This document shows, piece by piece, positions 1-59,495 of a DNA stretch of 59,495 bases (positions are counted from its first letter, which is position 1; each line of letters starts with the position of its first letter). Source of the stretch: Spirochaetota bacterium (GTDB lineage Bacteria; Spirochaetota; JAHITG01; JAFGFC01); assembly GCA_016931325.1 (NCBI GenBank), contig JAFGFC010000090.1, positions 1 to 59,495 on the forward strand, in the 5' to 3' direction. The position numbers and the translations under genes were made by a program. Below the pieces are notes generated by a model. That model did not search any database. It was not told the DNA's origin and worked only from the letters and a program-made list of their open reading frames with translations.

Positions 1-66
1 AAATTTTATTATATTATTTTATATTGATTCCGAATAAATTATCGTGCTTCCTTAAGGCTGTATTTT

Positions 67-1347
67 ATGAACATTCCTTTACGAACAGATACGATCATAC
101 CACTTATTGTGGCACCCTACTGTCTCAGTCTCGGTATCACTGTTCTTTTTAGACTAAAGAACATTAAAGATAAAACGGAAAGCATCGTTTTCTTTCTCCT
201 CTGCGTTGCGGCGGCCGCCTGGTCGATAGGTCCTTTTATTAACAATTACTACCGGCCTTACGGCTGGCTCACAGCTGTTTTTATCACCAATATCGCTATC
301 CTCTATACGCTTCTCATCACCGATTGGAATCTGGTTAAAATCTTTCTCCCTTTAACTTTCATAAGCACTTTTAGCATCACTTTCTTTTTAATACGAGGGG
401 ACTGGAAAGATCCCTCATTCAACAATATATTTGCTCTTTTAATTTTTCCCCTCCTGATCTTCATGAACAGTATCGTTTATTCCTTCTATTTCAAACACAG
501 AACGAAATTCCATTTAAGCATCGCTATTATGGCCACGTTCATGATCCTGGGGGGTTTTTATGATACCTTTAAGAGTATCAAGAACTGGCCTGAAATCCCG
601 GCCGCTACCGTCGCCTGCTTTGGTTTTGTCATCGTAATCGGGTATCATCTTTTTGCCAGAGGGTATCTCCAGACCCAGGGTTGGCGGGATTATGCCAAAG
701 AACTGGAACAAAAAGAAAAATTATTAAAAGAAAAATTCCAGATCCTTCATAAAGCCAACATTGATTCTGTTATTGTCCTTTCGCAGACCATCGAAGCCAA
801 AGACCCCTATACGAGAGGTCACTGTCTGAGGGTACGGGAATTCGCCAAAGCCCTCGGCCAGGAATTCGGTTTTGACAAAGAAAGGCTTTTACTTCTTGAA
901 CTGGGGGCGCTATTGCATGACATCGGTAAGATCGGGATTCCGGGTGCTATCCTCAATAAAAACGGGAAACTGACAAAAGAAGAATTTGATGAAATAAAAA
1001 AACATCCTGATATCGGGGCTAATATCCTGAAACAAGTGGAATTTTTCAAGCCCATCATCCCCATGATAAGACATCATCATGAATTTTATAACGGGAAGGG
1101 ATATCCGGCGGGTCTGGATGATAATAAAATACCCCTGGAGGCCAGGATCATGGCTGTCGGAGATGCTTTTGACGCCATGACCAGTGACCGTCCCTATAGA
1201 AAGGCCTTTAGTATTTCCAAAGCCCTTTCTATAGTGAAAGAGGTTTCCGGATCACAGCTCGACCCTGAAATAGTCAAGATCTTTATCTCGAAAAAGATCT
1301 ACAGGCTTAAAACCAGAGTTACTCAAAAATTGAGTTTTGATTTCTAA
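67..1347 (+). CDS. Membrane-bound HD-GYP domain protein (likely cyclic-di-GMP phosphodiesterase)
   Basis: The protein has 426 residues. Residues about 8-205 are a series of hydrophobic segments resembling the seven-helix N-terminal region of some histidine kinases. A short charged helix rich in Glu and Lys follows (about 205-225), then an HD-GYP domain (about 230-405). The metal-binding signature LHDIGKIG, the HHHE stretch and NGKGYPAGL are all visible, so the site looks intact. HD-GYP proteins hydrolyse c-di-GMP; a membrane sensor coupled to c-di-GMP breakdown is the natural reading, but the signal is unknown. DUF456 and HAD genes follow on the same strand with 9 nt or overlapping spacing, so it probably starts an operon. 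No strong ribosome-binding site precedes the ATG. The fold is sure; the exact nucleotide substrate is inferred. Confidence 0.88.
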   Translation: MNIPLRTDTIIPLIVAPYCLSLGITVLFRLKNIKDKTESIVFFLLCVAAAAWSIGPFINNYYRPYGWLTAVFITNIAILYTLLITDWNLVKIFLPLTFISTFSITFFLIRGDWKDPSFNNIFALLIFPLLIFMNSIVYSFYFKHRTKFHLSIAIMATFMILGGFYDTFKSIKNWPEIPAATVACFGFVIVIGYHLFARGYLQTQGWRDYAKELEQKEKLLKEKFQILHKANIDSVIVLSQTIEAKDPYTRGHCLRVREFAKALGQEFGFDKERLLLLELGALLHDIGKIGIPGAILNKNGKLTKEEFDEIKKHPDIGANILKQVEFFKPIIPMIRHHHEFYNGKGYPAGLDDNKIPLEARIMAVGDAFDAMTSDRPYRKAFSISKALSIVKEVSGSQLDPEIVKIFISKKIYRLKTRVTQKLSFDF

Positions 1348-1356
1348 GGATAAATT

Positions 1357-1836
1357 ATGGAATATGTGTTGATCACACTGGGTGTTATTTCAGCCCTGGC
1401 CGGGCTGGCCGGCTGTATCATACCGGCTCTCCCTGGCCCCCCACTCAGCTTCCTGAGCCTGATGCTGTTACATTTTGCCAGGGATAGGATATTCTCTGCC
1501 GCCACCCTTGTGATTTTTGGAATCCTTACCCTGATCGTTACTGTTCTGGATTACCTTTTACCGGCTTTAAGCGCAAAGTGGTATGGGGTCTCCTCTTATG
1601 GGATATGGGGTTCACTCATAGGGATGGTCCTGGGAATACTGTTTTTACCGCCTGTCGGCATGGTGATAGGTATTTTTCTTGGCGCGACCATCGGTGAACT
1701 GGCTGCCGGCAAGGAGAAATCTCAAGCCCTTAAGGCAGGTTTTATCACGTTCATGGGCAATGTTGCCGGAATGGCCGTTAAACTTTCCCTGTCAATCGTG
1801 ATGACATTTTATTTTATTCTTTATCTTTTTAAATGA
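1357..1836 (+). CDS. DUF456 family membrane protein
   Basis: A 159-residue, almost entirely hydrophobic protein with glycine- and proline-rich turns (GCIIPALPGPPLSFLSL near the N terminus; PPVGMVIGIFLGATIGEL near residue 105), the pattern of the DUF456 family. This family has two copies of a helical hairpin and no established function; it lies in the inner membrane. Four or five transmembrane helices can be read off. The gene starts 9 nt after the HD-GYP gene with GGAT just upstream of the ATG, and its stop overlaps the next start, so the three are probably cotranscribed. Nothing links it functionally to c-di-GMP beyond position. Confidence 0.75.
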   Translation: MEYVLITLGVISALAGLAGCIIPALPGPPLSFLSLMLLHFARDRIFSAATLVIFGILTLIVTVLDYLLPALSAKWYGVSSYGIWGSLIGMVLGILFLPPVGMVIGIFLGATIGELAAGKEKSQALKAGFITFMGNVAGMAVKLSLSIVMTFYFILYLFK

Positions 1837-2441
1837 TCATGAATATACAATTATTCCTTTTTGATTATGGCGGTGTTATTGCTCCGGAGGGATTTCAGCT
1901 GGGCATTTTGAAACTTTCAGAAATGTTCTCTAAAAGCTATAAAAAAATGTATGATATCGCGGCCAGAGAAGCGGCTTTTGAAAGCGGTTACAGCGCCGGG
2001 AAGAGGAATGAAGAATATTACTGGAACCTGATCGCTAAACGTCTGGAACTGGACAGAGACCTTTATCCTCTGCGTTACCTCTATCTCGATAATTTTCAAC
2101 CACGGAGTGAAATGATCCAGATCATCCAGAATCTTTCCCGACGTCACCGGCTGGGGATTTTTTCTGATCAGACCAACTGGATATTTGAACTTAATCAAAA
2201 GTATGATTTCTTCAAATATTTTCAACACAAGTTCATTTCCTACGACAGGGGATACACAAAGCGTGATGAAGAGTTCTATAAACTGCCGCTTGAAGAAACA
2301 AAACTGACTGCCGACAGGATACTCATTATTGACGATAAAAAAAGAGTTTTGAATATGGCTTCAAAATTGGGTTTTCAGACCTATCACTTTACCTCGATCA
2401 ATTCTTTTAGAGAATTTATCACTGATCTGACCGAGCAATGA
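1833..2441 (+). CDS. HAD-superfamily hydrolase, subfamily IA-like
   Basis: A 202-residue protein opening with LFDYGGVIAPEG, the HAD motif I in its DxGGV form with the nucleophilic Asp near residue 11. Motif III/IV appears as ILIIDDKKRVLNMASKLGF near residues 163-181, giving the acidic Mg-binding pair, and RHRLGIFSDQTNW near residue 110 fits motif II. Such enzymes are usually phosphatases of small phosphorylated metabolites; the substrate cannot be told from sequence. The start overlaps the DUF456 stop in an ATGA arrangement, with an alternative ATG two codons downstream. Closest known shape is the YihX/epoxide-hydrolase-N type of soluble HAD. Confidence 0.8.
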   Translation: MIMNIQLFLFDYGGVIAPEGFQLGILKLSEMFSKSYKKMYDIAAREAAFESGYSAGKRNEEYYWNLIAKRLELDRDLYPLRYLYLDNFQPRSEMIQIIQNLSRRHRLGIFSDQTNWIFELNQKYDFFKYFQHKFISYDRGYTKRDEEFYKLPLEETKLTADRILIIDDKKRVLNMASKLGFQTYHFTSINSFREFITDLTEQ

Positions 2442-2460
2442 TCCTTTCAGGAGGTTATGT

Positions 2461-2850
2461 ATGGCAAAGAAAAGGTATAGAAAAGGCGATATTATCATAA
2501 AAGAAGGCACTTTCGGCAAAGAGATGTACGTGATCATTTCCGGCAAAGCCAGGGTCTTTAAAACTATTGATAAAAAAAAGTTCGAACTGTCTGAACTCGG
2601 GCCGGATGATTTCTTTGGAGAGATGAGCCTTTTTTTAAGCCTGCCCCGAACTGCCACAGTCCAGGCCATGGGACCCACAGAGGTTCTTGTCTGTGAAAAA
2701 GATGAATTCATCAGCGTGGTAAAGGCTGACCCGGAACTGGCCCAGCAGATCATATCGACCATGGCTAAGAGGCTGCACGAAGCTCATAATGTTATTATTC
2801 GCGTTGAAGGGGAGAAGAAAAGTTTAAAGATCATGCATGGCATAAAATAA
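2461..2850 (+). CDS. Stand-alone cyclic-nucleotide-binding domain protein
   Basis: A 129-residue protein that is almost all one CNB (Crp/PKA regulatory-type) beta-barrel: RKGDIIIKEGTFGKEMYVI at the start, then FFGEMSLFLSLPRTATVQA as the phosphate-binding cassette (G-E-M-S-L and R-T-A), and a C-terminal helix. There is no helix-turn-helix, so it is not a Crp-type activator by itself. An AGGAGG site lies a few bases before the ATG. It is the last gene of the 67-2850 group and converges on the TonB receptor with 12 nt between them. It may act as a small cAMP- or c-di-GMP-responsive partner protein, but no partner is visible. Confidence 0.82.
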   Translation: MAKKRYRKGDIIIKEGTFGKEMYVIISGKARVFKTIDKKKFELSELGPDDFFGEMSLFLSLPRTATVQAMGPTEVLVCEKDEFISVVKADPELAQQIISTMAKRLHEAHNVIIRVEGEKKSLKIMHGIK

Positions 2851-2862
2851 TCCAATCCCGTG

Positions 2863-4638
2863 TCAGACGCGGATATCCCACCCTATCAGCCATTCTCTCG
2901 GCGGTTGTTTGATCCCCTTTATCTCTTCATAATCCCGGTCAAAGCAATTTTTTATCTTGAAACCGATAGATGAATTTTGCCAGACATCTCTTTTCATGAA
3001 CAGGTTGGTTAAAAAATAATCTCCTGCTTTTCGGGTCTTGAGCGTTCCATTAATGCTGGTTGAAATTTCGAAAGGCAGGATGAATTGCCATGTGAAGGAT
3101 AGAAGGTTGCGGGTATAATTCAATCCATATTTTGAAACATAATCGGTCGTGGTTCGGGCGTAGACATAAGAGTCCCGCAGAATGATCTTCATGCGATCCA
3201 TAAAATAATAAACGAATTCCGATTCCCATCCGTAAAAATCAATATAATTAATGTTTTCAGCCTGCCATTGATCCTTCCGCCACACCCAATCGATCAGGTT
3301 ATATTCGTGCCTGTAAAAAAAGGTCTGCCTTACGATAAACCTTTTTTTATACCAGTCCGCCCCTGCCTCATAAGACATGTTCCTCTCGGCCTGTAAATTC
3401 TCATTGCCCTTATTCACGCTTGATTGGTAGTAAAGATCAGTAAAGGTGGGCATTCTATAAGAATAACCGGCCGCGCTTCTTAATTTGAGATTCTTCCCGG
3501 GCTCATAATAAACACCCAGAGAAGGGGAATAATAGGATCGAGAGCCGGGATAGGCGTCCCCCCTCAGCGACACATTCATTCCCCACTTTTTTCTCTTATA
3601 TAAAATCTCGGTCCCCAGAGCATAATTATCTCTTCTATGCCTGTGAAGTGAAGAGCTGTCAATCCTTTCGTAATGACCACCCAGGACAAAAGAGATATCG
3701 AGATTTTGAAAGAGAGGCAATCCGAATGTAGACTGGATACCGTATTGCTTCACATTATGTATATTACGCGAAAAAGAAGGGTCTTCTTTATCCAGGATAA
3801 AATCATCAAAGGCATCATGATAATAAAGCCGGGTATCATGATACAGTGATTTGATATTTTTTTTAACATAAAATGAGAAGAATTGATCTTCTGTTCTCTC
3901 CCTGGAGGGATAATTTAATCCCGGTGTGTAAAAATCAAAGGCTCCAAAATCTTTGATTCCCCATCCATAACTCAGATGAGCGTATTCTTCCTTATTAAAA
4001 TAATATAACGATGAGACACGGCCTGTGACAATATCAAAATCCGTATCATAGCGAAACCCGTCTGATCTTTGTCTGGACAGATTGACCATAAGACCGTAAT
4101 CACCGGGAGTGCGCGAAGCCCCGGCTGAAATATTCTGACTGTTGAAACTTCCGTATCCACAGGAAAAATGAAGGTTCCTGTCGTTATTTTTTTTAGTAAT
4201 AAGGTTAATGGTACCGCCGAATCCCCCACTCCCGTACAGGGAAGAACTATGGCCCGGCATGACCTCTATCCTTTCGATATCATCCAGGGTCAACGGAATA
4301 TTTAAATTATGGTGTCCGGTTTGAGGATTATTAAAAACAACGCCGTCGATTAACACAAGGGACTGCTCAAAGCTGCTCCCCCGTATGGATATATCCGACT
4401 GAACCGCCTGATGACGGGACATAACATCAACAAGGCCAAAATGGTCAAGGGCCTCTTCGACGCTCTCATAACCATTTTTATGAATATCTTCTTTTGTCAG
4501 TATTATAACATTTCTTGTCGTGAGATGTTTCTCTTCCGGCGAGAGCGTATCGCTGACAATGATATCTTCCAGAGACAGAGTATCGGCATAAACGCTCAAC
4601 GAAACAGAGAGCAAACAAATAAATAAAAAAGCCCGCAT
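2863..4638 (-). CDS. TonB-dependent outer-membrane receptor
   Basis: A 591-residue protein with a signal peptide (about residues 1-18, ending SVYA), a plug domain (about 35-150) and a 22-strand-type barrel to the end. The plug shows RNVIILTKEDI, then SIRGSSFEQSLVLIDGV, and SSLYGSGGFGGTINLITKK, hallmarks of BtuB/CirA-like receptors. The barrel has alternating aromatic strands. Such receptors import siderophores, cobalamin or other ligands using TonB; nothing here fixes the ligand and no cobalamin riboswitch is seen upstream. Transcribed divergently from pabBC. A promoter-like TTGACA-16-TAGATT ends about 9 nt before the ATG, with no Shine-Dalgarno sequence, so the message may be leaderless. Confidence 0.92.
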   Translation of the reverse strand: MRAFLFICLLSVSLSVYADTLSLEDIIVSDTLSPEEKHLTTRNVIILTKEDIHKNGYESVEEALDHFGLVDVMSRHQAVQSDISIRGSSFEQSLVLIDGVVFNNPQTGHHNLNIPLTLDDIERIEVMPGHSSSLYGSGGFGGTINLITKKNNDRNLHFSCGYGSFNSQNISAGASRTPGDYGLMVNLSRQRSDGFRYDTDFDIVTGRVSSLYYFNKEEYAHLSYGWGIKDFGAFDFYTPGLNYPSRERTEDQFFSFYVKKNIKSLYHDTRLYYHDAFDDFILDKEDPSFSRNIHNVKQYGIQSTFGLPLFQNLDISFVLGGHYERIDSSSLHRHRRDNYALGTEILYKRKKWGMNVSLRGDAYPGSRSYYSPSLGVYYEPGKNLKLRSAAGYSYRMPTFTDLYYQSSVNKGNENLQAERNMSYEAGADWYKKRFIVRQTFFYRHEYNLIDWVWRKDQWQAENINYIDFYGWESEFVYYFMDRMKIILRDSYVYARTTTDYVSKYGLNYTRNLLSFTWQFILPFEISTSINGTLKTRKAGDYFLTNLFMKRDVWQNSSIGFKIKNCFDRDYEEIKGIKQPPREWLIGWDIRV

Positions 4639-4647
4639 CAGGAATTT

Positions 4648-4675
4648 AATCTAACATCCTGATTTTAATTGTCAA
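4648..4675 (-). promoter_or_regulatory. Promoter of the TonB-receptor gene
   Basis: On the minus strand TTGACA (4670-4675) and TAGATT (4648-4653) are separated by 16 nt. The -10 hexamer ends 9 nt before the ATG at 4638, leaving no room for a ribosome-binding site. Confidence 0.5.
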
Positions 4676-4690
4676 ACAGAGTTTTTCGAC

Positions 4691-4718
4691 TTGATTTCAA
4701 GATCAGATCCATTAATTT
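4691..4718 (+). promoter_or_regulatory. Promoter of the pabB-pabC fusion gene
   Basis: TTGATT (4691-4696) and TAATTT (4713-4718) with a 16-nt spacer lie just before the ATG at 4725, back to back with the TonB-receptor promoter. The match is moderate; placement again suggests a leaderless or near-leaderless transcript. Confidence 0.4.
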
Positions 4719-4724
4719 ACATCC

Positions 4725-6536
4725 ATGAAAGAAGTAGAAAATTATTTTTCATGTTTTGAGACCAATAAAATCGACAGAGATAATTTTCTTTCCTATTATT
4801 TTAAAAATCCCGTTCAAATCCTTACAATTGAAAAAAAAGATCAGGTGAGTGATTTCTTTTCAAAGCTGGAAAAATTAGCCCGCGATCACTTTATCTTCTG
4901 TTTTTTCAGTTATGAACTGGGGTATTTATTTGAGAATAGATTCAAATACAAAAAATTAAATTCCTTTCCCTATGCCGTGGCCTGTGTTTATGGCAAGGCC
5001 TGTATTTACGATCATTTAAAGGACCGATTTATACAGGACAGCCTTGCTCTCCCGCAAAAACAGGAATACAGTATAAAGAACCTGAGGTTGAATACGAATG
5101 AATCAGAATACAGGGCGGCCATCCATCAAATAAAGCATTATATCCGTCAGGGAGATATCTATCAGGCCAACTACACGATCAAATATAAATTTGATTTTTT
5201 CGGTTCGCCTTTCGGATTATACCTTGATCTGAAAAATAAACAGAAAGTGGCTTTTAATGTTTTTGCCCGTCTGGGTGATTATCATATCCTTTCCATCTCT
5301 CCTGAACTGTTCTTTCGGAAGAACAAGGACAGTCTCCGTGTCAAACCCATGAAGGGGACCATGAAACGGGGCATGAATTGTGAAGAAGATGATAATAATC
5401 GGCTCTTTCTCTCGCAGGACAAGAAAAATCAAAGCGAGAATCTGATGATCGTGGACCTTTTAAGAAATGATCTGGGCAAAATATCCTGTTTTAAGACAGT
5501 ACAGGTAAAAGACCTGTTTCAAATAGAACAATTTAATACACTTTTTCAGATGACTTCAACCATACAGAGCCGGCTGTATCCCGGAATATCTCCTTGCCGG
5601 TTATTACAAAGCCTCTTTCCTTCCGGTTCAGTAACAGGGGCACCTAAAATACGCAGTATGGAGATCATTCAAGAGATGGAAAAAGAAGGAAGAGGTATCT
5701 ATACCGGCGCTTTGGGATTTTTTGAGCCCGGGGGAAAGGCCCTGTTCAATGTCGCCATCAGGACTATTGTGATCCATGACAATAAAGGCGAGATGGGGAT
5801 AGGCGGAGGGATCGTTCATGACTCTGTCCCGGAGGAAGAATTTCAGGAGTGCAAACTCAAGGCCAAATTCCTGATCGATAAAGCCTTATCTTTTGAATTG
5901 ATCGAGACATTATTATTCGATAAACATTATAAATACCTTGATCTTCATTTCAAAAGACTGAAACAGTCAGCCGGATATTTTGATTTGAAATATTCGCCTT
6001 CTTCTTTGCTGAAAGAATTGAACAGGATCCGCCCTGTTTTAAAAAATGGAAAATACAAAATAAGGATCTTGCTGTATCGGTCCGGAAATTTTAATATCCA
6101 GTATAGCAGGATAAAGGATGCTTTCCATGATCATCGAATCACGATCTCATCTAAAAGAACAGATCCTGCTGATATCTATCTTTATCACAAAACAACAAAC
6201 CGTGAATTATACGACAGCGAGAATAGAAAAGCAAAAAAATCCGGTTATTTTGACGCGATCTTTTTTAATGACAGAGAAGAATTGACAGAAGGAGCGATCT
6301 GCAATGTCTATATGAAAAAAGACGGGGTCTATTACACTCCCCCTGTAAAGTGTGGTTTACTGAACGGTATTATACGCCAGGTCATGTTAAAAAAACACGC
6401 TATCCGTGAAAGGATCATTACCCGGCAGGAGTTTGAAAAATCTGATTCGATCTATATATCAAATTCGATCATTGGTTTTAAGAAAGCCCGACTGGAAAAT
6501 AAATTGCCAAACCCCTCTCCAATATTATATTCATAA
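4725..6536 (+). CDS. pabBC: Aminodeoxychorismate synthase component I fused to aminodeoxychorismate lyase (PabB-PabC)
   Basis: A 603-residue bifunctional enzyme of p-aminobenzoate (folate) synthesis. Residues about 1-385 are a chorismate-binding domain: SPELFFRK and KPMKGTMKRG, FPSGSVTGAPKIRSMEII, and GIYTGALGFF. It would aminate chorismate to 4-amino-4-deoxychorismate. Residues about 395-603 are a PLP-dependent class IV lyase releasing pyruvate to give PABA; KTTNRELYD carries the likely PLP lysine, and EGAICNVYMK and CGLLNGIIRQ match family blocks. PabB-PabC fusions are known in several phyla. The glutaminase partner PabA is not in the window. The catalytic lysine of the PabB-type ammonia-dependent mechanism lies in the conserved KPMKGT region. 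A small cyclophilin-fold gene starts 1 nt after the stop. Confidence 0.93.
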   Translation: MKEVENYFSCFETNKIDRDNFLSYYFKNPVQILTIEKKDQVSDFFSKLEKLARDHFIFCFFSYELGYLFENRFKYKKLNSFPYAVACVYGKACIYDHLKDRFIQDSLALPQKQEYSIKNLRLNTNESEYRAAIHQIKHYIRQGDIYQANYTIKYKFDFFGSPFGLYLDLKNKQKVAFNVFARLGDYHILSISPELFFRKNKDSLRVKPMKGTMKRGMNCEEDDNNRLFLSQDKKNQSENLMIVDLLRNDLGKISCFKTVQVKDLFQIEQFNTLFQMTSTIQSRLYPGISPCRLLQSLFPSGSVTGAPKIRSMEIIQEMEKEGRGIYTGALGFFEPGGKALFNVAIRTIVIHDNKGEMGIGGGIVHDSVPEEEFQECKLKAKFLIDKALSFELIETLLFDKHYKYLDLHFKRLKQSAGYFDLKYSPSSLLKELNRIRPVLKNGKYKIRILLYRSGNFNIQYSRIKDAFHDHRITISSKRTDPADIYLYHKTTNRELYDSENRKAKKSGYFDAIFFNDREELTEGAICNVYMKKDGVYYTPPVKCGLLNGIIRQVMLKKHAIRERIITRQEFEKSDSIYISNSIIGFKKARLENKLPNPSPILYS

Positions 6537-6537
6537 C

Positions 6538-6882
6538 ATGAAAACTATCCTGTTGGATTTCAATGATCTGAAACTAAAAGCCCGGCTTTTTAACACAGAA
6601 ATAGCGAAAAAGTTCTACGAAAATCTACCCTATCATGTAAAGCTGATTTCCTGGGGAGAAGAGTTATACGGTCCTATCGGGCATGATCTGGGCCAGGAAA
6701 ATCCTGTCCCGGTCATCCCTCCGGGCGGTATCGCTTACTCCAGGCAGGGCACTTATATCTGTATCTTCTTTGGCCAGACGCCCGCATGGCCTGTTGACCA
6801 TATAGGGAACATCACGGGTGATGGCTGGAAAAAATTGACCGGGAAAAATATTCCCAGCGTCATAATCTCTAAAAAAGAATAA
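6538..6882 (+). CDS. Small cyclophilin-like fold protein (DUF369/PF04126 type)
   Basis: A 114-residue protein starting at the ATG one base after the pabBC stop, so translation is probably coupled. LISWGEELYGPIG, PVIPPGGIAYSRQG and CIFFGQTPA match the family of Thermotoga TM1367, a cyclophilin-like barrel lacking proven prolyl isomerase activity. An upstream extension in the same frame overlaps pabBC and is less likely, because family members begin right at the hydrophobic first strand seen here. Function unknown. Conservation of the WGEE and PPG blocks suggests an intact ligand pocket. Confidence 0.78.
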   Translation: MKTILLDFNDLKLKARLFNTEIAKKFYENLPYHVKLISWGEELYGPIGHDLGQENPVPVIPPGGIAYSRQGTYICIFFGQTPAWPVDHIGNITGDGWKKLTGKNIPSVIISKKE

Positions 6883-6938
6883 ATCTTTTTTCTTATTTAC
6901 CGCTATACCTCATCATAGCCTTTTATCAATAAAAACCT

Positions 6939-6967
6939 TTCCTCATTTTTATCCTCCGGTGTATAAT
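6939..6967 (+). promoter_or_regulatory. Extended -10 promoter of the beta-helix locus (copy A)
   Basis: TTCCTC (6939-6944), 17 nt, then TATAAT (6962-6967) preceded by TG. The 22 nt at 6954-6975 are identical to 23585-23606 in front of the orphan peptide gene, and both have a TTCCT-type -35 at the same distance and a T-run in the spacer. The gene at 7003 begins 35 nt after the -10, with a GGGGG-containing ribosome-binding site. The region 6883-7002 holds no gene. Confidence 0.7.
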
Positions 6968-7002
6968 CTATAAAATGGCAGAGATACAAAAGGGGGTAAA
7001 AA

Positions 7003-10000
7003 ATGAAAGGGAAAGCCGTATTGATTTTTATATTTTTTTTCTGTTTTAGCACAGTATCGTTTGCTTTCGATTATATCACGAATAAAAATTTTATTGCCTA
7101 TACACCCATCCCTCAACCGGCCAAAGAAGTCGCTGTCACTGATCCTGATTTCAATACAACATTCTATCGCGTTTCGGACGCCAACCTTGACGGAGTGGGA
7201 GACAGGATGGCCATGGTCGTTTACAGCCGATGGTCCCCTCTCTCCTCAGGGCAGGATTATCTATATCTTCAAAGGGCCGTGGGAAATCCGGATGCCTTGA
7301 TCTATTCCGCTCAGGATCATTCCCTGATCAAGATCCTCCCGGAATATATCACGATCGACGGTGTTCCCAACCAGTTCTTTATCTCCATGGAAAGCGCGGA
7401 GATCAGATGGGATTATACGGGGGATCATCCTCACCGGTTCTATTATGTGAGCGGTATGAAATTCTATCAGTATGACGTCCTATCCGATACCGCTCATCTG
7501 ATCCACGATTTCTCCAATGAGTTCCCCACGGCCGTCAAGATCCACAATGATGTTGAAGGTGATTCTTCCTCTGATTCGCGGTACTGGGTCTGGATGGTAA
7601 AAGGCCCTTATAACGGCAGTCACTTCCCTCTTCTGGCTATTATTACATATGATAAGGAAACAGACCAGATCCTGGGCGTGATGGATCTGGCCAAATACCA
7701 GGCCAATGGTGGACATTACAGTTCCCTGCCTACACCTAATATGGTCGATATTTCCCCCTCCGGCAGAAAAGTGGTCTGTTTGTGGGGAAGATGCTGGGGT
7801 GATGCGGCCTATGGCGAACGATATCTTGATATCGGGACTGTTTTCGATGGACCGCATGCCTGGGACCTTGATTTTACAGGGCCTGTCAAAGTGAGTATTG
7901 ACGAGACCCATTCAGGCTGGGCCTGGGGGTATGACGGAAGCGAATTATTCGTTTCCCAGAACAACAGGCAGGACTGGATCGAAGCCCGGAACATTGATAC
8001 AGGTGAAATTATTCAGATCTTGCAGCATGGCGATCTGGGCTGGGGTAATGGCTTTCATTTTGCCAGAATGCCCCAAAGTAAGCCCGGTTGGGTTTTGATG
8101 TCCACCTATAAATCAGGAGCCAATTCTGACTGGGGTGATAATCAGCTCCTTATGCTTGAAATAAAACCCGCGGCTGAAAATCCCAAGGTCTGGCGCCTGG
8201 GACATACACATAATAATTATGATGAATACTATGCGGAAGGTTTTGCAGCCATGTCCCAATACGGGGATAAACTATGGTGGGGAGCCAAATGGCCGGGTCA
8301 GAACAATATTGAAGCCTATGAAATGGTTTTACCCCCCACCTGGTGGGAAGATCTGTCAGGGGGGCTCGTGCCTGCGCTCTATTCTCCTGTTGATATAACG
8401 ATAAATACAAACCGCCCTTCTTTTTACTGGTCTGATGAATCAGACAGAGGAGCCACAAAATACTGGATACAATTATCAGAAAGCTCTGATTTTAGCTCTG
8501 TAATAATAAATAATACAAATATCGTTGTGACCAATTTTTCTGCCAGTATCATACTCTCTGATAATACGTATTATTGGCGTGTCCAGGCCATGGCTTCCAA
8601 TACGTGGCGGGGATGGTCCGCCATCAGGCAATTCAACATCAATACCGGTTCGATTCCACCGGATTCTGCGCCGGTGATCTTTTATTCTGACCTGGAAAAT
8701 GGCCCCAGCACAGGGGGCGAGGACAATAAAGGAGCGTTTGTAACGATCTTTGGGAAAAACTTTGGCCCATCACGCGGCTCATCGTATATTACGGTCGGGG
8801 GTGGACAGGTCGACAACTACCGCGTCTGGACGGATACAAAAGTCAGCTTTCAACTGGGGAACGCGGCTTCCAGCGGTGATATCATTATTTTTACATCTCA
8901 GGGCAATTCAAATCCTGTTCCCTTTACCATTAGAAGCTGTGATATTTATTTTGTTGCCACTAACGGGAATGACGGGGGAGATGGTTCTTTTCCCAATCCC
9001 TGGCGACATTTATCGCATGCCCGTTCGGTGATGAGTGGAGGTGACATTCTCTACATTAAAGGAGGCACTTGGACAACTGCCGGAGAGAATTCCAGCGGTA
9101 AACTCTTTTATGTCAGCGGTTCTTACCCCTGGGGAGGAAATGGATCTGATGGGAATCCTCACTGTTTAGTAGGTTATCCCGGTGAAGAAATAATTCTTCA
9201 GGCGAATTCTGATGGGGAAAGTATTATTAATTATGTTGGTTCTGATGATCAGTGCGCAATCAATTCTCATATTGTATTTGCCAACTTTACTGTTGATTGT
9301 AATCAATATGAATCCGGTATTGGATGGCGTGGACGCCGGAATGACGCCAGCCCCACTTATAGAGTAAGGGATATCCGTTTTGTTAATATTGAAGTAAAAG
9401 ATTATCTAAATACTGGTCATATGGGCGGAACAGCCCTTATTGAATTTGGAGCTGACGGACCTCTTGATGATGTAAAAGTATTAGGCTGCAAAGTTCATGA
9501 CATGGATTCCAGCAGCCGTCTGGACCACGGGATATATGTAGCGGCCGGCGGTAATAATTATGAGATCGCCTGGAATACGGTTCATAATATAAAAAGAGTT
9601 GTCTCTGCCGGAGGAGACGGCAATGCCGGCTTTGGCATTCAGACCTATCGCGGAAGCTCCAGTCATTATGCTGATCTGAATAATCTTAAACTCCATGATA
9701 ACCTTGTCTATGAATGCCCTTCGCGTGGAGGGATCAACCTCTCGGACTATACCAAAGATTCACAGATTTATAACAATATCGTATATAACTGCGGTTATGA
9801 CGGGAACGAAGAAGGTTATGGGCTCCGCATCTCTGTTGATGCCGGTGCTCCGGGAACAGGCACACATTATATTTATAACAATACATTTTATAACTGCGGC
9901 GAAGCGAATTCCGCGAATGACTCATCCATTATAGGATTCTTTACCGGAGATGCTCAACACGTCTATTTAAGAAATAATATTTTTCATGCGGTGGCCAATC

Positions 10001-12024
10001 AGAATTACGCTTATAATGCTCTGGACCCTGCCCTTTATACTACTTCGGATAACCTCTGGTATGGAAATGGTAATGCGCCTTCATGGGCCAGTGGCCAGAT
10101 CAATTCTGATCCTCAACTCGAAGATATCAACAATTATAATTTTCACCTTGCTTCTGACAGCCCTTGCAGGGACAGCGGTTATGATACCACATCCATGGTA
10201 CCCAGGGATAAAGATGGCGTGACAAGGCCGCAAAATACCCTGGTGGATATAGGCGCGTATGAATACGCAGGATCATCTACACCGGTTTTAACGGCTCCTA
10301 ACCTGATCTCCCCTCTTCATGATATATGGACCAATCATAATACTCCGGTGTTTGACTGGAGTGATGTAACCGGCGCCGAACAATATAATATTCAGATAGC
10401 CAGTGATCCCGGGTTTACTGCATTACAGATAAATGCGACAAATACTGTCTCTGATTTTATACCTTCTGTTCCTCTCAATGACGGCACAAACTACTGGAAG
10501 GTAAGAGCCTACAGTACAAGCGTTGGATTCGGTCCTTTCAGCAGCACAAGGATCATAAAGATCAACACAACCGTCCCCTCTCCTCCCGCAACTCCAGGTT
10601 GGATCAATGCTCAGGCTATTTCAGATTGTCAGATAGATCTGATATGGCAAAATATTGATAACGAGACAGCTTTTACATTATTCAGGAATGCAGTTAATCA
10701 AAGCAACACGGCTAATCGTGTAACAGGTACAAGTGTTAATATAACAAATTACAGTGATACAGGCCTGACTCCTCTGACAAAATATTATTACTGGATCAAA
10801 GCCTACAATTCCGCGGGTCATTCCGGATTTTCCAGTGTGGCGTCAAACACGACTCTGGTTCCTTCCCTTACAGTTACTGTATTCAGTGATGATTTCAGCA
10901 CAGATAAGAACTGGACGGGTTATGGTTCACCGGCTCAGTGGGAACGAGGTCCAGCAACCAGCGGTGGCGGTGAATATGGAAACGAAGATCCGAGTTTAGA
11001 CCATACATTATCAGCTGATAACTATGTAGCCGGGAATCATATAGGTGGTGATTATGATAACAATATAGCTGATACATACTGGCTGACATCACCCGTCATA
11101 GATTGCTCGTATCATGATAATGTTCAATTATCCTTCTATCGATACTTGAATGTTGAGCAGTCTGCGTATGATCATGTGTATCTTTCTGTATTCAATGGCT
11201 CAATCTGGGTCGTTATATGGAGTAATACCGGAAATATCACGGACTCCGACTGGGTATATCAGAGCTTTGATATTTCCGCTTATGCAGACAATAATTCTCT
11301 TTTCCAGGTACGGTTCGGTATGGGGACAACCGATGTTGGCTGGAGATACAGCGGTTGGAACCTTGATGATATTGTTATTTCAGGCAATACATCTTCATCA
11401 ACACTGGGGGCACCTGTCCTTTTAACGCCGGCTGATGATATCTGGACAAATTCGGGTATTATTGTATTTGACTGGTCAGATGTGATGCTGGCTGAAAAAT
11501 ATAATATCCAGATATCTGATGATAATAGTTTTGCCACTCTGCTTTTAAATGTGACCAATCTCGATTCAAACTACACTGTTAGTAATTCTCATGGAGGGAC
11601 CAACTACTGGAGGGTCAGAGCTTTTAAAGAGAGCACCGGATTTGGTCCATTCAGTGAAGTAAGGAATCTTAAAATTCGAAAAGGATCGGATACGATCCTG
11701 TCAAATCAGGATATCTCAATTCTTCCTGAGGGAGTTTCAAAATCATACCCTAATCCCGTATCAAGAATTCAGATCATGACCTTTGAATACGGCTATAACG
11801 TGAATAAGATAAGGGATAAGATCGATCTTACAATTTACAATCTATCAGGCCATATCGTTTTTTCTGAAACCTATTCGCCGGGCGAAGCAAAAATAACCTG
11901 GGATTTGAAAACCGAAAGAAATTACAAAGCCGCCTGCGGTTTATACCTTTACAGAATCACAGTAATATACACTGACGGCTCAAAGATCACAACCGACTAT
12001 AATAAATTTGTCATTATTAAGTAA
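7003..12024 (+). CDS. Giant secreted multidomain protein: beta-propeller, TIG, right-handed beta-helix, FnIII-like repeats, jelly-roll, C-terminal sorting-type domain
   Basis: A 1673-residue secreted protein with signal peptide (about 1-22). Order read from sequence: a propeller-like region (about 25-450); an FnIII-like domain (456-546); an IPT/TIG-like domain (about 553-645, VTIFGKNFGPSRG); a right-handed parallel beta-helix (about 647-1090) opening with YFVATNGNDGGDGS; FnIII-like domains (about 1093-1190, 1193-1287, 1466-1560); a MAM/jelly-roll-like domain (about 1290-1461, ending WNLDDIVISG); and a C-terminal domain (about 1580-1673) beginning KSYPNPVSR and ending YNKFVIIK. The FnIII-like copies at 1093 and 1466 are close duplicates (IWTN...FDWSDV...YNIQI). 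Beta-helices of this type usually bind or cleave polysaccharide, but no catalytic residues can be assigned. The C-terminal domain is like Bacteroidota type IX/FlgD-Ig tails and is shared with the gene at 13002. First gene of the locus. Confidence 0.85.
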   Translation: MKGKAVLIFIFFFCFSTVSFAFDYITNKNFIAYTPIPQPAKEVAVTDPDFNTTFYRVSDANLDGVGDRMAMVVYSRWSPLSSGQDYLYLQRAVGNPDALIYSAQDHSLIKILPEYITIDGVPNQFFISMESAEIRWDYTGDHPHRFYYVSGMKFYQYDVLSDTAHLIHDFSNEFPTAVKIHNDVEGDSSSDSRYWVWMVKGPYNGSHFPLLAIITYDKETDQILGVMDLAKYQANGGHYSSLPTPNMVDISPSGRKVVCLWGRCWGDAAYGERYLDIGTVFDGPHAWDLDFTGPVKVSIDETHSGWAWGYDGSELFVSQNNRQDWIEARNIDTGEIIQILQHGDLGWGNGFHFARMPQSKPGWVLMSTYKSGANSDWGDNQLLMLEIKPAAENPKVWRLGHTHNNYDEYYAEGFAAMSQYGDKLWWGAKWPGQNNIEAYEMVLPPTWWEDLSGGLVPALYSPVDITINTNRPSFYWSDESDRGATKYWIQLSESSDFSSVIINNTNIVVTNFSASIILSDNTYYWRVQAMASNTWRGWSAIRQFNINTGSIPPDSAPVIFYSDLENGPSTGGEDNKGAFVTIFGKNFGPSRGSSYITVGGGQVDNYRVWTDTKVSFQLGNAASSGDIIIFTSQGNSNPVPFTIRSCDIYFVATNGNDGGDGSFPNPWRHLSHARSVMSGGDILYIKGGTWTTAGENSSGKLFYVSGSYPWGGNGSDGNPHCLVGYPGEEIILQANSDGESIINYVGSDDQCAINSHIVFANFTVDCNQYESGIGWRGRRNDASPTYRVRDIRFVNIEVKDYLNTGHMGGTALIEFGADGPLDDVKVLGCKVHDMDSSSRLDHGIYVAAGGNNYEIAWNTVHNIKRVVSAGGDGNAGFGIQTYRGSSSHYADLNNLKLHDNLVYECPSRGGINLSDYTKDSQIYNNIVYNCGYDGNEEGYGLRISVDAGAPGTGTHYIYNNTFYNCGEANSANDSSIIGFFTGDAQHVYLRNNIFHAVANQNYAYNALDPALYTTSDNLWYGNGNAPSWASGQINSDPQLEDINNYNFHLASDSPCRDSGYDTTSMVPRDKDGVTRPQNTLVDIGAYEYAGSSTPVLTAPNLISPLHDIWTNHNTPVFDWSDVTGAEQYNIQIASDPGFTALQINATNTVSDFIPSVPLNDGTNYWKVRAYSTSVGFGPFSSTRIIKINTTVPSPPATPGWINAQAISDCQIDLIWQNIDNETAFTLFRNAVNQSNTANRVTGTSVNITNYSDTGLTPLTKYYYWIKAYNSAGHSGFSSVASNTTLVPSLTVTVFSDDFSTDKNWTGYGSPAQWERGPATSGGGEYGNEDPSLDHTLSADNYVAGNHIGGDYDNNIADTYWLTSPVIDCSYHDNVQLSFYRYLNVEQSAYDHVYLSVFNGSIWVVIWSNTGNITDSDWVYQSFDISAYADNNSLFQVRFGMGTTDVGWRYSGWNLDDIVISGNTSSSTLGAPVLLTPADDIWTNSGIIVFDWSDVMLAEKYNIQISDDNSFATLLLNVTNLDSNYTVSNSHGGTNYWRVRAFKESTGFGPFSEVRNLKIRKGSDTILSNQDISILPEGVSKSYPNPVSRIQIMTFEYGYNVNKIRDKIDLTIYNLSGHIVFSETYSPGEAKITWDLKTERNYKAACGLYLYRITVIYTDGSKITTDYNKFVIIK

Positions 12025-12037
12025 GGAGGTTTTTGAT

Positions 12038-12988
12038 ATGAAAATCATCATAATCATAATTCAAATTCTTCTACTCGGCTTGAATCTGTTTGCAACCGGT
12101 GAAACCAGCGGAAGTATCTTTGCCATCAATCCCATGCCGGTGTCCGCTGGATTCAATCTTCTCAGTTATGCTCAGGCCACACCTCTGGAAAGCGTAGTCT
12201 ATAACCCTGCCTATACGGTCTCCAAAGATCATCATCTGGGTCTGTCATATGAAAAAATGCCGCTTGATATGCATTACGGTTCTTTTGTTTATATTGCGCC
12301 ATCCACTTTTGGTGAATCGACGGGTATGGGGATATTGTTAAAATATTATAACAGCGGCCGTATTATAAAGATGAATGAAAGTGGCGAGGAAATGGGCGAT
12401 TTCAATGTTAATGATCTGATGGGATCTCTTTCAATGGGTTTCCACATGAGTAAAAGTTTACAGGTCGGTATCCGTATGAACATTATCCATGAAACACTGG
12501 ATTATCAAAAAGAGACCGCTTACAACATGGATATCGGTGCCGGCTGGGATATGTCTCTTTTCAATGCTCAAAAAATGCAGGCCGGTATCGTTCTTCTAAA
12601 CATCGGTACCAGGATGTGGGATGAGAGGCAATCTCTGGGGCTGGCCGGTGGTATTGTGCTGAATTATCCCTTTGGGATCTCGGTTCTGGAATACGGTATA
12701 GCCACCATATTTCGCTCAGGAATGGATTATGAAGTCGGTCCTTCGATCAGATACTCTTTGAAGATCAGGACCTCCTTTAACAAGTTCTATTTATTCAAGA
12801 TCGGAGGAGGTTATTCTTATGGCCGCAGCATAGATAAGAATGGTTTCTTAACCGGATTAAAAACAGGGGCTTTCTTAGAAACGCCCTGGAACATTGCCCT
12901 GGGATATGAAATGGTCTTTTATCCCTGGGGAAATAGCAATAAATTTTATCTGGGCTATCGAAGTGGATTTAAAGATCTTGTCAATTAA
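12038..12988 (+). CDS. PorV/UPF0164-like outer-membrane beta-barrel protein
   Basis: A 316-residue protein with signal peptide (about 1-19) and alternating hydrophobic strands. The start was placed at the ATG at 12038 because TAAGGAGG lies directly upstream; an earlier in-frame start would overlap the preceding gene and lacks a site. SVVYNPAYTVSKDHHLGLSY near residue 48 and later strands such as GIGILLKYY-type segments match the FadL-like PorV/PorQ/UPF0164 group, known in spirochaetes as UPF0164 and in Bacteroidota as the PorV shuttle of type IX secretion. It lies 13 nt after a protein with a sorting-type tail and 13 nt before another, so a role in export or anchoring of those is plausible but unproven. 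Confidence 0.72.
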   Translation: MKIIIIIIQILLLGLNLFATGETSGSIFAINPMPVSAGFNLLSYAQATPLESVVYNPAYTVSKDHHLGLSYEKMPLDMHYGSFVYIAPSTFGESTGMGILLKYYNSGRIIKMNESGEEMGDFNVNDLMGSLSMGFHMSKSLQVGIRMNIIHETLDYQKETAYNMDIGAGWDMSLFNAQKMQAGIVLLNIGTRMWDERQSLGLAGGIVLNYPFGISVLEYGIATIFRSGMDYEVGPSIRYSLKIRTSFNKFYLFKIGGGYSYGRSIDKNGFLTGLKTGAFLETPWNIALGYEMVFYPWGNSNKFYLGYRSGFKDLVN

Positions 12989-13001
12989 AAAGGAAAAGAA
13001 A

Positions 13002-14852
13002 ATGAAAAAAGGACTATTATTTTCTGCTACTCTCCTGTTTATATTATTACAGTCCCATGCTCAGACTGCAACTTTTTATGTTGATGGCTCAAGGCCTGAT
13101 GACACGGGTGATGGTACTTCTTGGGCTATGGCGAAACGATATATTCAATCAGGCGTGGCATTATTGTCCGGTGGAGATACCCTTATCATACGGGATGGGC
13201 TTTATACTGGACCGAACAATATGTTAAGTACAGGTCAAAGTGGGAGTGTTGATCTGCCCTCAGGAAATAATATAGTCGGTTATACGATCATCAGAGGCGA
13301 GAATTATCTGGGTGTTATTATCGACGGTCAGCAGATATGGCCGCCTCTTTACATCGACAATGAAGCATATATCCATTTTGAAAATCTGCATCTGAGATAC
13401 AGTGGCAGTAATTTTGCTGCCAATTTCTTTGCCGCGAACTGTCATCATATTAAAGTCATCCGGTGCGCTTCAGAAGAATCCTGGAATCAGCATTTCAGGT
13501 TCAGATATTCTCATCACTGCTTGTTTGAAGAATGCATCACATGGGGAAGCGGATCCTATTCATTTATCTTTGGCGGATCATTCGGGGATTATACGACATC
13601 ACAATATAATGTGGCCAGAAGATGCGTATCGAGAAGGGACGGACATACCGGCCGGCCGGGAGGGAATCAATACGGATCGTTCGTCACTTACTGGGCTGAC
13701 CATACCTATTATCAGAATTGTATCTCTGTGGATGGGATCAACATCGAAGTGGGAGATCCGAATTATCCCATGGGGTCAAGCGCTGTTTTTTATACAGCTA
13801 ACGGCAGCTCTCACTATTATGCTTACGGATGTATTACCCTAAATGACGAAGGAATGATCGCTCTGTTCGAAAGCAGCGCCTCACCCGTCAGATTAAGAAA
13901 CAATGCTGCCTGGATGGCATCGAGCAGTCGAGGAATTTATTTCAGGGGAGGGAACGATGTTGTTTTTGAAAATAATCTTTTCGGACATCTATCTGAATAT
14001 GGCATACGGGAGATGCCTGATGGGACACTGCTTCAAAATGCCAGGAATAATATTATTTACGGGGTGAGCGGTCAGGCTTTTTCCAGCATCCAGGGAAGCC
14101 ATTCTTATAATGTATTATACAATAATACGATCAATTATTCAGAAACCACTCCGGGCACTGGTGAAGTCACCAATATCAACCCCTTATCCAACGGACTCTT
14201 ATATCTTCCCAGGATCGAGCAGGGCTCTGCTCTGGAAGCAATTGGTGAAGGTGGCTCATGCTGCGGCCCCATGATATTGAAAAAAATAGGTGTCTCAGGG
14301 ACATTGTATGGAGAAGAAGGTTGGGACACAGTAACGGATGATGATCTCTGGCCATGGGAGAATGAAGACATTATAAGAGAAAAAATGAGATCATACATTC
14401 AACATGGCGTTGATGGGACAAGAGGATACTGTGTTGACGGACAGACTTTAACCCGATATATATGGGAGTTTCTGGGGAATCCCCTGCCGGCACAGTTCTC
14501 CATTTCCAACAATCCTTCAACGGTCAATTCCAATCAAACAAGCAATCTCGCTTTTATTCCATTTGCAATAAAAGTATATCCTAACCCTGTCTCAAGGAAG
14601 AAAATATTAACTGTACAATATTCTTATGATCCCTGTAAGGCCATCAGAGATATAAAACTGTCGATCTATACTATACAGGGCCATACAGTTCTTGAAAAAT
14701 CGTTCAGAGATCAACCTATAATCCATTGGGACTTTAAAACTGCTTTCAACAAATTAGTAGCTCCCGGATTATATCTTTTTAAAATATCACTCGAATATTC
14801 TGATGGATTGGAACAAAGTACTGATTTTAATAAAGTTGTAATACTCGAATAA
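13002..14852 (+). CDS. Secreted right-handed beta-helix protein with C-terminal sorting-type domain
   Basis: A 616-residue protein. The ATG at 13002 is chosen because it gives a clean signal peptide (MKKGLLFSATLLFILLQSHA) after AAGGAAAAGAAA, whereas the longer frame runs back through the previous gene. After the signal comes TFYVDGSRPDDTGDGTSW, a typical start of secreted beta-helix (DUF1565/PbH1) domains, then helix coils rich in Asn, Gly and aromatic ladders to about residue 500. A C-terminal domain (about 525-616), beginning KVYPNPVSR and ending FNKVVILE, is clearly homologous to the tail of the 7003 gene: WDFKT, GLYLFKI and the IY..(Q/S)GH.V block all recur. Likely exported to the surface. 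No catalytic residues identified. Confidence 0.83.
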   Translation: MKKGLLFSATLLFILLQSHAQTATFYVDGSRPDDTGDGTSWAMAKRYIQSGVALLSGGDTLIIRDGLYTGPNNMLSTGQSGSVDLPSGNNIVGYTIIRGENYLGVIIDGQQIWPPLYIDNEAYIHFENLHLRYSGSNFAANFFAANCHHIKVIRCASEESWNQHFRFRYSHHCLFEECITWGSGSYSFIFGGSFGDYTTSQYNVARRCVSRRDGHTGRPGGNQYGSFVTYWADHTYYQNCISVDGINIEVGDPNYPMGSSAVFYTANGSSHYYAYGCITLNDEGMIALFESSASPVRLRNNAAWMASSSRGIYFRGGNDVVFENNLFGHLSEYGIREMPDGTLLQNARNNIIYGVSGQAFSSIQGSHSYNVLYNNTINYSETTPGTGEVTNINPLSNGLLYLPRIEQGSALEAIGEGGSCCGPMILKKIGVSGTLYGEEGWDTVTDDDLWPWENEDIIREKMRSYIQHGVDGTRGYCVDGQTLTRYIWEFLGNPLPAQFSISNNPSTVNSNQTSNLAFIPFAIKVYPNPVSRKKILTVQYSYDPCKAIRDIKLSIYTIQGHTVLEKSFRDQPIIHWDFKTAFNKLVAPGLYLFKISLEYSDGLEQSTDFNKVVILE

Positions 14853-14873
14853 AATTCTTATATGTAAAAATAC

Positions 14874-14902
14874 TTGATTACTATTTGAATTTTTATTATT
14901 AT
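14874..14902 (+). promoter_or_regulatory. Possible promoter before the 1382-residue beta-helix gene
   Basis: TTGATT (14874-14879), 17 nt, TATTAT (14897-14902). The ATG at 14921 lies 18 nt after the -10 and has no clear ribosome-binding site. The sequence around is AT-rich, so chance matches are possible. Confidence 0.35.
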
Positions 14903-14920
14903 TGGTCGTAAGCAACCATT

Positions 14921-17900
14921 ATGCTGGATTTAAAAAAATTAAAATATATTTTATTTTCATTACTTTTTCTCACGAACTTTTTAAATGCTCAAACTCTTGT
15001 CTTTTATGTGGATGATGATATTGGCAATGACGGTTTTCCCGGCAGTTATACTCTGCCTTTCCTCACCATTGAAAAAGCCGCCAATGCCATGGCTACCAAT
15101 GTGACATTCGCCTCCTGTTATATCTATCCGGGAACGTATAACGAGCAGGTTTGTATCTTTTCCAACAGGAACTCCGGGTACATGGTCTTTACGGCGCTGT
15201 CAAACAAACAGCCGGTTCTCACCGGATCCTCTACCACCAATCATGGTTTTTATATTACAAACACCAGCCGGATCATCATAGAGAGCCTGACCATTACAAA
15301 ATTCAGCCAGGGTGTCTTCATTAACGTTTCAACCAATAATTATATTAAACAGAATATAATTTTTTCCAACAGGGGACACGGTATCTATGTTCTGGGCGGA
15401 GTTAAAAATCATATGCAATACAACAAGATCAGGCATAATGATTTTATGGGCATGAGAATATCATGGAACAGCCTGAGCAATTATATTACACATAACTCTC
15501 TGCTTTCCAATGGGGATTCCGGTATAGAACTGTATGGAGATTCTTCACGGGGATCCCATGTTCTGACCAACCATATCTATGATCAAGCCAGAGGTATACG
15601 TTTTATTGACAGTGATTTTAATATCATCCGATCCAATTATATTCATCATGTCGTTCTGGATGGTATATCCATGGACGGGAGCGCTGAATATAATGATATC
15701 AATAATAATATATTGTATTCCAATGAAGACTCGGGTGTCGGTATTTATCATGATAATGTGGAACACAATTATATCTCAAATAATACTATCTGGGGTGTAA
15801 GTGACGGCGGGGGTATTCTCCTGCAGGATGGTGATAACAATATCATCAAATCCAATCTGATATTTCATAATACCAATGGAATTGTACTGTACGGCGGGGC
15901 CAGATCCAATATATGCATGAACAATGTCATCTATGAGAATAGAGATGACGGCATCCGGCTGAGTGTTGATGACACAGAGAATAATTCGATTATTAACAAT
16001 ACCATCTGTGGTCCTTTGCAGAAAATGGGTATCAATATCAGTTCGGGTGATAATAATATCATAAAATATAACACTATTTTTAATCATATCAATGTGGGAA
16101 TTTATATCCAGGGTTCGGCCAGCAATAATTATATCATGAAAAATTCCTGCTATTCTAATAATACAAGCGGGATCCATGCTGCCGGATCGGCGGAAAAAAA
16201 TTATATCCTGACCAATTATATCTGGGGGACCAATCAAAACACAGGTATTTATTTTTATAATTCTTATTATAACCTTATAATTTCTAATCATGTTTATCAT
16301 AATAAAGACACAGGTATTAATGTTTCAGGTTCTTCATCCAACAATTATTTTATAAACAATTTTATTTCTTCCAATAACTATGAAGGTATTGGTTTTGTTG
16401 AAAATTCTAAAAATAATTATGTTTTGAGCAATAGAATCGGCGGTAAGAATCAGGATTATGGAATTTATTTGTATTCCGGCAATGGTCAAAAGGTATATCG
16501 GAATTTAATCTACAATATTGAAAATTACTGTATTCGTATAAGAGAATGTACTAATATAAAAATTATAAATAATACTATTTTTCACAGCCTGAATAATCAC
16601 GGCGTATCCTGGGAGAACACATCCAGCGGCACCATGTTTAATAATATTATTTTATCAAATGGTAATGGTGATGACTATGGCCTTTCCCGGACATCAACGG
16701 GAGTGGTCCATGTGGCTTTTAATAATTTTTTTGGAAACAATAACGGTCCAACCAATGGCGGTTTCATCTGGGGCAGCGGGAATATCTTCTCTGATCCTCT
16801 GCTTGATATAAATACATTAATTATTGCTTTGTCCAACAGTCCCGCTGTGGATAGTGCAACTAATATACCCGGTGTCTCGGATTTCATCAAAGGTCTGGGA
16901 CCGGATATGGGCTGGAAAGAATCTCCTTTTACAGGGCCCTATGGTGGCCCTTATTATGTGGATAATGATATAGGATCCAACACTTATCCTGGAACATTCA
17001 GCCAGCCCTTCAGGACAATACAAAAAGCGGCTGAAAAAATGAGCATGGGTGTTACCATTTCCAGTTGTTATATTTATCCAGGAATTTATTCGAATCAGGT
17101 TAGTATATCCTCCAATAAGAACTCTGGATTTATGGTCTTTGCTTCGATAAGCAACAGTAATTATGCTGTTATGAAAGGTGTTTCACAAAATTATGGCTTT
17201 TATATTACCAATGCCAGCAGAATCATTATCCAGGATCTTTATATAGCAAAATACTCTAATGGTATTGCCTTGGCCGGCTCATCCACCAATAATTTTATTA
17301 TAAAAAATACGATATTTTCAAATTCATTATATGGAGTCTATATAAAATCGGATTCTGCAGATAAAAATTATATCCTTACAAATGATATTCAAAATAATCA
17401 ATCTGGTGTTTATTTACGAGATGGTGATAATAATATAATCCAGATAAATAATATTTATGATAACTCGAATGGTATTTACCTATTCGGAACCGCTATGAAT
17501 AATCTGATCCTGTTAAATAACATATATACTAATGCTCTAGCTGGCATCAACATTAACAGTGATGATGCTGATTTTAATTATTTATACGGTAACCGTATTA
17601 TAAACAATTCAGGTGGTATTCTTTTTTCTGATGGAGACTTCAATGTGATAAGATCCAATACGTTTTCAAGCAACAGGTACAATGGTATTCATTTCTTGGG
17701 TACTGTGGAAAATAATGGCATCATGAAAAATGAGTTTTACAAAAATAATCAAAATAGTATATGGGTGGATTCTTTTGCCGCTGTAAATAATCAATTTGAG
17801 ACCAATCATTTCTCGTATAATAACTTTGGCCTTAGAATATCAGACGGAAAAAGAAATATTGCTCGATCGAATTATATCCATAATAACAATTATTACGGTA

Positions 17901-19069
17901 TCCGTGTTACAGGATTGGCAACTACAAATTTTATCACAAAAAATATGATCTGGTCCAATGACTTTCAGGGTATTTTAATGAACGGGGCCGAGGCTGATAA
18001 TAATTATATATCCAGCAATATTATAGGTGGTATAAATCAAAATAATGGAATCGTTATAGAAGATGCGACCCATTGCAAGATCTACAGAAATCTAATCGCA
18101 AGCCAGAATAGCAATGGCATCGTTTTAAGTCAAACAGCCAGCAATATAAGGATAATCAATAATACGATCCTGAAATGCATCAACGGCCATGGATTATTAT
18201 GGAATACAACCACTTCAGGGACTATGTTGAACAATATTATTTTATCAAATGGGGATTATGGAATTCTATCATCTTCATCAGGGTCTGTCCACTACGCTTA
18301 TAACTGTATTTCTGGCAATAACAGCGGCCCCACGAATGGCAACCTGATTGATGGCGGCGCTAACCTTTATCAGGATCCTTTGATCGATACCCTGTATTCT
18401 TTTTCCATCATGGCTTCTAACAGCCCGGCCATTGACAGCGGAACCAATGTACCGGGTATTACAGAAGGTTTTCAGGGCACAGCTCCGGATATGGGCTGGA
18501 GAGAAGGGGTTTATGATATTCTGGCCCCGTTTGTTTTTCCTGACAGAGATGGCGGGCAGTATCTGGGGGATCTGAGCGTTGTGTTCCAGGCCTATAAGGA
18601 TGCCTCTAAGATCCTTGCCGACCCTGCAGCCACTATTTATGTGACTGTCTATCGAAATGAAACTCTTGAGCAGGAACGTTCCGGGACAGGGAATTTGACT
18701 CTTGAACTTTTACAGGGATCCGGATACAGGATCAGTTACTATGCCAAAGATCTGAACAACAATACGAGTTCCCTGCAGGAAGTCGAATATATTCTGTTAT
18801 ATTCCAGTCCTGAGGATATCGCTGTATACCCCACCATCGTCCATATGGATCAAGAAATCGATATGGCCTTTATATATGGCGAAAGAAAAGAAAATGTTGA
18901 TATCCATATATATACTCTCAGGGGTGATAAGGTAAAGACGATTACCGGAGTGGATTTTCGATCAGGAGAATATCGATACGACACGGAAGAACTCTCTTCT
19001 CTTCCTTCAGGCCAGTATATCGTAAAAATAGGTGATAAATCAACGTTATTCTTTATATTAAAGAAATGA
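14921..19069 (+). CDS. Giant secreted protein with two tandem right-handed beta-helix modules (NosD/PbH1-like)
   Basis: A 1382-residue protein with a signal peptide (to about residue 24, ending LNAQ). Two tandem modules follow: module 1 from YVDDDIGNDGFPGSY (about residue 28) to about 675; module 2 from YVDNDIGSNTYPGTF (about 680) to about 1205. Each opens with the same DUF1565-like segment (PF.TI.KAA..M), runs through many 20-30 residue coils of the form NNYI..N.I..N..GI.., and closes with a PAxDS.TN.PG....G..PDMGW motif. The rest (about 1210-1382) is an Ig-like stretch plus a tail (IAVYPTIVH...IYTLRGDKV...GQYIVKI) like a degenerate sorting domain. Strong Asn/Ile/Tyr bias reflects stacked coils. 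The stop overlaps the next start by 4 nt. Substrate or adhesin role unknown. Confidence 0.83.
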   Translation: MLDLKKLKYILFSLLFLTNFLNAQTLVFYVDDDIGNDGFPGSYTLPFLTIEKAANAMATNVTFASCYIYPGTYNEQVCIFSNRNSGYMVFTALSNKQPVLTGSSTTNHGFYITNTSRIIIESLTITKFSQGVFINVSTNNYIKQNIIFSNRGHGIYVLGGVKNHMQYNKIRHNDFMGMRISWNSLSNYITHNSLLSNGDSGIELYGDSSRGSHVLTNHIYDQARGIRFIDSDFNIIRSNYIHHVVLDGISMDGSAEYNDINNNILYSNEDSGVGIYHDNVEHNYISNNTIWGVSDGGGILLQDGDNNIIKSNLIFHNTNGIVLYGGARSNICMNNVIYENRDDGIRLSVDDTENNSIINNTICGPLQKMGINISSGDNNIIKYNTIFNHINVGIYIQGSASNNYIMKNSCYSNNTSGIHAAGSAEKNYILTNYIWGTNQNTGIYFYNSYYNLIISNHVYHNKDTGINVSGSSSNNYFINNFISSNNYEGIGFVENSKNNYVLSNRIGGKNQDYGIYLYSGNGQKVYRNLIYNIENYCIRIRECTNIKIINNTIFHSLNNHGVSWENTSSGTMFNNIILSNGNGDDYGLSRTSTGVVHVAFNNFFGNNNGPTNGGFIWGSGNIFSDPLLDINTLIIALSNSPAVDSATNIPGVSDFIKGLGPDMGWKESPFTGPYGGPYYVDNDIGSNTYPGTFSQPFRTIQKAAEKMSMGVTISSCYIYPGIYSNQVSISSNKNSGFMVFASISNSNYAVMKGVSQNYGFYITNASRIIIQDLYIAKYSNGIALAGSSTNNFIIKNTIFSNSLYGVYIKSDSADKNYILTNDIQNNQSGVYLRDGDNNIIQINNIYDNSNGIYLFGTAMNNLILLNNIYTNALAGININSDDADFNYLYGNRIINNSGGILFSDGDFNVIRSNTFSSNRYNGIHFLGTVENNGIMKNEFYKNNQNSIWVDSFAAVNNQFETNHFSYNNFGLRISDGKRNIARSNYIHNNNYYGIRVTGLATTNFITKNMIWSNDFQGILMNGAEADNNYISSNIIGGINQNNGIVIEDATHCKIYRNLIASQNSNGIVLSQTASNIRIINNTILKCINGHGLLWNTTTSGTMLNNIILSNGDYGILSSSSGSVHYAYNCISGNNSGPTNGNLIDGGANLYQDPLIDTLYSFSIMASNSPAIDSGTNVPGITEGFQGTAPDMGWREGVYDILAPFVFPDRDGGQYLGDLSVVFQAYKDASKILADPAATIYVTVYRNETLEQERSGTGNLTLELLQGSGYRISYYAKDLNNNTSSLQEVEYILLYSSPEDIAVYPTIVHMDQEIDMAFIYGERKENVDIHIYTLRGDKVKTITGVDFRSGEYRYDTEELSSLPSGQYIVKIGDKSTLFFILKK

Positions 19070-21033
19070 AAATATTTATTATTATTATTTCAGTATTATT
19101 TGTTCTAACACCGTCTTATGCATCATCACTGTTAAATTTCGCACATTATAACAGCCGTGTTTACGGGAGTGCAGAGTCAATTTTAGTCGAGAAGAACGAT
19201 CTTAATAATCTGGATATCTTTCCCGCTTCTCTGGCCACCCTGGACCATCCGGCTTTGAGCATAGGATATCTGAAATGGTCTGACTGGCTTTCCATCATGC
19301 GACTGGCCTATGCCCAAAATCTCTCTTCTTTTGGGGTTCTCGGTGGCTCTGTAAATCTGGCTTCTCTAAAAGAAGTAAATAACTATGACCGTTATGGAAA
19401 TCTTTTAGGTCATGTGAAGAACAGTGATGTATTGATCAACCTGGGGTTGGGAAAGGATCTTTCCTTCCTTGCCACGGGAATAAATTTAAAATACCTTAAC
19501 ATGAACCTTGATGAAAATAATAAAAATTTTTTAGGCCTGGGTGTGTCAGTCCTTTTACCTTTAAATTTTAAAGGCATCAATATTGATAAAAAACACAATT
19601 TTAAAGCAGGGATTTCCTTACAGAACCTTGGTCTTTTAAAACTGGATCACGACACCTCTTATCCCCTCTCTTTTTATGGTGGATTTAGCTATGAATTCTT
19701 AAAAATATCTGATATACTAATAAAGATCGGATCCACGTTCACGCATATCACAAAATATTCCCATAACTATATATCCGCCGGATATGAATTAAATTATAAT
19801 GACCTTTTGTTCTTTCGCAATGGCTTTTATTTATTAAAAAGAGATATAGACAGAATGGCTTTTGGGGTAGGGATACGGGCTGATCAAAGATTAAAGAAAG
19901 ATTTCTTAAAAGATACCATCTTTGAGATCGACTACAGCGTGTCCCTTCTGGAAGAGGGGTTATCCCATTTTGTGCAACTTGGTATTTTATTTATACCCCC
20001 CGGGAAAATAAAAGAAAAAGATTTTGAACTTTCCGAAGAACAGGACGCGATATTTTTCACGATCAACAACAAAGGCAAACCCTTGTACGATGACATCCAT
20101 TCCCTTTTAACACCTAAAGGGAAACAGGTATTGGATGAGTTCCTTGGCCATCTGGACCAGGAGTACAAGCGTATCGTTATCAAGGTCAATCTGGATGAGA
20201 TTGGTACCCGCAAAGCCAATTTTACTCTGCCTGACAAATTGAAAGCAGAAATGGGAACATATCTCATTAATAATGGCGTGGTAAAAGAAAAGATCACCTT
20301 CAAGGCCTTTGGCCGTTTGCTCTCTGTTAACCAGAAAGAGGAAGAAGGGATTTCAGATTTACGATACAAGATCGTTGTCCAGCTGTGGGAAGAGGGTGAA
20401 AAAGAAAAATTTGACTCGCATTTTTACAACGGGCTTGACGCTTTTCTCAAAGAAGGCTATGATAAGGCCCTTGATGAATGGGAACAGGCCCTGATGATCG
20501 ATCCCGAGAACGAGGATCTGAAAGATAGGATCGAACAGGTTAAGAAACTGGGGGGTATTCATGACAAGTCTGTCAGAGCCTACATCGATATGCCGGAGAA
20601 GATCAGTAAGAAATATAAGAATTTTATAGTGATCATATTGCCCTATGAAAATACCGGGGATTCTGAAAAATGGGCTCTTTTGAAAAGGACCATCCCTGAT
20701 TCGGTCGGTTCAAGCCTGGACAATTACAGCTATATAAAAGTTATCGGGAGAGGGGTTCTTGAAGAATATATGTTAAAAAAAGAATGGGAAGAAAAGGACC
20801 TGGCTGATGAATATCTCAAAATAGCTCAGGAGCTGAGGACCGATATCGTCATCACAGGCAGTTTTATCCAGACAGGCCGCCGATTGGAGATCAAGACCAC
20901 CCTCTATGATACTCAAACAGGCTCAGCGTTCTCTAAAATCAGAGTTGTCGGAGAGGTGGGTGTCAATATGTTCGATTATATGGACAAAACCGTCAAGTCG
21001 ATCATTAAAGTTTTAAAAGAACACAAGGAGTAA
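19066..21033 (+). CDS. Chimeric envelope protein: barrel-like N terminus, OmpA-like region, TPR unit, FlgO/CsgG-like C terminus
   Basis: A 655-residue protein with signal peptide (about 1-19, ending SYA). Residues about 22-315 look like a PorV/UPF0164-type barrel (LSIGYLKWSDWLSIMRLAYAQ and later amphipathic strands). Residues about 325-450 resemble an OmpA-type peptidoglycan-binding domain (LLTPKGKQVLDEFLGHL...YLINNGVVKEKITFKAFG), though degenerate. One TPR-like unit follows (about 455-490, YDKALDEWEQALMIDPENEDL). Residues about 520-655 match FlgO/CsgG-like proteins (VIILPYENTGDSEKW...RTDIVITGSFIQTGRRLEI). The ATGA overlap with the preceding gene shows translational coupling. This could be an anchored outer-membrane assembly factor for the beta-helix proteins; that is inference. 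Confidence 0.7.
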   Translation: MKIFIIIISVLFVLTPSYASSLLNFAHYNSRVYGSAESILVEKNDLNNLDIFPASLATLDHPALSIGYLKWSDWLSIMRLAYAQNLSSFGVLGGSVNLASLKEVNNYDRYGNLLGHVKNSDVLINLGLGKDLSFLATGINLKYLNMNLDENNKNFLGLGVSVLLPLNFKGINIDKKHNFKAGISLQNLGLLKLDHDTSYPLSFYGGFSYEFLKISDILIKIGSTFTHITKYSHNYISAGYELNYNDLLFFRNGFYLLKRDIDRMAFGVGIRADQRLKKDFLKDTIFEIDYSVSLLEEGLSHFVQLGILFIPPGKIKEKDFELSEEQDAIFFTINNKGKPLYDDIHSLLTPKGKQVLDEFLGHLDQEYKRIVIKVNLDEIGTRKANFTLPDKLKAEMGTYLINNGVVKEKITFKAFGRLLSVNQKEEEGISDLRYKIVVQLWEEGEKEKFDSHFYNGLDAFLKEGYDKALDEWEQALMIDPENEDLKDRIEQVKKLGGIHDKSVRAYIDMPEKISKKYKNFIVIILPYENTGDSEKWALLKRTIPDSVGSSLDNYSYIKVIGRGVLEEYMLKKEWEEKDLADEYLKIAQELRTDIVITGSFIQTGRRLEIKTTLYDTQTGSAFSKIRVVGEVGVNMFDYMDKTVKSIIKVLKEHKE

Positions 21034-21035
21034 TT

Positions 21036-21653
21036 TTGCCAGAATTTTATCTTTTATTGATCCTCCCCTTTTTATTCACCCTTTTTAACCAGAGGCAGAG
21101 ACTGGAAGATGAAAAAGATAACCAGCTGGTGAATATTATTCTTTCTAATGAACATCAGGCGGATCTGGCTTTTCGAGAAATATACCGCAGGTATCACAAG
21201 CGGATCTTTAAACTGATCCATAATTCGGTCGATAACATCGATGATTGCATGGATCTGTTCCAGCAGACCTTTTTAAACGTTTATAAAAGCATGAATTCAT
21301 TTAATCCCAAATATCAGTTCTCCACCTGGATCTACCGTATCGCCACTAATGTAGTATTAAATTACAGGCGGTCACAGGGACGGGCGTTTAAATTTCTGCA
21401 GAAATATGAAAAGATCCAGAAACCTTTTTTTGAACCTGACTTTGCGGATCAGATATACAAGGATGAAATGTTGAATAAACTTCACCAGGCGATAAAGAAA
21501 TTGCCGCATGCGTTCAGCATGCCCCTGTTATTGACCACGATAGGCGAACTAAAGACCAGAGAAGTAGCCGGTATATTAAAGATCACACAGAGCGCGGTAA
21601 GAAAAAGGATCACCCGGGCCAAGGAACTGTTGAAAGACAATTTAAATATCTAA
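21036..21653 (+). CDS. ECF-type RNA polymerase sigma factor
   Basis: A 205-residue protein. Region 2 is visible as YHKRIFKLIHNSVDNIDDCMDLFQQTFLNVY and FSTWIYRIATNVVLNYRR (about residues 50-115), and region 4 as a helix-turn-helix at about 155-200 (LKTREVAGILKITQSAVRKRI). The start is a TTG 2 nt after the preceding stop, with AAGGAG 5 nt upstream inside the end of that gene. No in-frame ATG precedes region 2, so TTG is favoured although it adds an odd hydrophobic N-terminal 17 residues. Genes for envelope proteins precede it and a FecR-type membrane protein follows, the usual company of an ECF factor controlled by an envelope signal. Confidence 0.88.
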   Translation: MPEFYLLLILPFLFTLFNQRQRLEDEKDNQLVNIILSNEHQADLAFREIYRRYHKRIFKLIHNSVDNIDDCMDLFQQTFLNVYKSMNSFNPKYQFSTWIYRIATNVVLNYRRSQGRAFKFLQKYEKIQKPFFEPDFADQIYKDEMLNKLHQAIKKLPHAFSMPLLLTTIGELKTREVAGILKITQSAVRKRITRAKELLKDNLNI

Positions 21654-21660
21654 AATTGTT

Positions 21661-21689
21661 TTCTCTTTTTTTACGGAACGGTTTATAAT
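21661..21689 (+). promoter_or_regulatory. Promoter of the FecR-PQQ gene (related to copies A and B)
   Basis: TTCTCT (21661-21666), 17 nt with a T-run and CGG, then TATAAT (21684-21689). Architecture matches the promoters at 6939 and 23570 but the exact 22-nt block is not kept. The ATG at 21717 has AGAAGGTGA upstream. Confidence 0.5.
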
Positions 21690-21716
21690 ATAATGAGAAC
21701 AAAAAGAAGGTGAATC

Positions 21717-23567
21717 ATGGCCGATATTGAAACCCTTTTGGAGAAACTGAAAAAAGCGTCCATCGACCTGCCTGATGCCCTGTATGAAAATATATCAGAA
21801 GGAATAAAAGATATCAGAGAAAAAAAGAACAAAAGGTTCTTATGGATAAAAATGAAACAGGTTCAGCTCCGCTATGCGGTGGCGTTAGCTGTTTTCATAT
21901 TACTGACAGGGCTCTCTTATCTCTATCTGATAGATATTAATGTCACCGTGATCAGCACGAAAGGGTCACTCACAGCCTCTTCAGTGAAAAATGAATGGCG
22001 TATCCTCAAAGCAGGTGAACGTTTAAAAAAAGGCGATATACTGCAAACCTCAAAAAATAGCGTTGCCGTATTACGGTTCGGCAAAGGGCTGACTCTCGAA
22101 TTGAAAGATGAAAATATTCTTAAAATAAATGAATTAAAAAAATGGCCGGGACATGAATCCTGCCGGATCACAGTAAACCGGGGTAATCAGATATATGATA
22201 TAACAAAAAACGCACAAATTGAGCTTTTTACCGATGACGTTAACATCAGGAACATGGGAACAAAATTCAATATGATCTGTGATCAAAAGGGGACAGGGAT
22301 CAGGGTAGAAAAAGGCAAGGTGGCCTTGAAACGAAATATCATGGACCCGGACCGTCTTAACAGGCTGCATTATGAAAACAAGTCTCTTAAAAGCAAATTG
22401 CACGGCCTTTTTGGTAAAGAGACTATTCTGCATACAGGAGAATGGACCTTTATTAAACGGAACCAAAAATTAAAAGTACAGTCCCTTATTGAACAACTCA
22501 TCGTGAATGATGACAGGGTTAATAGTCAGATCATATCGCTGATACAGAAGGATCTGGCTATTGAAAAGAAAGGGGGGCTTCAACCTCTGTGGACCTATAG
22601 TATGAAAAGTCCGATATGGGCCTCACCTGTCTTTTCAGACCAGCAGATCTATCTGGCCGCAGAGAACGGGTCAATCGCCTGCCTGTCCGGGAACGGGAAT
22701 GTGCTCTGGAAGAGAAAGCATCAGACATCATTTTTTAATTCAGGACTGGTATATAAGAACAGCTTTTATATTATTGACAGCCGGGGCATGCTGCTTACTA
22801 TTAATAAAGACAACTCGGATATCATCCGGGTAAAGCAGGTGGGTGAGACCATGTACTCTGCTCCGCTCGTGGTCTTTGGCAGTATGATCATTGCCACTAC
22901 CTCGGGAGACATGCTGGCCCTGGAACCTGATACCGGAAAAACCATATGGAAAAAGAGTTTTTACAGCGGTATTTTTTCCCAACCTTTTTTTTACAGGGGA
23001 AAGATCTTTTTTGGCACTGAAAATGGCGCTGTCTATGGCTTGAACTACTTTAATGCCGACATAGAATGGAAAATAGATACAGGGAAACGAATTGCTATCT
23101 CTTCTCCTGTCGTCCACAACAGCATTCTTTATATCGCCAACCATAAAGGATCCCTTTTTGCTATAGAGACAGAAAAAGGAAAGATCATCTGGCAAACGGG
23201 GATCGAAGGCAAGATTCTATCAGATCTGTTGATACAGGATAATCATTTATATGCCGCCACGTCCCGGGGCACTCTGTATTGCTTTACTATAAAAGGCAAG
23301 ATCAGATGGAAATTGAACCTGAAAGAGACCGTGCAGACATCCTTCATCTGTTGCAGGAATGATATCATCCTTCCCACCAGGCAGGGTAATGTCTATTTTA
23401 TCAATAAAGAGAAAGGCCTGGTTGAAAAAATAATTCCCCTGGATGAAGAGATCGCCAGCCCGCCTGTTATGAGAAATAACTCGATCTATATCACCACCAT
23501 GAAAGGGAATATATTTAAATTTTCTTTCAAAAACAGCATGATAGCCACCCATGAGGGGCTTTTTTAA
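21717..23567 (+). CDS. FecR-domain membrane protein fused to a PQQ-type beta-propeller
   Basis: A 616-residue protein. A short charged cytoplasmic segment (1-48) precedes one transmembrane helix (about 52-72, YAVALAVFILLTGLSYLYL). Next comes a FecR-like domain (about 75-200): LKAGERLKKGDILQTSKNSVAVLRFG, then NMGTKFNMICDQKGTGIRVEKGKVAL. After a linker, residues about 285-610 form a seven-bladed-type PQQ/Pqq-like propeller with repeats of LWTYSMKSPIWASPVF, GNVLWKRK, GKTIWKKSF, ADIEWKID, GKIIWQTG and GKIRWKLN. FecR proteins transmit an envelope signal to an ECF factor or act as anti-sigma. Position directly after the sigma gene supports that role. The propeller would lie outside the inner membrane and could be the sensor. 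The fusion is unusual. Confidence 0.82.
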   Translation: MADIETLLEKLKKASIDLPDALYENISEGIKDIREKKNKRFLWIKMKQVQLRYAVALAVFILLTGLSYLYLIDINVTVISTKGSLTASSVKNEWRILKAGERLKKGDILQTSKNSVAVLRFGKGLTLELKDENILKINELKKWPGHESCRITVNRGNQIYDITKNAQIELFTDDVNIRNMGTKFNMICDQKGTGIRVEKGKVALKRNIMDPDRLNRLHYENKSLKSKLHGLFGKETILHTGEWTFIKRNQKLKVQSLIEQLIVNDDRVNSQIISLIQKDLAIEKKGGLQPLWTYSMKSPIWASPVFSDQQIYLAAENGSIACLSGNGNVLWKRKHQTSFFNSGLVYKNSFYIIDSRGMLLTINKDNSDIIRVKQVGETMYSAPLVVFGSMIIATTSGDMLALEPDTGKTIWKKSFYSGIFSQPFFYRGKIFFGTENGAVYGLNYFNADIEWKIDTGKRIAISSPVVHNSILYIANHKGSLFAIETEKGKIIWQTGIEGKILSDLLIQDNHLYAATSRGTLYCFTIKGKIRWKLNLKETVQTSFICCRNDIILPTRQGNVYFINKEKGLVEKIIPLDEEIASPPVMRNNSIYITTMKGNIFKFSFKNSMIATHEGLF

Positions 23568-23569
23568 AA

Positions 23570-23598
23570 TTCCTGTTTTTTCTTCTCCGGTGTATAAT
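23570..23598 (+). promoter_or_regulatory. Extended -10 promoter (copy B) before the orphan peptide gene
   Basis: TTCCTG (23570-23575), 17 nt, TATAAT (23593-23598) preceded by TG. The 22 nt from 23585 to 23606 are identical to copy A at 6954-6975. AAAGGAGG follows at the right distance for the ATG at 23625. Confidence 0.7.
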
Positions 23599-23624
23599 CT
23601 ATAAAAAGAAAAAGGAGGCTTTTT

Positions 23625-23822
23625 ATGGATTTGGATATTAAAGAGAACACCGAGATCGAGGTTTATAACATCATGGGTCAGTTGATCGTCATTATCGAAT
23701 CTTCTTCAAAATTCAAAGATATCCTCTTAGGCCGCGAGTATAAAGGATATTATTTTATATCGTATATCAATACCCAGGGTCAGAAAATAACCACGACGCT
23801 GAGGAAAACGAATCCCTTTTAG
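23625..23822 (+). CDS. Orphan sorting-domain-like peptide (65 residues)
   Basis: A 65-residue peptide without a signal sequence. IEVYNIMGQLIVIIES, then GYYFISYINTQGQKITTTLRK, follow the pattern of type IX/FlgD-Ig C-terminal tails seen in the locus (IY...GH.V...GLYL..I....G....). A strong ribosome-binding site (AAAGGAGG) and the copy B promoter show it is expressed as a unit rather than a random frame. It might be a relic of a truncated large protein whose promoter survived, or a real small protein. Convergent with prmC, 7 nt apart. Function unknown; without a signal peptide it should stay in the cytoplasm. Confidence 0.6.
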   Translation: MDLDIKENTEIEVYNIMGQLIVIIESSSKFKDILLGREYKGYYFISYINTQGQKITTTLRKTNPF

Positions 23823-23829
23823 AACAATC

Positions 23830-24699
23830 TTAGAATCTGGCCGAGACAACCCTTTTTCTTTTTTCGTAATCTCTGATGATCTTTATCTTTTTAAATCCGG
23901 ATCGCTCCAACAACCCTGTTATATCAGGACAGAGCACAGGATTCATTTCCATGAACAGGTTTCCCTTTTGATTCAGATATTGTGTGGATTGATTAATGAT
24001 CTTTTCATAAAAAAGGTATCCGTCCCTTCCGCCATCCAGTGCCCTAACCGGTTCATATTCTTTGACATCCGGCATCAGGGTATTTAATTCCCAGGTGGGA
24101 ATATAAGGGGGATTGGAAACGATGATATCATATTTTTGATGGATGTTCTCAAAAAGATCAGAATGAAGAAATTGTATATCGTGCTCCCCCAGTATTGTTG
24201 AAGCGTTCTCCCGGGCTACGGTGAGAGCCTCTTTGGAAATATCAGTGGCTGTGATCCTGAGGGTCGGATTATGTTTTTTCAAACTGATGGCGATATTGCC
24301 CGAACCGGTCCCTATATCCAGAACCGTTTTTTCTTTAAATTTCTGATCAAGGATCGCTTCAACTAAAATTTCGGTTTCAGGCCGCGGGATAAGAACATTT
24401 TCTGTCACCTTGAAGCTGAGGCTGTAAAATTCCTTTTTTCCGGTTATGTAAGCGATAGGCTCGGCTTTTTTTCTTCTGCTGACCATCTCTTTCAGTTTTT
24501 TATATTCCTCTTTTTTCAGACTCATATCATGCTCGGTATAGAGTTTGATCCGGGGATAGTTCAGGATATAGGACAAAAGGACCTCGACATCCATCCTGGG
24601 TGTATTGATACCTGAGGATTTTAAAACCTGAGAGTACTTTTTCATATAAAAGGATAATTTCTTTTTCATAATATTGAATAACCCCGGCTCAGGCCGCAT
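23830..24699 (-). CDS. prmC: Peptide chain release factor N5-glutamine methyltransferase PrmC
   Basis: A 289-residue enzyme that methylates the Gln of the GGQ motif of release factors using SAM. An N-terminal helical domain (about 12-85) is followed by a Rossmann methyltransferase with VLDIGTGSGNIAISL (motif I) and the catalytic IVSNPPYIP. The start used overlaps the prfA stop by 11 nt; a second ATG 10 codons downstream (24669) gives the more typical N terminus MKKKLSFYMKKY and may be the true one. The gene order prfA-prmC is common and matches its job of modifying PrfA. Confidence 0.93.
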   Translation of the reverse strand: MRPEPGLFNIMKKKLSFYMKKYSQVLKSSGINTPRMDVEVLLSYILNYPRIKLYTEHDMSLKKEEYKKLKEMVSRRKKAEPIAYITGKKEFYSLSFKVTENVLIPRPETEILVEAILDQKFKEKTVLDIGTGSGNIAISLKKHNPTLRITATDISKEALTVARENASTILGEHDIQFLHSDLFENIHQKYDIIVSNPPYIPTWELNTLMPDVKEYEPVRALDGGRDGYLFYEKIINQSTQYLNQKGNLFMEMNPVLCPDITGLLERSGFKKIKIIRDYEKRKRVVSARF

Positions 24700-25750
24700 C
24701 CACTTTTTCTTTTTCGTGGAACGTGATAAGGCTGTTCACAATATCATCAATATCGCCGTCCATGATCTTATCCAGTTTGTAGAGCGTCAAATTGATCCTG
24801 TGGTCAGTAACCCTGTTCTGGGGATAATTATAGGTCCTGATCTTTTCACTTCTGTCCCCTGACCCTATCATGGATTTCCTCTGGCTATCGATCTTATCCT
24901 GAATGTCCTTCTGCTGTTTTTCGTATAATCGGGCTCGAAGGATCTGCATGGCCTTGGCCTTATTTTGATGTTGCGACCGTTCATCCTGGCAGGACACCAC
25001 GATCCCTGTGGGCGCATGAGTTATCCTCACAGCCGAATCTGTGGTATTCACGTGCTGTCCTCCGGCACCCGAAGCACGAAAGACATCGATCTTGAGATCT
25101 TTAGGATCAATGTCAACTTCTTCTTCCTCGATCTGCGGGAGAACAGCCACAGAAACGGCCGACGTATGGATCCTTCCGCCGGATTCGGTCACCGGGATAC
25201 GCTGGACCCTGTGCACCCCGCTTTCAAACTTTAAATGGAAATAGACATCTTTCCCTTTGACATAAACTATAATTTCTTTAAAACCGTTCAGATCGGAAGC
25301 ATGAGAGCTCATGATCTCCATCTTCCATTTTTTCTTTTCGCAGTATTTCTGGTACATCCTGAAAAGATCACCGGCAAAAATAGCGGATTCCTCGCCTCCG
25401 GTTCCGGCCCTGATCTCTAAAAAGGCGTTCTTTTCATCCTGAGGATCTTTTTTTACCAGACGGGATCGTATTTTCTTTTCAACCGTTTCAAATTCTTTTC
25501 TTAATTTCTCCATTTCAGAGGCCGCCATGTCGCCCATCTCCTCATCTTCCAGCAGAGCCTGTGCCTCCTGTTTCTCTTTTTCGATCTCTGTATACCGTTT
25601 ATACAGGGAAAGCAATTCCTCGATCCCGGAACGCTCTTTTAAGATCTGACCGTATTTTTTATTATCTTTAATAAGATTCTTATCCAGTAAAATTTTATCG
25701 ATCTCAGCCAGTCTGTTCTCCTTTTCTTTTATTTTTGTTGGATTAATCAT
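24689..25750 (-). CDS. prfA: Peptide chain release factor 1
   Basis: A 353-residue class I release factor, normal length. The stop-codon-reading tripeptide of RF1 is PVT in QRIPVTESGGRIHTS, and the catalytic GGQ is in GAGGQHVNTTDSAVRITH (about residue 230). It reads UAA and UAG on the ribosome. Followed by prmC with overlap. A promoter TTGACA-16-TAATAT ends 9 nt before the ATG and no Shine-Dalgarno sequence fits, so translation is probably leaderless. Confidence 0.96.
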   Translation of the reverse strand: MINPTKIKEKENRLAEIDKILLDKNLIKDNKKYGQILKERSGIEELLSLYKRYTEIEKEKQEAQALLEDEEMGDMAASEMEKLRKEFETVEKKIRSRLVKKDPQDEKNAFLEIRAGTGGEESAIFAGDLFRMYQKYCEKKKWKMEIMSSHASDLNGFKEIIVYVKGKDVYFHLKFESGVHRVQRIPVTESGGRIHTSAVSVAVLPQIEEEEVDIDPKDLKIDVFRASGAGGQHVNTTDSAVRITHAPTGIVVSCQDERSQHQNKAKAMQILRARLYEKQQKDIQDKIDSQRKSMIGSGDRSEKIRTYNYPQNRVTDHRINLTLYKLDKIMDGDIDDIVNSLITFHEKEKVDAA

Positions 25751-25759
25751 AGGGAATAA

Positions 25760-25787
25760 ATATTATTAAACTTATTTGCTTTGTCAA
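25760..25787 (-). promoter_or_regulatory. Promoter of prfA-prmC
   Basis: Minus-strand TTGACA (25782-25787), 16 nt, TAATAT (25760-25765). The -10 ends 9 nt from the prfA ATG. Confidence 0.6.
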
Positions 25788-25822
25788 GAAGAAAAAAACG
25801 ATCACGAGAAGCGAGATTTTAT

Positions 25823-28153
25823 TTAATAGTTGTATATGACTTTGTGCACGCGTTTATCTTTAAACAGAGGCACAAGATTTCCTTTTACGGCCTTCCCATC
25901 AACTATCAGATTGCGTTCCCGTTGTCCCTGTTGGATCAATATATTATATCGGGTATCACGAAAAATCCGTTTCATCCTGACATTGTTTATGTTTTGTGGC
26001 AAACGGGGTTCTATCCGTAACCCGTTAAAATCCGGCTTGACGCCGATGATCCACTCTGTGGCTCCAATATAGGTCCAGACCGCTGTACCGGTATTCCAGG
26101 TAAACGTCCCCTGTCCGTAATTCTTATTGCCCGGACCAATAACATATTCAGCCCAGACATAAGGTTCCACTTTGTATTTATCCGCATCCTGTTTCGCCCG
26201 GCTTGTGGGAATTAATTTCTTCATTGTCTGAAACGCCTCTTTATTACGGGAAACCATACAGTCAGCCACGATCTTAAAGGCTACGGCATGAGAAAAAACA
26301 GCCGCATTCTCTTTGGTCCCTTCAGCAAAAGCCGTGACACGGCCGATCTTAGGGTTAAACTTATGATAGGGAGGTTTAAAAAGCACAGGCCCATAGGGAG
26401 TATCCAGAGAATCGATGGCCTTTAAAACATAGGGCAGTTTACTCTTGTCATACACCTGACCCAGGATCGCCCAGGTTTGAGAATTTAATGGAATCGACCG
26501 GTCTCCGATCTTCTCACCATGGTCATTATAGGCGGCTATATAATGTTTACCGTTCCATCCCCATTGATTAACAGCCTTTTTCATTTTCTGATATATATTA
26601 TCCATTCTATTAACTGTTTTATTATCTTTCAAATATCCGGCCATTTCCTTTACAATTAAAGCAGCCCAGCAAACCGCTTCCCCAAGCCATATCGATTCTC
26701 CTTTATTCTTCGTTCCTATCCTGTCATAAGCGTCATTCCAGTCAGCGATCTTTATAAGAGGAAGACCGTGTTTTCCGATCGATCTTGATACATATTCTAC
26801 CGCTTTTATAATATGATCATAAACAGTATCTTCGCCTTTATCCAGATATTTTACTCTTGTTCTTAAAAACTTGAAATCACCGGTCTCTTTAATATATTTT
26901 ATAACAGCATTGGGTAACCATATGGCTACATCTGATTTGCCTGATACGATCTTGGCTTCGGGATTAATGTCCCAGGCTCCTTCAATAACAGAAAAACCGG
27001 ATACAGCATTTCCATTGCTGAATTGAAATCGCAAAAGGTCCATCAGCTTCTTTCTGGCCAGATCCCGGTCCAGCCCCGCAATACCCTCCACATCCTGCGC
27101 CAGGTCCCTGTAACCCAGGCCCCCTTCCGTCCCATGATAGGGGGATGTTCCTCGCCAACGGGTAATGGCCAGCAGCTGATATTTACCCCATATATTGACC
27201 ATTCTGTCCAGTTCTTCATCATGGGTGGTTACCCATAATCTTTCCAGGATGTTCTTCCAGGCCGTTCTTGTCCTCTGGATCGTTTCAGGGATAACATCTT
27301 TTGTTTGAAAATATTTTTTCTTTATTTTTTTAATATCAGACCTGTTCTCCGCAAATCCCAGAATGACATTAAAATGTCTGCTCTGATCCGGCTTTAGTTC
27401 CAGATCGACTTGAAAGACACCGACCATGTCTTCGCCTCTGTTGGGGGAATTAGACAGACTCTTTTTTTTCAACCCCACCGGATCCTCAATGGTATGATGC
27501 ATGCCGAAAAATTCCAGCTTGTTTGTTTCAAAGCTTTTCACTTTCGTATCTGTGATAAAAAAGGTATAGTTCTCTATCTCCCTGTGGGGGAAAGGCATCT
27601 TTGTAAAAATTAACGATCTTTCTTTAATACTTCCTTCAGCTACATTGTAAAGTCTCATGATGTTCCTGTACCTTGCTTCAAGGTCCGCATCTCCGGCAAT
27701 AATATCAACAAAAGGATAGGCTTCGATCTTGATCTTTTTCTTTGTCCTGTTTGTCAATGTCACAGACCAGATCTCGATGGTGTCATCAAGAGGAACACAA
27801 TAATCGATCTGGGATTCAATATCGTAATGTTTTGATCTTATTCTTGTGAATCCTGGGCTGACAACGGTAAGCCAGCTCTGTACATCCTGTTTCAAAGGTT
27901 GCCAGTTGGCAGACCATATTTTACCGGCCATTTTCAGAAAAACATATCGTCCGGGGAGATCATTATCCACATTATCATATCGTAGCAATCGGTTCACCTT
28001 GGGATCGATCGCATAGCTGAATCCTCCACCGGTATGAGATATAATATTATGATATTTGTTATTGAAAAGATAGTTATACCATGGATGAGGAAGATCAGGA
28101 CGTTTAATATGGTATTCCCACCCGTTGTTCTTGAATGTGCCATAATGTTTCAT
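25823..28153 (-). CDS. Glycoside hydrolase family 94 phosphorylase (cellobiose/chitobiose phosphorylase-like)
   Basis: A 776-residue enzyme. The start at 28153 is preferred over one four codons upstream because GGAGG lies 5 nt before it. The N-terminal beta-sandwich (about 1-270) opens with YGTFKNNGWEYHIKRPDLPHPWYNYLFN, and an (alpha/alpha)6 barrel follows (about 310-700) with GTSPYHGTEGGLGYRDLAQDV and the likely catalytic Asp in KIADWNDAYDRIG. GH94 enzymes split beta-linked disaccharides with phosphate to give a sugar 1-phosphate. Which disaccharide cannot be decided; the TEG.GYRD region is more like chitobiose or cellobiose than cellodextrin forms. It lies downstream of a sugar-binding lipoprotein and ROK regulator, which suggests uptake and phosphorolysis of that disaccharide. 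Confidence 0.88.
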   Translation of the reverse strand: MKHYGTFKNNGWEYHIKRPDLPHPWYNYLFNNKYHNIISHTGGGFSYAIDPKVNRLLRYDNVDNDLPGRYVFLKMAGKIWSANWQPLKQDVQSWLTVVSPGFTRIRSKHYDIESQIDYCVPLDDTIEIWSVTLTNRTKKKIKIEAYPFVDIIAGDADLEARYRNIMRLYNVAEGSIKERSLIFTKMPFPHREIENYTFFITDTKVKSFETNKLEFFGMHHTIEDPVGLKKKSLSNSPNRGEDMVGVFQVDLELKPDQSRHFNVILGFAENRSDIKKIKKKYFQTKDVIPETIQRTRTAWKNILERLWVTTHDEELDRMVNIWGKYQLLAITRWRGTSPYHGTEGGLGYRDLAQDVEGIAGLDRDLARKKLMDLLRFQFSNGNAVSGFSVIEGAWDINPEAKIVSGKSDVAIWLPNAVIKYIKETGDFKFLRTRVKYLDKGEDTVYDHIIKAVEYVSRSIGKHGLPLIKIADWNDAYDRIGTKNKGESIWLGEAVCWAALIVKEMAGYLKDNKTVNRMDNIYQKMKKAVNQWGWNGKHYIAAYNDHGEKIGDRSIPLNSQTWAILGQVYDKSKLPYVLKAIDSLDTPYGPVLFKPPYHKFNPKIGRVTAFAEGTKENAAVFSHAVAFKIVADCMVSRNKEAFQTMKKLIPTSRAKQDADKYKVEPYVWAEYVIGPGNKNYGQGTFTWNTGTAVWTYIGATEWIIGVKPDFNGLRIEPRLPQNINNVRMKRIFRDTRYNILIQQGQRERNLIVDGKAVKGNLVPLFKDKRVHKVIYNY

Positions 28154-28188
28154 GACTACCTCCATTTCGTCATGTATCAGATGTGATG

Positions 28189-28293
28189 AAAGGTGTTAGG
28201 AGGAAAAAAGCAGAAGATGTCAGGCTTTTCAGGTTCCATAGAAAATCGCGGGGACGTAACGCGAATACGTCCCCGCAAAAGCCTAACACCTTT
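28189..28293 (-). repeat. Palindromic intercistronic element with 12-nt terminal inverted repeats
   Basis: Ends AAAGGTGTTAGG (28189-28200) and CCTAACACCTTT (28282-28293) are perfect inverted repeats. Inside, AGGCTTTT (28222-28229) pairs with AAAAGCCT (28277-28284), and GCGGGGACGTA (28248-28258) pairs with TACGTCCCCGC (28266-28276) around a 7-nt loop. It begins 2 nt after the stop of the binding-protein gene and ends before the GH94 ribosome-binding site. It resembles REP/MITE-type palindromes, and in RNA would be a strong hairpin between the two genes. No T-run follows it on the minus strand, so it is not a classical terminator. Confidence 0.7.
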
Positions 28294-28294
28294 T

Positions 28295-29575
28295 TTACAT
28301 TTCTTTTAAATTTTCATTTATTGTTGAATTGATCCTGTCTTCTATATTCTTCAAAGTCTTCTGAGCCCCTACTTTGCCATAAATAAATTTATCAAACTCT
28401 TCATTAATTATCCTCTGCATCTGTCTCCAGGGAATATAAGGTGACATCACCTTATCAACGGTATAGGAAAAAGACAGAGAATCCGTATAAACTTTATTTT
28501 CCGGGTTCATTTTTAAAAACCTTTCTATATTAGACTTATGGGTGGGTACTGAATCGCCTACTTCGACCATTTTCCAGTTACCTTCTTTTGATGTCAGGTA
28601 TTTTAAAAACTCCCATGCCAGTTTAGGATTTTTTGTACGCTTGGATATCACCCAGGCATGAGAGTCCAACCGTGTCGCTTTCCGTGCCTGGTGAAAAAAG
28701 GGGAAAATACCCCATTTGAACTCTTTTATATCATTAAATATAGTGGTGTACCATCTTCCCCCGGTGAACATAGCCGCCCGCCCGCTCATAAAAAGCTGAT
28801 ACGCCTCGGATTGCTGCAGATCAGCGCCGGAAGGCATAACACGGTATTTTGAAAACAGGGATTTCAGGAAATTGATAGCCGTAACAGCCTTCCCGGAGCT
28901 AATAATACAACGTTTTTTATCCGGCGTGAATATTTTTCCTCCATTCTGCCATATAAAAGTGATCCAATCATAGTATTCCAGGACAAGACCAAATTGCTTC
29001 ACCACTTCATTAACCTGATCTCCCTGCGATAATTTTTCACGCACGGTCAACTTTTTTGCCAGATCCAGGATCTGGTTCCAGGACAGGCTGGCCAGAGGTG
29101 GATTGATACCGGCCTGAGCGAAAAGGTCCTTGTTATAAAAAATAACACCTGTTGTAAAACTGCCGGGCAGCCCGTATACTTTACCATCCATGCTGTAAGA
29201 ATCGATAAGTATGCGATGAATATCATTTGCCTTAAAATCCTTATCGTCCTGTATGAACTGATCGAGAGATAGCAAGGCTCCCTTGGAAACAAAGATAGGT
29301 AATTCAAAATCACGCATAAAAAAAACATCAGGTTCCGTACCGCCGGCTATCTGGGTCTGTATCTTTTCAAAATAAGCGGCGCCGGTGATAGGCTCATAAT
29401 AAGTCCGCATTCCCGGATTGTCTTTTTCAAAATCCTTACCTATATCTTCGCGGATCTCATTATAACGTATAAAACCAGGAGCCGAATATCTTATAACATT
29501 CTTTCCTGACGGCACTTTTTCAGCGCAACCCGCCAACAGGATCACAAAACAGAGAAAGGCTAATACTCTTTTCAT
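28295..29575 (-). CDS. ABC transporter sugar-binding lipoprotein (family 1)
   Basis: A 426-residue protein with a lipobox LLAGC at about residue 17 and an extracellular solute-binding fold: VIRYSAPGF...FEKDNPGMRTYYEP, then AGGTEPDVFFMRDFELPIFVSKGALLSLD and GKVYGLPGSFTTGVIFYNKDLF. Such proteins deliver sugars to ABC permeases. The start overlaps the ROK gene stop by 4 nt. No permease gene is in this operon, which is unusual; the ATPase at 43972 is of the type that serves many sugar importers and could be shared. Substrate is probably the disaccharide used by the GH94 enzyme (inference from position). Confidence 0.9.
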   Translation of the reverse strand: MKRVLAFLCFVILLAGCAEKVPSGKNVIRYSAPGFIRYNEIREDIGKDFEKDNPGMRTYYEPITGAAYFEKIQTQIAGGTEPDVFFMRDFELPIFVSKGALLSLDQFIQDDKDFKANDIHRILIDSYSMDGKVYGLPGSFTTGVIFYNKDLFAQAGINPPLASLSWNQILDLAKKLTVREKLSQGDQVNEVVKQFGLVLEYYDWITFIWQNGGKIFTPDKKRCIISSGKAVTAINFLKSLFSKYRVMPSGADLQQSEAYQLFMSGRAAMFTGGRWYTTIFNDIKEFKWGIFPFFHQARKATRLDSHAWVISKRTKNPKLAWEFLKYLTSKEGNWKMVEVGDSVPTHKSNIERFLKMNPENKVYTDSLSFSYTVDKVMSPYIPWRQMQRIINEEFDKFIYGKVGAQKTLKNIEDRINSTINENLKEM

Positions 29576-30741
29576 TTTAAACCTCCGGAATTAATAATTT
29601 TTTCAAAAAATTGAGGGGATAATAAATTTTTCTCGGCGATCGTAGCCGCTCCAATGGCAACACACTCTTTTCCCAGCTTTGATTTCTGGATGGAGAGTTT
29701 ATCTTTAATAAAAGGCAATAATTTTTTTTCAATCCCTTTTTTAATACTGTCGAAAAAACCACCTGACTCCAGAGGGTAATCTCCCCCCAGAACAACCATA
29801 CCCGGATTTATGATATTGATGGTATCCGAGATCGTCTCACCAATACGGCTTCCGAACTGGGATACGATCTTTTTGGCTTTTTGGGAATCTTCTTTTTCGG
29901 CTTTCTGAATTAATTGCACAAGATCAACATGAAGGTCAACATCTTTTTCAAAAGTTTCCCTGGCCGCACTGAACACAATATCACCTATTTCCCCGGCCGC
30001 ATAGCTTTCCCCATGATAGACCTGTCCGTTGATTACCAGTCCGCTTCCTATACCGGTCTTTTCTATCTCACCTATTCGTTTTAAATGAAAATAAACAAAG
30101 AACAGATAGCGGTTATGATCCCTGTTATGCAGCATATATTCGCCATAGGCTGACGCATTGGCATTATTTTCAATAAAGCAGGGGATCTTGAGCCTTGACT
30201 GTATCTTGTTTCCCAGGGATAAATGTTTTATTCCAAGTTCATTTGATATAATGATCTCATTGCTGTCGCTGTCAATAAGACCCGGCAGCCCCAGCCCGAC
30301 ACATAAAAGTTTTTTATCCGGATATTTAGTTTTTACTTTTTTAATGATCTCGATCAGTTTATCCTCTACTTCATTTTCGGATCGGAATGTAAATTTCTGT
30401 GACTGATGGGAAAAGATCTGATTGGACAGATTCATGCCGATCATGGAAAGGACATCTTTTTTCAGATCAATACCGAGAAGATAATTATTTTCGTAATTAA
30501 GGGTAATAATAAAAGGTTTATTCCCTTTGGTTTTTGATCTTTCCTTTATCAGGGTCTCTTTTATCAAATTTGATTTCTTCAGATCATGGATAATATAAGA
30601 AATGGTGGATGTTCTCAACCCTGTTTTTTCAGCGATCTCGATGCGCGTGGTCTCTTTTTCGGTCTTGATAATGTTAAAAACGATCAACCGGTTTAATAAA
30701 GCGCCTTTTTCCTGATTTAATTTAGTATACTCTGTTCTCAT
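29572..30741 (-). CDS. ROK-family transcriptional regulator (NagC/XylR type)
   Basis: A 389-residue protein. Residues about 10-75 are a winged helix (TRIEIAEKTGLRTSTISYIIHDLKKSNLI), followed by a ROK sugar-kinase-like domain (about 85-389) with GVGLGLPG-type ATP-site residues (CVGLGLPGLIDSD), GIGSGLVINGQVYHGESYAAGEIG and a C-terminal GGDYPL. It most likely represses the operon until the sugar binds. It heads the operon ROK, binding lipoprotein, GH94 and has a near-consensus promoter. The zinc-binding CxCGxxGCxE of many ROK proteins is absent; that part is HVDLVQLIQKAEK here, so metal binding is doubtful. Confidence 0.88.
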   Translation of the reverse strand: MRTEYTKLNQEKGALLNRLIVFNIIKTEKETTRIEIAEKTGLRTSTISYIIHDLKKSNLIKETLIKERSKTKGNKPFIITLNYENNYLLGIDLKKDVLSMIGMNLSNQIFSHQSQKFTFRSENEVEDKLIEIIKKVKTKYPDKKLLCVGLGLPGLIDSDSNEIIISNELGIKHLSLGNKIQSRLKIPCFIENNANASAYGEYMLHNRDHNRYLFFVYFHLKRIGEIEKTGIGSGLVINGQVYHGESYAAGEIGDIVFSAARETFEKDVDLHVDLVQLIQKAEKEDSQKAKKIVSQFGSRIGETISDTINIINPGMVVLGGDYPLESGGFFDSIKKGIEKKLLPFIKDKLSIQKSKLGKECVAIGAATIAEKNLLSPQFFEKIINSGGLK

Positions 30742-30761
30742 AAATAACGACCTTATAAATC

Positions 30762-30803
30762 ATTCATTGAATTAATTATAATATTATTTTTTACAAAAGT
30801 CAA
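30762..30803 (-). promoter_or_regulatory. Promoter and possible operator of the ROK operon
   Basis: Minus-strand TTGACT (30798-30803), 17 nt, TATAAT (30775-30780), followed at once by the palindrome ATTCATTGAAT (30762-30772) over the expected start of transcription. The promoter is strong; the palindrome as an autoregulatory operator is a suggestion. Confidence 0.65.
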
Positions 30804-30850
30804 GAAAAATGAAAGATTTTTTTCAATTTTTTTATTACGATCTGTCTATT

Positions 30851-31432
30851 TCATTTTCCAGAAATCCATACTGGATTTCTTTTCCAGAAATCCAGTATGG
30901 AAGTACCATATTTACGGCTCTGATACTTGATAAATCTTTCGATATCTTCCTCTATTCTTTCTTTATTATGGTGCTCAGCCATGATCACAATGTCTTTCCG
31001 GCAGATATCCAGGCCGGAAATGATCTCAATAGACCGTTTTATATAATCAGTAAAATAAGGGGGATCGATAAAAATAAAATCAAACTTTTCCTTCATCAGT
31101 CCCGGGAGAACCTTTAAGGCAGATCTATAATCGCGGCAGATGATCCTGTATCTTTCTTCTTCAACCCTTAACTTTGTCAAATTGTCCTTTAGAATACCGG
31201 CATATTGATGCGAACCCTCTATGAACACAACCCTGGAAGCCTTATTGCTCAAGAACTCGATCCCCATGCCCCCTCCCCCGGCAAAAATATCAAGCAAGAC
31301 ACTTCCTTCTATAACAGAACGGAAAATATCAATTACCGCTTCTTTAACAAGCGATGTGGTCATTCTTATGCCAACACGTTTCTTCGGTACAAACAGCTTT
31401 TGATTCTTATACATTCCTGTTACGACTTTCAT
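30851..31432 (-). CDS. rsmD: 16S rRNA (guanine966-N2)-methyltransferase RsmD
   Basis: A 193-residue SAM methyltransferase. It shows MKVVTGMYKNQKLF, LLDIFAGGGGMGIEFLS (motif I) and FDFIFIDPPYFTDY (the DPPY catalytic motif). It methylates G966 of 16S rRNA during small-subunit assembly. The family normally ends near YG.T.L..W/Y; here the last 14 or so residues after GTSILDFW come from a hairpin repeat at 30857-30900. It follows recG on the same strand after a palindrome-rich gap. Confidence 0.93.
   Translation of the reverse strand: MKVVTGMYKNQKLFVPKKRVGIRMTTSLVKEAVIDIFRSVIEGSVLLDIFAGGGGMGIEFLSNKASRVVFIEGSHQYAGILKDNLTKLRVEEERYRIICRDYRSALKVLPGLMKEKFDFIFIDPPYFTDYIKRSIEIISGLDICRKDIVIMAEHHNKERIEEDIERFIKYQSRKYGTSILDFWKRNPVWISGK
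30857..30900. repeat. Hairpin repeat forming the last codons of rsmD
   Basis: A 15-bp perfect stem (30866-30880 with 30886-30900, 5-nt loop) overlaps a second possible hairpin, GAAATCCA-tac-TGGATTTC (30861-30879). TTCCAGAAATCCA occurs twice as a direct repeat (30857 and 30883). The 8-nt arms beginning GAAA around a 3-nt loop match the hairpins of the arrays at 43.5 and 56.5 kb. Confidence 0.7.
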
Positions 31433-31453
31433 CTTATTTAGTTTATCGTTCGT

Positions 31454-31540
31454 CGTTCATAGTTTATAGTTTTCCTATTTACTTGTCATAGTATAATAAA
31501 TTAAATGTATTATAAAACTAAAAACCATGAACTATGAACG
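31454..31540. repeat. AT-rich inverted repeat between recG and rsmD
   Basis: CGTTCATAGTTTATAGTTTT (31454-31473) is an imperfect inverted repeat of 31514-31540, which ends in AACTATGAACG. A related direct CGTTCGTCGTTCAT start precedes it. This looks like a dispersed AT-rich palindrome; no gene lies in the gap 31433-31544. Confidence 0.55.
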
Positions 31541-31544
31541 TAAT

Positions 31545-33626
31545 TTATCCGACCTGGACCAGGTTTAACCTTTCATGAAATTCGGTTTTCAGGGCTTTTT
31601 CAAGAACAGGAAACCCTTGCATCTGCGGGTCCCTGTCAATTAGTTCAAACGCTTCTTTACGGGCAGCCTGAAGTATTTTTGTATCCTTTATGAGATCGGC
31701 AGGTCTGTAATCCGGCAGACCGGTCTGACGGGTCCCCATCATCTCACCCGGTCCACGCAGCTCGAGGTCCACTTCTGCCAGTTTGAACCCATCATTGAAA
31801 TTCACCATAGCCCGCATCCTCATCCTGGCTTCGTTTGTCAGCCTTTGTGAGGTAATAAGAATACAGTAAGATTGAATATCGCTTCTCCCTATCCGACCCC
31901 TTAGCTGATGTAATTGCGCCAGCCCGAACCTTTCAGCATGTTCGACCACCATGACAGACGCATTAGCCACATCCACACCTACCTCGATGACCGTAGTGGC
32001 CACCAGAAGATCGATCTTCCCCTGCCTGAATTCATCCATGGTGTTATCTTTCAGGTCTTTTTTCATCTGACCATGGATCAATCCCACCCGAAAGTCATTG
32101 AATACCTTTTCCTTAAAGGTCTGGAACATCCCTTCTGCATTCTTCAGATCCATCTTATCAGATTCACTGACCAGGGGGTAGACAACATAGACCTGTTTCT
32201 TATCTCGCATCTGTTCTTCTAACAGTTGATATACCTTTTGCATCTGCGTTTGTGAAAACCATTTTGTGACAGCCGGCTTTCGGCCCGGAGGCATCTCTTT
32301 TATCATTGATATTTCAAGGTCTCCATAGACCGTTAAAGCCAGTGTCCTCGGAATGGGAGTGGCGGTCATTACAAGGACATCAGGTGTATCTCCTTTTAAA
32401 TGAAGCAAAGCCCGCTGTCTGACACCAAAACGATGCTGTTCATCAATGATCACAAGGCCTAAATTATTGAATCGAACATCTTCCTGGATCAGAGCGTGTG
32501 TCCCGATAATGATCTGTCCGCTATGGTTAGATATGGCCTTTAATTTCTCCTCTTTTTCTTTACTCTTCTGTTTCCCTGTTAAAAGAACGACAGGAACTCC
32601 GGAGAATCCTTTCAGGTACTGCAGGATGGTCTGATAATGCTGTGATGCCAGTATCTCCGTGGGAGCCATCAGACAAACCTGATAACCGTTTTCACAGGCC
32701 AGAAGTGAGGCTAAAAGCCCTACCACTGTCTTACCGGAGCCGACATCTCCCATCAACAGCCTGTTCATCATCTTTTTATCTTTCATATCCCCAAAGATCT
32801 CTTGTATGACCTGCTTCTGGTCATTGGTTAATTCAAAGGGCAGGGTTTGAACGAATCCTTTGACGGTATTCTCTTTTATATAATTCTGTTTTTTTTCGAT
32901 CAATACGGTCTTGTGCTTATTTAAAGCCAGCATTAATTCCAGGAAAAAGAAACGGTCAAAGGCCAGTCTTTGCCTGACGATCTCGATCTCCTTCAGGTCT
33001 GAAGGAAAATGGATCTTGTAATGGCATACCGCAAAGTCTTTTAATTTATATTTTTTTCTTATATAAGCCGGCAGCGGGTCATCCATCTGTTCTCTCAATT
33101 TTTCCAGTTCCTGAAAGATCAATTTTCTTATCATTTTTACAGAAAGTTTTTCAGTGGTATGATAAACAGGGACGATCCGGTTCGTGTGCAGATTGATATT
33201 GCTTTCCCCTTTTTCATCAAAAATCTCAAAATCGAACTCGGATGTCTGGAACTGCCGGTATTTATATTCAAATTTATTGGAAAAAAGAAAGACCTTCATC
33301 CCTTTCAACAGTATCTTTTTCAGGAAATTACGGTTATAACAGATCAGCGAAAGAACAGCTGTATTGTCTGATACCAGTATCTTCAGGACACGCCCGCGCG
33401 AGGAATAGAATTCATCGTACCCTATAACCTCAGCCAGCACTGTCTGCCCGATACCCTTTTGAAGATTTATTATTTTTGTAAAATTCCTTCTGTCTTCATA
33501 ACGAAAGGGATAAAAGGTCAACAGATCGAAGAGATTATAAATATTCAGTTTATGAAATAATCTGGCCCGCGCCTCCCCTACACCCTTAATGAATCGTATC
33601 TCTTTGTTCAGTTCTGATAATAGCAT
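31545..33626 (-). CDS. recG: ATP-dependent DNA helicase RecG
   Basis: A 693-residue helicase of normal length. An N-terminal wedge/OB domain (about 1-250; GVGEARARLFHKLNI, FYPFRYEDR) precedes two RecA-like domains with Walker A GDVGSGKT, the DEQH box in VIIDEQHRFGVRQRALL, TATPIPRTLAL, and QLRGRIGRSDIQSYCIL. It remodels stalled replication forks and Holliday junctions. Downstream gene is rsmD. The upstream gap 33627-33749 carries an AT-rich palindrome and no clear promoter. Confidence 0.96.
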   Translation of the reverse strand: MLLSELNKEIRFIKGVGEARARLFHKLNIYNLFDLLTFYPFRYEDRRNFTKIINLQKGIGQTVLAEVIGYDEFYSSRGRVLKILVSDNTAVLSLICYNRNFLKKILLKGMKVFLFSNKFEYKYRQFQTSEFDFEIFDEKGESNINLHTNRIVPVYHTTEKLSVKMIRKLIFQELEKLREQMDDPLPAYIRKKYKLKDFAVCHYKIHFPSDLKEIEIVRQRLAFDRFFFLELMLALNKHKTVLIEKKQNYIKENTVKGFVQTLPFELTNDQKQVIQEIFGDMKDKKMMNRLLMGDVGSGKTVVGLLASLLACENGYQVCLMAPTEILASQHYQTILQYLKGFSGVPVVLLTGKQKSKEKEEKLKAISNHSGQIIIGTHALIQEDVRFNNLGLVIIDEQHRFGVRQRALLHLKGDTPDVLVMTATPIPRTLALTVYGDLEISMIKEMPPGRKPAVTKWFSQTQMQKVYQLLEEQMRDKKQVYVVYPLVSESDKMDLKNAEGMFQTFKEKVFNDFRVGLIHGQMKKDLKDNTMDEFRQGKIDLLVATTVIEVGVDVANASVMVVEHAERFGLAQLHQLRGRIGRSDIQSYCILITSQRLTNEARMRMRAMVNFNDGFKLAEVDLELRGPGEMMGTRQTGLPDYRPADLIKDTKILQAARKEAFELIDRDPQMQGFPVLEKALKTEFHERLNLVQVG

Positions 33627-33670
33627 ATTCTAACCCGTTTTAAAAACAATGGATTTTGGATTAATCTATT

Positions 33671-33738
33671 GCAGATTTCAGATTACAAATTACAGATTAT
33701 TAAGAATTCCTGAAAATCTGTAATCTGCAATTTGTAAT
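33671..33738. repeat. AT-rich imperfect palindrome upstream of recG
   Basis: ATTACAAATTACAGATT (33682-33698) is mirrored by AATCTGTAATCTGCAATT at 33715-33732 extending to TTGTAAT. The repeated word CAGATTACAAATT and its complement fill most of the gap between recG and the ferritin-like gene. No gene is visible. Confidence 0.5.
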
Positions 33739-33749
33739 ATGTAATAACA

Positions 33750-34244
33750 TCAGTATTCCCCTGATTTAATTTTGGCTCTTAGATCTTTTAATTTATTTAC
33801 ATGTGATCGTTCTTCATAAATAATGGCATTCATGAAATCCTTCTCTGCCGGAATGATCTTTGCCGATATCTTTTCATATAAATAGACAGTATCCATCTCA
33901 ATGCCAATGGCATAGAGAAAAACTTCAGCCATATCCTGCTTTTCCGTATATTTCTCAAGATACTCCCTGGCTTTTTCTATATCACCAAATAGTTTTTTTT
34001 CAATGAAAGATGTGACACGACTTACTTCCTTTGGATAAAAAGTCTTCATTTTTTCAACTTTCAGAGTTGCCAGGAGTTTTTCAAAGGACTGCTTGTGTTT
34101 CATTTCATCTTTCCATAAAAGTCCCAGTATCTTATACACTTCAGAATGGGGAGAAAATTTCTGCTGCAGATCCCTGTAAAATTCTATTCCGCTTTTTTCG
34201 ATCTGTATGGCCATCATTAAAATATTCTCAACAGGAACGATCAT
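33750..34244 (-). CDS. Rubrerythrin/ferritin-like di-iron protein
   Basis: A 164-residue all-helical protein with two half-repeats supplying iron ligands: IQIEKSGIEFYRDL and WKDEMKHKQSF (E and ExxH) in the first, GIEMDTVYLYEKI and IYEERSHVNKL (E and ExxH) in the second. This is the four-helix ferritin-like fold without the C-terminal rubredoxin domain of classical rubrerythrin. A role in peroxide or iron handling is likely. Starts 28 nt after queC in the same direction, so it is probably cotranscribed although no metabolic link is obvious. Confidence 0.83.
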   Translation of the reverse strand: MIVPVENILMMAIQIEKSGIEFYRDLQQKFSPHSEVYKILGLLWKDEMKHKQSFEKLLATLKVEKMKTFYPKEVSRVTSFIEKKLFGDIEKAREYLEKYTEKQDMAEVFLYAIGIEMDTVYLYEKISAKIIPAEKDFMNAIIYEERSHVNKLKDLRAKIKSGEY

Positions 34245-34272
34245 AATATCACCTTTTATAATATATTTTCAA

Positions 34273-34932
34273 TCAGAGGCTATAAGGTATGGGATCTTCA
34301 AGGCCTGCCTCCTGAAAAGCACGCCGCCGCCTCAAACAGGAATCACACCGGCCACAGGCTACACGATCATTTTTATAACAACTCCAGGTAAGATGCAAGG
34401 GGGCCTGCAGGGCCATACCCCATTTGACAATTTCAGATTTTTTCTTTCGAATGAGAGGAGTGATAATCTTGATATCCTTTCTGGCTGTGCCTTTCTGAAT
34501 GACTTTATCAAAGGCCCTGTAAAAATCCTGTCTGCAATCAGGATAACCGGCAGAATCTTCCTGAGTGGCGCCGATATAGACACGTAAGGCTTTTATTACC
34601 TCGGCCCAGGCCACAGCGGCTGAAAGAAAATTGCCATTTCTGAAAGGAACATAGGTGCTGGGTATTCCTTCCCGGGATAATCCTTCAGGAACGCTCATGC
34701 TCCTGTCAATCAAGGAGGAGCCGCCTATTTTCTTAAAATGGGGCATGGAGATAATCATATGTCCTTCAGGTCTGAAATGATCTACCAGAAGAAGAAAGAC
34801 CTCTCTCTCTTTTTTTTCCGTTCTTTGACCATAATCAATGTGCATAAAATACATACGGCATTCATCGGAAGCAATGGCAGCCACGACGGCGCTGTCCATT
34901 CCGCCGCTTAAGAGAACCACACCTTTTTCCAT
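34273..34932 (-). CDS. queC: 7-cyano-7-deazaguanine synthase QueC
   Basis: A 219-residue enzyme that makes preQ0, the queuosine precursor, from 7-carboxy-7-deazaguanine, ammonia and ATP. The PP-loop VVLLSGGMDSAVVAA is at the N terminus and the zinc-binding CGRCDSCLRRRRAF near the C terminus, with an upstream Cys in HLTWSCYKND completing the site. Divergent from the RsbU-like gene. No queD, queE or queF is in the window. Confidence 0.95.
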   Translation of the reverse strand: MEKGVVLLSGGMDSAVVAAIASDECRMYFMHIDYGQRTEKKEREVFLLLVDHFRPEGHMIISMPHFKKIGGSSLIDRSMSVPEGLSREGIPSTYVPFRNGNFLSAAVAWAEVIKALRVYIGATQEDSAGYPDCRQDFYRAFDKVIQKGTARKDIKIITPLIRKKKSEIVKWGMALQAPLHLTWSCYKNDRVACGRCDSCLRRRRAFQEAGLEDPIPYSL

Positions 34933-35003
34933 AAAACACTAATCTATTAAATAAATTATTAAAGACAAGATATTTCTCAAGTACAAGTTTGTATAATTTT
35001 TAA

Positions 35004-35031
35004 TTGACATTAGAACCTTTTTAATTATATT
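35004..35031 (+). promoter_or_regulatory. Promoter of the RsbU-like gene
   Basis: TTGACA (35004-35009), 16 nt, TATATT (35026-35031). The ATG at 35044 is 12 nt after the -10 and there is no ribosome-binding site. Confidence 0.55.
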
Positions 35032-35043
35032 AATCATGAACTT

Positions 35044-36699
35044 ATGGCAGAAAATGCAGGTAACATCCCAGGTCCGTTTGATCAAGCCCAACTTCTTGTT
35101 GATGATTCCATTCCCCAACCCATCTCTCATATTGATAAAAGAAAAATAAAATTCAGTGTAAAGGTTAAATTCGCTCTTTTTATCGCTTTGCTCCTTTCCC
35201 TCTTTATTCTATTCATCACCAGTTATCTTCTTAATCAACAGGAGAATAATCTTTTATCTGAAATGGAATACCGGGCTCAGATCATTGCTCAAAATCTTTC
35301 CAGGAATATTGCCGAGATCATCAATGACGATACGACCCGCCATCAGATCCTTACAGAGACCATGAAAATTAAAGACATTGAACAGATAGCCCTTATCGAT
35401 ATGAAGAATAACCTTTTTGATCATACGGATGAAGAGATCTGGAAAAAGATTTTATTTTCAAAATTCGATGAAAAAGTGGGAAAGATAAAAAGTACGATAG
35501 ATCAAAAAACGATTCAACAGATCGTCAATAAAAAAAGCGTATTCATCCTTGAAAATCATAACAAAGAAAATAAATTCGCTGTTATTTCCCCCATTAAATT
35601 GGAAAAAACAGTGCTCGGGATCCTGAAAATCGTATTTTTAAAAGAAGTGATCCTTAATAAAATAAAAACCGTTCAAAAAAACGTATGGATATTCAGGATC
35701 ATCGCTATTATCATAGGAATACTTTCCGCCTATTTTTTATCCACCATCATCATCAAACCAATTGAAACCCTGTCTGAAGGAGCGATGAAGATCGGAAAAG
35801 GGTATCTTGATTTCAAGATCAACGTCAATACAATGGATGAATTAGGTCAGCTGGCTGACGAATTTAATAATATGACCATGCAGCTGAACCGTGTTCAGAA
35901 ATCTATGATCGAAAAAGAGCGATATGACGAGCAGCTGGAGATCGCTAAAAAAATACAGGAGAATCTGCTTCCTGATGAATTTCCCAGGATAGAGGGATTA
36001 CAGATAAGCGCTTTTTACAAGGCCATGGGAGGGATAGGCGGGGATTATTATGATATTGTGCATTTGAAAGATAAAAATAAAATAAGCGTTATTATTGCGG
36101 ATGTGGCGGGGAAAGGGGTACCGGCCGCCCTGGTCATGGTCATGATCAGAACGACCTTTCATGCTGTTTCAAGATTTGTGAACAGTCCCAGTGAAGCCAT
36201 CGCCGAAATCAATTATGGTATCACGAAACGATTAAGCGCGGACCGGTTCGCCACCATGTTCTCCTTTCACTACGATTATAAAAACGGGATCCTTGACTTC
36301 TCCAATGCCGCCCATCCCTGCATGATCTTTTATCAGGCCGAAACAGAAAAAATCGGTGAACTTGATGCGGAAGGAGTGCCGGTAGGCATAGAAGAATTGG
36401 AGAAATATCAGATTAAACGCATCAGGGTCAAACCGGGCGATATTATTTTGCTGCTGACTGATGGGATCACAGAAGCGATGAACGCGAATAATGAGATGTT
36501 CAGAACGAATCGCATCAAACAGATCGTAAAAGCCAACGCCACCCTTTCAGCTGACGAATTGAAAAAAAAGATCATCAGTGATATACAGCGTTTTGTCGGG
36601 GAAGCCGAGCAGCACGATGATATGACGCTCGTTATTTTTAAGATTACATCAACCTCAACGAAGATACCATCCCCTTTCCCTGGTTATAATAAAATGTAA
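35044..36699 (+). CDS. Membrane-anchored PP2C (SpoIIE/RsbU-type) serine phosphatase with HAMP domain
   Basis: A 551-residue protein. Transmembrane helix 1 (about 38-60) and helix 2 (about 217-240) flank a periplasmic sensor domain of about 155 residues. A HAMP linker (about 240-292, KPIETLSEGAMKIGKGYLDFKI...DELGQLADEFNNM) leads into a phosphatase domain (about 310-540) with GGIGGDYYDIV, ADVAGKGVPAALVM and LLTDGITEAMN, where the metal-binding Asp residues lie. Such proteins dephosphorylate anti-anti-sigma factors to switch on stress or surface programmes. No anti-sigma partner lies next to it. A 40-residue tail precedes the first helix. Confidence 0.9.
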   Translation: MAENAGNIPGPFDQAQLLVDDSIPQPISHIDKRKIKFSVKVKFALFIALLLSLFILFITSYLLNQQENNLLSEMEYRAQIIAQNLSRNIAEIINDDTTRHQILTETMKIKDIEQIALIDMKNNLFDHTDEEIWKKILFSKFDEKVGKIKSTIDQKTIQQIVNKKSVFILENHNKENKFAVISPIKLEKTVLGILKIVFLKEVILNKIKTVQKNVWIFRIIAIIIGILSAYFLSTIIIKPIETLSEGAMKIGKGYLDFKINVNTMDELGQLADEFNNMTMQLNRVQKSMIEKERYDEQLEIAKKIQENLLPDEFPRIEGLQISAFYKAMGGIGGDYYDIVHLKDKNKISVIIADVAGKGVPAALVMVMIRTTFHAVSRFVNSPSEAIAEINYGITKRLSADRFATMFSFHYDYKNGILDFSNAAHPCMIFYQAETEKIGELDAEGVPVGIEELEKYQIKRIRVKPGDIILLLTDGITEAMNANNEMFRTNRIKQIVKANATLSADELKKKIISDIQRFVGEAEQHDDMTLVIFKITSTSTKIPSPFPGYNKM

Positions 36700-36708
36700 G
36701 GATACGGT

Positions 36709-37146
36709 TCAGTCTTTTAGAGATTTCTTTATCTGATCAATGGGAATGAAAACTTTTCCCCCTACCCTCAGATTATCATTCACACCGCCGAAAAGGTTGC
36801 TGTAGTTTATTCTGTTGATCCAATAAGACGCATTTCCAATATCCTTTTTTGTATAGGAAGACCCCTTGATAGATTCCACATACTTCTTTGATATGATCCA
36901 AATATTGTCCCCTTTTTCAACAATATACACGCCGGTTGACTGCCCTTCCCGGGTGATGATCCCTCCCTTGAAGAATTCATCTGCATCACTGGATGTCTCT
37001 TCCTTTTTTATCAAACGCGGCTCTTCTTCCTTTTCCTGTACAACTGCCTTTTCTGAGGTTTGTTGCCCTGGTGGCACAGGTTCTTTGCGTGAACAATGAC
37101 ATAAAGCAAGTAACAATATGATATAAATACAGAATATTTTTTTCAT
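36709..37146 (-). CDS. Small lipoprotein-like protein with LysM-type domain
   Basis: A 145-residue protein with an N-terminal hydrophobic segment and a Cys (ALCHC, about residue 18) that could be a relaxed spirochaete-type lipobox. After a charged Glu/Lys-rich linker comes a LysM-like domain (about 73-140): YIVEKGDNIWIISKKY...LRVGGKVFIP, which would bind peptidoglycan. It follows the 976-residue LysM protein with 17 nt between, so the two are likely one operon acting at the periplasmic cell wall. The lipid attachment is uncertain. Confidence 0.7.
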   Translation of the reverse strand: MKKIFCIYIILLLALCHCSRKEPVPPGQQTSEKAVVQEKEEEPRLIKKEETSSDADEFFKGGIITREGQSTGVYIVEKGDNIWIISKKYVESIKGSSYTKKDIGNASYWINRINYSNLFGGVNDNLRVGGKVFIPIDQIKKSLKD

Positions 37147-37163
37147 ATGATCGCCCCCCCTTT

Positions 37164-40094
37164 TTATTCCGGTTCCCGGTCTTCCCTTTTTTGTTCAAAA
37201 GAAACATCCAGTTTTCCGGTTGATATAAAATTAATGTCTTTTATGATCAACTTGTCTTGAGGGGTAATCGTTTCTTCTTCTGATTTTTTGTAGATAATAA
37301 TTTTATCCTTACAGGTTCTATCGCCAAAAAGTTTTAAAGCCAGTTGTTCCCGTGTTGTCTCTTTTTCAACTGTAAAATAGGGTATCGAGATATTCTGCTT
37401 GGGGAAGATGAGATCTATATCACTCAATTTGTTATATGATCCAACGGCTGTGGCATAGTCCCTGATGGTCTCCCACTCATAGGGGATCTTTAATAATCTG
37501 GCCACGATATGTGAAAGATTGTCACCATTGTAAACATAATAGATAACGACGTTTTCTCCTTCTATCTTTTTTTCAACCAAGGGAGCGGAAAGTACTTTTA
37601 AAAAGGCGGCCCTGATCCTTCCTGTCTGTTGATTGGTCAAAATGATCATACCCTGAACATCACCGTTAACAGGCACATAAACATTGGAAAAACCCGTCTC
37701 GTTTTCGAATTGATCCAGTTGACCTGTTGTCTCCCAGAAACATTCAACGAGGCGAATATAATTTCCCTTTTTATCATACCCCCCTGATAGAAGCTTCAGG
37801 GTCTCTTCGTAAGGCAGAACAATATTTGTGACAATCCTCCTGTCCTCCGGTCGTAATACTTTCAATGTAACTATCTCTTCTGATAAAACAGTAATAGAGA
37901 ATTCCTTTTTTATTATCTCATTAGAAAAACTTAAAACGGCCTGAGGGATAATTTTATCAATTGTAAAACTGGTTTCTTCGCTGTTTTCATCCAGGATATA
38001 GTTTGTTCCTTCAAAAGAAAGAGTCCATCTTCCTCTGGCAGGACCAATCAAGTTTTTCTTTGAATCCAGTCCGCTGGCTGATATGATAACCGGTGTATTC
38101 ACGTAAAGAGTAAAGCTTGATACAACAACCGACTGGTGATCCTTTAAAAAGACTATATCAGACATGGCACCGGGCGTTATATTGATCGGCACCAGAGATG
38201 AAAACTCTCGCAGAGTACTATTTTGTGTATATTGTGTTTGGATCTTTAAATGGCCCCGGCCAACACTCTGAGGTATAAATTCCAGCATGGTGGAATTGGA
38301 AAGAGAAATGATCTGACCTTTCACATTCTCCGGTTTTCCTGTAAAAGGTATCTTTTTGATCTGATTATAATATCGATCCACCAAAAAAGCATAAAAGCGA
38401 AAAGACTCATCACTGGTGATGTTGATTTCATTCACCACGTTCTGTTTGCTGAAAGAGGGACTTGAGGAAGCCACGATCATGAAAGGATCACCGGTCAATA
38501 CCTTTAATACTGTATTTTTTTGGGCCATGATCCTCTGGTGAGATAGATCTATTTTTCCTGATAACGGGGCATTGGTAAAAAACAGGTCTATTTTTCTGGC
38601 ACTATTGATACTGGTCTGGGGAAAATCACCGGTCAGTTTCCAATCAGCCGCTGTCAGTTCAACATATCCGTCACTGGCATCAAATCCGGCCGCATAGACG
38701 GGCAATTTCTCTCCTGCTTTTATTTGTATCAATTTTAACGGTTTGCCCTTCCCGGACGGTTCTTTAACGATGGCAATAAATTTAACTTTTCCGGGTTTAA
38801 CCCTGATCGTTCCCGTATCATCACCAATGATCCCATCTTTTGTTATCTCTATCCTGCCTTCCCTTTCCGCTTTGGTAGGTTTAAAAATAAATTTTACTGT
38901 ATCGAATTTTTTTATCCTTTCCAGATCATCTTTGGTCTCCCATTCCACTTTAACATCACTGACATAATTATCTTTGGCATCATAACCGGCCGAATAAAAC
39001 ACAAGAGTGTCATCCGTTGTGGTATTGACAGAATATACTTCGTTCCCTTTCCCGTCAGGAGCATCTTCTATCCTGACATAGTGGATTTGGCCCGCTCTGA
39101 TATCAGTATTGGATATAATAGCGACAGGTCCGTTTTTTGATGCGGCTATTATCCTGCCTTTTACCCTGGCCCTGGCGGGAGAAAAATTGAGCACCTGTGA
39201 ATTCCTGACATCGATCTTGCGTAACTCACCAGACGAGCTCCAGTCTGCGGCAACATCACCTACATACACATCATTTTTATCAAACCCGGCCGCATAGAGC
39301 CTCAGGGTCTGGTCCGTTGTCATTTTTATGAACGTGACCTCTTCTCCCGTAAAATCCGGCCCATCCATTATTTTAATATAGCTCAGACGCCCCGGTTTGA
39401 CCGTGATCTTTCCTGTTTCGCCGGGGATCAGTCCTTTGAGTGTCGCTTTCATGGTTCCTTCGGTATCAAAGGTAGAGGGTGTATAATTTAACACAGTTGA
39501 ATATTTATCTTTATCAGGAGAATCTAACGTGCCCGTGGATTCCCACTTCACTTCTATCGGCCCTACAAAATTCCCCTTACCGTCAAATCCGACGGCATAC
39601 AATTTTAAAACATCGTCAGTGGTTATCTCCCGATCACTGATGACCTTGCCTTTGGCATCAGGCTTATCAACTATTTTAATGCGTATTTTTATGCAATCAT
39701 AGCTCAGTGTCAGGTAATGTCTGGCTTTTTCATGCCTCGGATTAACTAAAAGAGTACGTTTAAAATAAGGGATCGCCTTTTCACATTCATCATTTTTATA
39801 TCGTCGTAATCCCTGATAAAAATTGGTTTCCATCTCCTGATACTTGTCATAAGCCTTCTCAAAATACATTCGGGCCCGTTTATGTGATGGTTCCCGATCA
39901 AGGACTTTTTTCCACATTTCGGCGGCATTCTTAAAATCACGTGAAATATAGAAATTAACACCTTCAAGAAAGTATGTTTCGATAATATTCGAATTCTTTG
40001 TATTGGATTGTACCTGACAGAGTAAGAAATCAGGAAAAATTGAAAAGAATAGAATAATGGTAAAAATTATAAAATATTTTCTATTTTGTTTCAT
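37164..40094 (-). CDS. Large envelope protein: TPR, seven Ig-like repeats and C-terminal LysM domains
   Basis: A 976-residue protein with a signal peptide (about 1-26). TPR units follow (about 39-130: FYISRDFKNAAEMWKKVLDREPSHKRAR; YKNDECEKAIPYFKRTLLVNPRHEKAR). Seven repeats of about 100 residues come next, best seen as TTDxxLxLYAAGFDxxxxYVGxVxxxWxxxGxL followed by a GxI...GKI.VKPG closing strand; copies 5-7 are more diverged. Near the C terminus is a LysM-type domain (VIYYVYNGDNLSHIVARLLKI) and a degenerate second one. Predicted periplasmic and wall-binding. Not matched to a named family; the TPR plus Ig-like architecture suggests a structural or assembly protein. Paired with the small LysM protein downstream. 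Confidence 0.72.
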   Translation of the reverse strand: MKQNRKYFIIFTIILFFSIFPDFLLCQVQSNTKNSNIIETYFLEGVNFYISRDFKNAAEMWKKVLDREPSHKRARMYFEKAYDKYQEMETNFYQGLRRYKNDECEKAIPYFKRTLLVNPRHEKARHYLTLSYDCIKIRIKIVDKPDAKGKVISDREITTDDVLKLYAVGFDGKGNFVGPIEVKWESTGTLDSPDKDKYSTVLNYTPSTFDTEGTMKATLKGLIPGETGKITVKPGRLSYIKIMDGPDFTGEEVTFIKMTTDQTLRLYAAGFDKNDVYVGDVAADWSSSGELRKIDVRNSQVLNFSPARARVKGRIIAASKNGPVAIISNTDIRAGQIHYVRIEDAPDGKGNEVYSVNTTTDDTLVFYSAGYDAKDNYVSDVKVEWETKDDLERIKKFDTVKFIFKPTKAEREGRIEITKDGIIGDDTGTIRVKPGKVKFIAIVKEPSGKGKPLKLIQIKAGEKLPVYAAGFDASDGYVELTAADWKLTGDFPQTSINSARKIDLFFTNAPLSGKIDLSHQRIMAQKNTVLKVLTGDPFMIVASSSPSFSKQNVVNEINITSDESFRFYAFLVDRYYNQIKKIPFTGKPENVKGQIISLSNSTMLEFIPQSVGRGHLKIQTQYTQNSTLREFSSLVPINITPGAMSDIVFLKDHQSVVVSSFTLYVNTPVIISASGLDSKKNLIGPARGRWTLSFEGTNYILDENSEETSFTIDKIIPQAVLSFSNEIIKKEFSITVLSEEIVTLKVLRPEDRRIVTNIVLPYEETLKLLSGGYDKKGNYIRLVECFWETTGQLDQFENETGFSNVYVPVNGDVQGMIILTNQQTGRIRAAFLKVLSAPLVEKKIEGENVVIYYVYNGDNLSHIVARLLKIPYEWETIRDYATAVGSYNKLSDIDLIFPKQNISIPYFTVEKETTREQLALKLFGDRTCKDKIIIYKKSEEETITPQDKLIIKDINFISTGKLDVSFEQKREDREPE

Positions 40095-40191
40095 TATTTC
40101 AGGAACAAAAATATGCCTTTTTATAAATCTTCGGCATTTTACCCTGATACATTTAATTTAATATATATTTTTTAATTTTCTATTATTTTTT

Positions 40192-41403
40192 TCAAAGATC
40201 TTGATTTGAAACCCTTAATATGGCGTAAGGTTCAAGGTCTTCAGGGGTCTTTAAATAAAACCTATCGCTGATCTTGGCTTCCTTTACTATTTGAAATCCT
40301 TTATCCAGAATAACAAATTCATCAAGATCGATGTTCTTCATATTGGGAAGGATCGATTCCAGCTTGTCATCTTTTTTAAGAGAATTCTTAAAGCAGACGC
40401 TGTAAATTTCATGCCCTATTTTCTCTTTAATATATCCCACAAATCTATATTGCCTTTTATAGGTTTTTTCCGCACAGAGGCTTTGATGGTCATATCCGAA
40501 ATAAAAACCCTTGAAAAAAGTCCTGTGACTGACAGCATCAAGTTCCCTCTTCCAGAATGACAGTTTCTTTTTCTGTTTATTATAGTGAGCATCAATAGCA
40601 TCACGATACACCCGGGTCACATTAGCCACATAGTACAGGCTTTTCATTCTTCCCTCGATCTTGAAAGCATCGATCCCTGCCTCTATCATCTTCGGAATAT
40701 CTTCGATCATACAGAGGTCTTTTGAAGACAATATCAAACTACCTCTGGGATCTTCCTCAACAGGCAGATATTCATCCCTTCTTTTCTTCTCCTGAAGGAC
40801 ATATTCCCAGCGGCAGGGATGCGAACAATCCCCCCGGTTAGCGCTACGGGAGGTAAAATATTCACTTAAAAGACATCGTCCTGAATAGGAAACACACATG
40901 GCTCCATGAATAAAAGTCTCTAAACTCATTTTGGTTTTCTTTTTGATATACGATATTTCTTTGAGTGTCAATTCTCTGGCCGGTATGATCCTTTTTATCC
41001 CCAGGGATCGATACAGCTCAGCAGCCTGATAATTGGTGATATTGGTCTGAGTGCTGGCTGTGAGATGAAATTTATCCTTAAAATACTGATGGATAACGGT
41101 TACAATGCCAAAGTCAGATATGATCAAATTTTTTACACCGATCTCCAGCAACGTCCCCAGATATGTCTTCAATTCCCTGAAATCAGAATTCCTGAAATAA
41201 ATATTTAACGTGAGATAAACATTTTTTTTTAATCGTTTTGAGAGATCTATGATCCTGGCGATCTCGGAAAAAGTAAGGTTGCCGGCTCTGGATCGCAGAT
41301 TGAACTTTTTTCCCCCTAAATAGACGCTATCAGCCCCGTATAAAAAGGCCGTTTTGGCTTTTTCAAGGTTTCCACCCGGAGAAATTAATTCTACCTTTTT
41401 CAT
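40192..41403 (-). CDS. U32 family tRNA hydroxylation protein (TrhP-like)
   Basis: A 403-residue protein once called a U32 peptidase. It opens VELISPGGNLEKAKTAFLYGADSVYLGG and has the four-cysteine set in HGAMCVSYSGRCLLSEY...NRGDCSHPCRWEY, which binds iron-sulfur in this family, and FKIEGRMKSLYYVANVTRVYR. TrhP forms 5-hydroxyuridine at the wobble position of some tRNAs together with prephenate; RlhA is a closely related family member that modifies 23S rRNA. The length of about 400 residues fits TrhP better. The gap 40095-40191 before the upstream neighbour shows no gene. Confidence 0.85.
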   Translation of the reverse strand: MKKVELISPGGNLEKAKTAFLYGADSVYLGGKKFNLRSRAGNLTFSEIARIIDLSKRLKKNVYLTLNIYFRNSDFRELKTYLGTLLEIGVKNLIISDFGIVTVIHQYFKDKFHLTASTQTNITNYQAAELYRSLGIKRIIPARELTLKEISYIKKKTKMSLETFIHGAMCVSYSGRCLLSEYFTSRSANRGDCSHPCRWEYVLQEKKRRDEYLPVEEDPRGSLILSSKDLCMIEDIPKMIEAGIDAFKIEGRMKSLYYVANVTRVYRDAIDAHYNKQKKKLSFWKRELDAVSHRTFFKGFYFGYDHQSLCAEKTYKRQYRFVGYIKEKIGHEIYSVCFKNSLKKDDKLESILPNMKNIDLDEFVILDKGFQIVKEAKISDRFYLKTPEDLEPYAILRVSNQDL

Positions 41404-41473
41404 ATCCTGTTAATCTTAAAAATATTAATATCATCAAACATGGATCATGCTTTGTCAATTTGAAGGGCTACTG

Positions 41474-42394
41474 TTATTGTATCTGGTTAATATCCTCATG
41501 GGATTGGATATTAATAACCCTGACCTGTCGTTCGATCTTTTTCATAAAACCTGCCAATACCTTTCCCGGCCCCAGTTCATAAAAGCTTTTAATTCTCTTA
41601 TTGAGCATCTCCTGCATTGAATTTTTCCAGAGCACGGGGGAAACCACCTGTTTGACCATCAGTTCTTTTATCCTGGCAGGGTCAGTCTCCAGGCTGGCGG
41701 TCACGTTCATGATAACAGGTATTTCGGGTTCTTTTAGTTCGACACCTTCCAGGGCCTTACCCAATATTTTATCGGCTGGTTTCATAAGAGGACTGTGGAA
41801 AGCCCCGCTCACTTTTAAAATAATAGCGCGAAGCGCGCCCTTTTCTTCTAATACCCTGACCGCCTCCTCGACCCCTTTTTGAGTTCCTGATATTACCAGT
41901 TGTCCTGGAGAATTATAATTAACAGGGACAACGATCTCACCCTTATCTGTGATCTGCCGGCATACTTCTTCTACTATATCATCTTCCAGGCCCAGAACAG
42001 CTGCCATGGTTCCCGGATTTTTCATTCCGGCTTCAGCCATGGCTTCTCCTCTTATCCTGACAAGATCCAATCCTGTTTGAAAATCGAAACACCCTGAAGC
42101 ATAGAGGGCAGAATACTCCCCCAGACTGAATCCGGCTACGACATCAGCCTTAATTCCCTTTTCCCTTTTTATCAGGTCATTGACGATAACACAGAGCACA
42201 TAGATACTGCTCTGTGTATATTTTGTCTGCTTTAACTCTTCCTCCGGGCCTTCAAAACATATCTTTTTTAAATTCGGTATTAATTGGTCTGCCTGATCAA
42301 AGTATTCTCTGGCCAAAGAATATTTATCATACAGGTCCTTCCCCATTCCTACGTACTGTGAACCCTGACCGGCAAACAGAAAAGCGGTATTCAT
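41474..42394 (-). CDS. fabD: Malonyl-CoA:ACP transacylase FabD
   Basis: A 306-residue enzyme of fatty acid synthesis moving malonyl from CoA to ACP. FAGQGSQYVGMGKDLY is at the N terminus, the nucleophilic Ser lies in GFSLGEYSAL (a variant of GHSLG), and the catalytic His in VSGAFHSPLM. It follows fabH by 13 nt and is likely cotranscribed from the fabH promoter. The Phe in GFSLG also occurs in other working FabD proteins, so activity is expected. Confidence 0.95.
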   Translation of the reverse strand: MNTAFLFAGQGSQYVGMGKDLYDKYSLAREYFDQADQLIPNLKKICFEGPEEELKQTKYTQSSIYVLCVIVNDLIKREKGIKADVVAGFSLGEYSALYASGCFDFQTGLDLVRIRGEAMAEAGMKNPGTMAAVLGLEDDIVEEVCRQITDKGEIVVPVNYNSPGQLVISGTQKGVEEAVRVLEEKGALRAIILKVSGAFHSPLMKPADKILGKALEGVELKEPEIPVIMNVTASLETDPARIKELMVKQVVSPVLWKNSMQEMLNKRIKSFYELGPGKVLAGFMKKIERQVRVINIQSHEDINQIQ

Positions 42395-42407
42395 TCATCA
42401 TCCTCCT

Positions 42408-43400
42408 TTACCATCTGATCAAAGCCGAAGCCCAGGTAAATCCTCCCCCAAAAGCAACAAAAAGAATAATATCCCCTTTTTTCACCTTCCCCTCCTGGAC
42501 CGCTTCAGCGATGGCCACGGCGATCGTGGCCGCTGAAGTATTGCCATATCGATTGACATTGATATATACTTTGTCATCAGGCAATTCAAGTCTTTTCTGA
42601 ACAGCCTGGATGATACGCAAGTTCGCCTGATGCGGGACAAGTAAAGAAACATCCTTTTTCGTCATTCCGGCTTTCTCCAGCACTTTTTCCGCAGATAAAG
42701 ACATCTGCGTTACGGCCACTTTAAAAGTTTCGTTTCCTTTCATTTTAATGTAATGAAGTCTTTTATCAATGGTTGCTTTGGAAACCGGATTAAGAGATCC
42801 CCCACCGGGGAGATATAACAGGTCCTTATAAGCCCCGTCACCACCCAGATAGGCAGCGATAATCTCACTTTTTGATTGTGATTCCCTGATAACAGCCGCG
42901 CCGGCCGCATCACCAAACAGAACACAGGTATTCCTGTCTTCCCAATCAGTGATCCGGCTTAATATTTCTGAAGCCACGATCAGTATATTCTTATATTCAC
43001 CGGTACGAATGAACTGATTGGCCATGGAGATGGCATAAATATATCCACTGCAGGCCGCTTCAATATCCACAACGCCGGCTTTACAGGCTCCTATAATGTT
43101 CTGAATAAGAGCGGATGTGGCTGGAAAGGGCATATCAGGTGTAATCGTAGCGGTAATAATGAGATCCAGCTCATCCGCTTTTATACCTGCTGCTTTTAAG
43201 GCTTGTTTGGCGGCTTTCGCGCCAATAACGGAAGTTGTTTCCTCTCTGGCAGCGATCCTTCTCTCTTTTATACCTGTCCTCGTCGTGATCCATTCATCAC
43301 TGGTATCAACTATTTTTTCCAGATCCTTGTTGGTTAACACTTTTTTGGGCACGTAATAACCCGTCCCGGCAATATAAGCGTGTTTTAAATGTTGGACCAT
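42408..43400 (-). CDS. fabH: 3-oxoacyl-ACP synthase III FabH
   Basis: A 330-residue condensing enzyme starting fatty acid synthesis from acetyl-CoA and malonyl-ACP. The start at 43400 is supported by GAGGAGG 6 nt upstream; the longer frame begins with a TTG that lies inside the ribosome-binding site. It shows AYIAGTGYYVPKKVLTN, the catalytic Cys in DIEAACSGYIYAISMAN, HQANLRI and NRYGNTSAATI with the His and Asn. Its promoter is a near-consensus TTGACT-17-TATAAT. Confidence 0.95.
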   Translation of the reverse strand: MVQHLKHAYIAGTGYYVPKKVLTNKDLEKIVDTSDEWITTRTGIKERRIAAREETTSVIGAKAAKQALKAAGIKADELDLIITATITPDMPFPATSALIQNIIGACKAGVVDIEAACSGYIYAISMANQFIRTGEYKNILIVASEILSRITDWEDRNTCVLFGDAAGAAVIRESQSKSEIIAAYLGGDGAYKDLLYLPGGGSLNPVSKATIDKRLHYIKMKGNETFKVAVTQMSLSAEKVLEKAGMTKKDVSLLVPHQANLRIIQAVQKRLELPDDKVYINVNRYGNTSAATIAVAIAEAVQEGKVKKGDIILFVAFGGGFTWASALIRW

Positions 43401-43428
43401 TATTATCCTCCTCAAAAATTAAGGATTA

Positions 43429-43457
43429 ATTATAAGGAATTTCATTCTTCAAGTCAA
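43429..43457 (-). promoter_or_regulatory. Promoter of fabH-fabD
   Basis: Minus-strand TTGACT (43452-43457), 17 nt, TATAAT (43429-43434), giving a 5' leader of about 25 nt that carries GAGGAGG. Confidence 0.75.
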
Positions 43458-43534
43458 TAAAAAATTATGAATTTGTCGATTTGTTAAAAGAATAGTCCAG
43501 TGTCCTGTAAAACCAGAGTTCTCGACCCGACTCA

Positions 43535-43897
43535 TCCCCAGGAATTGCATGGCAATTCCAGGCCCTGTGAAATTTTTCTTTGAAAAATTTCCAGGACTTA
43601 ATCCTTGGAATCGTTTTACGATTCCTAAGGGCAATTTTCACGGGGCTTCCTGCTCATGATCAAATCTTTACCATCCCTGGTAGATTTGATCCGATCCGTC
43701 CCCAGGAATTGCGTGGCAATTCCAGGCCCTGTGAAATTTTTCTTTTAAAAATTTCCAGGATCAAGTTCCGGAAATCGCTATGCGATTTCTCGGGAGACTT
43801 TACCCCGGAAAATCTTCGATTTTCACGGGGCTTCCTGCTCATGATCAAATCTTTACCATCCCTGGTAGATTTGATCCGATCCGCTTCCTGCGGATCG
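43535..43897. repeat. Tandem array of covarying hairpins between fabH and the MsmK-type ATPase gene
   Basis: Two unequal tandem units. 43535-43596 and 43699-43760 match except for two bases, and 43634-43698 is identical to 43819-43883 (65 nt). Within them lie hairpins: GGAATTGC/GCAATTCC (43541, 43705); GAAATTTTTC/GAAAAATTTC with CCTG/CAGG clamp (43564-43595); GGAATCG/CGATTCC (43607-43625); GAAATCGC/GCGATTTC (43771-43789); GAAAATC/GATTTTC with CCCCG/CGGGG clamp (43803-43830); GATCAAATC arms around CCATCCCTGG (43658, 43843); CGATCCG/CGGATCG (43877-43897). No open frame here looks real. The stretch 43458-43534 shows nothing. Confidence 0.85.
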
Positions 43898-43906
43898 AAA
43901 AAAGTG

Positions 43907-43934
43907 TTGACTTTTAAAATTAATAAATTATATT
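43907..43934 (+). promoter_or_regulatory. Promoter of the MsmK/UgpC-type ATPase gene
   Basis: TTGACT (43907-43912), 16 nt, TATATT (43929-43934), beginning directly after the hairpin array. A GAGGAGGATAAT site precedes the ATG at 43972, identical to the one before fabH. Confidence 0.5.
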
Positions 43935-43971
43935 GACTTCCGTCTTATAAAATAAAACGAGGAGGATAATA

Positions 43972-45075
43972 ATGGCCAGAGTATTTCTTAAAAACATTAA
44001 AAAAATATACCCCAATGGCACTCAGGCTGTTTCAGAGGCTAATTTAGAAGTCAAAGATAAAGAGTTTGTGGTTCTGGTCGGTCCTTCCGGATGTGGAAAA
44101 TCAACGACCTTGAGAATGATCGCCGGATTAGAAGATATTACTGACGGTGAACTATATATAGGCGAAAAATTTGTTAACGATATCCCTCCTAAAGACAGAG
44201 ATATTGCTATGGTTTTTCAGAATTATGCCCTTTATCCTCATATGACCGTATATGACAATATTGCCTTTGGCCTGAAACTGAGAAAATATCCAAAAAATGT
44301 CATTAAAGAAAGGGTGGAAGAAGCGGCCAATATTCTTGGTATACAAAAATTATTATTCAACAAACCAAAAGAACTGTCCGGTGGACAAAAACAGAGGGTG
44401 GCTGTCGGCCGCGCTATTGTTCGTAAACCCCAGGTTTTTCTATTTGATGAACCTTTATCAAACCTTGATGCCAAATTACGCGTTGATATGCGTGCCGAGC
44501 TATCTAAATTACATACACGCCTTCAAACGACCATGATCTATGTTACTCATGACCAGACAGAAGCCATGACCATGGGGGAAAGGATCGTTGTCATGAAGGA
44601 TGGATATATACAGCAGATCGATACACCCCTTGAACTTTACCATAAACCGGACAACAAGTTCGTAGCCGGTTTTATAGGTTCTCCTCCCATGAATTTCCTC
44701 CAAATGGAAGTGTTACAGGAAAAAAATGATATCTGGCTGGACGAAGGCAGTTTTCGACTGAAAATCCCTAAAGATTATAAAGACATAGTCAAACCTTACA
44801 TTAATAAAAAAATTTTTATAGGGATCCGACCCGAACATATTTATGATAAACTTTTATACAAAGAATCAGCTCCTGAAACAACCGTCAAGTTGACCGTTGA
44901 AGTGGTGGAACCGCTAGGTTCAGAGATCCTCATTTATACATCGAGCGCCAAGAATCAGATCACAGCGAAAGTGGACACCCGAACCGAGGTTCACGTCAAT
45001 GAAGATATAGAAATGGTTTTTGATATGAGCAAGATCCACCTCTTTGATACAGAAACTGAAAAAGCGATCCTTTGA
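43972..45075 (+). CDS. Sugar ABC-transporter ATPase (MsmK/UgpC/MalK type)
   Basis: A 367-residue ATPase. Walker A GPSGCGKST, Q-loop region FQNYALYPHMTVYDN, signature LSGGQKQRVAVGRAI, Walker B VFLFDEPLSNLDA and the switch His in YVTHDQTEAM are intact, and a C-terminal TOBE-type regulatory domain (about 240-367) is present. It energises carbohydrate importers and in many bacteria one such protein serves several. No permease is adjacent, so it may be the shared subunit for importers such as the one using the lipoprotein at 28295. gltX begins 10 nt downstream. Confidence 0.93.
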   Translation: MARVFLKNIKKIYPNGTQAVSEANLEVKDKEFVVLVGPSGCGKSTTLRMIAGLEDITDGELYIGEKFVNDIPPKDRDIAMVFQNYALYPHMTVYDNIAFGLKLRKYPKNVIKERVEEAANILGIQKLLFNKPKELSGGQKQRVAVGRAIVRKPQVFLFDEPLSNLDAKLRVDMRAELSKLHTRLQTTMIYVTHDQTEAMTMGERIVVMKDGYIQQIDTPLELYHKPDNKFVAGFIGSPPMNFLQMEVLQEKNDIWLDEGSFRLKIPKDYKDIVKPYINKKIFIGIRPEHIYDKLLYKESAPETTVKLTVEVVEPLGSEILIYTSSAKNQITAKVDTRTEVHVNEDIEMVFDMSKIHLFDTETEKAIL

Positions 45076-45085
45076 TTATATTTAA

Positions 45086-46573
45086 ATGAGCCATATCCGG
45101 ACAAGATTTGCTCCTTCACCTACCGGTCATCTGCATATTGGCGGTGTACGTACCGCCCTTTATAATTGGTTGCTTTCCAGAAAGAACAAGGGAAAATTCA
45201 TTCTCCGTATAGAAGATACTGACCTTGAAAGATCGACAGAAGAATCTGTCAGGGCCATTCTGGATGGGATGAAATGGCTGGGTTTATTATGGGACGAGGG
45301 TCCTGAAATCGGAGGTCCTTTTGGACCTTACAAACAATCCGAACGTCTGATGATCTATCAATCCTTTATCGATCAGTTGCTGAAAGAAAATAAAGCCTAC
45401 AAATGTTATTGCTCGCAGGATGAAATCAATAAAAAAAAGGTAAAGGCTAAAAAAGCCAAAATACCCTATCAATATGACAGAACCTGCCGGCATCTGACTC
45501 CCCCTGAATTAGAAAAAAGAAAAAAAGACTCTTTTACCATCAGGTTAAAAATGGATTGGGATGAAGAGATCATATTCAATGATCTTGTCAGAGGAGAGGT
45601 TAAATTCCATACATCTCAATTCGACGATTTTATAATAGTAAAAAGTGACGGTTATCCTGTTTATAACTTTGCTGTTGTCATAGATGATGTCACCATGAAG
45701 ATCGATCATGTTATACGGGGAGATGACCATATATCGAACACTCCCCGCCAGATCCTTATCTATAAAGCCCTGGGGCTATCTCTGCCGGAATTCGCCCATC
45801 TACCCATGATACTGGGTGAGGACAAATCCAGATTGAGTAAAAGGCACGGAGCCACATCGGTCCAGCAATTCCGGGAGATGGGCTATCTGCCTGATGCCCT
45901 GATCAATTATCTGGCCCGTCTCGGCTGGTCATATGATGATTCCCAGGAGATATTCTCCAGAGAAGAACTGGTCCATAAATTTTCCCTGGAAAAGGTAAGT
46001 AAAAATTCAGCTGTTTTTAACTTTGATAAATTAAACTGGTTGAATAATTATTATATTCAACATCTGCCCCTGCAAGAAAAAGTCAGACTTTGCCTGCCCT
46101 TTCTCATTAAATCAAAATTGCTGACAGAAAAACAGGCTGATCAAAATCAAGATGTTTTAGAAAAGATCATTGATCTTTTAGGCCCTCGTATTATCCTGTT
46201 ATCCGATATCATACATCTTGGTGATTTCTTTTTCAAAAACCGGGTCGAGTTTACAAAAGAAGCCCTGGACAGGATCATTTTGAAATTTAATTGCTCATCA
46301 CTGTATGCTCAAATCTTGCAGTCATTGCCATCGATTATATCCTGGACCAAAGAAGAGATCATAAAAACATTCGAAGAACTTTCAAACCGGATGGATATTA
46401 AAAAGAAAGATTTTTTTCAAACGATACGGGTTGCCTTAACCGGCAGCCTCACTTCTCCTGACCTGATCGGGATTATGCTTATTCTAGGAAAAGAAAAGAC
46501 GATCTCGAGATTTCAGCAAGCCATTAATGCTATTGATAAAAATAATCTAAGGCCCAAAAATCCGACCGGGTAA
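45086..46573 (+). CDS. gltX: Glutamyl-tRNA synthetase
   Basis: A 495-residue class I synthetase. The HIGH-type motif is GHLHIGGVRTALYNWL and the KMSKS-type motif RLSKRHGATSV, both normal for GluRS. A Cys pair in YKCYCSQDEI and later residues fit the catalytic domain insertion. The C-terminal anticodon domain (about 330-495) is intact. Follows the ATPase gene by 10 nt without a clear ribosome-binding site, so translation may depend on the upstream gene. Confidence 0.96.
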   Translation: MSHIRTRFAPSPTGHLHIGGVRTALYNWLLSRKNKGKFILRIEDTDLERSTEESVRAILDGMKWLGLLWDEGPEIGGPFGPYKQSERLMIYQSFIDQLLKENKAYKCYCSQDEINKKKVKAKKAKIPYQYDRTCRHLTPPELEKRKKDSFTIRLKMDWDEEIIFNDLVRGEVKFHTSQFDDFIIVKSDGYPVYNFAVVIDDVTMKIDHVIRGDDHISNTPRQILIYKALGLSLPEFAHLPMILGEDKSRLSKRHGATSVQQFREMGYLPDALINYLARLGWSYDDSQEIFSREELVHKFSLEKVSKNSAVFNFDKLNWLNNYYIQHLPLQEKVRLCLPFLIKSKLLTEKQADQNQDVLEKIIDLLGPRIILLSDIIHLGDFFFKNRVEFTKEALDRIILKFNCSSLYAQILQSLPSIISWTKEEIIKTFEELSNRMDIKKKDFFQTIRVALTGSLTSPDLIGIMLILGKEKTISRFQQAINAIDKNNLRPKNPTG

Positions 46574-46607
46574 TACACGTTATCATCAAATTCTGAAATA
46601 ATAGTAA

Positions 46608-46636
46608 TTGATGCTGCAAATAAAAATATATATATT
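46608..46636 (+). promoter_or_regulatory. Promoter of coaX
   Basis: TTGATG (46608-46613), 17 nt, TATATT (46631-46636). AAAGGGGTG lies 10 nt or so before the ATG at 46675. Nothing else is visible in the 101-nt gap. Confidence 0.5.
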
Positions 46637-46674
46637 TATAAATTAACTCTATTGCAAAGGGGTGAAGTTATTAA

Positions 46675-47436
46675 ATGCTTTTAGCCATAGATATAGGCAA
46701 TACGAATATCGTTATCGGTGTTTTTCAAGACAAAACGTTGCTTGATAAATGGAGAATTTCCACACAGATTAACAAAACAGAAGATGAATATATGTCCCTG
46801 CTTGATTCCTATCTGAATAAAAAAAAGTATCATTTTCATTCCGGTATCATATCCAGCGTTGTCCCTTCCCTTGATAAAGTGTTTGAAAATCTGTTTAAAA
46901 AGATGTTACGGATCAAACCCATTATTGTTTCCCATAAATTAAATCTCGGTATTCACCCAAGGTATAAAAATCCGGATGAGATCGGTGCTGACAGACTGGT
47001 TAATGCTGCGGCAGCGTGTAAACTATATTCTGCCCCCTTGATCATCATTGATTTTGGCACGGCCATTACTGTTTGTTATGTAGATAAAGATAATATTTAT
47101 CATGGAGGATTGATCCTGCCGGGTATTAATTTAATGCGTCATTTACTTCATAGTCAAACCGCGAAATTACCGGAAGTAGAGATAGTGAAACCGGACTGGA
47201 TAATCGGAGAAAATACTGAAAAAGCCATCCAGGCAGGGCTTTTTTATCAAACGGCAGGCTCAATGAATTATATTATTGATCTGCTCCTGAAAAAGTACGA
47301 TAAAAAGTCTAAAATCATCTTAACAGGGGGTCAGGCCAGTCTTTTTAATGATCATTTAGGTCATAAAACCATTATTGAACATGATTTAACCTTGAAGGGT
47401 CTTCAAATTATTTTTAGTCTAAATACCGGAGGATAA
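46675..47436 (+). CDS. coaX: Type III pantothenate kinase CoaX
   Basis: A 253-residue enzyme for the first step of coenzyme A synthesis. It shows LLAIDIGNTNIVIGVF (phosphate-binding P loop of the ASKHA fold), PDEIGADRLVNAAAA and IIDFGTAITVCYVD with the catalytic Asp. GGLILPGINLM and the C-terminal GGQA are also typical. Type III enzymes are not inhibited by CoA. The next gene has its ribosome-binding site inside the end of coaX. Confidence 0.95.
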   Translation: MLLAIDIGNTNIVIGVFQDKTLLDKWRISTQINKTEDEYMSLLDSYLNKKKYHFHSGIISSVVPSLDKVFENLFKKMLRIKPIIVSHKLNLGIHPRYKNPDEIGADRLVNAAAACKLYSAPLIIIDFGTAITVCYVDKDNIYHGGLILPGINLMRHLLHSQTAKLPEVEIVKPDWIIGENTEKAIQAGLFYQTAGSMNYIIDLLLKKYDKKSKIILTGGQASLFNDHLGHKTIIEHDLTLKGLQIIFSLNTGG

Positions 47437-47438
47437 GA

Positions 47439-48785
47439 ATGAAAATCTATATTGTTTCAGCACAATATATCGGAAGTATAACCGGTGGCGGAGGCATCCA
47501 TGTGGTTGATCTTTCCAGAGAACTGTCCAAACTCGGTCATGGTGTCATTGTTATTTCCATGGGAATAGGTGATAATAAAAAAGAGGAAACGGTTACCTTG
47601 AGTGATCCCTTTAATCCGGACCCCACAAAAAGGGAATCCAAAGTAAAAGTATTCAGATTCTGGACCAAGGATTCCCATCATATATCCGGTCCATTCGAAG
47701 GATCAAAACTGGAAGAGATCAACCGATTAGAAGAATTTGGCAGGCAGGTGCTTCAATTCCTGAAAAAGATCAAGGATAAGTCTGTTATTCATCTGCATGG
47801 ACATTTTATGATACCCAGTATAGCCAAAGAGTTACGAGATAAAGATAATTTTCGTATCATTACTTCAATTCATACATTTGAATCGTTATCAGAGGCGCGC
47901 AAAGGGAAAGACGGGGCCGGAGCGAAATTTATTGAATTCATGCAGGAAAAGGAACGTCAGGCTATTAAATATTCTGATTATCTGGTGGTGAGGAGCCATG
48001 CGGTAAAGGATCAAATAACTTCGCTTTTCCCCGCTGATGTAAAAAACGCTAATATAGAGATCATATCCAGTGGTGTGTCTTCCGTTTTCATCCACCATCC
48101 TTCTCTGGGCGGAGATAAACTCGATCTTTTAAAACAGAAATATCGTATTAAAGGAAAATTTATCTTTAATTTGAACCGGATCGATCCTTCTAAAGGCATC
48201 GAGTATGGTATAGAAGCCCTTCCCAAATTAATAAAAAAATTAAAAAAAACCGAAGGAAAAACCAGCCGGGGTGTCTCTATGGTCATAGCCGGGATGATAG
48301 AGGATAAGAATCAGTGGTACCTTGAAAGACTGGAAAAGATCGTTAAAAAGCTGGGAGTTGATAAAAGCGTATCCTTCTATACCGATATCAGCGAGGAGGA
48401 TAAGATCGGCCTTTTTAATCTGGCTGATGTGTTTTTATTATCATCTATTATTGAACCATTTGGAATAACCATTGTTGAAGCCTTATCGAAAAATGTTCCT
48501 GTTGTGACGGCAGGAGTAGAAGGCCCTATGGATATCATGGGGGTTAGAAAAGTAGAAAAACCTTTTATCTGGGGAAATGGGGGATTGGTTGTCTATTATA
48601 ATAATCCCTTAAAACGTTCAGAATATATCAGCGAATCTCTCTTTGCTGTTTTTAAAAACCCGGAAAAAGTATCAAAACTTATTGAAAAAGGAAAGAAAAA
48701 AGTGCTCAGTATTTACGCCTGGGAATCGCTTGTTCAGAAGAAATTAAGTATTTACAGGAAGGCTCTGGCTATTAAAAGGAAATAG
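47439..48785 (+). CDS. Glycosyltransferase family 4 (glycogen/sucrose-synthase-like)
   Basis: A 448-residue GT-B enzyme. The N-terminal domain has SITGGGGIHVVDLSRELSKLGH, and the C-terminal domain has NRIDPSKGIEYGIEAL and LADVFLLSSIIEPFGITIVEAL, the E-x7-E nucleotide-sugar site. Such enzymes move a sugar from UDP- or ADP-sugar to an acceptor. Resemblance is closest to glycogen synthase-like and mannosylfructose-phosphate synthase-like GT4 members; the acceptor is unknown. GGAGG at 47429 lies in the coaX end. A GT2 gene follows 25 nt later. Confidence 0.88.
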   Translation: MKIYIVSAQYIGSITGGGGIHVVDLSRELSKLGHGVIVISMGIGDNKKEETVTLSDPFNPDPTKRESKVKVFRFWTKDSHHISGPFEGSKLEEINRLEEFGRQVLQFLKKIKDKSVIHLHGHFMIPSIAKELRDKDNFRIITSIHTFESLSEARKGKDGAGAKFIEFMQEKERQAIKYSDYLVVRSHAVKDQITSLFPADVKNANIEIISSGVSSVFIHHPSLGGDKLDLLKQKYRIKGKFIFNLNRIDPSKGIEYGIEALPKLIKKLKKTEGKTSRGVSMVIAGMIEDKNQWYLERLEKIVKKLGVDKSVSFYTDISEEDKIGLFNLADVFLLSSIIEPFGITIVEALSKNVPVVTAGVEGPMDIMGVRKVEKPFIWGNGGLVVYYNNPLKRSEYISESLFAVFKNPEKVSKLIEKGKKKVLSIYAWESLVQKKLSIYRKALAIKRK

Positions 48786-48810
48786 GGGCTTTTTTGTCTT
48801 TCATGAAATC

Positions 48811-49683
48811 ATGAACCCGCTTATATCAGTTATTATTCCCACTTATAACCGGGCCGGTTTTATTCAAAAAGCGGTTCTGTCTGTTTTACATCAGACCCTG
48901 GAAGATTTCGAGCTGTTGATCATAGATGACGGTTCCTCTGATAACAGCCGTGATATTATTCTTTCGATCAAAGACTCCCGCCTTAAATATTATTATCATG
49001 AACCCAATCATGGAGTTGCCTTCAGCCGCAATGAGGGGATCAAGCGGTCCCAGGCCGGCCTTTTGGCCTTTTTAGATTCTGATGATACATGGGAGGATCA
49101 AAAATTAGAGACACAATACAAAGCCATGGAGAAACATTCTGAATATTTAATCTCCCATACCGAAGAAAAGTGGTATAAATCAGGCAGAATTTTAAACCCC
49201 CGCACCATTCACAGGAAACATCATGGTGATATTTTCGAACAGTCTTTGAAATTATGTGCCATCAGCATGTCAACCGTTATGATCAAAAAAGAACTTTTTA
49301 AGAGAGTCGGTCTTTTTGATGAAAAATTAAAGGTCTGCGAGGATTATGATATGTGGCTCAGAGTCACATCCCGATTTCCCGTCCTTCTTATTCCCCATGT
49401 TCTCACAATCAAACAGGGTGGTCATAAAGATCAGATCTCACAACAATATATCGGTATGGATAAGTGCAGGATCTACTCACTTGCCAAGCTGGTTGAAAGC
49501 GGAATATTATCCGATCATAAATTAAAGTTAACCCTGGATGAACTGGACACAAAATGCGATATTTACGGAAAGGGATGTTTTAAACATGGTCATGAAAAAG
49601 AAGGGATTTTTTTTCTAAATTTTAGTAATCAAAATAAATTCAATTTTGAAAAAATAAATTTATCGTTGAAAGTTAAACATTAG
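48811..49683 (+). CDS. Glycosyltransferase family 2
   Basis: A 290-residue GT-A enzyme with ISVIIPTYNRAGFIQKAV, the nucleotide-binding IIDDGSSDNS and the metal-binding LAFLDSDDTWEDQ (DxD). GLFDEKLKVCEDYDMWLR supplies the ED motif. The donor and acceptor are not predictable; probably a cell-surface polysaccharide enzyme that works with the preceding GT4. Confidence 0.88.
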   Translation: MNPLISVIIPTYNRAGFIQKAVLSVLHQTLEDFELLIIDDGSSDNSRDIILSIKDSRLKYYYHEPNHGVAFSRNEGIKRSQAGLLAFLDSDDTWEDQKLETQYKAMEKHSEYLISHTEEKWYKSGRILNPRTIHRKHHGDIFEQSLKLCAISMSTVMIKKELFKRVGLFDEKLKVCEDYDMWLRVTSRFPVLLIPHVLTIKQGGHKDQISQQYIGMDKCRIYSLAKLVESGILSDHKLKLTLDELDTKCDIYGKGCFKHGHEKEGIFFLNFSNQNKFNFEKINLSLKVKH

Positions 49684-49710
49684 AACATCGTTTTAAATTC
49701 CTTTTCATTT

Positions 49711-51069
49711 ATGGAAAACAATAATAAACTATACAGGTTCATTAAAGATAAACTTTTCATTGTTTCCGGTCTTAACAAACAGAATGAAATAGCACGTTTA
49801 ATCTTCGAAATCCTGAAAAAATACAATTATTCGTTAAACGAAATGCTCGCTTTAAAAGAAATCAAAGACTACCGAAAGGACAGGATCTTTGACTTTAACA
49901 GGATAAAAAAAATACTCATCAATTTAAGGTATCCTGAAACCTCAAAACAGGGTCAAATAAGAAATAATGATATATTTTTACCGCCATTACATAAATCAAA
50001 ATTTAATCGAAAATATTTTTATTCCGGTTCATTCAAGCCCCGGAAGATATACGTTGAGAAAAAAGCCTTATCATCACCCCTCTCCCTCAAGATATTGTCA
50101 CAATTCGGCCACATGAAACCTGTTTTAATTGACAGGTTAAAAGATATCCAAAGGGACCACGGCTCTTTTCTTTCCACTATGGGAAAAGACGAATTATTTC
50201 TTGTCCATCAAAATTATGATATAATCAAGCCCTGCCCCTGTTCTAAAAATGTGTTATCTTGCGGATACTATATATTGAATATTGGATTTGGATGTCCTTA
50301 TGACTGTTCGTACTGTTATCTCCAGCATTACAGCAATTTTCCCGGCATTATCCTTCCTGTTAATATAAATGATATCCTTGAAAAACTGGGATACTATCTG
50401 AAAAAATCTATAATACCTATGAGGCGTATAGGAACGGGGGAATTTACCGATTCTCTTGCCTTAGATCCTGTAACGGGATACACTATACCACTTTTGAACT
50501 TTTTTGAATCCTCTGACTATATCTTGGAACTAAAGACGAAAAGCACCCATATCCATGAACTGTTAAATCACAGGCCCTTGAAGAATGTTGTTGTCGCCTG
50601 GTCTGTTAATCCTCAAAAGGTGATCGATCAGGAAGAATGGTTCACGCCTTCACTCGATGAACGATTGAGGGCTGCTGAATCAATTCAAAGAGCCGGTTAT
50701 CCTGTGGCCTTTCATTTTGATCCCATTCTGTATTACCCCGCCTGGGAAAAAGACTATGATAGTGTAATAGACAAAATCTTCACCTATACACGTGGCCATA
50801 TTTCCTGGATAAGTCTGGGGACCTTGCGTTTTCACAGAAGCCTGAAATCTATTATTGAATTGAGGTTTCCTCAGAATAAAATACTCGACAGCGAACTTTT
50901 GATCGATCCATCTGATAAGAAAATGCGTTATCCTCACTTTGTCAGAAAATCGATTTTGTCCCGAATGATCAGGACATTACGGTCATATAATAAGCATATT
51001 AATATTTATCTTTGCATGGAGCCCGGGAAAGTCTGGACTGAATTGAATATCCGTTTAAATAAATTTTAA
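49711..51069 (+). CDS. Radical SAM protein, spore photoproduct lyase-like
   Basis: A 452-residue protein. The [4Fe-4S]-binding motif is GFGCPYDCSYCYLQ (about residue 193). An additional Cys-rich PCPCSKNVLSC precedes it. Spore photoproduct lyase has EASCTSD with the hydrogen-donor Cys at the next conserved block; here the aligned block is GTGEFTDSLALD, so that Cys is replaced. The protein therefore belongs to the SPL-like radical SAM group, without evidence of thymine-dimer repair. The first 140 or so residues, rich in Lys and Asn, look like a separate helical domain. No ribosome-binding site is obvious. Confidence 0.82.
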   Translation: MENNNKLYRFIKDKLFIVSGLNKQNEIARLIFEILKKYNYSLNEMLALKEIKDYRKDRIFDFNRIKKILINLRYPETSKQGQIRNNDIFLPPLHKSKFNRKYFYSGSFKPRKIYVEKKALSSPLSLKILSQFGHMKPVLIDRLKDIQRDHGSFLSTMGKDELFLVHQNYDIIKPCPCSKNVLSCGYYILNIGFGCPYDCSYCYLQHYSNFPGIILPVNINDILEKLGYYLKKSIIPMRRIGTGEFTDSLALDPVTGYTIPLLNFFESSDYILELKTKSTHIHELLNHRPLKNVVVAWSVNPQKVIDQEEWFTPSLDERLRAAESIQRAGYPVAFHFDPILYYPAWEKDYDSVIDKIFTYTRGHISWISLGTLRFHRSLKSIIELRFPQNKILDSELLIDPSDKKMRYPHFVRKSILSRMIRTLRSYNKHINIYLCMEPGKVWTELNIRLNKF

Positions 51070-51079
51070 TTTTATTATC

Positions 51080-51108
51080 TTGACAACATAGTCAATATTA
51101 TTTATTAT
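51080..51108 (+). promoter_or_regulatory. Promoter of pgsA
   Basis: TTGACA (51080-51085), 17 nt, TATTAT (51103-51108). The -10 ends 8 nt before the ATG, so the transcript should begin at or within a few bases of the start codon. Confidence 0.7.
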
Positions 51109-51116
51109 TATTTCAA

Positions 51117-51713
51117 ATGCCCCTTGATAAAAAAATATTTAATATTTCCAATATTCTCACTATTTCACGTGTTCTTATTCTGCCTTTTGTTGTGATCGTA
51201 TTAAAAAAGAATACGTACCAGTATAATTTTATCTTCCTGGGAATATTATTGTTTATGATCCTCACAGACTTTCTGGATGGATATTTTGCCAGGAAATTCG
51301 ATCTTACCAGTTCCCTGGGGAAGATACTTGACCCCGTTTCTGACAAGATCATCATTATTGTCATTACCTTTCTCATCACAAAATACAGAAACTTTCCCTT
51401 ATGGGCTTTTTACATTATGGCAGGTCGTGAACTCGTCATTTTATTGGGCGCTGTGGTGATATTTAGGAAAAGAAAAATACTTGTGACTTCAAATATTATT
51501 GGAAAATTTTCTGTTTTCCTTATCACGCTTTCCATTTTAGGGTATATCTTTCTTGATGCGCGTTATAACCCGTTGCCCTTTATTCTGCTGATCATAGGTA
51601 TAATAATCTATTTAATCTCTTTTGTAAGTTATACGGTAAGATATCTGGTTATGATGTCATACACACCCAGACTGGAAAAGTACAAAATATTCACAGATTC
51701 AAGATTCTTTTAA
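51117..51713 (+). CDS. pgsA: CDP-diacylglycerol-glycerol-3-phosphate 3-phosphatidyltransferase
   Basis: A 198-residue membrane enzyme making phosphatidylglycerol phosphate. The CDP-alcohol phosphatidyltransferase motif is complete: DFLDGYFARKF, then a spaced G and D residues in LGKILDPVSDK. About six hydrophobic helices are visible. It could also be a related CDP-alcohol transferase, but the length and motif favour PgsA. It converges on flaA with 2 nt between. Confidence 0.9.
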   Translation: MPLDKKIFNISNILTISRVLILPFVVIVLKKNTYQYNFIFLGILLFMILTDFLDGYFARKFDLTSSLGKILDPVSDKIIIIVITFLITKYRNFPLWAFYIMAGRELVILLGAVVIFRKRKILVTSNIIGKFSVFLITLSILGYIFLDARYNPLPFILLIIGIIIYLISFVSYTVRYLVMMSYTPRLEKYKIFTDSRFF

Positions 51714-51715
51714 GT

Positions 51716-52504
51716 TTACTTGGTTGAAGTTTCGCTACCACCAGTGCCTGACGTTTTCTTCTCTTCCTTGTAAGAGGTAACTTCTTCCCATCTTTCGACA
51801 CCTCTTTCATTTATCATATTGTCACCATCATAGGTATCCGTATAGGTATCTACAATAGCTTCAATAGTGTCGAGATAGAGATAATATACCCCTACGATCT
51901 CATTAGGATCATGCCGAATGATAATTCTGGTGATATCCATTGGCTTATACTGAGGTACATATTTAGTGTAATAAGGAATATACATGGGGATCCTGGCAGG
52001 CATATGTTTCCATCCACGGAAATTCAAAGAACCCAGGTCAATAGGGTATTCTACACCCTGGTAACTTTTAACCCAGATCTCCAGTCTATGCCTGTAGTTT
52101 CTTCCACAGGCCCATATAGAGAGACCTTTTAGTTTTCCAACAACTCTTATAGGTGTGGGAGGAGTGATCTCTGTCCATGTAAATCCTCTGTGGTAGGTCC
52201 AGGCTTTGAGACCCAGACAATACTGCTGTGAGCCATATTTTGATTTATATGCATCAGTAGCGGGAGCACCAACAACTTTTTTAACTCTGGCCATACCCTG
52301 GTCTGAAGGCATCAAAGCCCTCCAGGTATCGGAATTTTCAAAATCCTCAATGAGTTTTAGCTCAAGATTTTGTTGACTTGTATCACGAGGAAAAAACAGT
52401 CCTGAAAATTCTGTCCCTGTTTGTTTCCCCGCGGTTTCCTGTTGTGCAAAGCTGATACCGCACAAAACAAATAAAATAATTAAAATGCTGGTGATCCTTC
52501 TCAT
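51716..52504 (-). CDS. flaA: Flagellar filament outer-layer (sheath) protein FlaA, copy 2
   Basis: A 262-residue secreted protein with signal peptide (about 1-20, ending SFAQ). The body shows LIEDFENSDTWRALMPSD, LSIWACGRNYRHRLEIWV and GSLNFRGWKHMPARIPMYIP, blocks shared with the next gene and with spirochaete FlaA. These proteins sheath the periplasmic flagellar filament core. It is the second gene of a flaA pair from the promoter at 53325. The pair is the best taxonomic marker in the window. Confidence 0.9.
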   Translation of the reverse strand: MRRITSILIILFVLCGISFAQQETAGKQTGTEFSGLFFPRDTSQQNLELKLIEDFENSDTWRALMPSDQGMARVKKVVGAPATDAYKSKYGSQQYCLGLKAWTYHRGFTWTEITPPTPIRVVGKLKGLSIWACGRNYRHRLEIWVKSYQGVEYPIDLGSLNFRGWKHMPARIPMYIPYYTKYVPQYKPMDITRIIIRHDPNEIVGVYYLYLDTIEAIVDTYTDTYDGDNMINERGVERWEEVTSYKEEKKTSGTGGSETSTK

Positions 52505-52528
52505 GGCCTTTACTCCTTTGATAAATTT

Positions 52529-53278
52529 TTACCAATTATCTTTGAGATCATAACCATCATATCGCTGAATATAAACATCTGTTATGACCTTCATGTGATC
52601 TATATACAGATAAAATCGATCGGCTTTTTCATCAGGATCAGATCGTAAAACATATTTGATGAATTTTAATGGTTTTTCTGCCGGTAAATATTTCTGTTCC
52701 TGAGGGATATAGCTGGGAAGATCCCTTGACAGATTGCGCCAGCCCGGGAAATTTAATTTTCCCATATCCAGAGGATAGATAAACCCGTTAAAATCTTTGA
52801 TCCAGATCTCTAAATTGTACCGATAATTCCTTCCGGCCACCCAGACATCAATAGATTTACATTTTCCGGGTATAGGGATGAATCTTTCGTTTTCAGGATT
52901 AGGAATAGGAATAGCGAAAAGCGGCTGAATATCAGGATACATCTGGGGAGAATACACAGGGGGTAGAACTTCCATAAAATTATATCCTTTTGTTTTGAAC
53001 GCGGTTTTCGCGCCCAGACACCATTTTTTCTTCTCTGCAGGGACGGCCAGACTCCAGGGGCCTCCTTCAAATTCTTTAATACCGGTTTTTTCTTTATCAC
53101 TATTCTCTGATGTTTCACCAATGATCCATTTGGAGATATCTTCTTTTTTCTCAAAGTCAGCCAGTACAGGAGCCTGAATGCTGACAACTTTCTGAACGAT
53201 TATCTCCTGGGATATTAAAGTAGAAATACTGGTAAGCAAAAGAAGAACCGAAAAAATGATTGTAAAAATCCTTTGCAT
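52529..53278 (-). CDS. flaA: Flagellar filament outer-layer (sheath) protein FlaA, copy 1
   Basis: A 249-residue paralogue of the next gene with signal peptide (about 1-23). DFEKKEDISKW, then IDVWVAGRNYRYNLEIWIKDF and MGKLNFPGWRNLSRDLPSYIP, match its partner closely. It has an AAGGAG ribosome-binding site and the strongest promoter in the window. Two different FlaA subunits are common in spirochaetes. No other flagellar gene is present here. Confidence 0.9.
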   Translation of the reverse strand: MQRIFTIIFSVLLLLTSISTLISQEIIVQKVVSIQAPVLADFEKKEDISKWIIGETSENSDKEKTGIKEFEGGPWSLAVPAEKKKWCLGAKTAFKTKGYNFMEVLPPVYSPQMYPDIQPLFAIPIPNPENERFIPIPGKCKSIDVWVAGRNYRYNLEIWIKDFNGFIYPLDMGKLNFPGWRNLSRDLPSYIPQEQKYLPAEKPLKFIKYVLRSDPDEKADRFYLYIDHMKVITDVYIQRYDGYDLKDNW

Positions 53279-53324
53279 TTTACTTCTCCTTTTAATTTTT
53301 AATCTTATCTATATATCTATAAAA

Positions 53325-53353
53325 ATTCTACCATATTTACAACAAAATGTCAA
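53325..53353 (-). promoter_or_regulatory. Promoter of the flaA pair
   Basis: Minus-strand TTGACA (53348-53353), 17 nt, TAGAAT (53325-53330), about 47 nt before the ATG with an AAGGAG site. The housekeeping-like hexamers argue against control by the flagellar sigma-28. The leader holds no gene. Confidence 0.8.
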
Positions 53354-53399
53354 GTCCTTTACGGGCCTGCTTTGTATATCGGCAAAAAGCATAAGAAAT

Positions 53400-54758
53400 T
53401 TAACCTTTTTTCATTTTTTTTATCTTTAGTTCCCGCTTGTAGGCCTCTTCCCTCATGTTATCAACATAATTGACATCTTCAAAAGAATAGGTGAATTTGG
53501 TATGGATATCATATCGACCTTCAACAATAGCAACGACATCTTCAACCATTACCAGTTCTTCATTAGTGGGAATGACAAAAATTTTAATGGGAGAAGCCTC
53601 CTTGCTTATTAAGAATTCGTGATTTTTACTCACGGCTTTTCTATTTAACTCCTTATCTAATATTATACCCAGATTTTCCATATTATCAAGTGCTTTTTCT
53701 CTTAACCACCAGGCTTTCTCCCCTGCTCCGGCCGTAAAAGCCATGGCATCAATGCGGCCCAGAGCCGCAATATAAGATCCAATATACTTTTTCATACGAT
53801 GCACTTCCATTTCAATGGCCAGTTTACATCTCTCATTTCCCTCAAGGGAAGCCTGAAATATATCCCTGCGGTCCACATATTCTCCGGTGATCCCTTTCAA
53901 TCCGCTCTCTTTATTAAGGATCGTAATAACCCTTTCACTTCGCACCAGCTCCATTTCACTGATATAACTCACAATAGCCGGATCGATATCTCCGGACCGG
54001 GTCCCCATGATCAGACCTTCCAGAGGCGTGAATCCCATACTATGTTCATAAGCTTCACCATTTTTGATCGCGGTAAAGCTGACACCGTTACCGATATGAC
54101 ATGTGATAAGATTAACATCAGAAGGCTTTTTCCCCAACAGGGCGGCTACACGCCTGGAAACATACAAATGCGAAGTCCCATGAAAGCCATATTTCCTGAT
54201 ACCATATTTGGAATACCATTCATACGGCCCCGCATACAAAAAGGTATGTTTGGGCATGGTATGCAAAAAAGCGGTATCCATAATAGCGATATGAGGAATA
54301 CGGGGCAGGATATCCATAGCTGATATGATACCCAATATATTATTTGGATTATGTAAAGGAGCCAGGGTGGATAGATTACGGAATGTTTTTACCACCTTTC
54401 CTTCTGGCCCGTCAACAAGGACAGATTTTGTAAAATGCTCGCCGCCATGAACCACACGGTGCCCGACTGCCGTAATGACCGATAGCGACTGAATGACTCC
54501 TACTTTTTTATCAAGCAGGGTATGAATGATCTCTTTTATGGCCTCATGATGGTCAGGAACAACTTCATGCTTGACATGTTCTCTTCTATGAGGCACCTGA
54601 TGCCTGATTAATGACCCTTTGATCCCGATTCTTTCCACTATGCCTTCAGCCATAACTTCATGATTTTTCCAATTAAACAGGGAATATTTCACTGAAGATG
54701 ATCCGCAATTAATGGTTAGAATAACAACAGACTTTTTAGAACTTTTTTTCTGGGGCAT
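53400..54758 (-). CDS. ackA: Acetate kinase
   Basis: A 452-residue enzyme interconverting acetyl phosphate and ADP with acetate and ATP. It shows LTINCGSSSVKYSLFN, TAVGHRVVHGGEHF, FHGTSHLYVSRRVA, and MGTRSGDIDPAIV. It is longer than the typical 400 residues because of a C-terminal extension of about 40 residues (RYDIHTKFTYSFEDVNYVDN). Third gene of the ilvE operon. No pta gene is in the window. Confidence 0.95.
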   Translation of the reverse strand: MPQKKSSKKSVVILTINCGSSSVKYSLFNWKNHEVMAEGIVERIGIKGSLIRHQVPHRREHVKHEVVPDHHEAIKEIIHTLLDKKVGVIQSLSVITAVGHRVVHGGEHFTKSVLVDGPEGKVVKTFRNLSTLAPLHNPNNILGIISAMDILPRIPHIAIMDTAFLHTMPKHTFLYAGPYEWYSKYGIRKYGFHGTSHLYVSRRVAALLGKKPSDVNLITCHIGNGVSFTAIKNGEAYEHSMGFTPLEGLIMGTRSGDIDPAIVSYISEMELVRSERVITILNKESGLKGITGEYVDRRDIFQASLEGNERCKLAIEMEVHRMKKYIGSYIAALGRIDAMAFTAGAGEKAWWLREKALDNMENLGIILDKELNRKAVSKNHEFLISKEASPIKIFVIPTNEELVMVEDVVAIVEGRYDIHTKFTYSFEDVNYVDNMREEAYKRELKIKKMKKG

Positions 54759-54782
54759 CTTTCTTTTTCCTTAATGATCAAT

Positions 54783-55508
54783 TTATAAAAGACCGGAATA
54801 AAAAAGCAGAAAAATAAAACAGCTGGTAAAGAAAATAGTTGAAAAAACTATGATTAATATATTCAACGAATTATTTCCTGCTTTTTTCTCTCTTAATGAT
54901 CCCATTGTCGAGATTTTAACCGGCATCCATATTTTTTCTCTTTCCCATTCTTTTTGTTTCTGGCACATATGAGCAAGATATTCAAAACCTTCCCATGGGG
55001 TCGTATCTGAAGAATACTCTTTTTGTTTATCATGGGCTGCCAGCAATTTATAATTTCTTCTATCCCAAAAATCTATTATCTCATGTCCCAGTATACGATA
55101 GATGGATTGAAAATCCATGATTTCATTATAGACCTGCCTGCCCAGATGATCAAAAAAATCCATAATGGCTTTGGAATGCCTTAATGAATTCCTGATAGGG
55201 TCATCATTGGAATAGAGATGGTTATCTGAAATATATTCGAGACATTTCTGGCGGGACTCGAGCATAGAGGTTGAATTCCATATTCTCTCAATATTAAGCA
55301 AGATCTGGATCAGATTCTCTTTTTTAACATTATTAAAATAGATCATGATCGTGATCCCAATAACCAGCATAATGAATACAACAATAGAAAAAATGACCAA
55401 AAATGATGTATGGCTCGGGAAATAAAAAAGATACCCTTTCGCATTCAGATCCACTCCCTGGATAATAAGAAATAGAAAAAGTGATAATAAAAATAATATT
55501 TTTTTCAT
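54783..55508 (-). CDS. Membrane protein of unknown function between ilvE and ackA
   Basis: A 241-residue protein not recognised. A signal-like segment (1-20), a transmembrane helix (about 35-58), a soluble middle of about 150 residues rich in Trp, Asp and His (IIDFWDRRNYKLLAAHDK), and a C-terminal helix (about 217-238) are visible. Its start overlaps the ilvE stop by 4 nt and it precedes ackA by 24 nt, so it is expressed with both. Resembles single-pass uncharacterised proteins of the DUF4760 kind in layout only; no catalytic motif seen. Confidence 0.65.
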   Translation of the reverse strand: MKKILFLLSLFLFLIIQGVDLNAKGYLFYFPSHTSFLVIFSIVVFIMLVIGITIMIYFNNVKKENLIQILLNIERIWNSTSMLESRQKCLEYISDNHLYSNDDPIRNSLRHSKAIMDFFDHLGRQVYNEIMDFQSIYRILGHEIIDFWDRRNYKLLAAHDKQKEYSSDTTPWEGFEYLAHMCQKQKEWEREKIWMPVKISTMGSLREKKAGNNSLNILIIVFSTIFFTSCFIFLLFYSGLL

Positions 55509-56425
55509 TTGATCCTGGTTAACCAGCCATGCCTGTCTTCCGTTTTTCCTTCAATAATATTGAAAAATTCTTTCTGCAGTTTCTTTGTTACAGGACCTGC
55601 TTTTCCCTTACTCACGACAATGTTATCGATTTTTATAACAGGGGTGATCTCCGCCGCGGTTCCCGTTAAGAAGACCTCATCTGATACATATAATGATTCT
55701 CTGGGCAATACATGTTGTTTAACAATAATACCCAACTCTCTGGCCAGAACAAAGATACAGTGTCTCGTGATCCCGGGTAAAATGGAAGAACTGGTAGGAG
55801 GAGTGAAAATCACTCCATTACGCACAATAAAGACATTTTCACCTGACCCTTCGGAAACAAAACCATAGCTGTCAAGGGCAATTCCTTCATCATACCCATC
55901 CAGAAGTGCATCGATCTTGATAAATTGTGAATTAGCATAATTACCGCATATTTTTGCCATAGAGGGGAACGTATTCGGGGCTGGCCTGTTCCACGAAGAT
56001 ATTTTCACTGAAATACCATTCTCCATGGATCCTTCACCAAGATACTTTCCCCAATCCCATGCTGCGATCATCACATCAATAGGACATTTAAAAGGATTCA
56101 AGCCTAAAAACCCGAACCCTCTATAGATGAGGGGTCGGATATAAGCCTGCTTTAATTTATTGATCTTTACCGTGTCAATAATGGCTTTGGCAAGTTCATC
56201 AACAGAATAGTCCGGTTCCATTCTGAATATTTTTGCCGAATCGAAAAGTCGACCGATATGGTCTCGTAAACGAAAAATAATACTGGCCTTACTAGAATGA
56301 TAACATCGGATCCCTTCAAATACTCCGCTCCCATAATGAATGACATGAGAAAGGACATGTATTTTGGCATCTTTCCAGTTGACAAATTTTCCGTTCATCC
56401 AGATCTTTTCAGCTTTGAATGGCAT
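55505..56425 (-). CDS. ilvE: Branched-chain amino acid aminotransferase IlvE
   Basis: A 306-residue class IV PLP aminotransferase. It has VIHYGSGVFEGIRCY, YIRPLIYRGFGFLGLNP, NYANSQFIKIDALLDGYDEGIALD with the PLP Lys in the family position, and VSEGSGENVFIV. It makes Leu, Ile and Val from their keto acids. A GGGGAGG site precedes the ATG. It heads a three-gene unit with the membrane protein and ackA. Confidence 0.95.
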   Translation of the reverse strand: MPFKAEKIWMNGKFVNWKDAKIHVLSHVIHYGSGVFEGIRCYHSSKASIIFRLRDHIGRLFDSAKIFRMEPDYSVDELAKAIIDTVKINKLKQAYIRPLIYRGFGFLGLNPFKCPIDVMIAAWDWGKYLGEGSMENGISVKISSWNRPAPNTFPSMAKICGNYANSQFIKIDALLDGYDEGIALDSYGFVSEGSGENVFIVRNGVIFTPPTSSSILPGITRHCIFVLARELGIIVKQHVLPRESLYVSDEVFLTGTAAEITPVIKIDNIVVSKGKAGPVTKKLQKEFFNIIEGKTEDRHGWLTRIK

Positions 56426-56464
56426 GAACTATCCTCCCCGGATATGTAGTGAATATGTTCAAGA

Positions 56465-56493
56465 GTATCAATGTTAATTATCGACAATTTCAA
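56465..56493 (-). promoter_or_regulatory. Promoter of the ilvE operon
   Basis: Minus-strand TTGAAA (56488-56493), 17 nt, TGATAC (56465-56470), followed by a leader of about 35 nt with GGGGAGG. Match is moderate. Confidence 0.45.
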
Positions 56494-56530
56494 TAATAAT
56501 AACTTTGTTAAATATTGTCAATATATTTTT

Positions 56531-56768
56531 CGACGAACAGGATGATCGTCGGGTCGAATCCCCAGGGATGGAAAGGATTCGACCAAGAACAGGATGATCG
56601 TCGGGTCCAATCTACAGGATGTAGATTGGATCGGATCTTCATGGACGAAAAGGATCCGATCAATCCCTCCCCTGCAATTTGGCCCTCTGGAATTTCTTCG
56701 AAATTCCAAGGATTAAGTCCTGGAAATTTCTTTTCAAGAAATTTCACAGGAAAGATTTTCACGGGGCC
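56531..56768. repeat. Second array of covarying hairpins between ilvE and ppdK
   Basis: A 21-nt direct repeat starting GAACAGGATGATCG occurs at 56535 and 56587. Hairpins: GGTCGAATCC/GGATTCGACC around CCAGGGATGG (56552-56584); CCAATCTACA/TGTAGATTGG (56607-56629); GATCGGATC/GATCCGATC (56629-56661); GGAATTTC/GAAATTCC (56689-56707); GAAATTTCTT/AAGAAATTTC with CCTG/CAGG clamp (56719-56750). A half hairpin GATTTTCACGGGG ends at 56766. The stretch 56689-56766 is the reverse complement of part of the 43.5 kb array. No gene here; frames are shadows. Confidence 0.85.
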
Positions 56769-56815
56769 AATAATGCTACGCATTGCACGGGACAATCTCT
56801 AAGGATGGTAATAAT

Positions 56816-56845
56816 AAAAAAACCGATGGGCTTGCAGCCCATCGG
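56816..56845 (-). terminator. Rho-independent terminator of ppdK
   Basis: On the minus strand a 10-bp perfect stem CCGATGGGCT/AGCCCATCGG with a 3-nt loop (56823-56845) is followed by seven T (56816-56822). It lies 8 nt after the ppdK stop. Confidence 0.9.
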
Positions 56846-56852
56846 CCTTGAT

Positions 56853-59495
56853 CTATTTCTTTTTTGACTTTTTCGCAGTCTTTTTTGGCTTTTTTTCTTC
56901 AAGCACGGCCTGAGCGGCGGCTAATCGGGCAATGGGAACTCTGTACGGTGAACAACTGACATAATCTAATCCTGTTCTATGACAGAACTTGACAGATCGG
57001 GGTTCACCTCCGTGTTCTCCACAGATACCGATCTTTAAATTCTTCCGTGTCTTTCTCCCCAGTTTCACAGCCGTATCCACCAGCCTTCCGACTCCTCCCT
57101 GGTCAAGCACCTGGAACGGATCATATTCATAGATACCCATCTCCACGTATTCTCCCAGAAATTTACCGGCATCATCTCTGGAGAAACCACAGCCCATCTG
57201 GGTCAGGTCATTGGTACCGAAAGAGAAGAATTCCGCTTCTTCAGCGATCTCATCAGCGGTTATGGCGGCCCGGGGTACTTCGATCATCGTTCCTATCTTG
57301 TAATCCAGGGTTGTCTTTTTTATATTGTTTTCCTGAAATACTTTCTGGATGACTTCTTCAGCCTGCTTTGTGGTTATACTCAGTTCCTTTACATGTCCTA
57401 CAAGAGGGATCATGATCTCCGGGTGAACCGGAATGCCCTCTTTTTTCACATTAATGGCGGCCTCCATAATGGCCCTGACCTGCATGGCCGATACTTCAGG
57501 ATAGGTTAAACCCAGGCGGCATCCTCTATGGCCTAACATCGGGTTGAATTCATGCAACTGCTCTACTGTTTCTTTAATCATAGAAACAGTCACATTCATG
57601 GTCTCGGCCATTTCCTGTTGCCCTGCATCATCATGCGGTAAAAATTCATGCAAAGGCGGATCAAGTAACCTTATCGTACAGGGTCTGCCTTTTAAAGCTC
57701 TGAATATACCCATAAAATCTGAACGCTGAAGGGGTAACAGCTCGTTTAACGCCTTGTTATATTGCTCTAAAGGTTGCTTTAATTTTTCTTCTATGCTTTT
57801 CTTCTGCTGTGGGTTCTCTGTCTGAGCCAGTTGTTCTTTCAAGGATTTGACTGTCTCAGCCACAAGGATAAGCCTGCGGAAACTGATGATCCTGTCCCCT
57901 TCAAAGAACATATGCTCTGTACGGGTCAGACCAATACCTTCCGCTCCGAATTTTACAGCTACCTCTGTATCATGAGGGGTATCAGCATTAGTCCTGACTC
58001 CCAGCTTTCTTGTTTTATCAGCCCATTTCATAAGAATACCGAAATTTCCTGAAAGAGATGGCTCTACTGTTTTTATTTTATCCAGATAGACATTACCCAA
58101 TGAACCATTTAAACTGATCCAGTCCCCTTCTTTTACGGTCTTGCTGCCTGCACGGAATTGTTTATTAGTATAATCCACAATAATATCACCGGCTCCGGCG
58201 ACACAGCATTTTCCCATTCCTCTGGCCACAACAGCGGCATGTGATGTCATACCACCACGGGCTGTCAAAATCCCTTTGGCCGCATTCATACCACCAATAT
58301 CTTCCGGACTGGTCTCGATCCGGCAAAGGATCACTGTCTCACCTCTGGCTGCCCATGCTTCGGCATCATCGGCATTGAAGACCACCCTACCCGAGGCAGC
58401 GCCGGGTGAAGCGGGTAATCCTCTGGTGATCTTTTCTGCATTTTTTTCTGCGTCAGGATCAAACGTGGGATGCAACAGCTGGTCAAGATCATTTGGATTG
58501 ATTCGCATGATGGCCTGTTCAGGAGTTATCAGTTTTTCCTTTACCATTTCTACGGCCATTCTCACCGCCGCCTCCGCTGTTCTTTTTCCTGTTCTGGTCT
58601 GTAACATATACAGGGTTCTATCTTCAATGGTAAACTCTATATCCTGCATATCATGATAATGTTTTTCAAGAGTGCTTCTTACTTTTAACAACTGATTGTA
58701 TGCCTTGGGCATCTGTTTTCCGAGATCTGATATGGGTTCGGGAGTTCTGATCCCGGCCACAACATCTTCGCCCTGCGCATTCATCAGGAATTCTCCATAA
58801 AATTTATTTTCACCGGTAGATGGATTACGAGTAAAGCAAACTCCGGTACCGGACGTTTCTCCCATATTTCCAAAAACCATGGTCTGAACATTAACCGCCG
58901 TTCCCAAAAGTCCTTTGATATCATTGATGGCTCTGTATTTTATGGCTCTGGGATTATTCCATGAACCAAATACAGCATCAATTGATTTATGTAACTGCTC
59001 ACGGGGGTCGGTTGGGAAATCTTCTTTTGTATATTTCCTGTAGACGGCCATATATTCTTTTACAACGTTTTTCAGATCCTGGGTTTTGAGCTGCGTATCT
59101 AATTTGGCATTGGCACTTTTTTTAACGCGGTCAAGGGCATGTTCAAATTCATCATGAGGGACATTCATAACGACATCACCGAACATCTGGATGAACCTTC
59201 TATAAGCATCCCAACCGAACCGCTCATTATTGCTTTTCTTGATAATGGCCTGTAACGTTTCCTCATTTAAGCCCAGATTCAGAACGGTATCCATCATCCC
59301 CGGCATGGAAACAGCCGCTCCGGAGCGAACAGAAACGAGCAAAGGATTGGTACCATAACCGAAAGTTTTCCCTGTCACTTTTTCCAGTTTTTTCAGGGCT
59401 TCTTCCACCTGCTTTTCCAGACCAGCCGGCCATTTCTTACCGGCTTTATAGAACATTTCGCAGGCTTCTGTCGAGATTGTAAACCCTTCGGGTAC
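56853..59495 (-). CDS. ppdK: Pyruvate, phosphate dikinase (5' end outside the window)
   Basis: A partial gene: the frame runs to the window edge, where VPEGFTISTEAC is visible, so only some 20-60 N-terminal residues are missing. It interconverts pyruvate, ATP and phosphate with PEP, AMP and pyrophosphate. The nucleotide-binding domain (SVRSGAAVSMPGMMDTVLNLG), the phospho-His loop GGMTSHAAVVARGMGKCC and the PEP-site Cys in GICGEHGGEP are present. A Lys-rich tail (KKPKKTAKKSKKK) ends it. A terminator follows. In anaerobes it serves pyrophosphate-linked glycolysis or gluconeogenesis. Confidence 0.96.
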   Translation of the reverse strand, partial: VPEGFTISTEACEMFYKAGKKWPAGLEKQVEEALKKLEKVTGKTFGYGTNPLLVSVRSGAAVSMPGMMDTVLNLGLNEETLQAIIKKSNNERFGWDAYRRFIQMFGDVVMNVPHDEFEHALDRVKKSANAKLDTQLKTQDLKNVVKEYMAVYRKYTKEDFPTDPREQLHKSIDAVFGSWNNPRAIKYRAINDIKGLLGTAVNVQTMVFGNMGETSGTGVCFTRNPSTGENKFYGEFLMNAQGEDVVAGIRTPEPISDLGKQMPKAYNQLLKVRSTLEKHYHDMQDIEFTIEDRTLYMLQTRTGKRTAEAAVRMAVEMVKEKLITPEQAIMRINPNDLDQLLHPTFDPDAEKNAEKITRGLPASPGAASGRVVFNADDAEAWAARGETVILCRIETSPEDIGGMNAAKGILTARGGMTSHAAVVARGMGKCCVAGAGDIIVDYTNKQFRAGSKTVKEGDWISLNGSLGNVYLDKIKTVEPSLSGNFGILMKWADKTRKLGVRTNADTPHDTEVAVKFGAEGIGLTRTEHMFFEGDRIISFRRLILVAETVKSLKEQLAQTENPQQKKSIEEKLKQPLEQYNKALNELLPLQRSDFMGIFRALKGRPCTIRLLDPPLHEFLPHDDAGQQEMAETMNVTVSMIKETVEQLHEFNPMLGHRGCRLGLTYPEVSAMQVRAIMEAAINVKKEGIPVHPEIMIPLVGHVKELSITTKQAEEVIQKVFQENNIKKTTLDYKIGTMIEVPRAAITADEIAEEAEFFSFGTNDLTQMGCGFSRDDAGKFLGEYVEMGIYEYDPFQVLDQGGVGRLVDTAVKLGRKTRKNLKIGICGEHGGEPRSVKFCHRTGLDYVSCSPYRVPIARLAAAQAVLEEKKPKKTAKKSKKK

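Follow-up and report, generated by a model that had tools for sequence, protein, structure and literature searches.

Within a 59,495-nucleotide stretch of DNA from a spirochaete genome (the window), eight neighbouring genes bring together large beta-helix proteins, barrel proteins, an ECF sigma factor and a FecR-type protein. Do these genes form a self-regulated surface-display system, as the original prediction proposed, and which parts of type IX secretion accompany them?

Organisation of the locus

All eight open reading frames were found on the forward strand in the predicted order (Table 1), with an overlap of 4 nt between genes 4 and 5, a gap of 2 nt between genes 5 and 6 and short gaps elsewhere. 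Profile searches bore out the beta-helix cargo, the PorV-family barrel, the ECF sigma factor, the FecR-PQQ fusion and the orphan tail. In the case of gene 5, described beforehand as a chimera, the barrel was recovered and the OmpA and TPR parts gave weak matches, but no FlgO model matched the C-terminus and the FlgO-like part was not retained. At their start, genes 1 to 5 all show the kind of hydrophobic segment expected of a signal peptide (gene 3 judged by eye).

The ECF frame opened by the TTG codon (21036-21105) has a good ribosome-binding site. It begins with about 20 residues, mostly hydrophobic, which the orthologues lack; either translation starts elsewhere or this sigma factor is unusual at its N-terminus. 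Further along the window, at 43524-43900 and just upstream of a gene at 43972, two diverged copies of a palindrome-rich, REP-like intergenic repeat of about 180 bp share an identical stretch of 65 nt.

Table 1. Genes and promoter-like elements of the module, in window positions
Feature	Position	Strand	Description
Gene 1	7003-12024	+	Putative multidomain cargo, 1673 aa, signal-peptide-like start; fn3, IPT/TIG, choice-of-anchor Q, PorU-type/TIGR04183-like tail
Gene 2	12038-12988	+	PorV/PorQ-family barrel; alternative in-frame TTG start at 12008
Gene 3	13002-14852	+	Putative Beta_helix cargo, tail type as in gene 1; alternative TTG start at 12894
Gene 4	14921-19069	+	Putative Beta_helix/NosD cargo (E 3e-73), 1382 aa, own tail type
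Gene 5	19066-21033	+	PorV-family barrel (E 5e-18), weak OmpA-like and weak TPR matches, C-terminal domain
Gene 6	21036-21653	+	ECF sigma factor; TTG start
Gene 7	21717-23567	+	FecR region (just under cut-off) and BamB/PQQ propeller, membrane-anchored
Gene 8	23625-23822	+	Orphan TIGR04183 tail, 65 aa, without signal peptide
Promoter-like element TTCC-N14-CGGTGTATAAT	6939-6967	+	Exact motif match, before gene 1
Promoter near-match TTCT...CGGTTTATAAT	21661-21689	+	2 mismatches, before gene 7
Promoter element, second exact copy	23570-23598	+	Before gene 8 (orphan tail)

Cargo proteins and their C-terminal tails

The beta-helix nature of gene 1 is taken from a choice-of-anchor Q match and a weak DUF5123 match in the profile search, and its product is 73% identical over 550 aa to a protein encoded on contig C439 of G001, a genome of the same order and another family. 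The tail of the gene 4 orthologue matches TIGR04183 at 8.9e-5. Across the genome to which the window belongs (G000), 53 TIGR04183 tail matches were found, 40 of which exceed the curated cut-off on their own score, and the type A-like tails form the very C-termini of their proteins. We infer that genes 1, 3 and 4 encode cargo that would be exported by Sec and then secreted.

The small gene 8 consists of a tail scoring 27 bits against the TIGR04183 cut-off of 23, and the nearest tail among those scored is that of gene 1 (65 versus 51 for the next one). Neither a transmembrane nor a signal segment was found in it, and G001 has no counterpart. Since its promoter is also that of gene 1, it is most likely the relic of a gene 1 duplicate which has kept promoter and tail, lost the body and decayed to a functionless remnant. 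We hold this origin for probable only, since the reading frame is intact and has a good ribosome-binding site, and since the promoter is far better conserved than the tail.

PorV-family barrels and their pairing with tailed cargo

Gene 2 matches the PorV/PorQ family (NF033709) with an E-value of 1.2e-16 and 61 bits against a curated cut-off of 90, and the barrel of gene 5 also falls under the curated cut-off. The predicted structure of the barrel, with a pLDDT of 30, was unusable and was counted against a type IX-like reading. At the genome scale, PorV-family matches amount to 56 in G000, many of them above the cut-off, to 74, 71 and 31 in the next three genomes and to 3-5 in each of four further genomes tested.

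The arrangement of these genes is highly ordered. Among the 38 barrels listed of the 56 in G000, 19 directly follow a tail gene on the same strand, 87-385 nt 3' of the tail, compared with 0.23 expected, and no barrel-tail pair in the opposite order or strand was seen among the same 38. Furthermore, tail and barrel similarities co-vary, with a Mantel r of 0.83 over 25 pairs; within G000 the value is 0.57 over 16 pairs, and 0.44 with the gene 4/5 pairs reduced to a single one (10 of 5000 permutations). Such co-variation would also be expected from the duplication of pairs as units. Together, the position of half of the listed barrels 3' of tails and the co-varying similarity make genes 1-2 and 4-5 best read as cargo plus dedicated shuttle.

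We therefore propose gene 2 as the cognate shuttle of gene 1, and perhaps also of gene 3, and gene 5 as the cognate shuttle of gene 4, PorV-family barrels being presumed to function as shuttles. Gene 3 has no adjacent barrel of its own, which was counted against the display-operon reading as a whole. The functional unit appears to be a cargo and its cognate PorV-type barrel, repeated across the genome, and the module is one of many such pairs.

Type IX-like components elsewhere in the genome

The original prediction saw no other type IX component. This is correct as far as the window goes; the genome, by contrast, has a SprA/Sov-like protein in addition to the 53 tails and 56 PorV-family barrels. 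Indeed, when Sov, PorU and the PorL/PorM motor were searched for in G000, the first gave a match, a protein of 1,921 aa (G000:C52) which aligns with TIGR04189 over three collinear stretches (E-value 1.5e-30) and reaches 105 bits against a cut-off of 200. Neither this protein nor its profile matched any PDB entry, no solved SprA being among the hits, and SprA-like relatives occur in 17 of the 41 genomes of the phylum. The catalytic part of PorU was not found in G000, where only the C-terminal tail part matches, and a match to the catalytic region was obtained in G046 only. GldL and GldM (the PorL/PorM motor) gave no match in G000, a search that remote forms could escape. Given that G000 is 95% complete, in a 204-contig assembly, the absence of PorU, GldL and GldM is likely, not certain. 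Filing the pathway as a T9SS would be unjustified, given that the searches for two defining parts came out negative and that the translocon match stays under its cut-off; it is likely that it works like one.

In some relatives (L091, L092, L093) the SprA-like genes directly adjoin flagellar rod-type (flgF/flgG-like) genes. The SprA-like gene of G001 (L085:2931-8690) has a stop codon between two long frames, which could reflect either a genuine break or an error in sequencing.

That the PorU catalytic part and the GldL/GldM motor were not found would fit an ordinary cell-surface-signalling locus, made of an ECF/FecR-type regulator and large adhesins, whose barrels would be FadL-like porins or scaffolds and whose tails would be plain Ig-like domains, with no type IX-like transport. 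Some tails do resemble FlgD Ig as well, and the barrels of the module stay under the PorV cut-off. We nevertheless consider such a locus unlikely, since the 53 tails stand at the very C-termini and are paired far above chance with co-varying PorV-family barrels, and since a SprA-like protein is present.

The sigma factor and the FecR-propeller protein

Gene 6 has an orthologue, 61% identical, at the same place in G001:C439. The FecR region of gene 7 scores 21.4 bits against a cut-off of 24, and 25.9 bits in the orthologue, and a single transmembrane segment lies near residue 54. Modelled from the single sequence, the propeller half of gene 7 reaches a pLDDT of about 70-90, a confidence that the FecR half does not share, and the best matches of the propeller model among natural structures are BamB proteins (probability 1.00). 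The PQQ propeller fold of the BamB type is common to many proteins, and hence a link between gene 7 and barrel assembly is suggested at most. Gene 7 would be the anti-sigma factor of gene 6, a single-pass protein with a periplasmic propeller.

Pairs of an ECF sigma factor with a membrane FecR-type protein were seen as genes 6-7, as the orthologous pair in G001:C439 and as another pair in G001:C253. More distant pairs, in which the partner is a zinc-finger-like/FecR/PEGA/propeller protein, are found at G000:C134, at G001:C414 (twice) and at G002:C9, C118 and C292, and PorV-family genes lie near those of G000:C134, G001:C414, G002:C9 and G002:C118. One same-strand run (L070:4849-12753) comprises an ECF sigma factor, a zinc-finger-like/FecR/PEGA/propeller protein, a glycoamylase-domain protein and a PorV-OmpA-TPR barrel, and is a parallel regulatory module in the same genome. 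No TonB-dependent transducer was found among the eight genes, and a receptor-like open reading frame at 2863-4638 lies outside the module on the other strand. In open-access full text we found no paper describing ECF/FecR/propeller fusions; reports elsewhere are possible.

A promoter motif shared by module genes

A 37-bp direct repeat with 22 identical bp stands before gene 1 (6939-6975) and before gene 8 (23570-23606), and no further copy exists in the genome at up to 3 mismatches. That it marks the boundary of a mobile element was discarded, since in another family similar sites, differently flanked, stand before module genes.

From the aligned sites, the motif TTCC-N14-[AC]GGTGTATAAT was drawn by eye. 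In four genomes it has 8 exact sites, namely 2 in G000, both at the module, and 6 in G001. Of the latter, two lie at C439, before the orthologues of genes 1 and 7, three at C492, before gene 7, a STAS gene and a gene for tailed cargo, and one at C430, before a paralogue of that cargo gene. All 8 sites stand in front of genes of the module or of a paralogue of one of its cargo genes. From dinucleotide content about 0.015 sites would be expected in G000 and about 0.02 in G001 (about 0.03 together), figures that are no clean test for most sites because the motif was drawn from them; the C430 site and the gene 7 site of C492 came from the motif search alone, outside the drawing of the motif. The exact motif is absent from G002 and G004, where full-length gene 7 was not found either, absences that are weak in G002 given its completeness of 78%. 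In front of gene 7 the match is exact in both C439 and C492 of G001 and takes a 2-mismatch form in the window, matches at 2 mismatches being mostly background according to a reversed-pattern control. As for the 11-mer CGGTGTATAAT alone, 3 and 6 copies were found compared with 0.9 and 1.1 expected; this is barely above chance, and only the two-box motif was therefore used.

The -10 box of the motif, TATAAT (6962-6967 before gene 1 and 23593-23598 before gene 8), is also the housekeeping -10 and hence not specific to the gene 6 sigma factor, which may read the promoter. The presence of a promoter before gene 7, separate from the sigma gene, suggests negative feedback.

Conservation of the module in relatives

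Among the sampled genomes, the full module set occurs in one other only, G001, and full-length gene 7 is likewise found in 1 of the 59 sampled relatives (G001), that is in G000 and G001 only among 60 genomes. In G001:C439, genes 2 and 1 lie on one strand and genes 4, 5, 6 and 7 divergently on the other, with identities of 41-73%. The gene 2 orthologue (52% identity) stands beside the gene 1 orthologue and is adjoined by a STAS gene, and gene 3 is absent from this locus. A second locus, G001:C492, carries genes 4 and 5, two other genes, gene 7 and a STAS gene. The pair 4-5 is kept in five loci, twice without sigma and FecR genes (G000:C79 and G001:C44), and once an ECF-FecR pair stands apart, next to hydrogenase-maturation (hyp) genes on a cut contig (G001:C253). 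Parts of the module can thus separate, and part of what the original prediction had given as grounds for its rejection was indeed observed.

STAS-domain-like genes are found next to the module in both G001 loci (L064:5486-5824 and L065:2-217), one of them under the module promoter, and a further regulator is possible. At L063:3-10067, an open frame of at least 3,355 aa with a signal-like start lies next to a gene for a PorV-family barrel and to another 4-5 pair. A spirochaetal host is suggested by the flagellin, whose best matches include FlaB1 of Leptospira, and by several families named for Leptospira loci that match in this genome.

The separations bear on an improbable view, according to which the PorV barrels and the SprA-like protein make up a simplified type IX-like system that has no motor or another source of power, the ECF and FecR genes are neighbours of cargo genes by chance, and the housekeeping sigma factor or a different regulator reads the promoter: the solitary 4-5 pairs, the hyp neighbours and the TATAAT box would agree with it, but all 8 exact promoter sites precede module genes or a cargo paralogue in gene 7-bearing genomes, with none in G002 and G004, and related ECF/propeller pairs recur beside PorV-family genes.

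Proposed mechanism

Overall, we judge it fairly probable that the module is an operon for surface display which regulates itself and serves a type IX-like pathway. What stands of the original prediction is an operon of surface cargo that includes an ECF and FecR-type regulator of its own, as supported by the promoter motif and by an order partly conserved in G001:C439; the idea of a fixed eight-gene system does not.

In such an operon, the products of genes 1, 3 and 4 would be exported by Sec and carry C-terminal sorting tails, and those of genes 2 and 5 would be outer-membrane PorV-family barrels, each dedicated to shuttling the cargo whose gene lies immediately upstream, gene 5 having an additional, putatively peptidoglycan-binding OmpA-like domain. 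The SprA/Sov-like protein of G000:C52 would provide the outer-membrane pore. The sigma factor would be held by gene 7, whose periplasmic part would join the FecR region to the BamB-like propeller, until an envelope signal, perhaps the load of unassembled barrel or cargo, frees it; the nature of this signal is presumed. Once freed, the sigma factor would raise transcription from the TTCC-N14-[AC]GGTGTATAAT promoters before the cargo genes and also from the gene 7 promoter, resulting in negative feedback.

A broader proposal is put forward with reserve, as a possibility that we would not favour at present: type IX-like display could exist outside Bacteroidota in the absence of both the known motor and the known sortase, with tens of dedicated PorV-family shuttles, each encoded next to the cargo it serves, in place of the single PorV shuttle, and with some pairs tuned by an ECF/anti-sigma couple that reads outer-membrane assembly via the BamB-like propeller.

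Significance and comparison with known systems

Surveys and reviews restrict type IX secretion and its tails to Bacteroidota (PMC10202324, PMC4793230), although possible cases in Chlorobi, Fibrobacteres and Ignavibacteriae are mentioned in one paper (PMC5837995). In open-access full text we found no paper describing type IX parts in spirochaetes; they may be reported elsewhere. Here, tails, PorV-family barrels and a SprA-like protein, the former two numerous and in ordered pairs, are seen in a genome apparently outside Bacteroidota. Two questions become directly testable, namely whether secretion by SprA-like proteins can do without the GldLM motor and whether a dedicated shuttle per cargo can set cargo specificity. 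Furthermore, the propeller on the putative anti-sigma factor hints at a sensor through which cargo transcription would be tied to the assembly of barrels.

With the type IX secretion of Porphyromonas and Flavobacterium, the spirochaete system shares type A-like tails, PorV-family barrels and a large SprA/Sov-like protein. Control by an ECF factor is common to both as well: in P. gingivalis, SigP controls T9SS genes in the PorXY-SigP pathway, and the tailed protein PorA feeds into this control (PMC7712824). The differences are its place outside Bacteroidota, the PorU catalytic part, GldL and GldM that were not found in G000, and the number of PorV-family barrels, tens here as against a single PorV shuttle there.

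As in ECF/FecR cell-surface signalling, an ECF sigma factor adjoins a single-pass membrane protein with a FecR region, whereas the module has no TonB-dependent transducer and the periplasmic part ends in a BamB-like propeller. Gene 7 shares with BamB the PQQ-type propeller fold of its C-terminal half but is no lipoprotein, its propeller being fused to a transmembrane segment and a FecR region beside a sigma factor.

In Flavobacterium johnsoniae, PorV recognises all type A tails and type B tails go with linked PorP/SprF shuttles (PMC12618676). The pairs described here resemble the type B tail/PorP-SprF pairs in that a cargo gene is genetically linked to a dedicated outer-membrane shuttle gene; they differ in that the tails are type A-like and the barrels belong to the PorV family.
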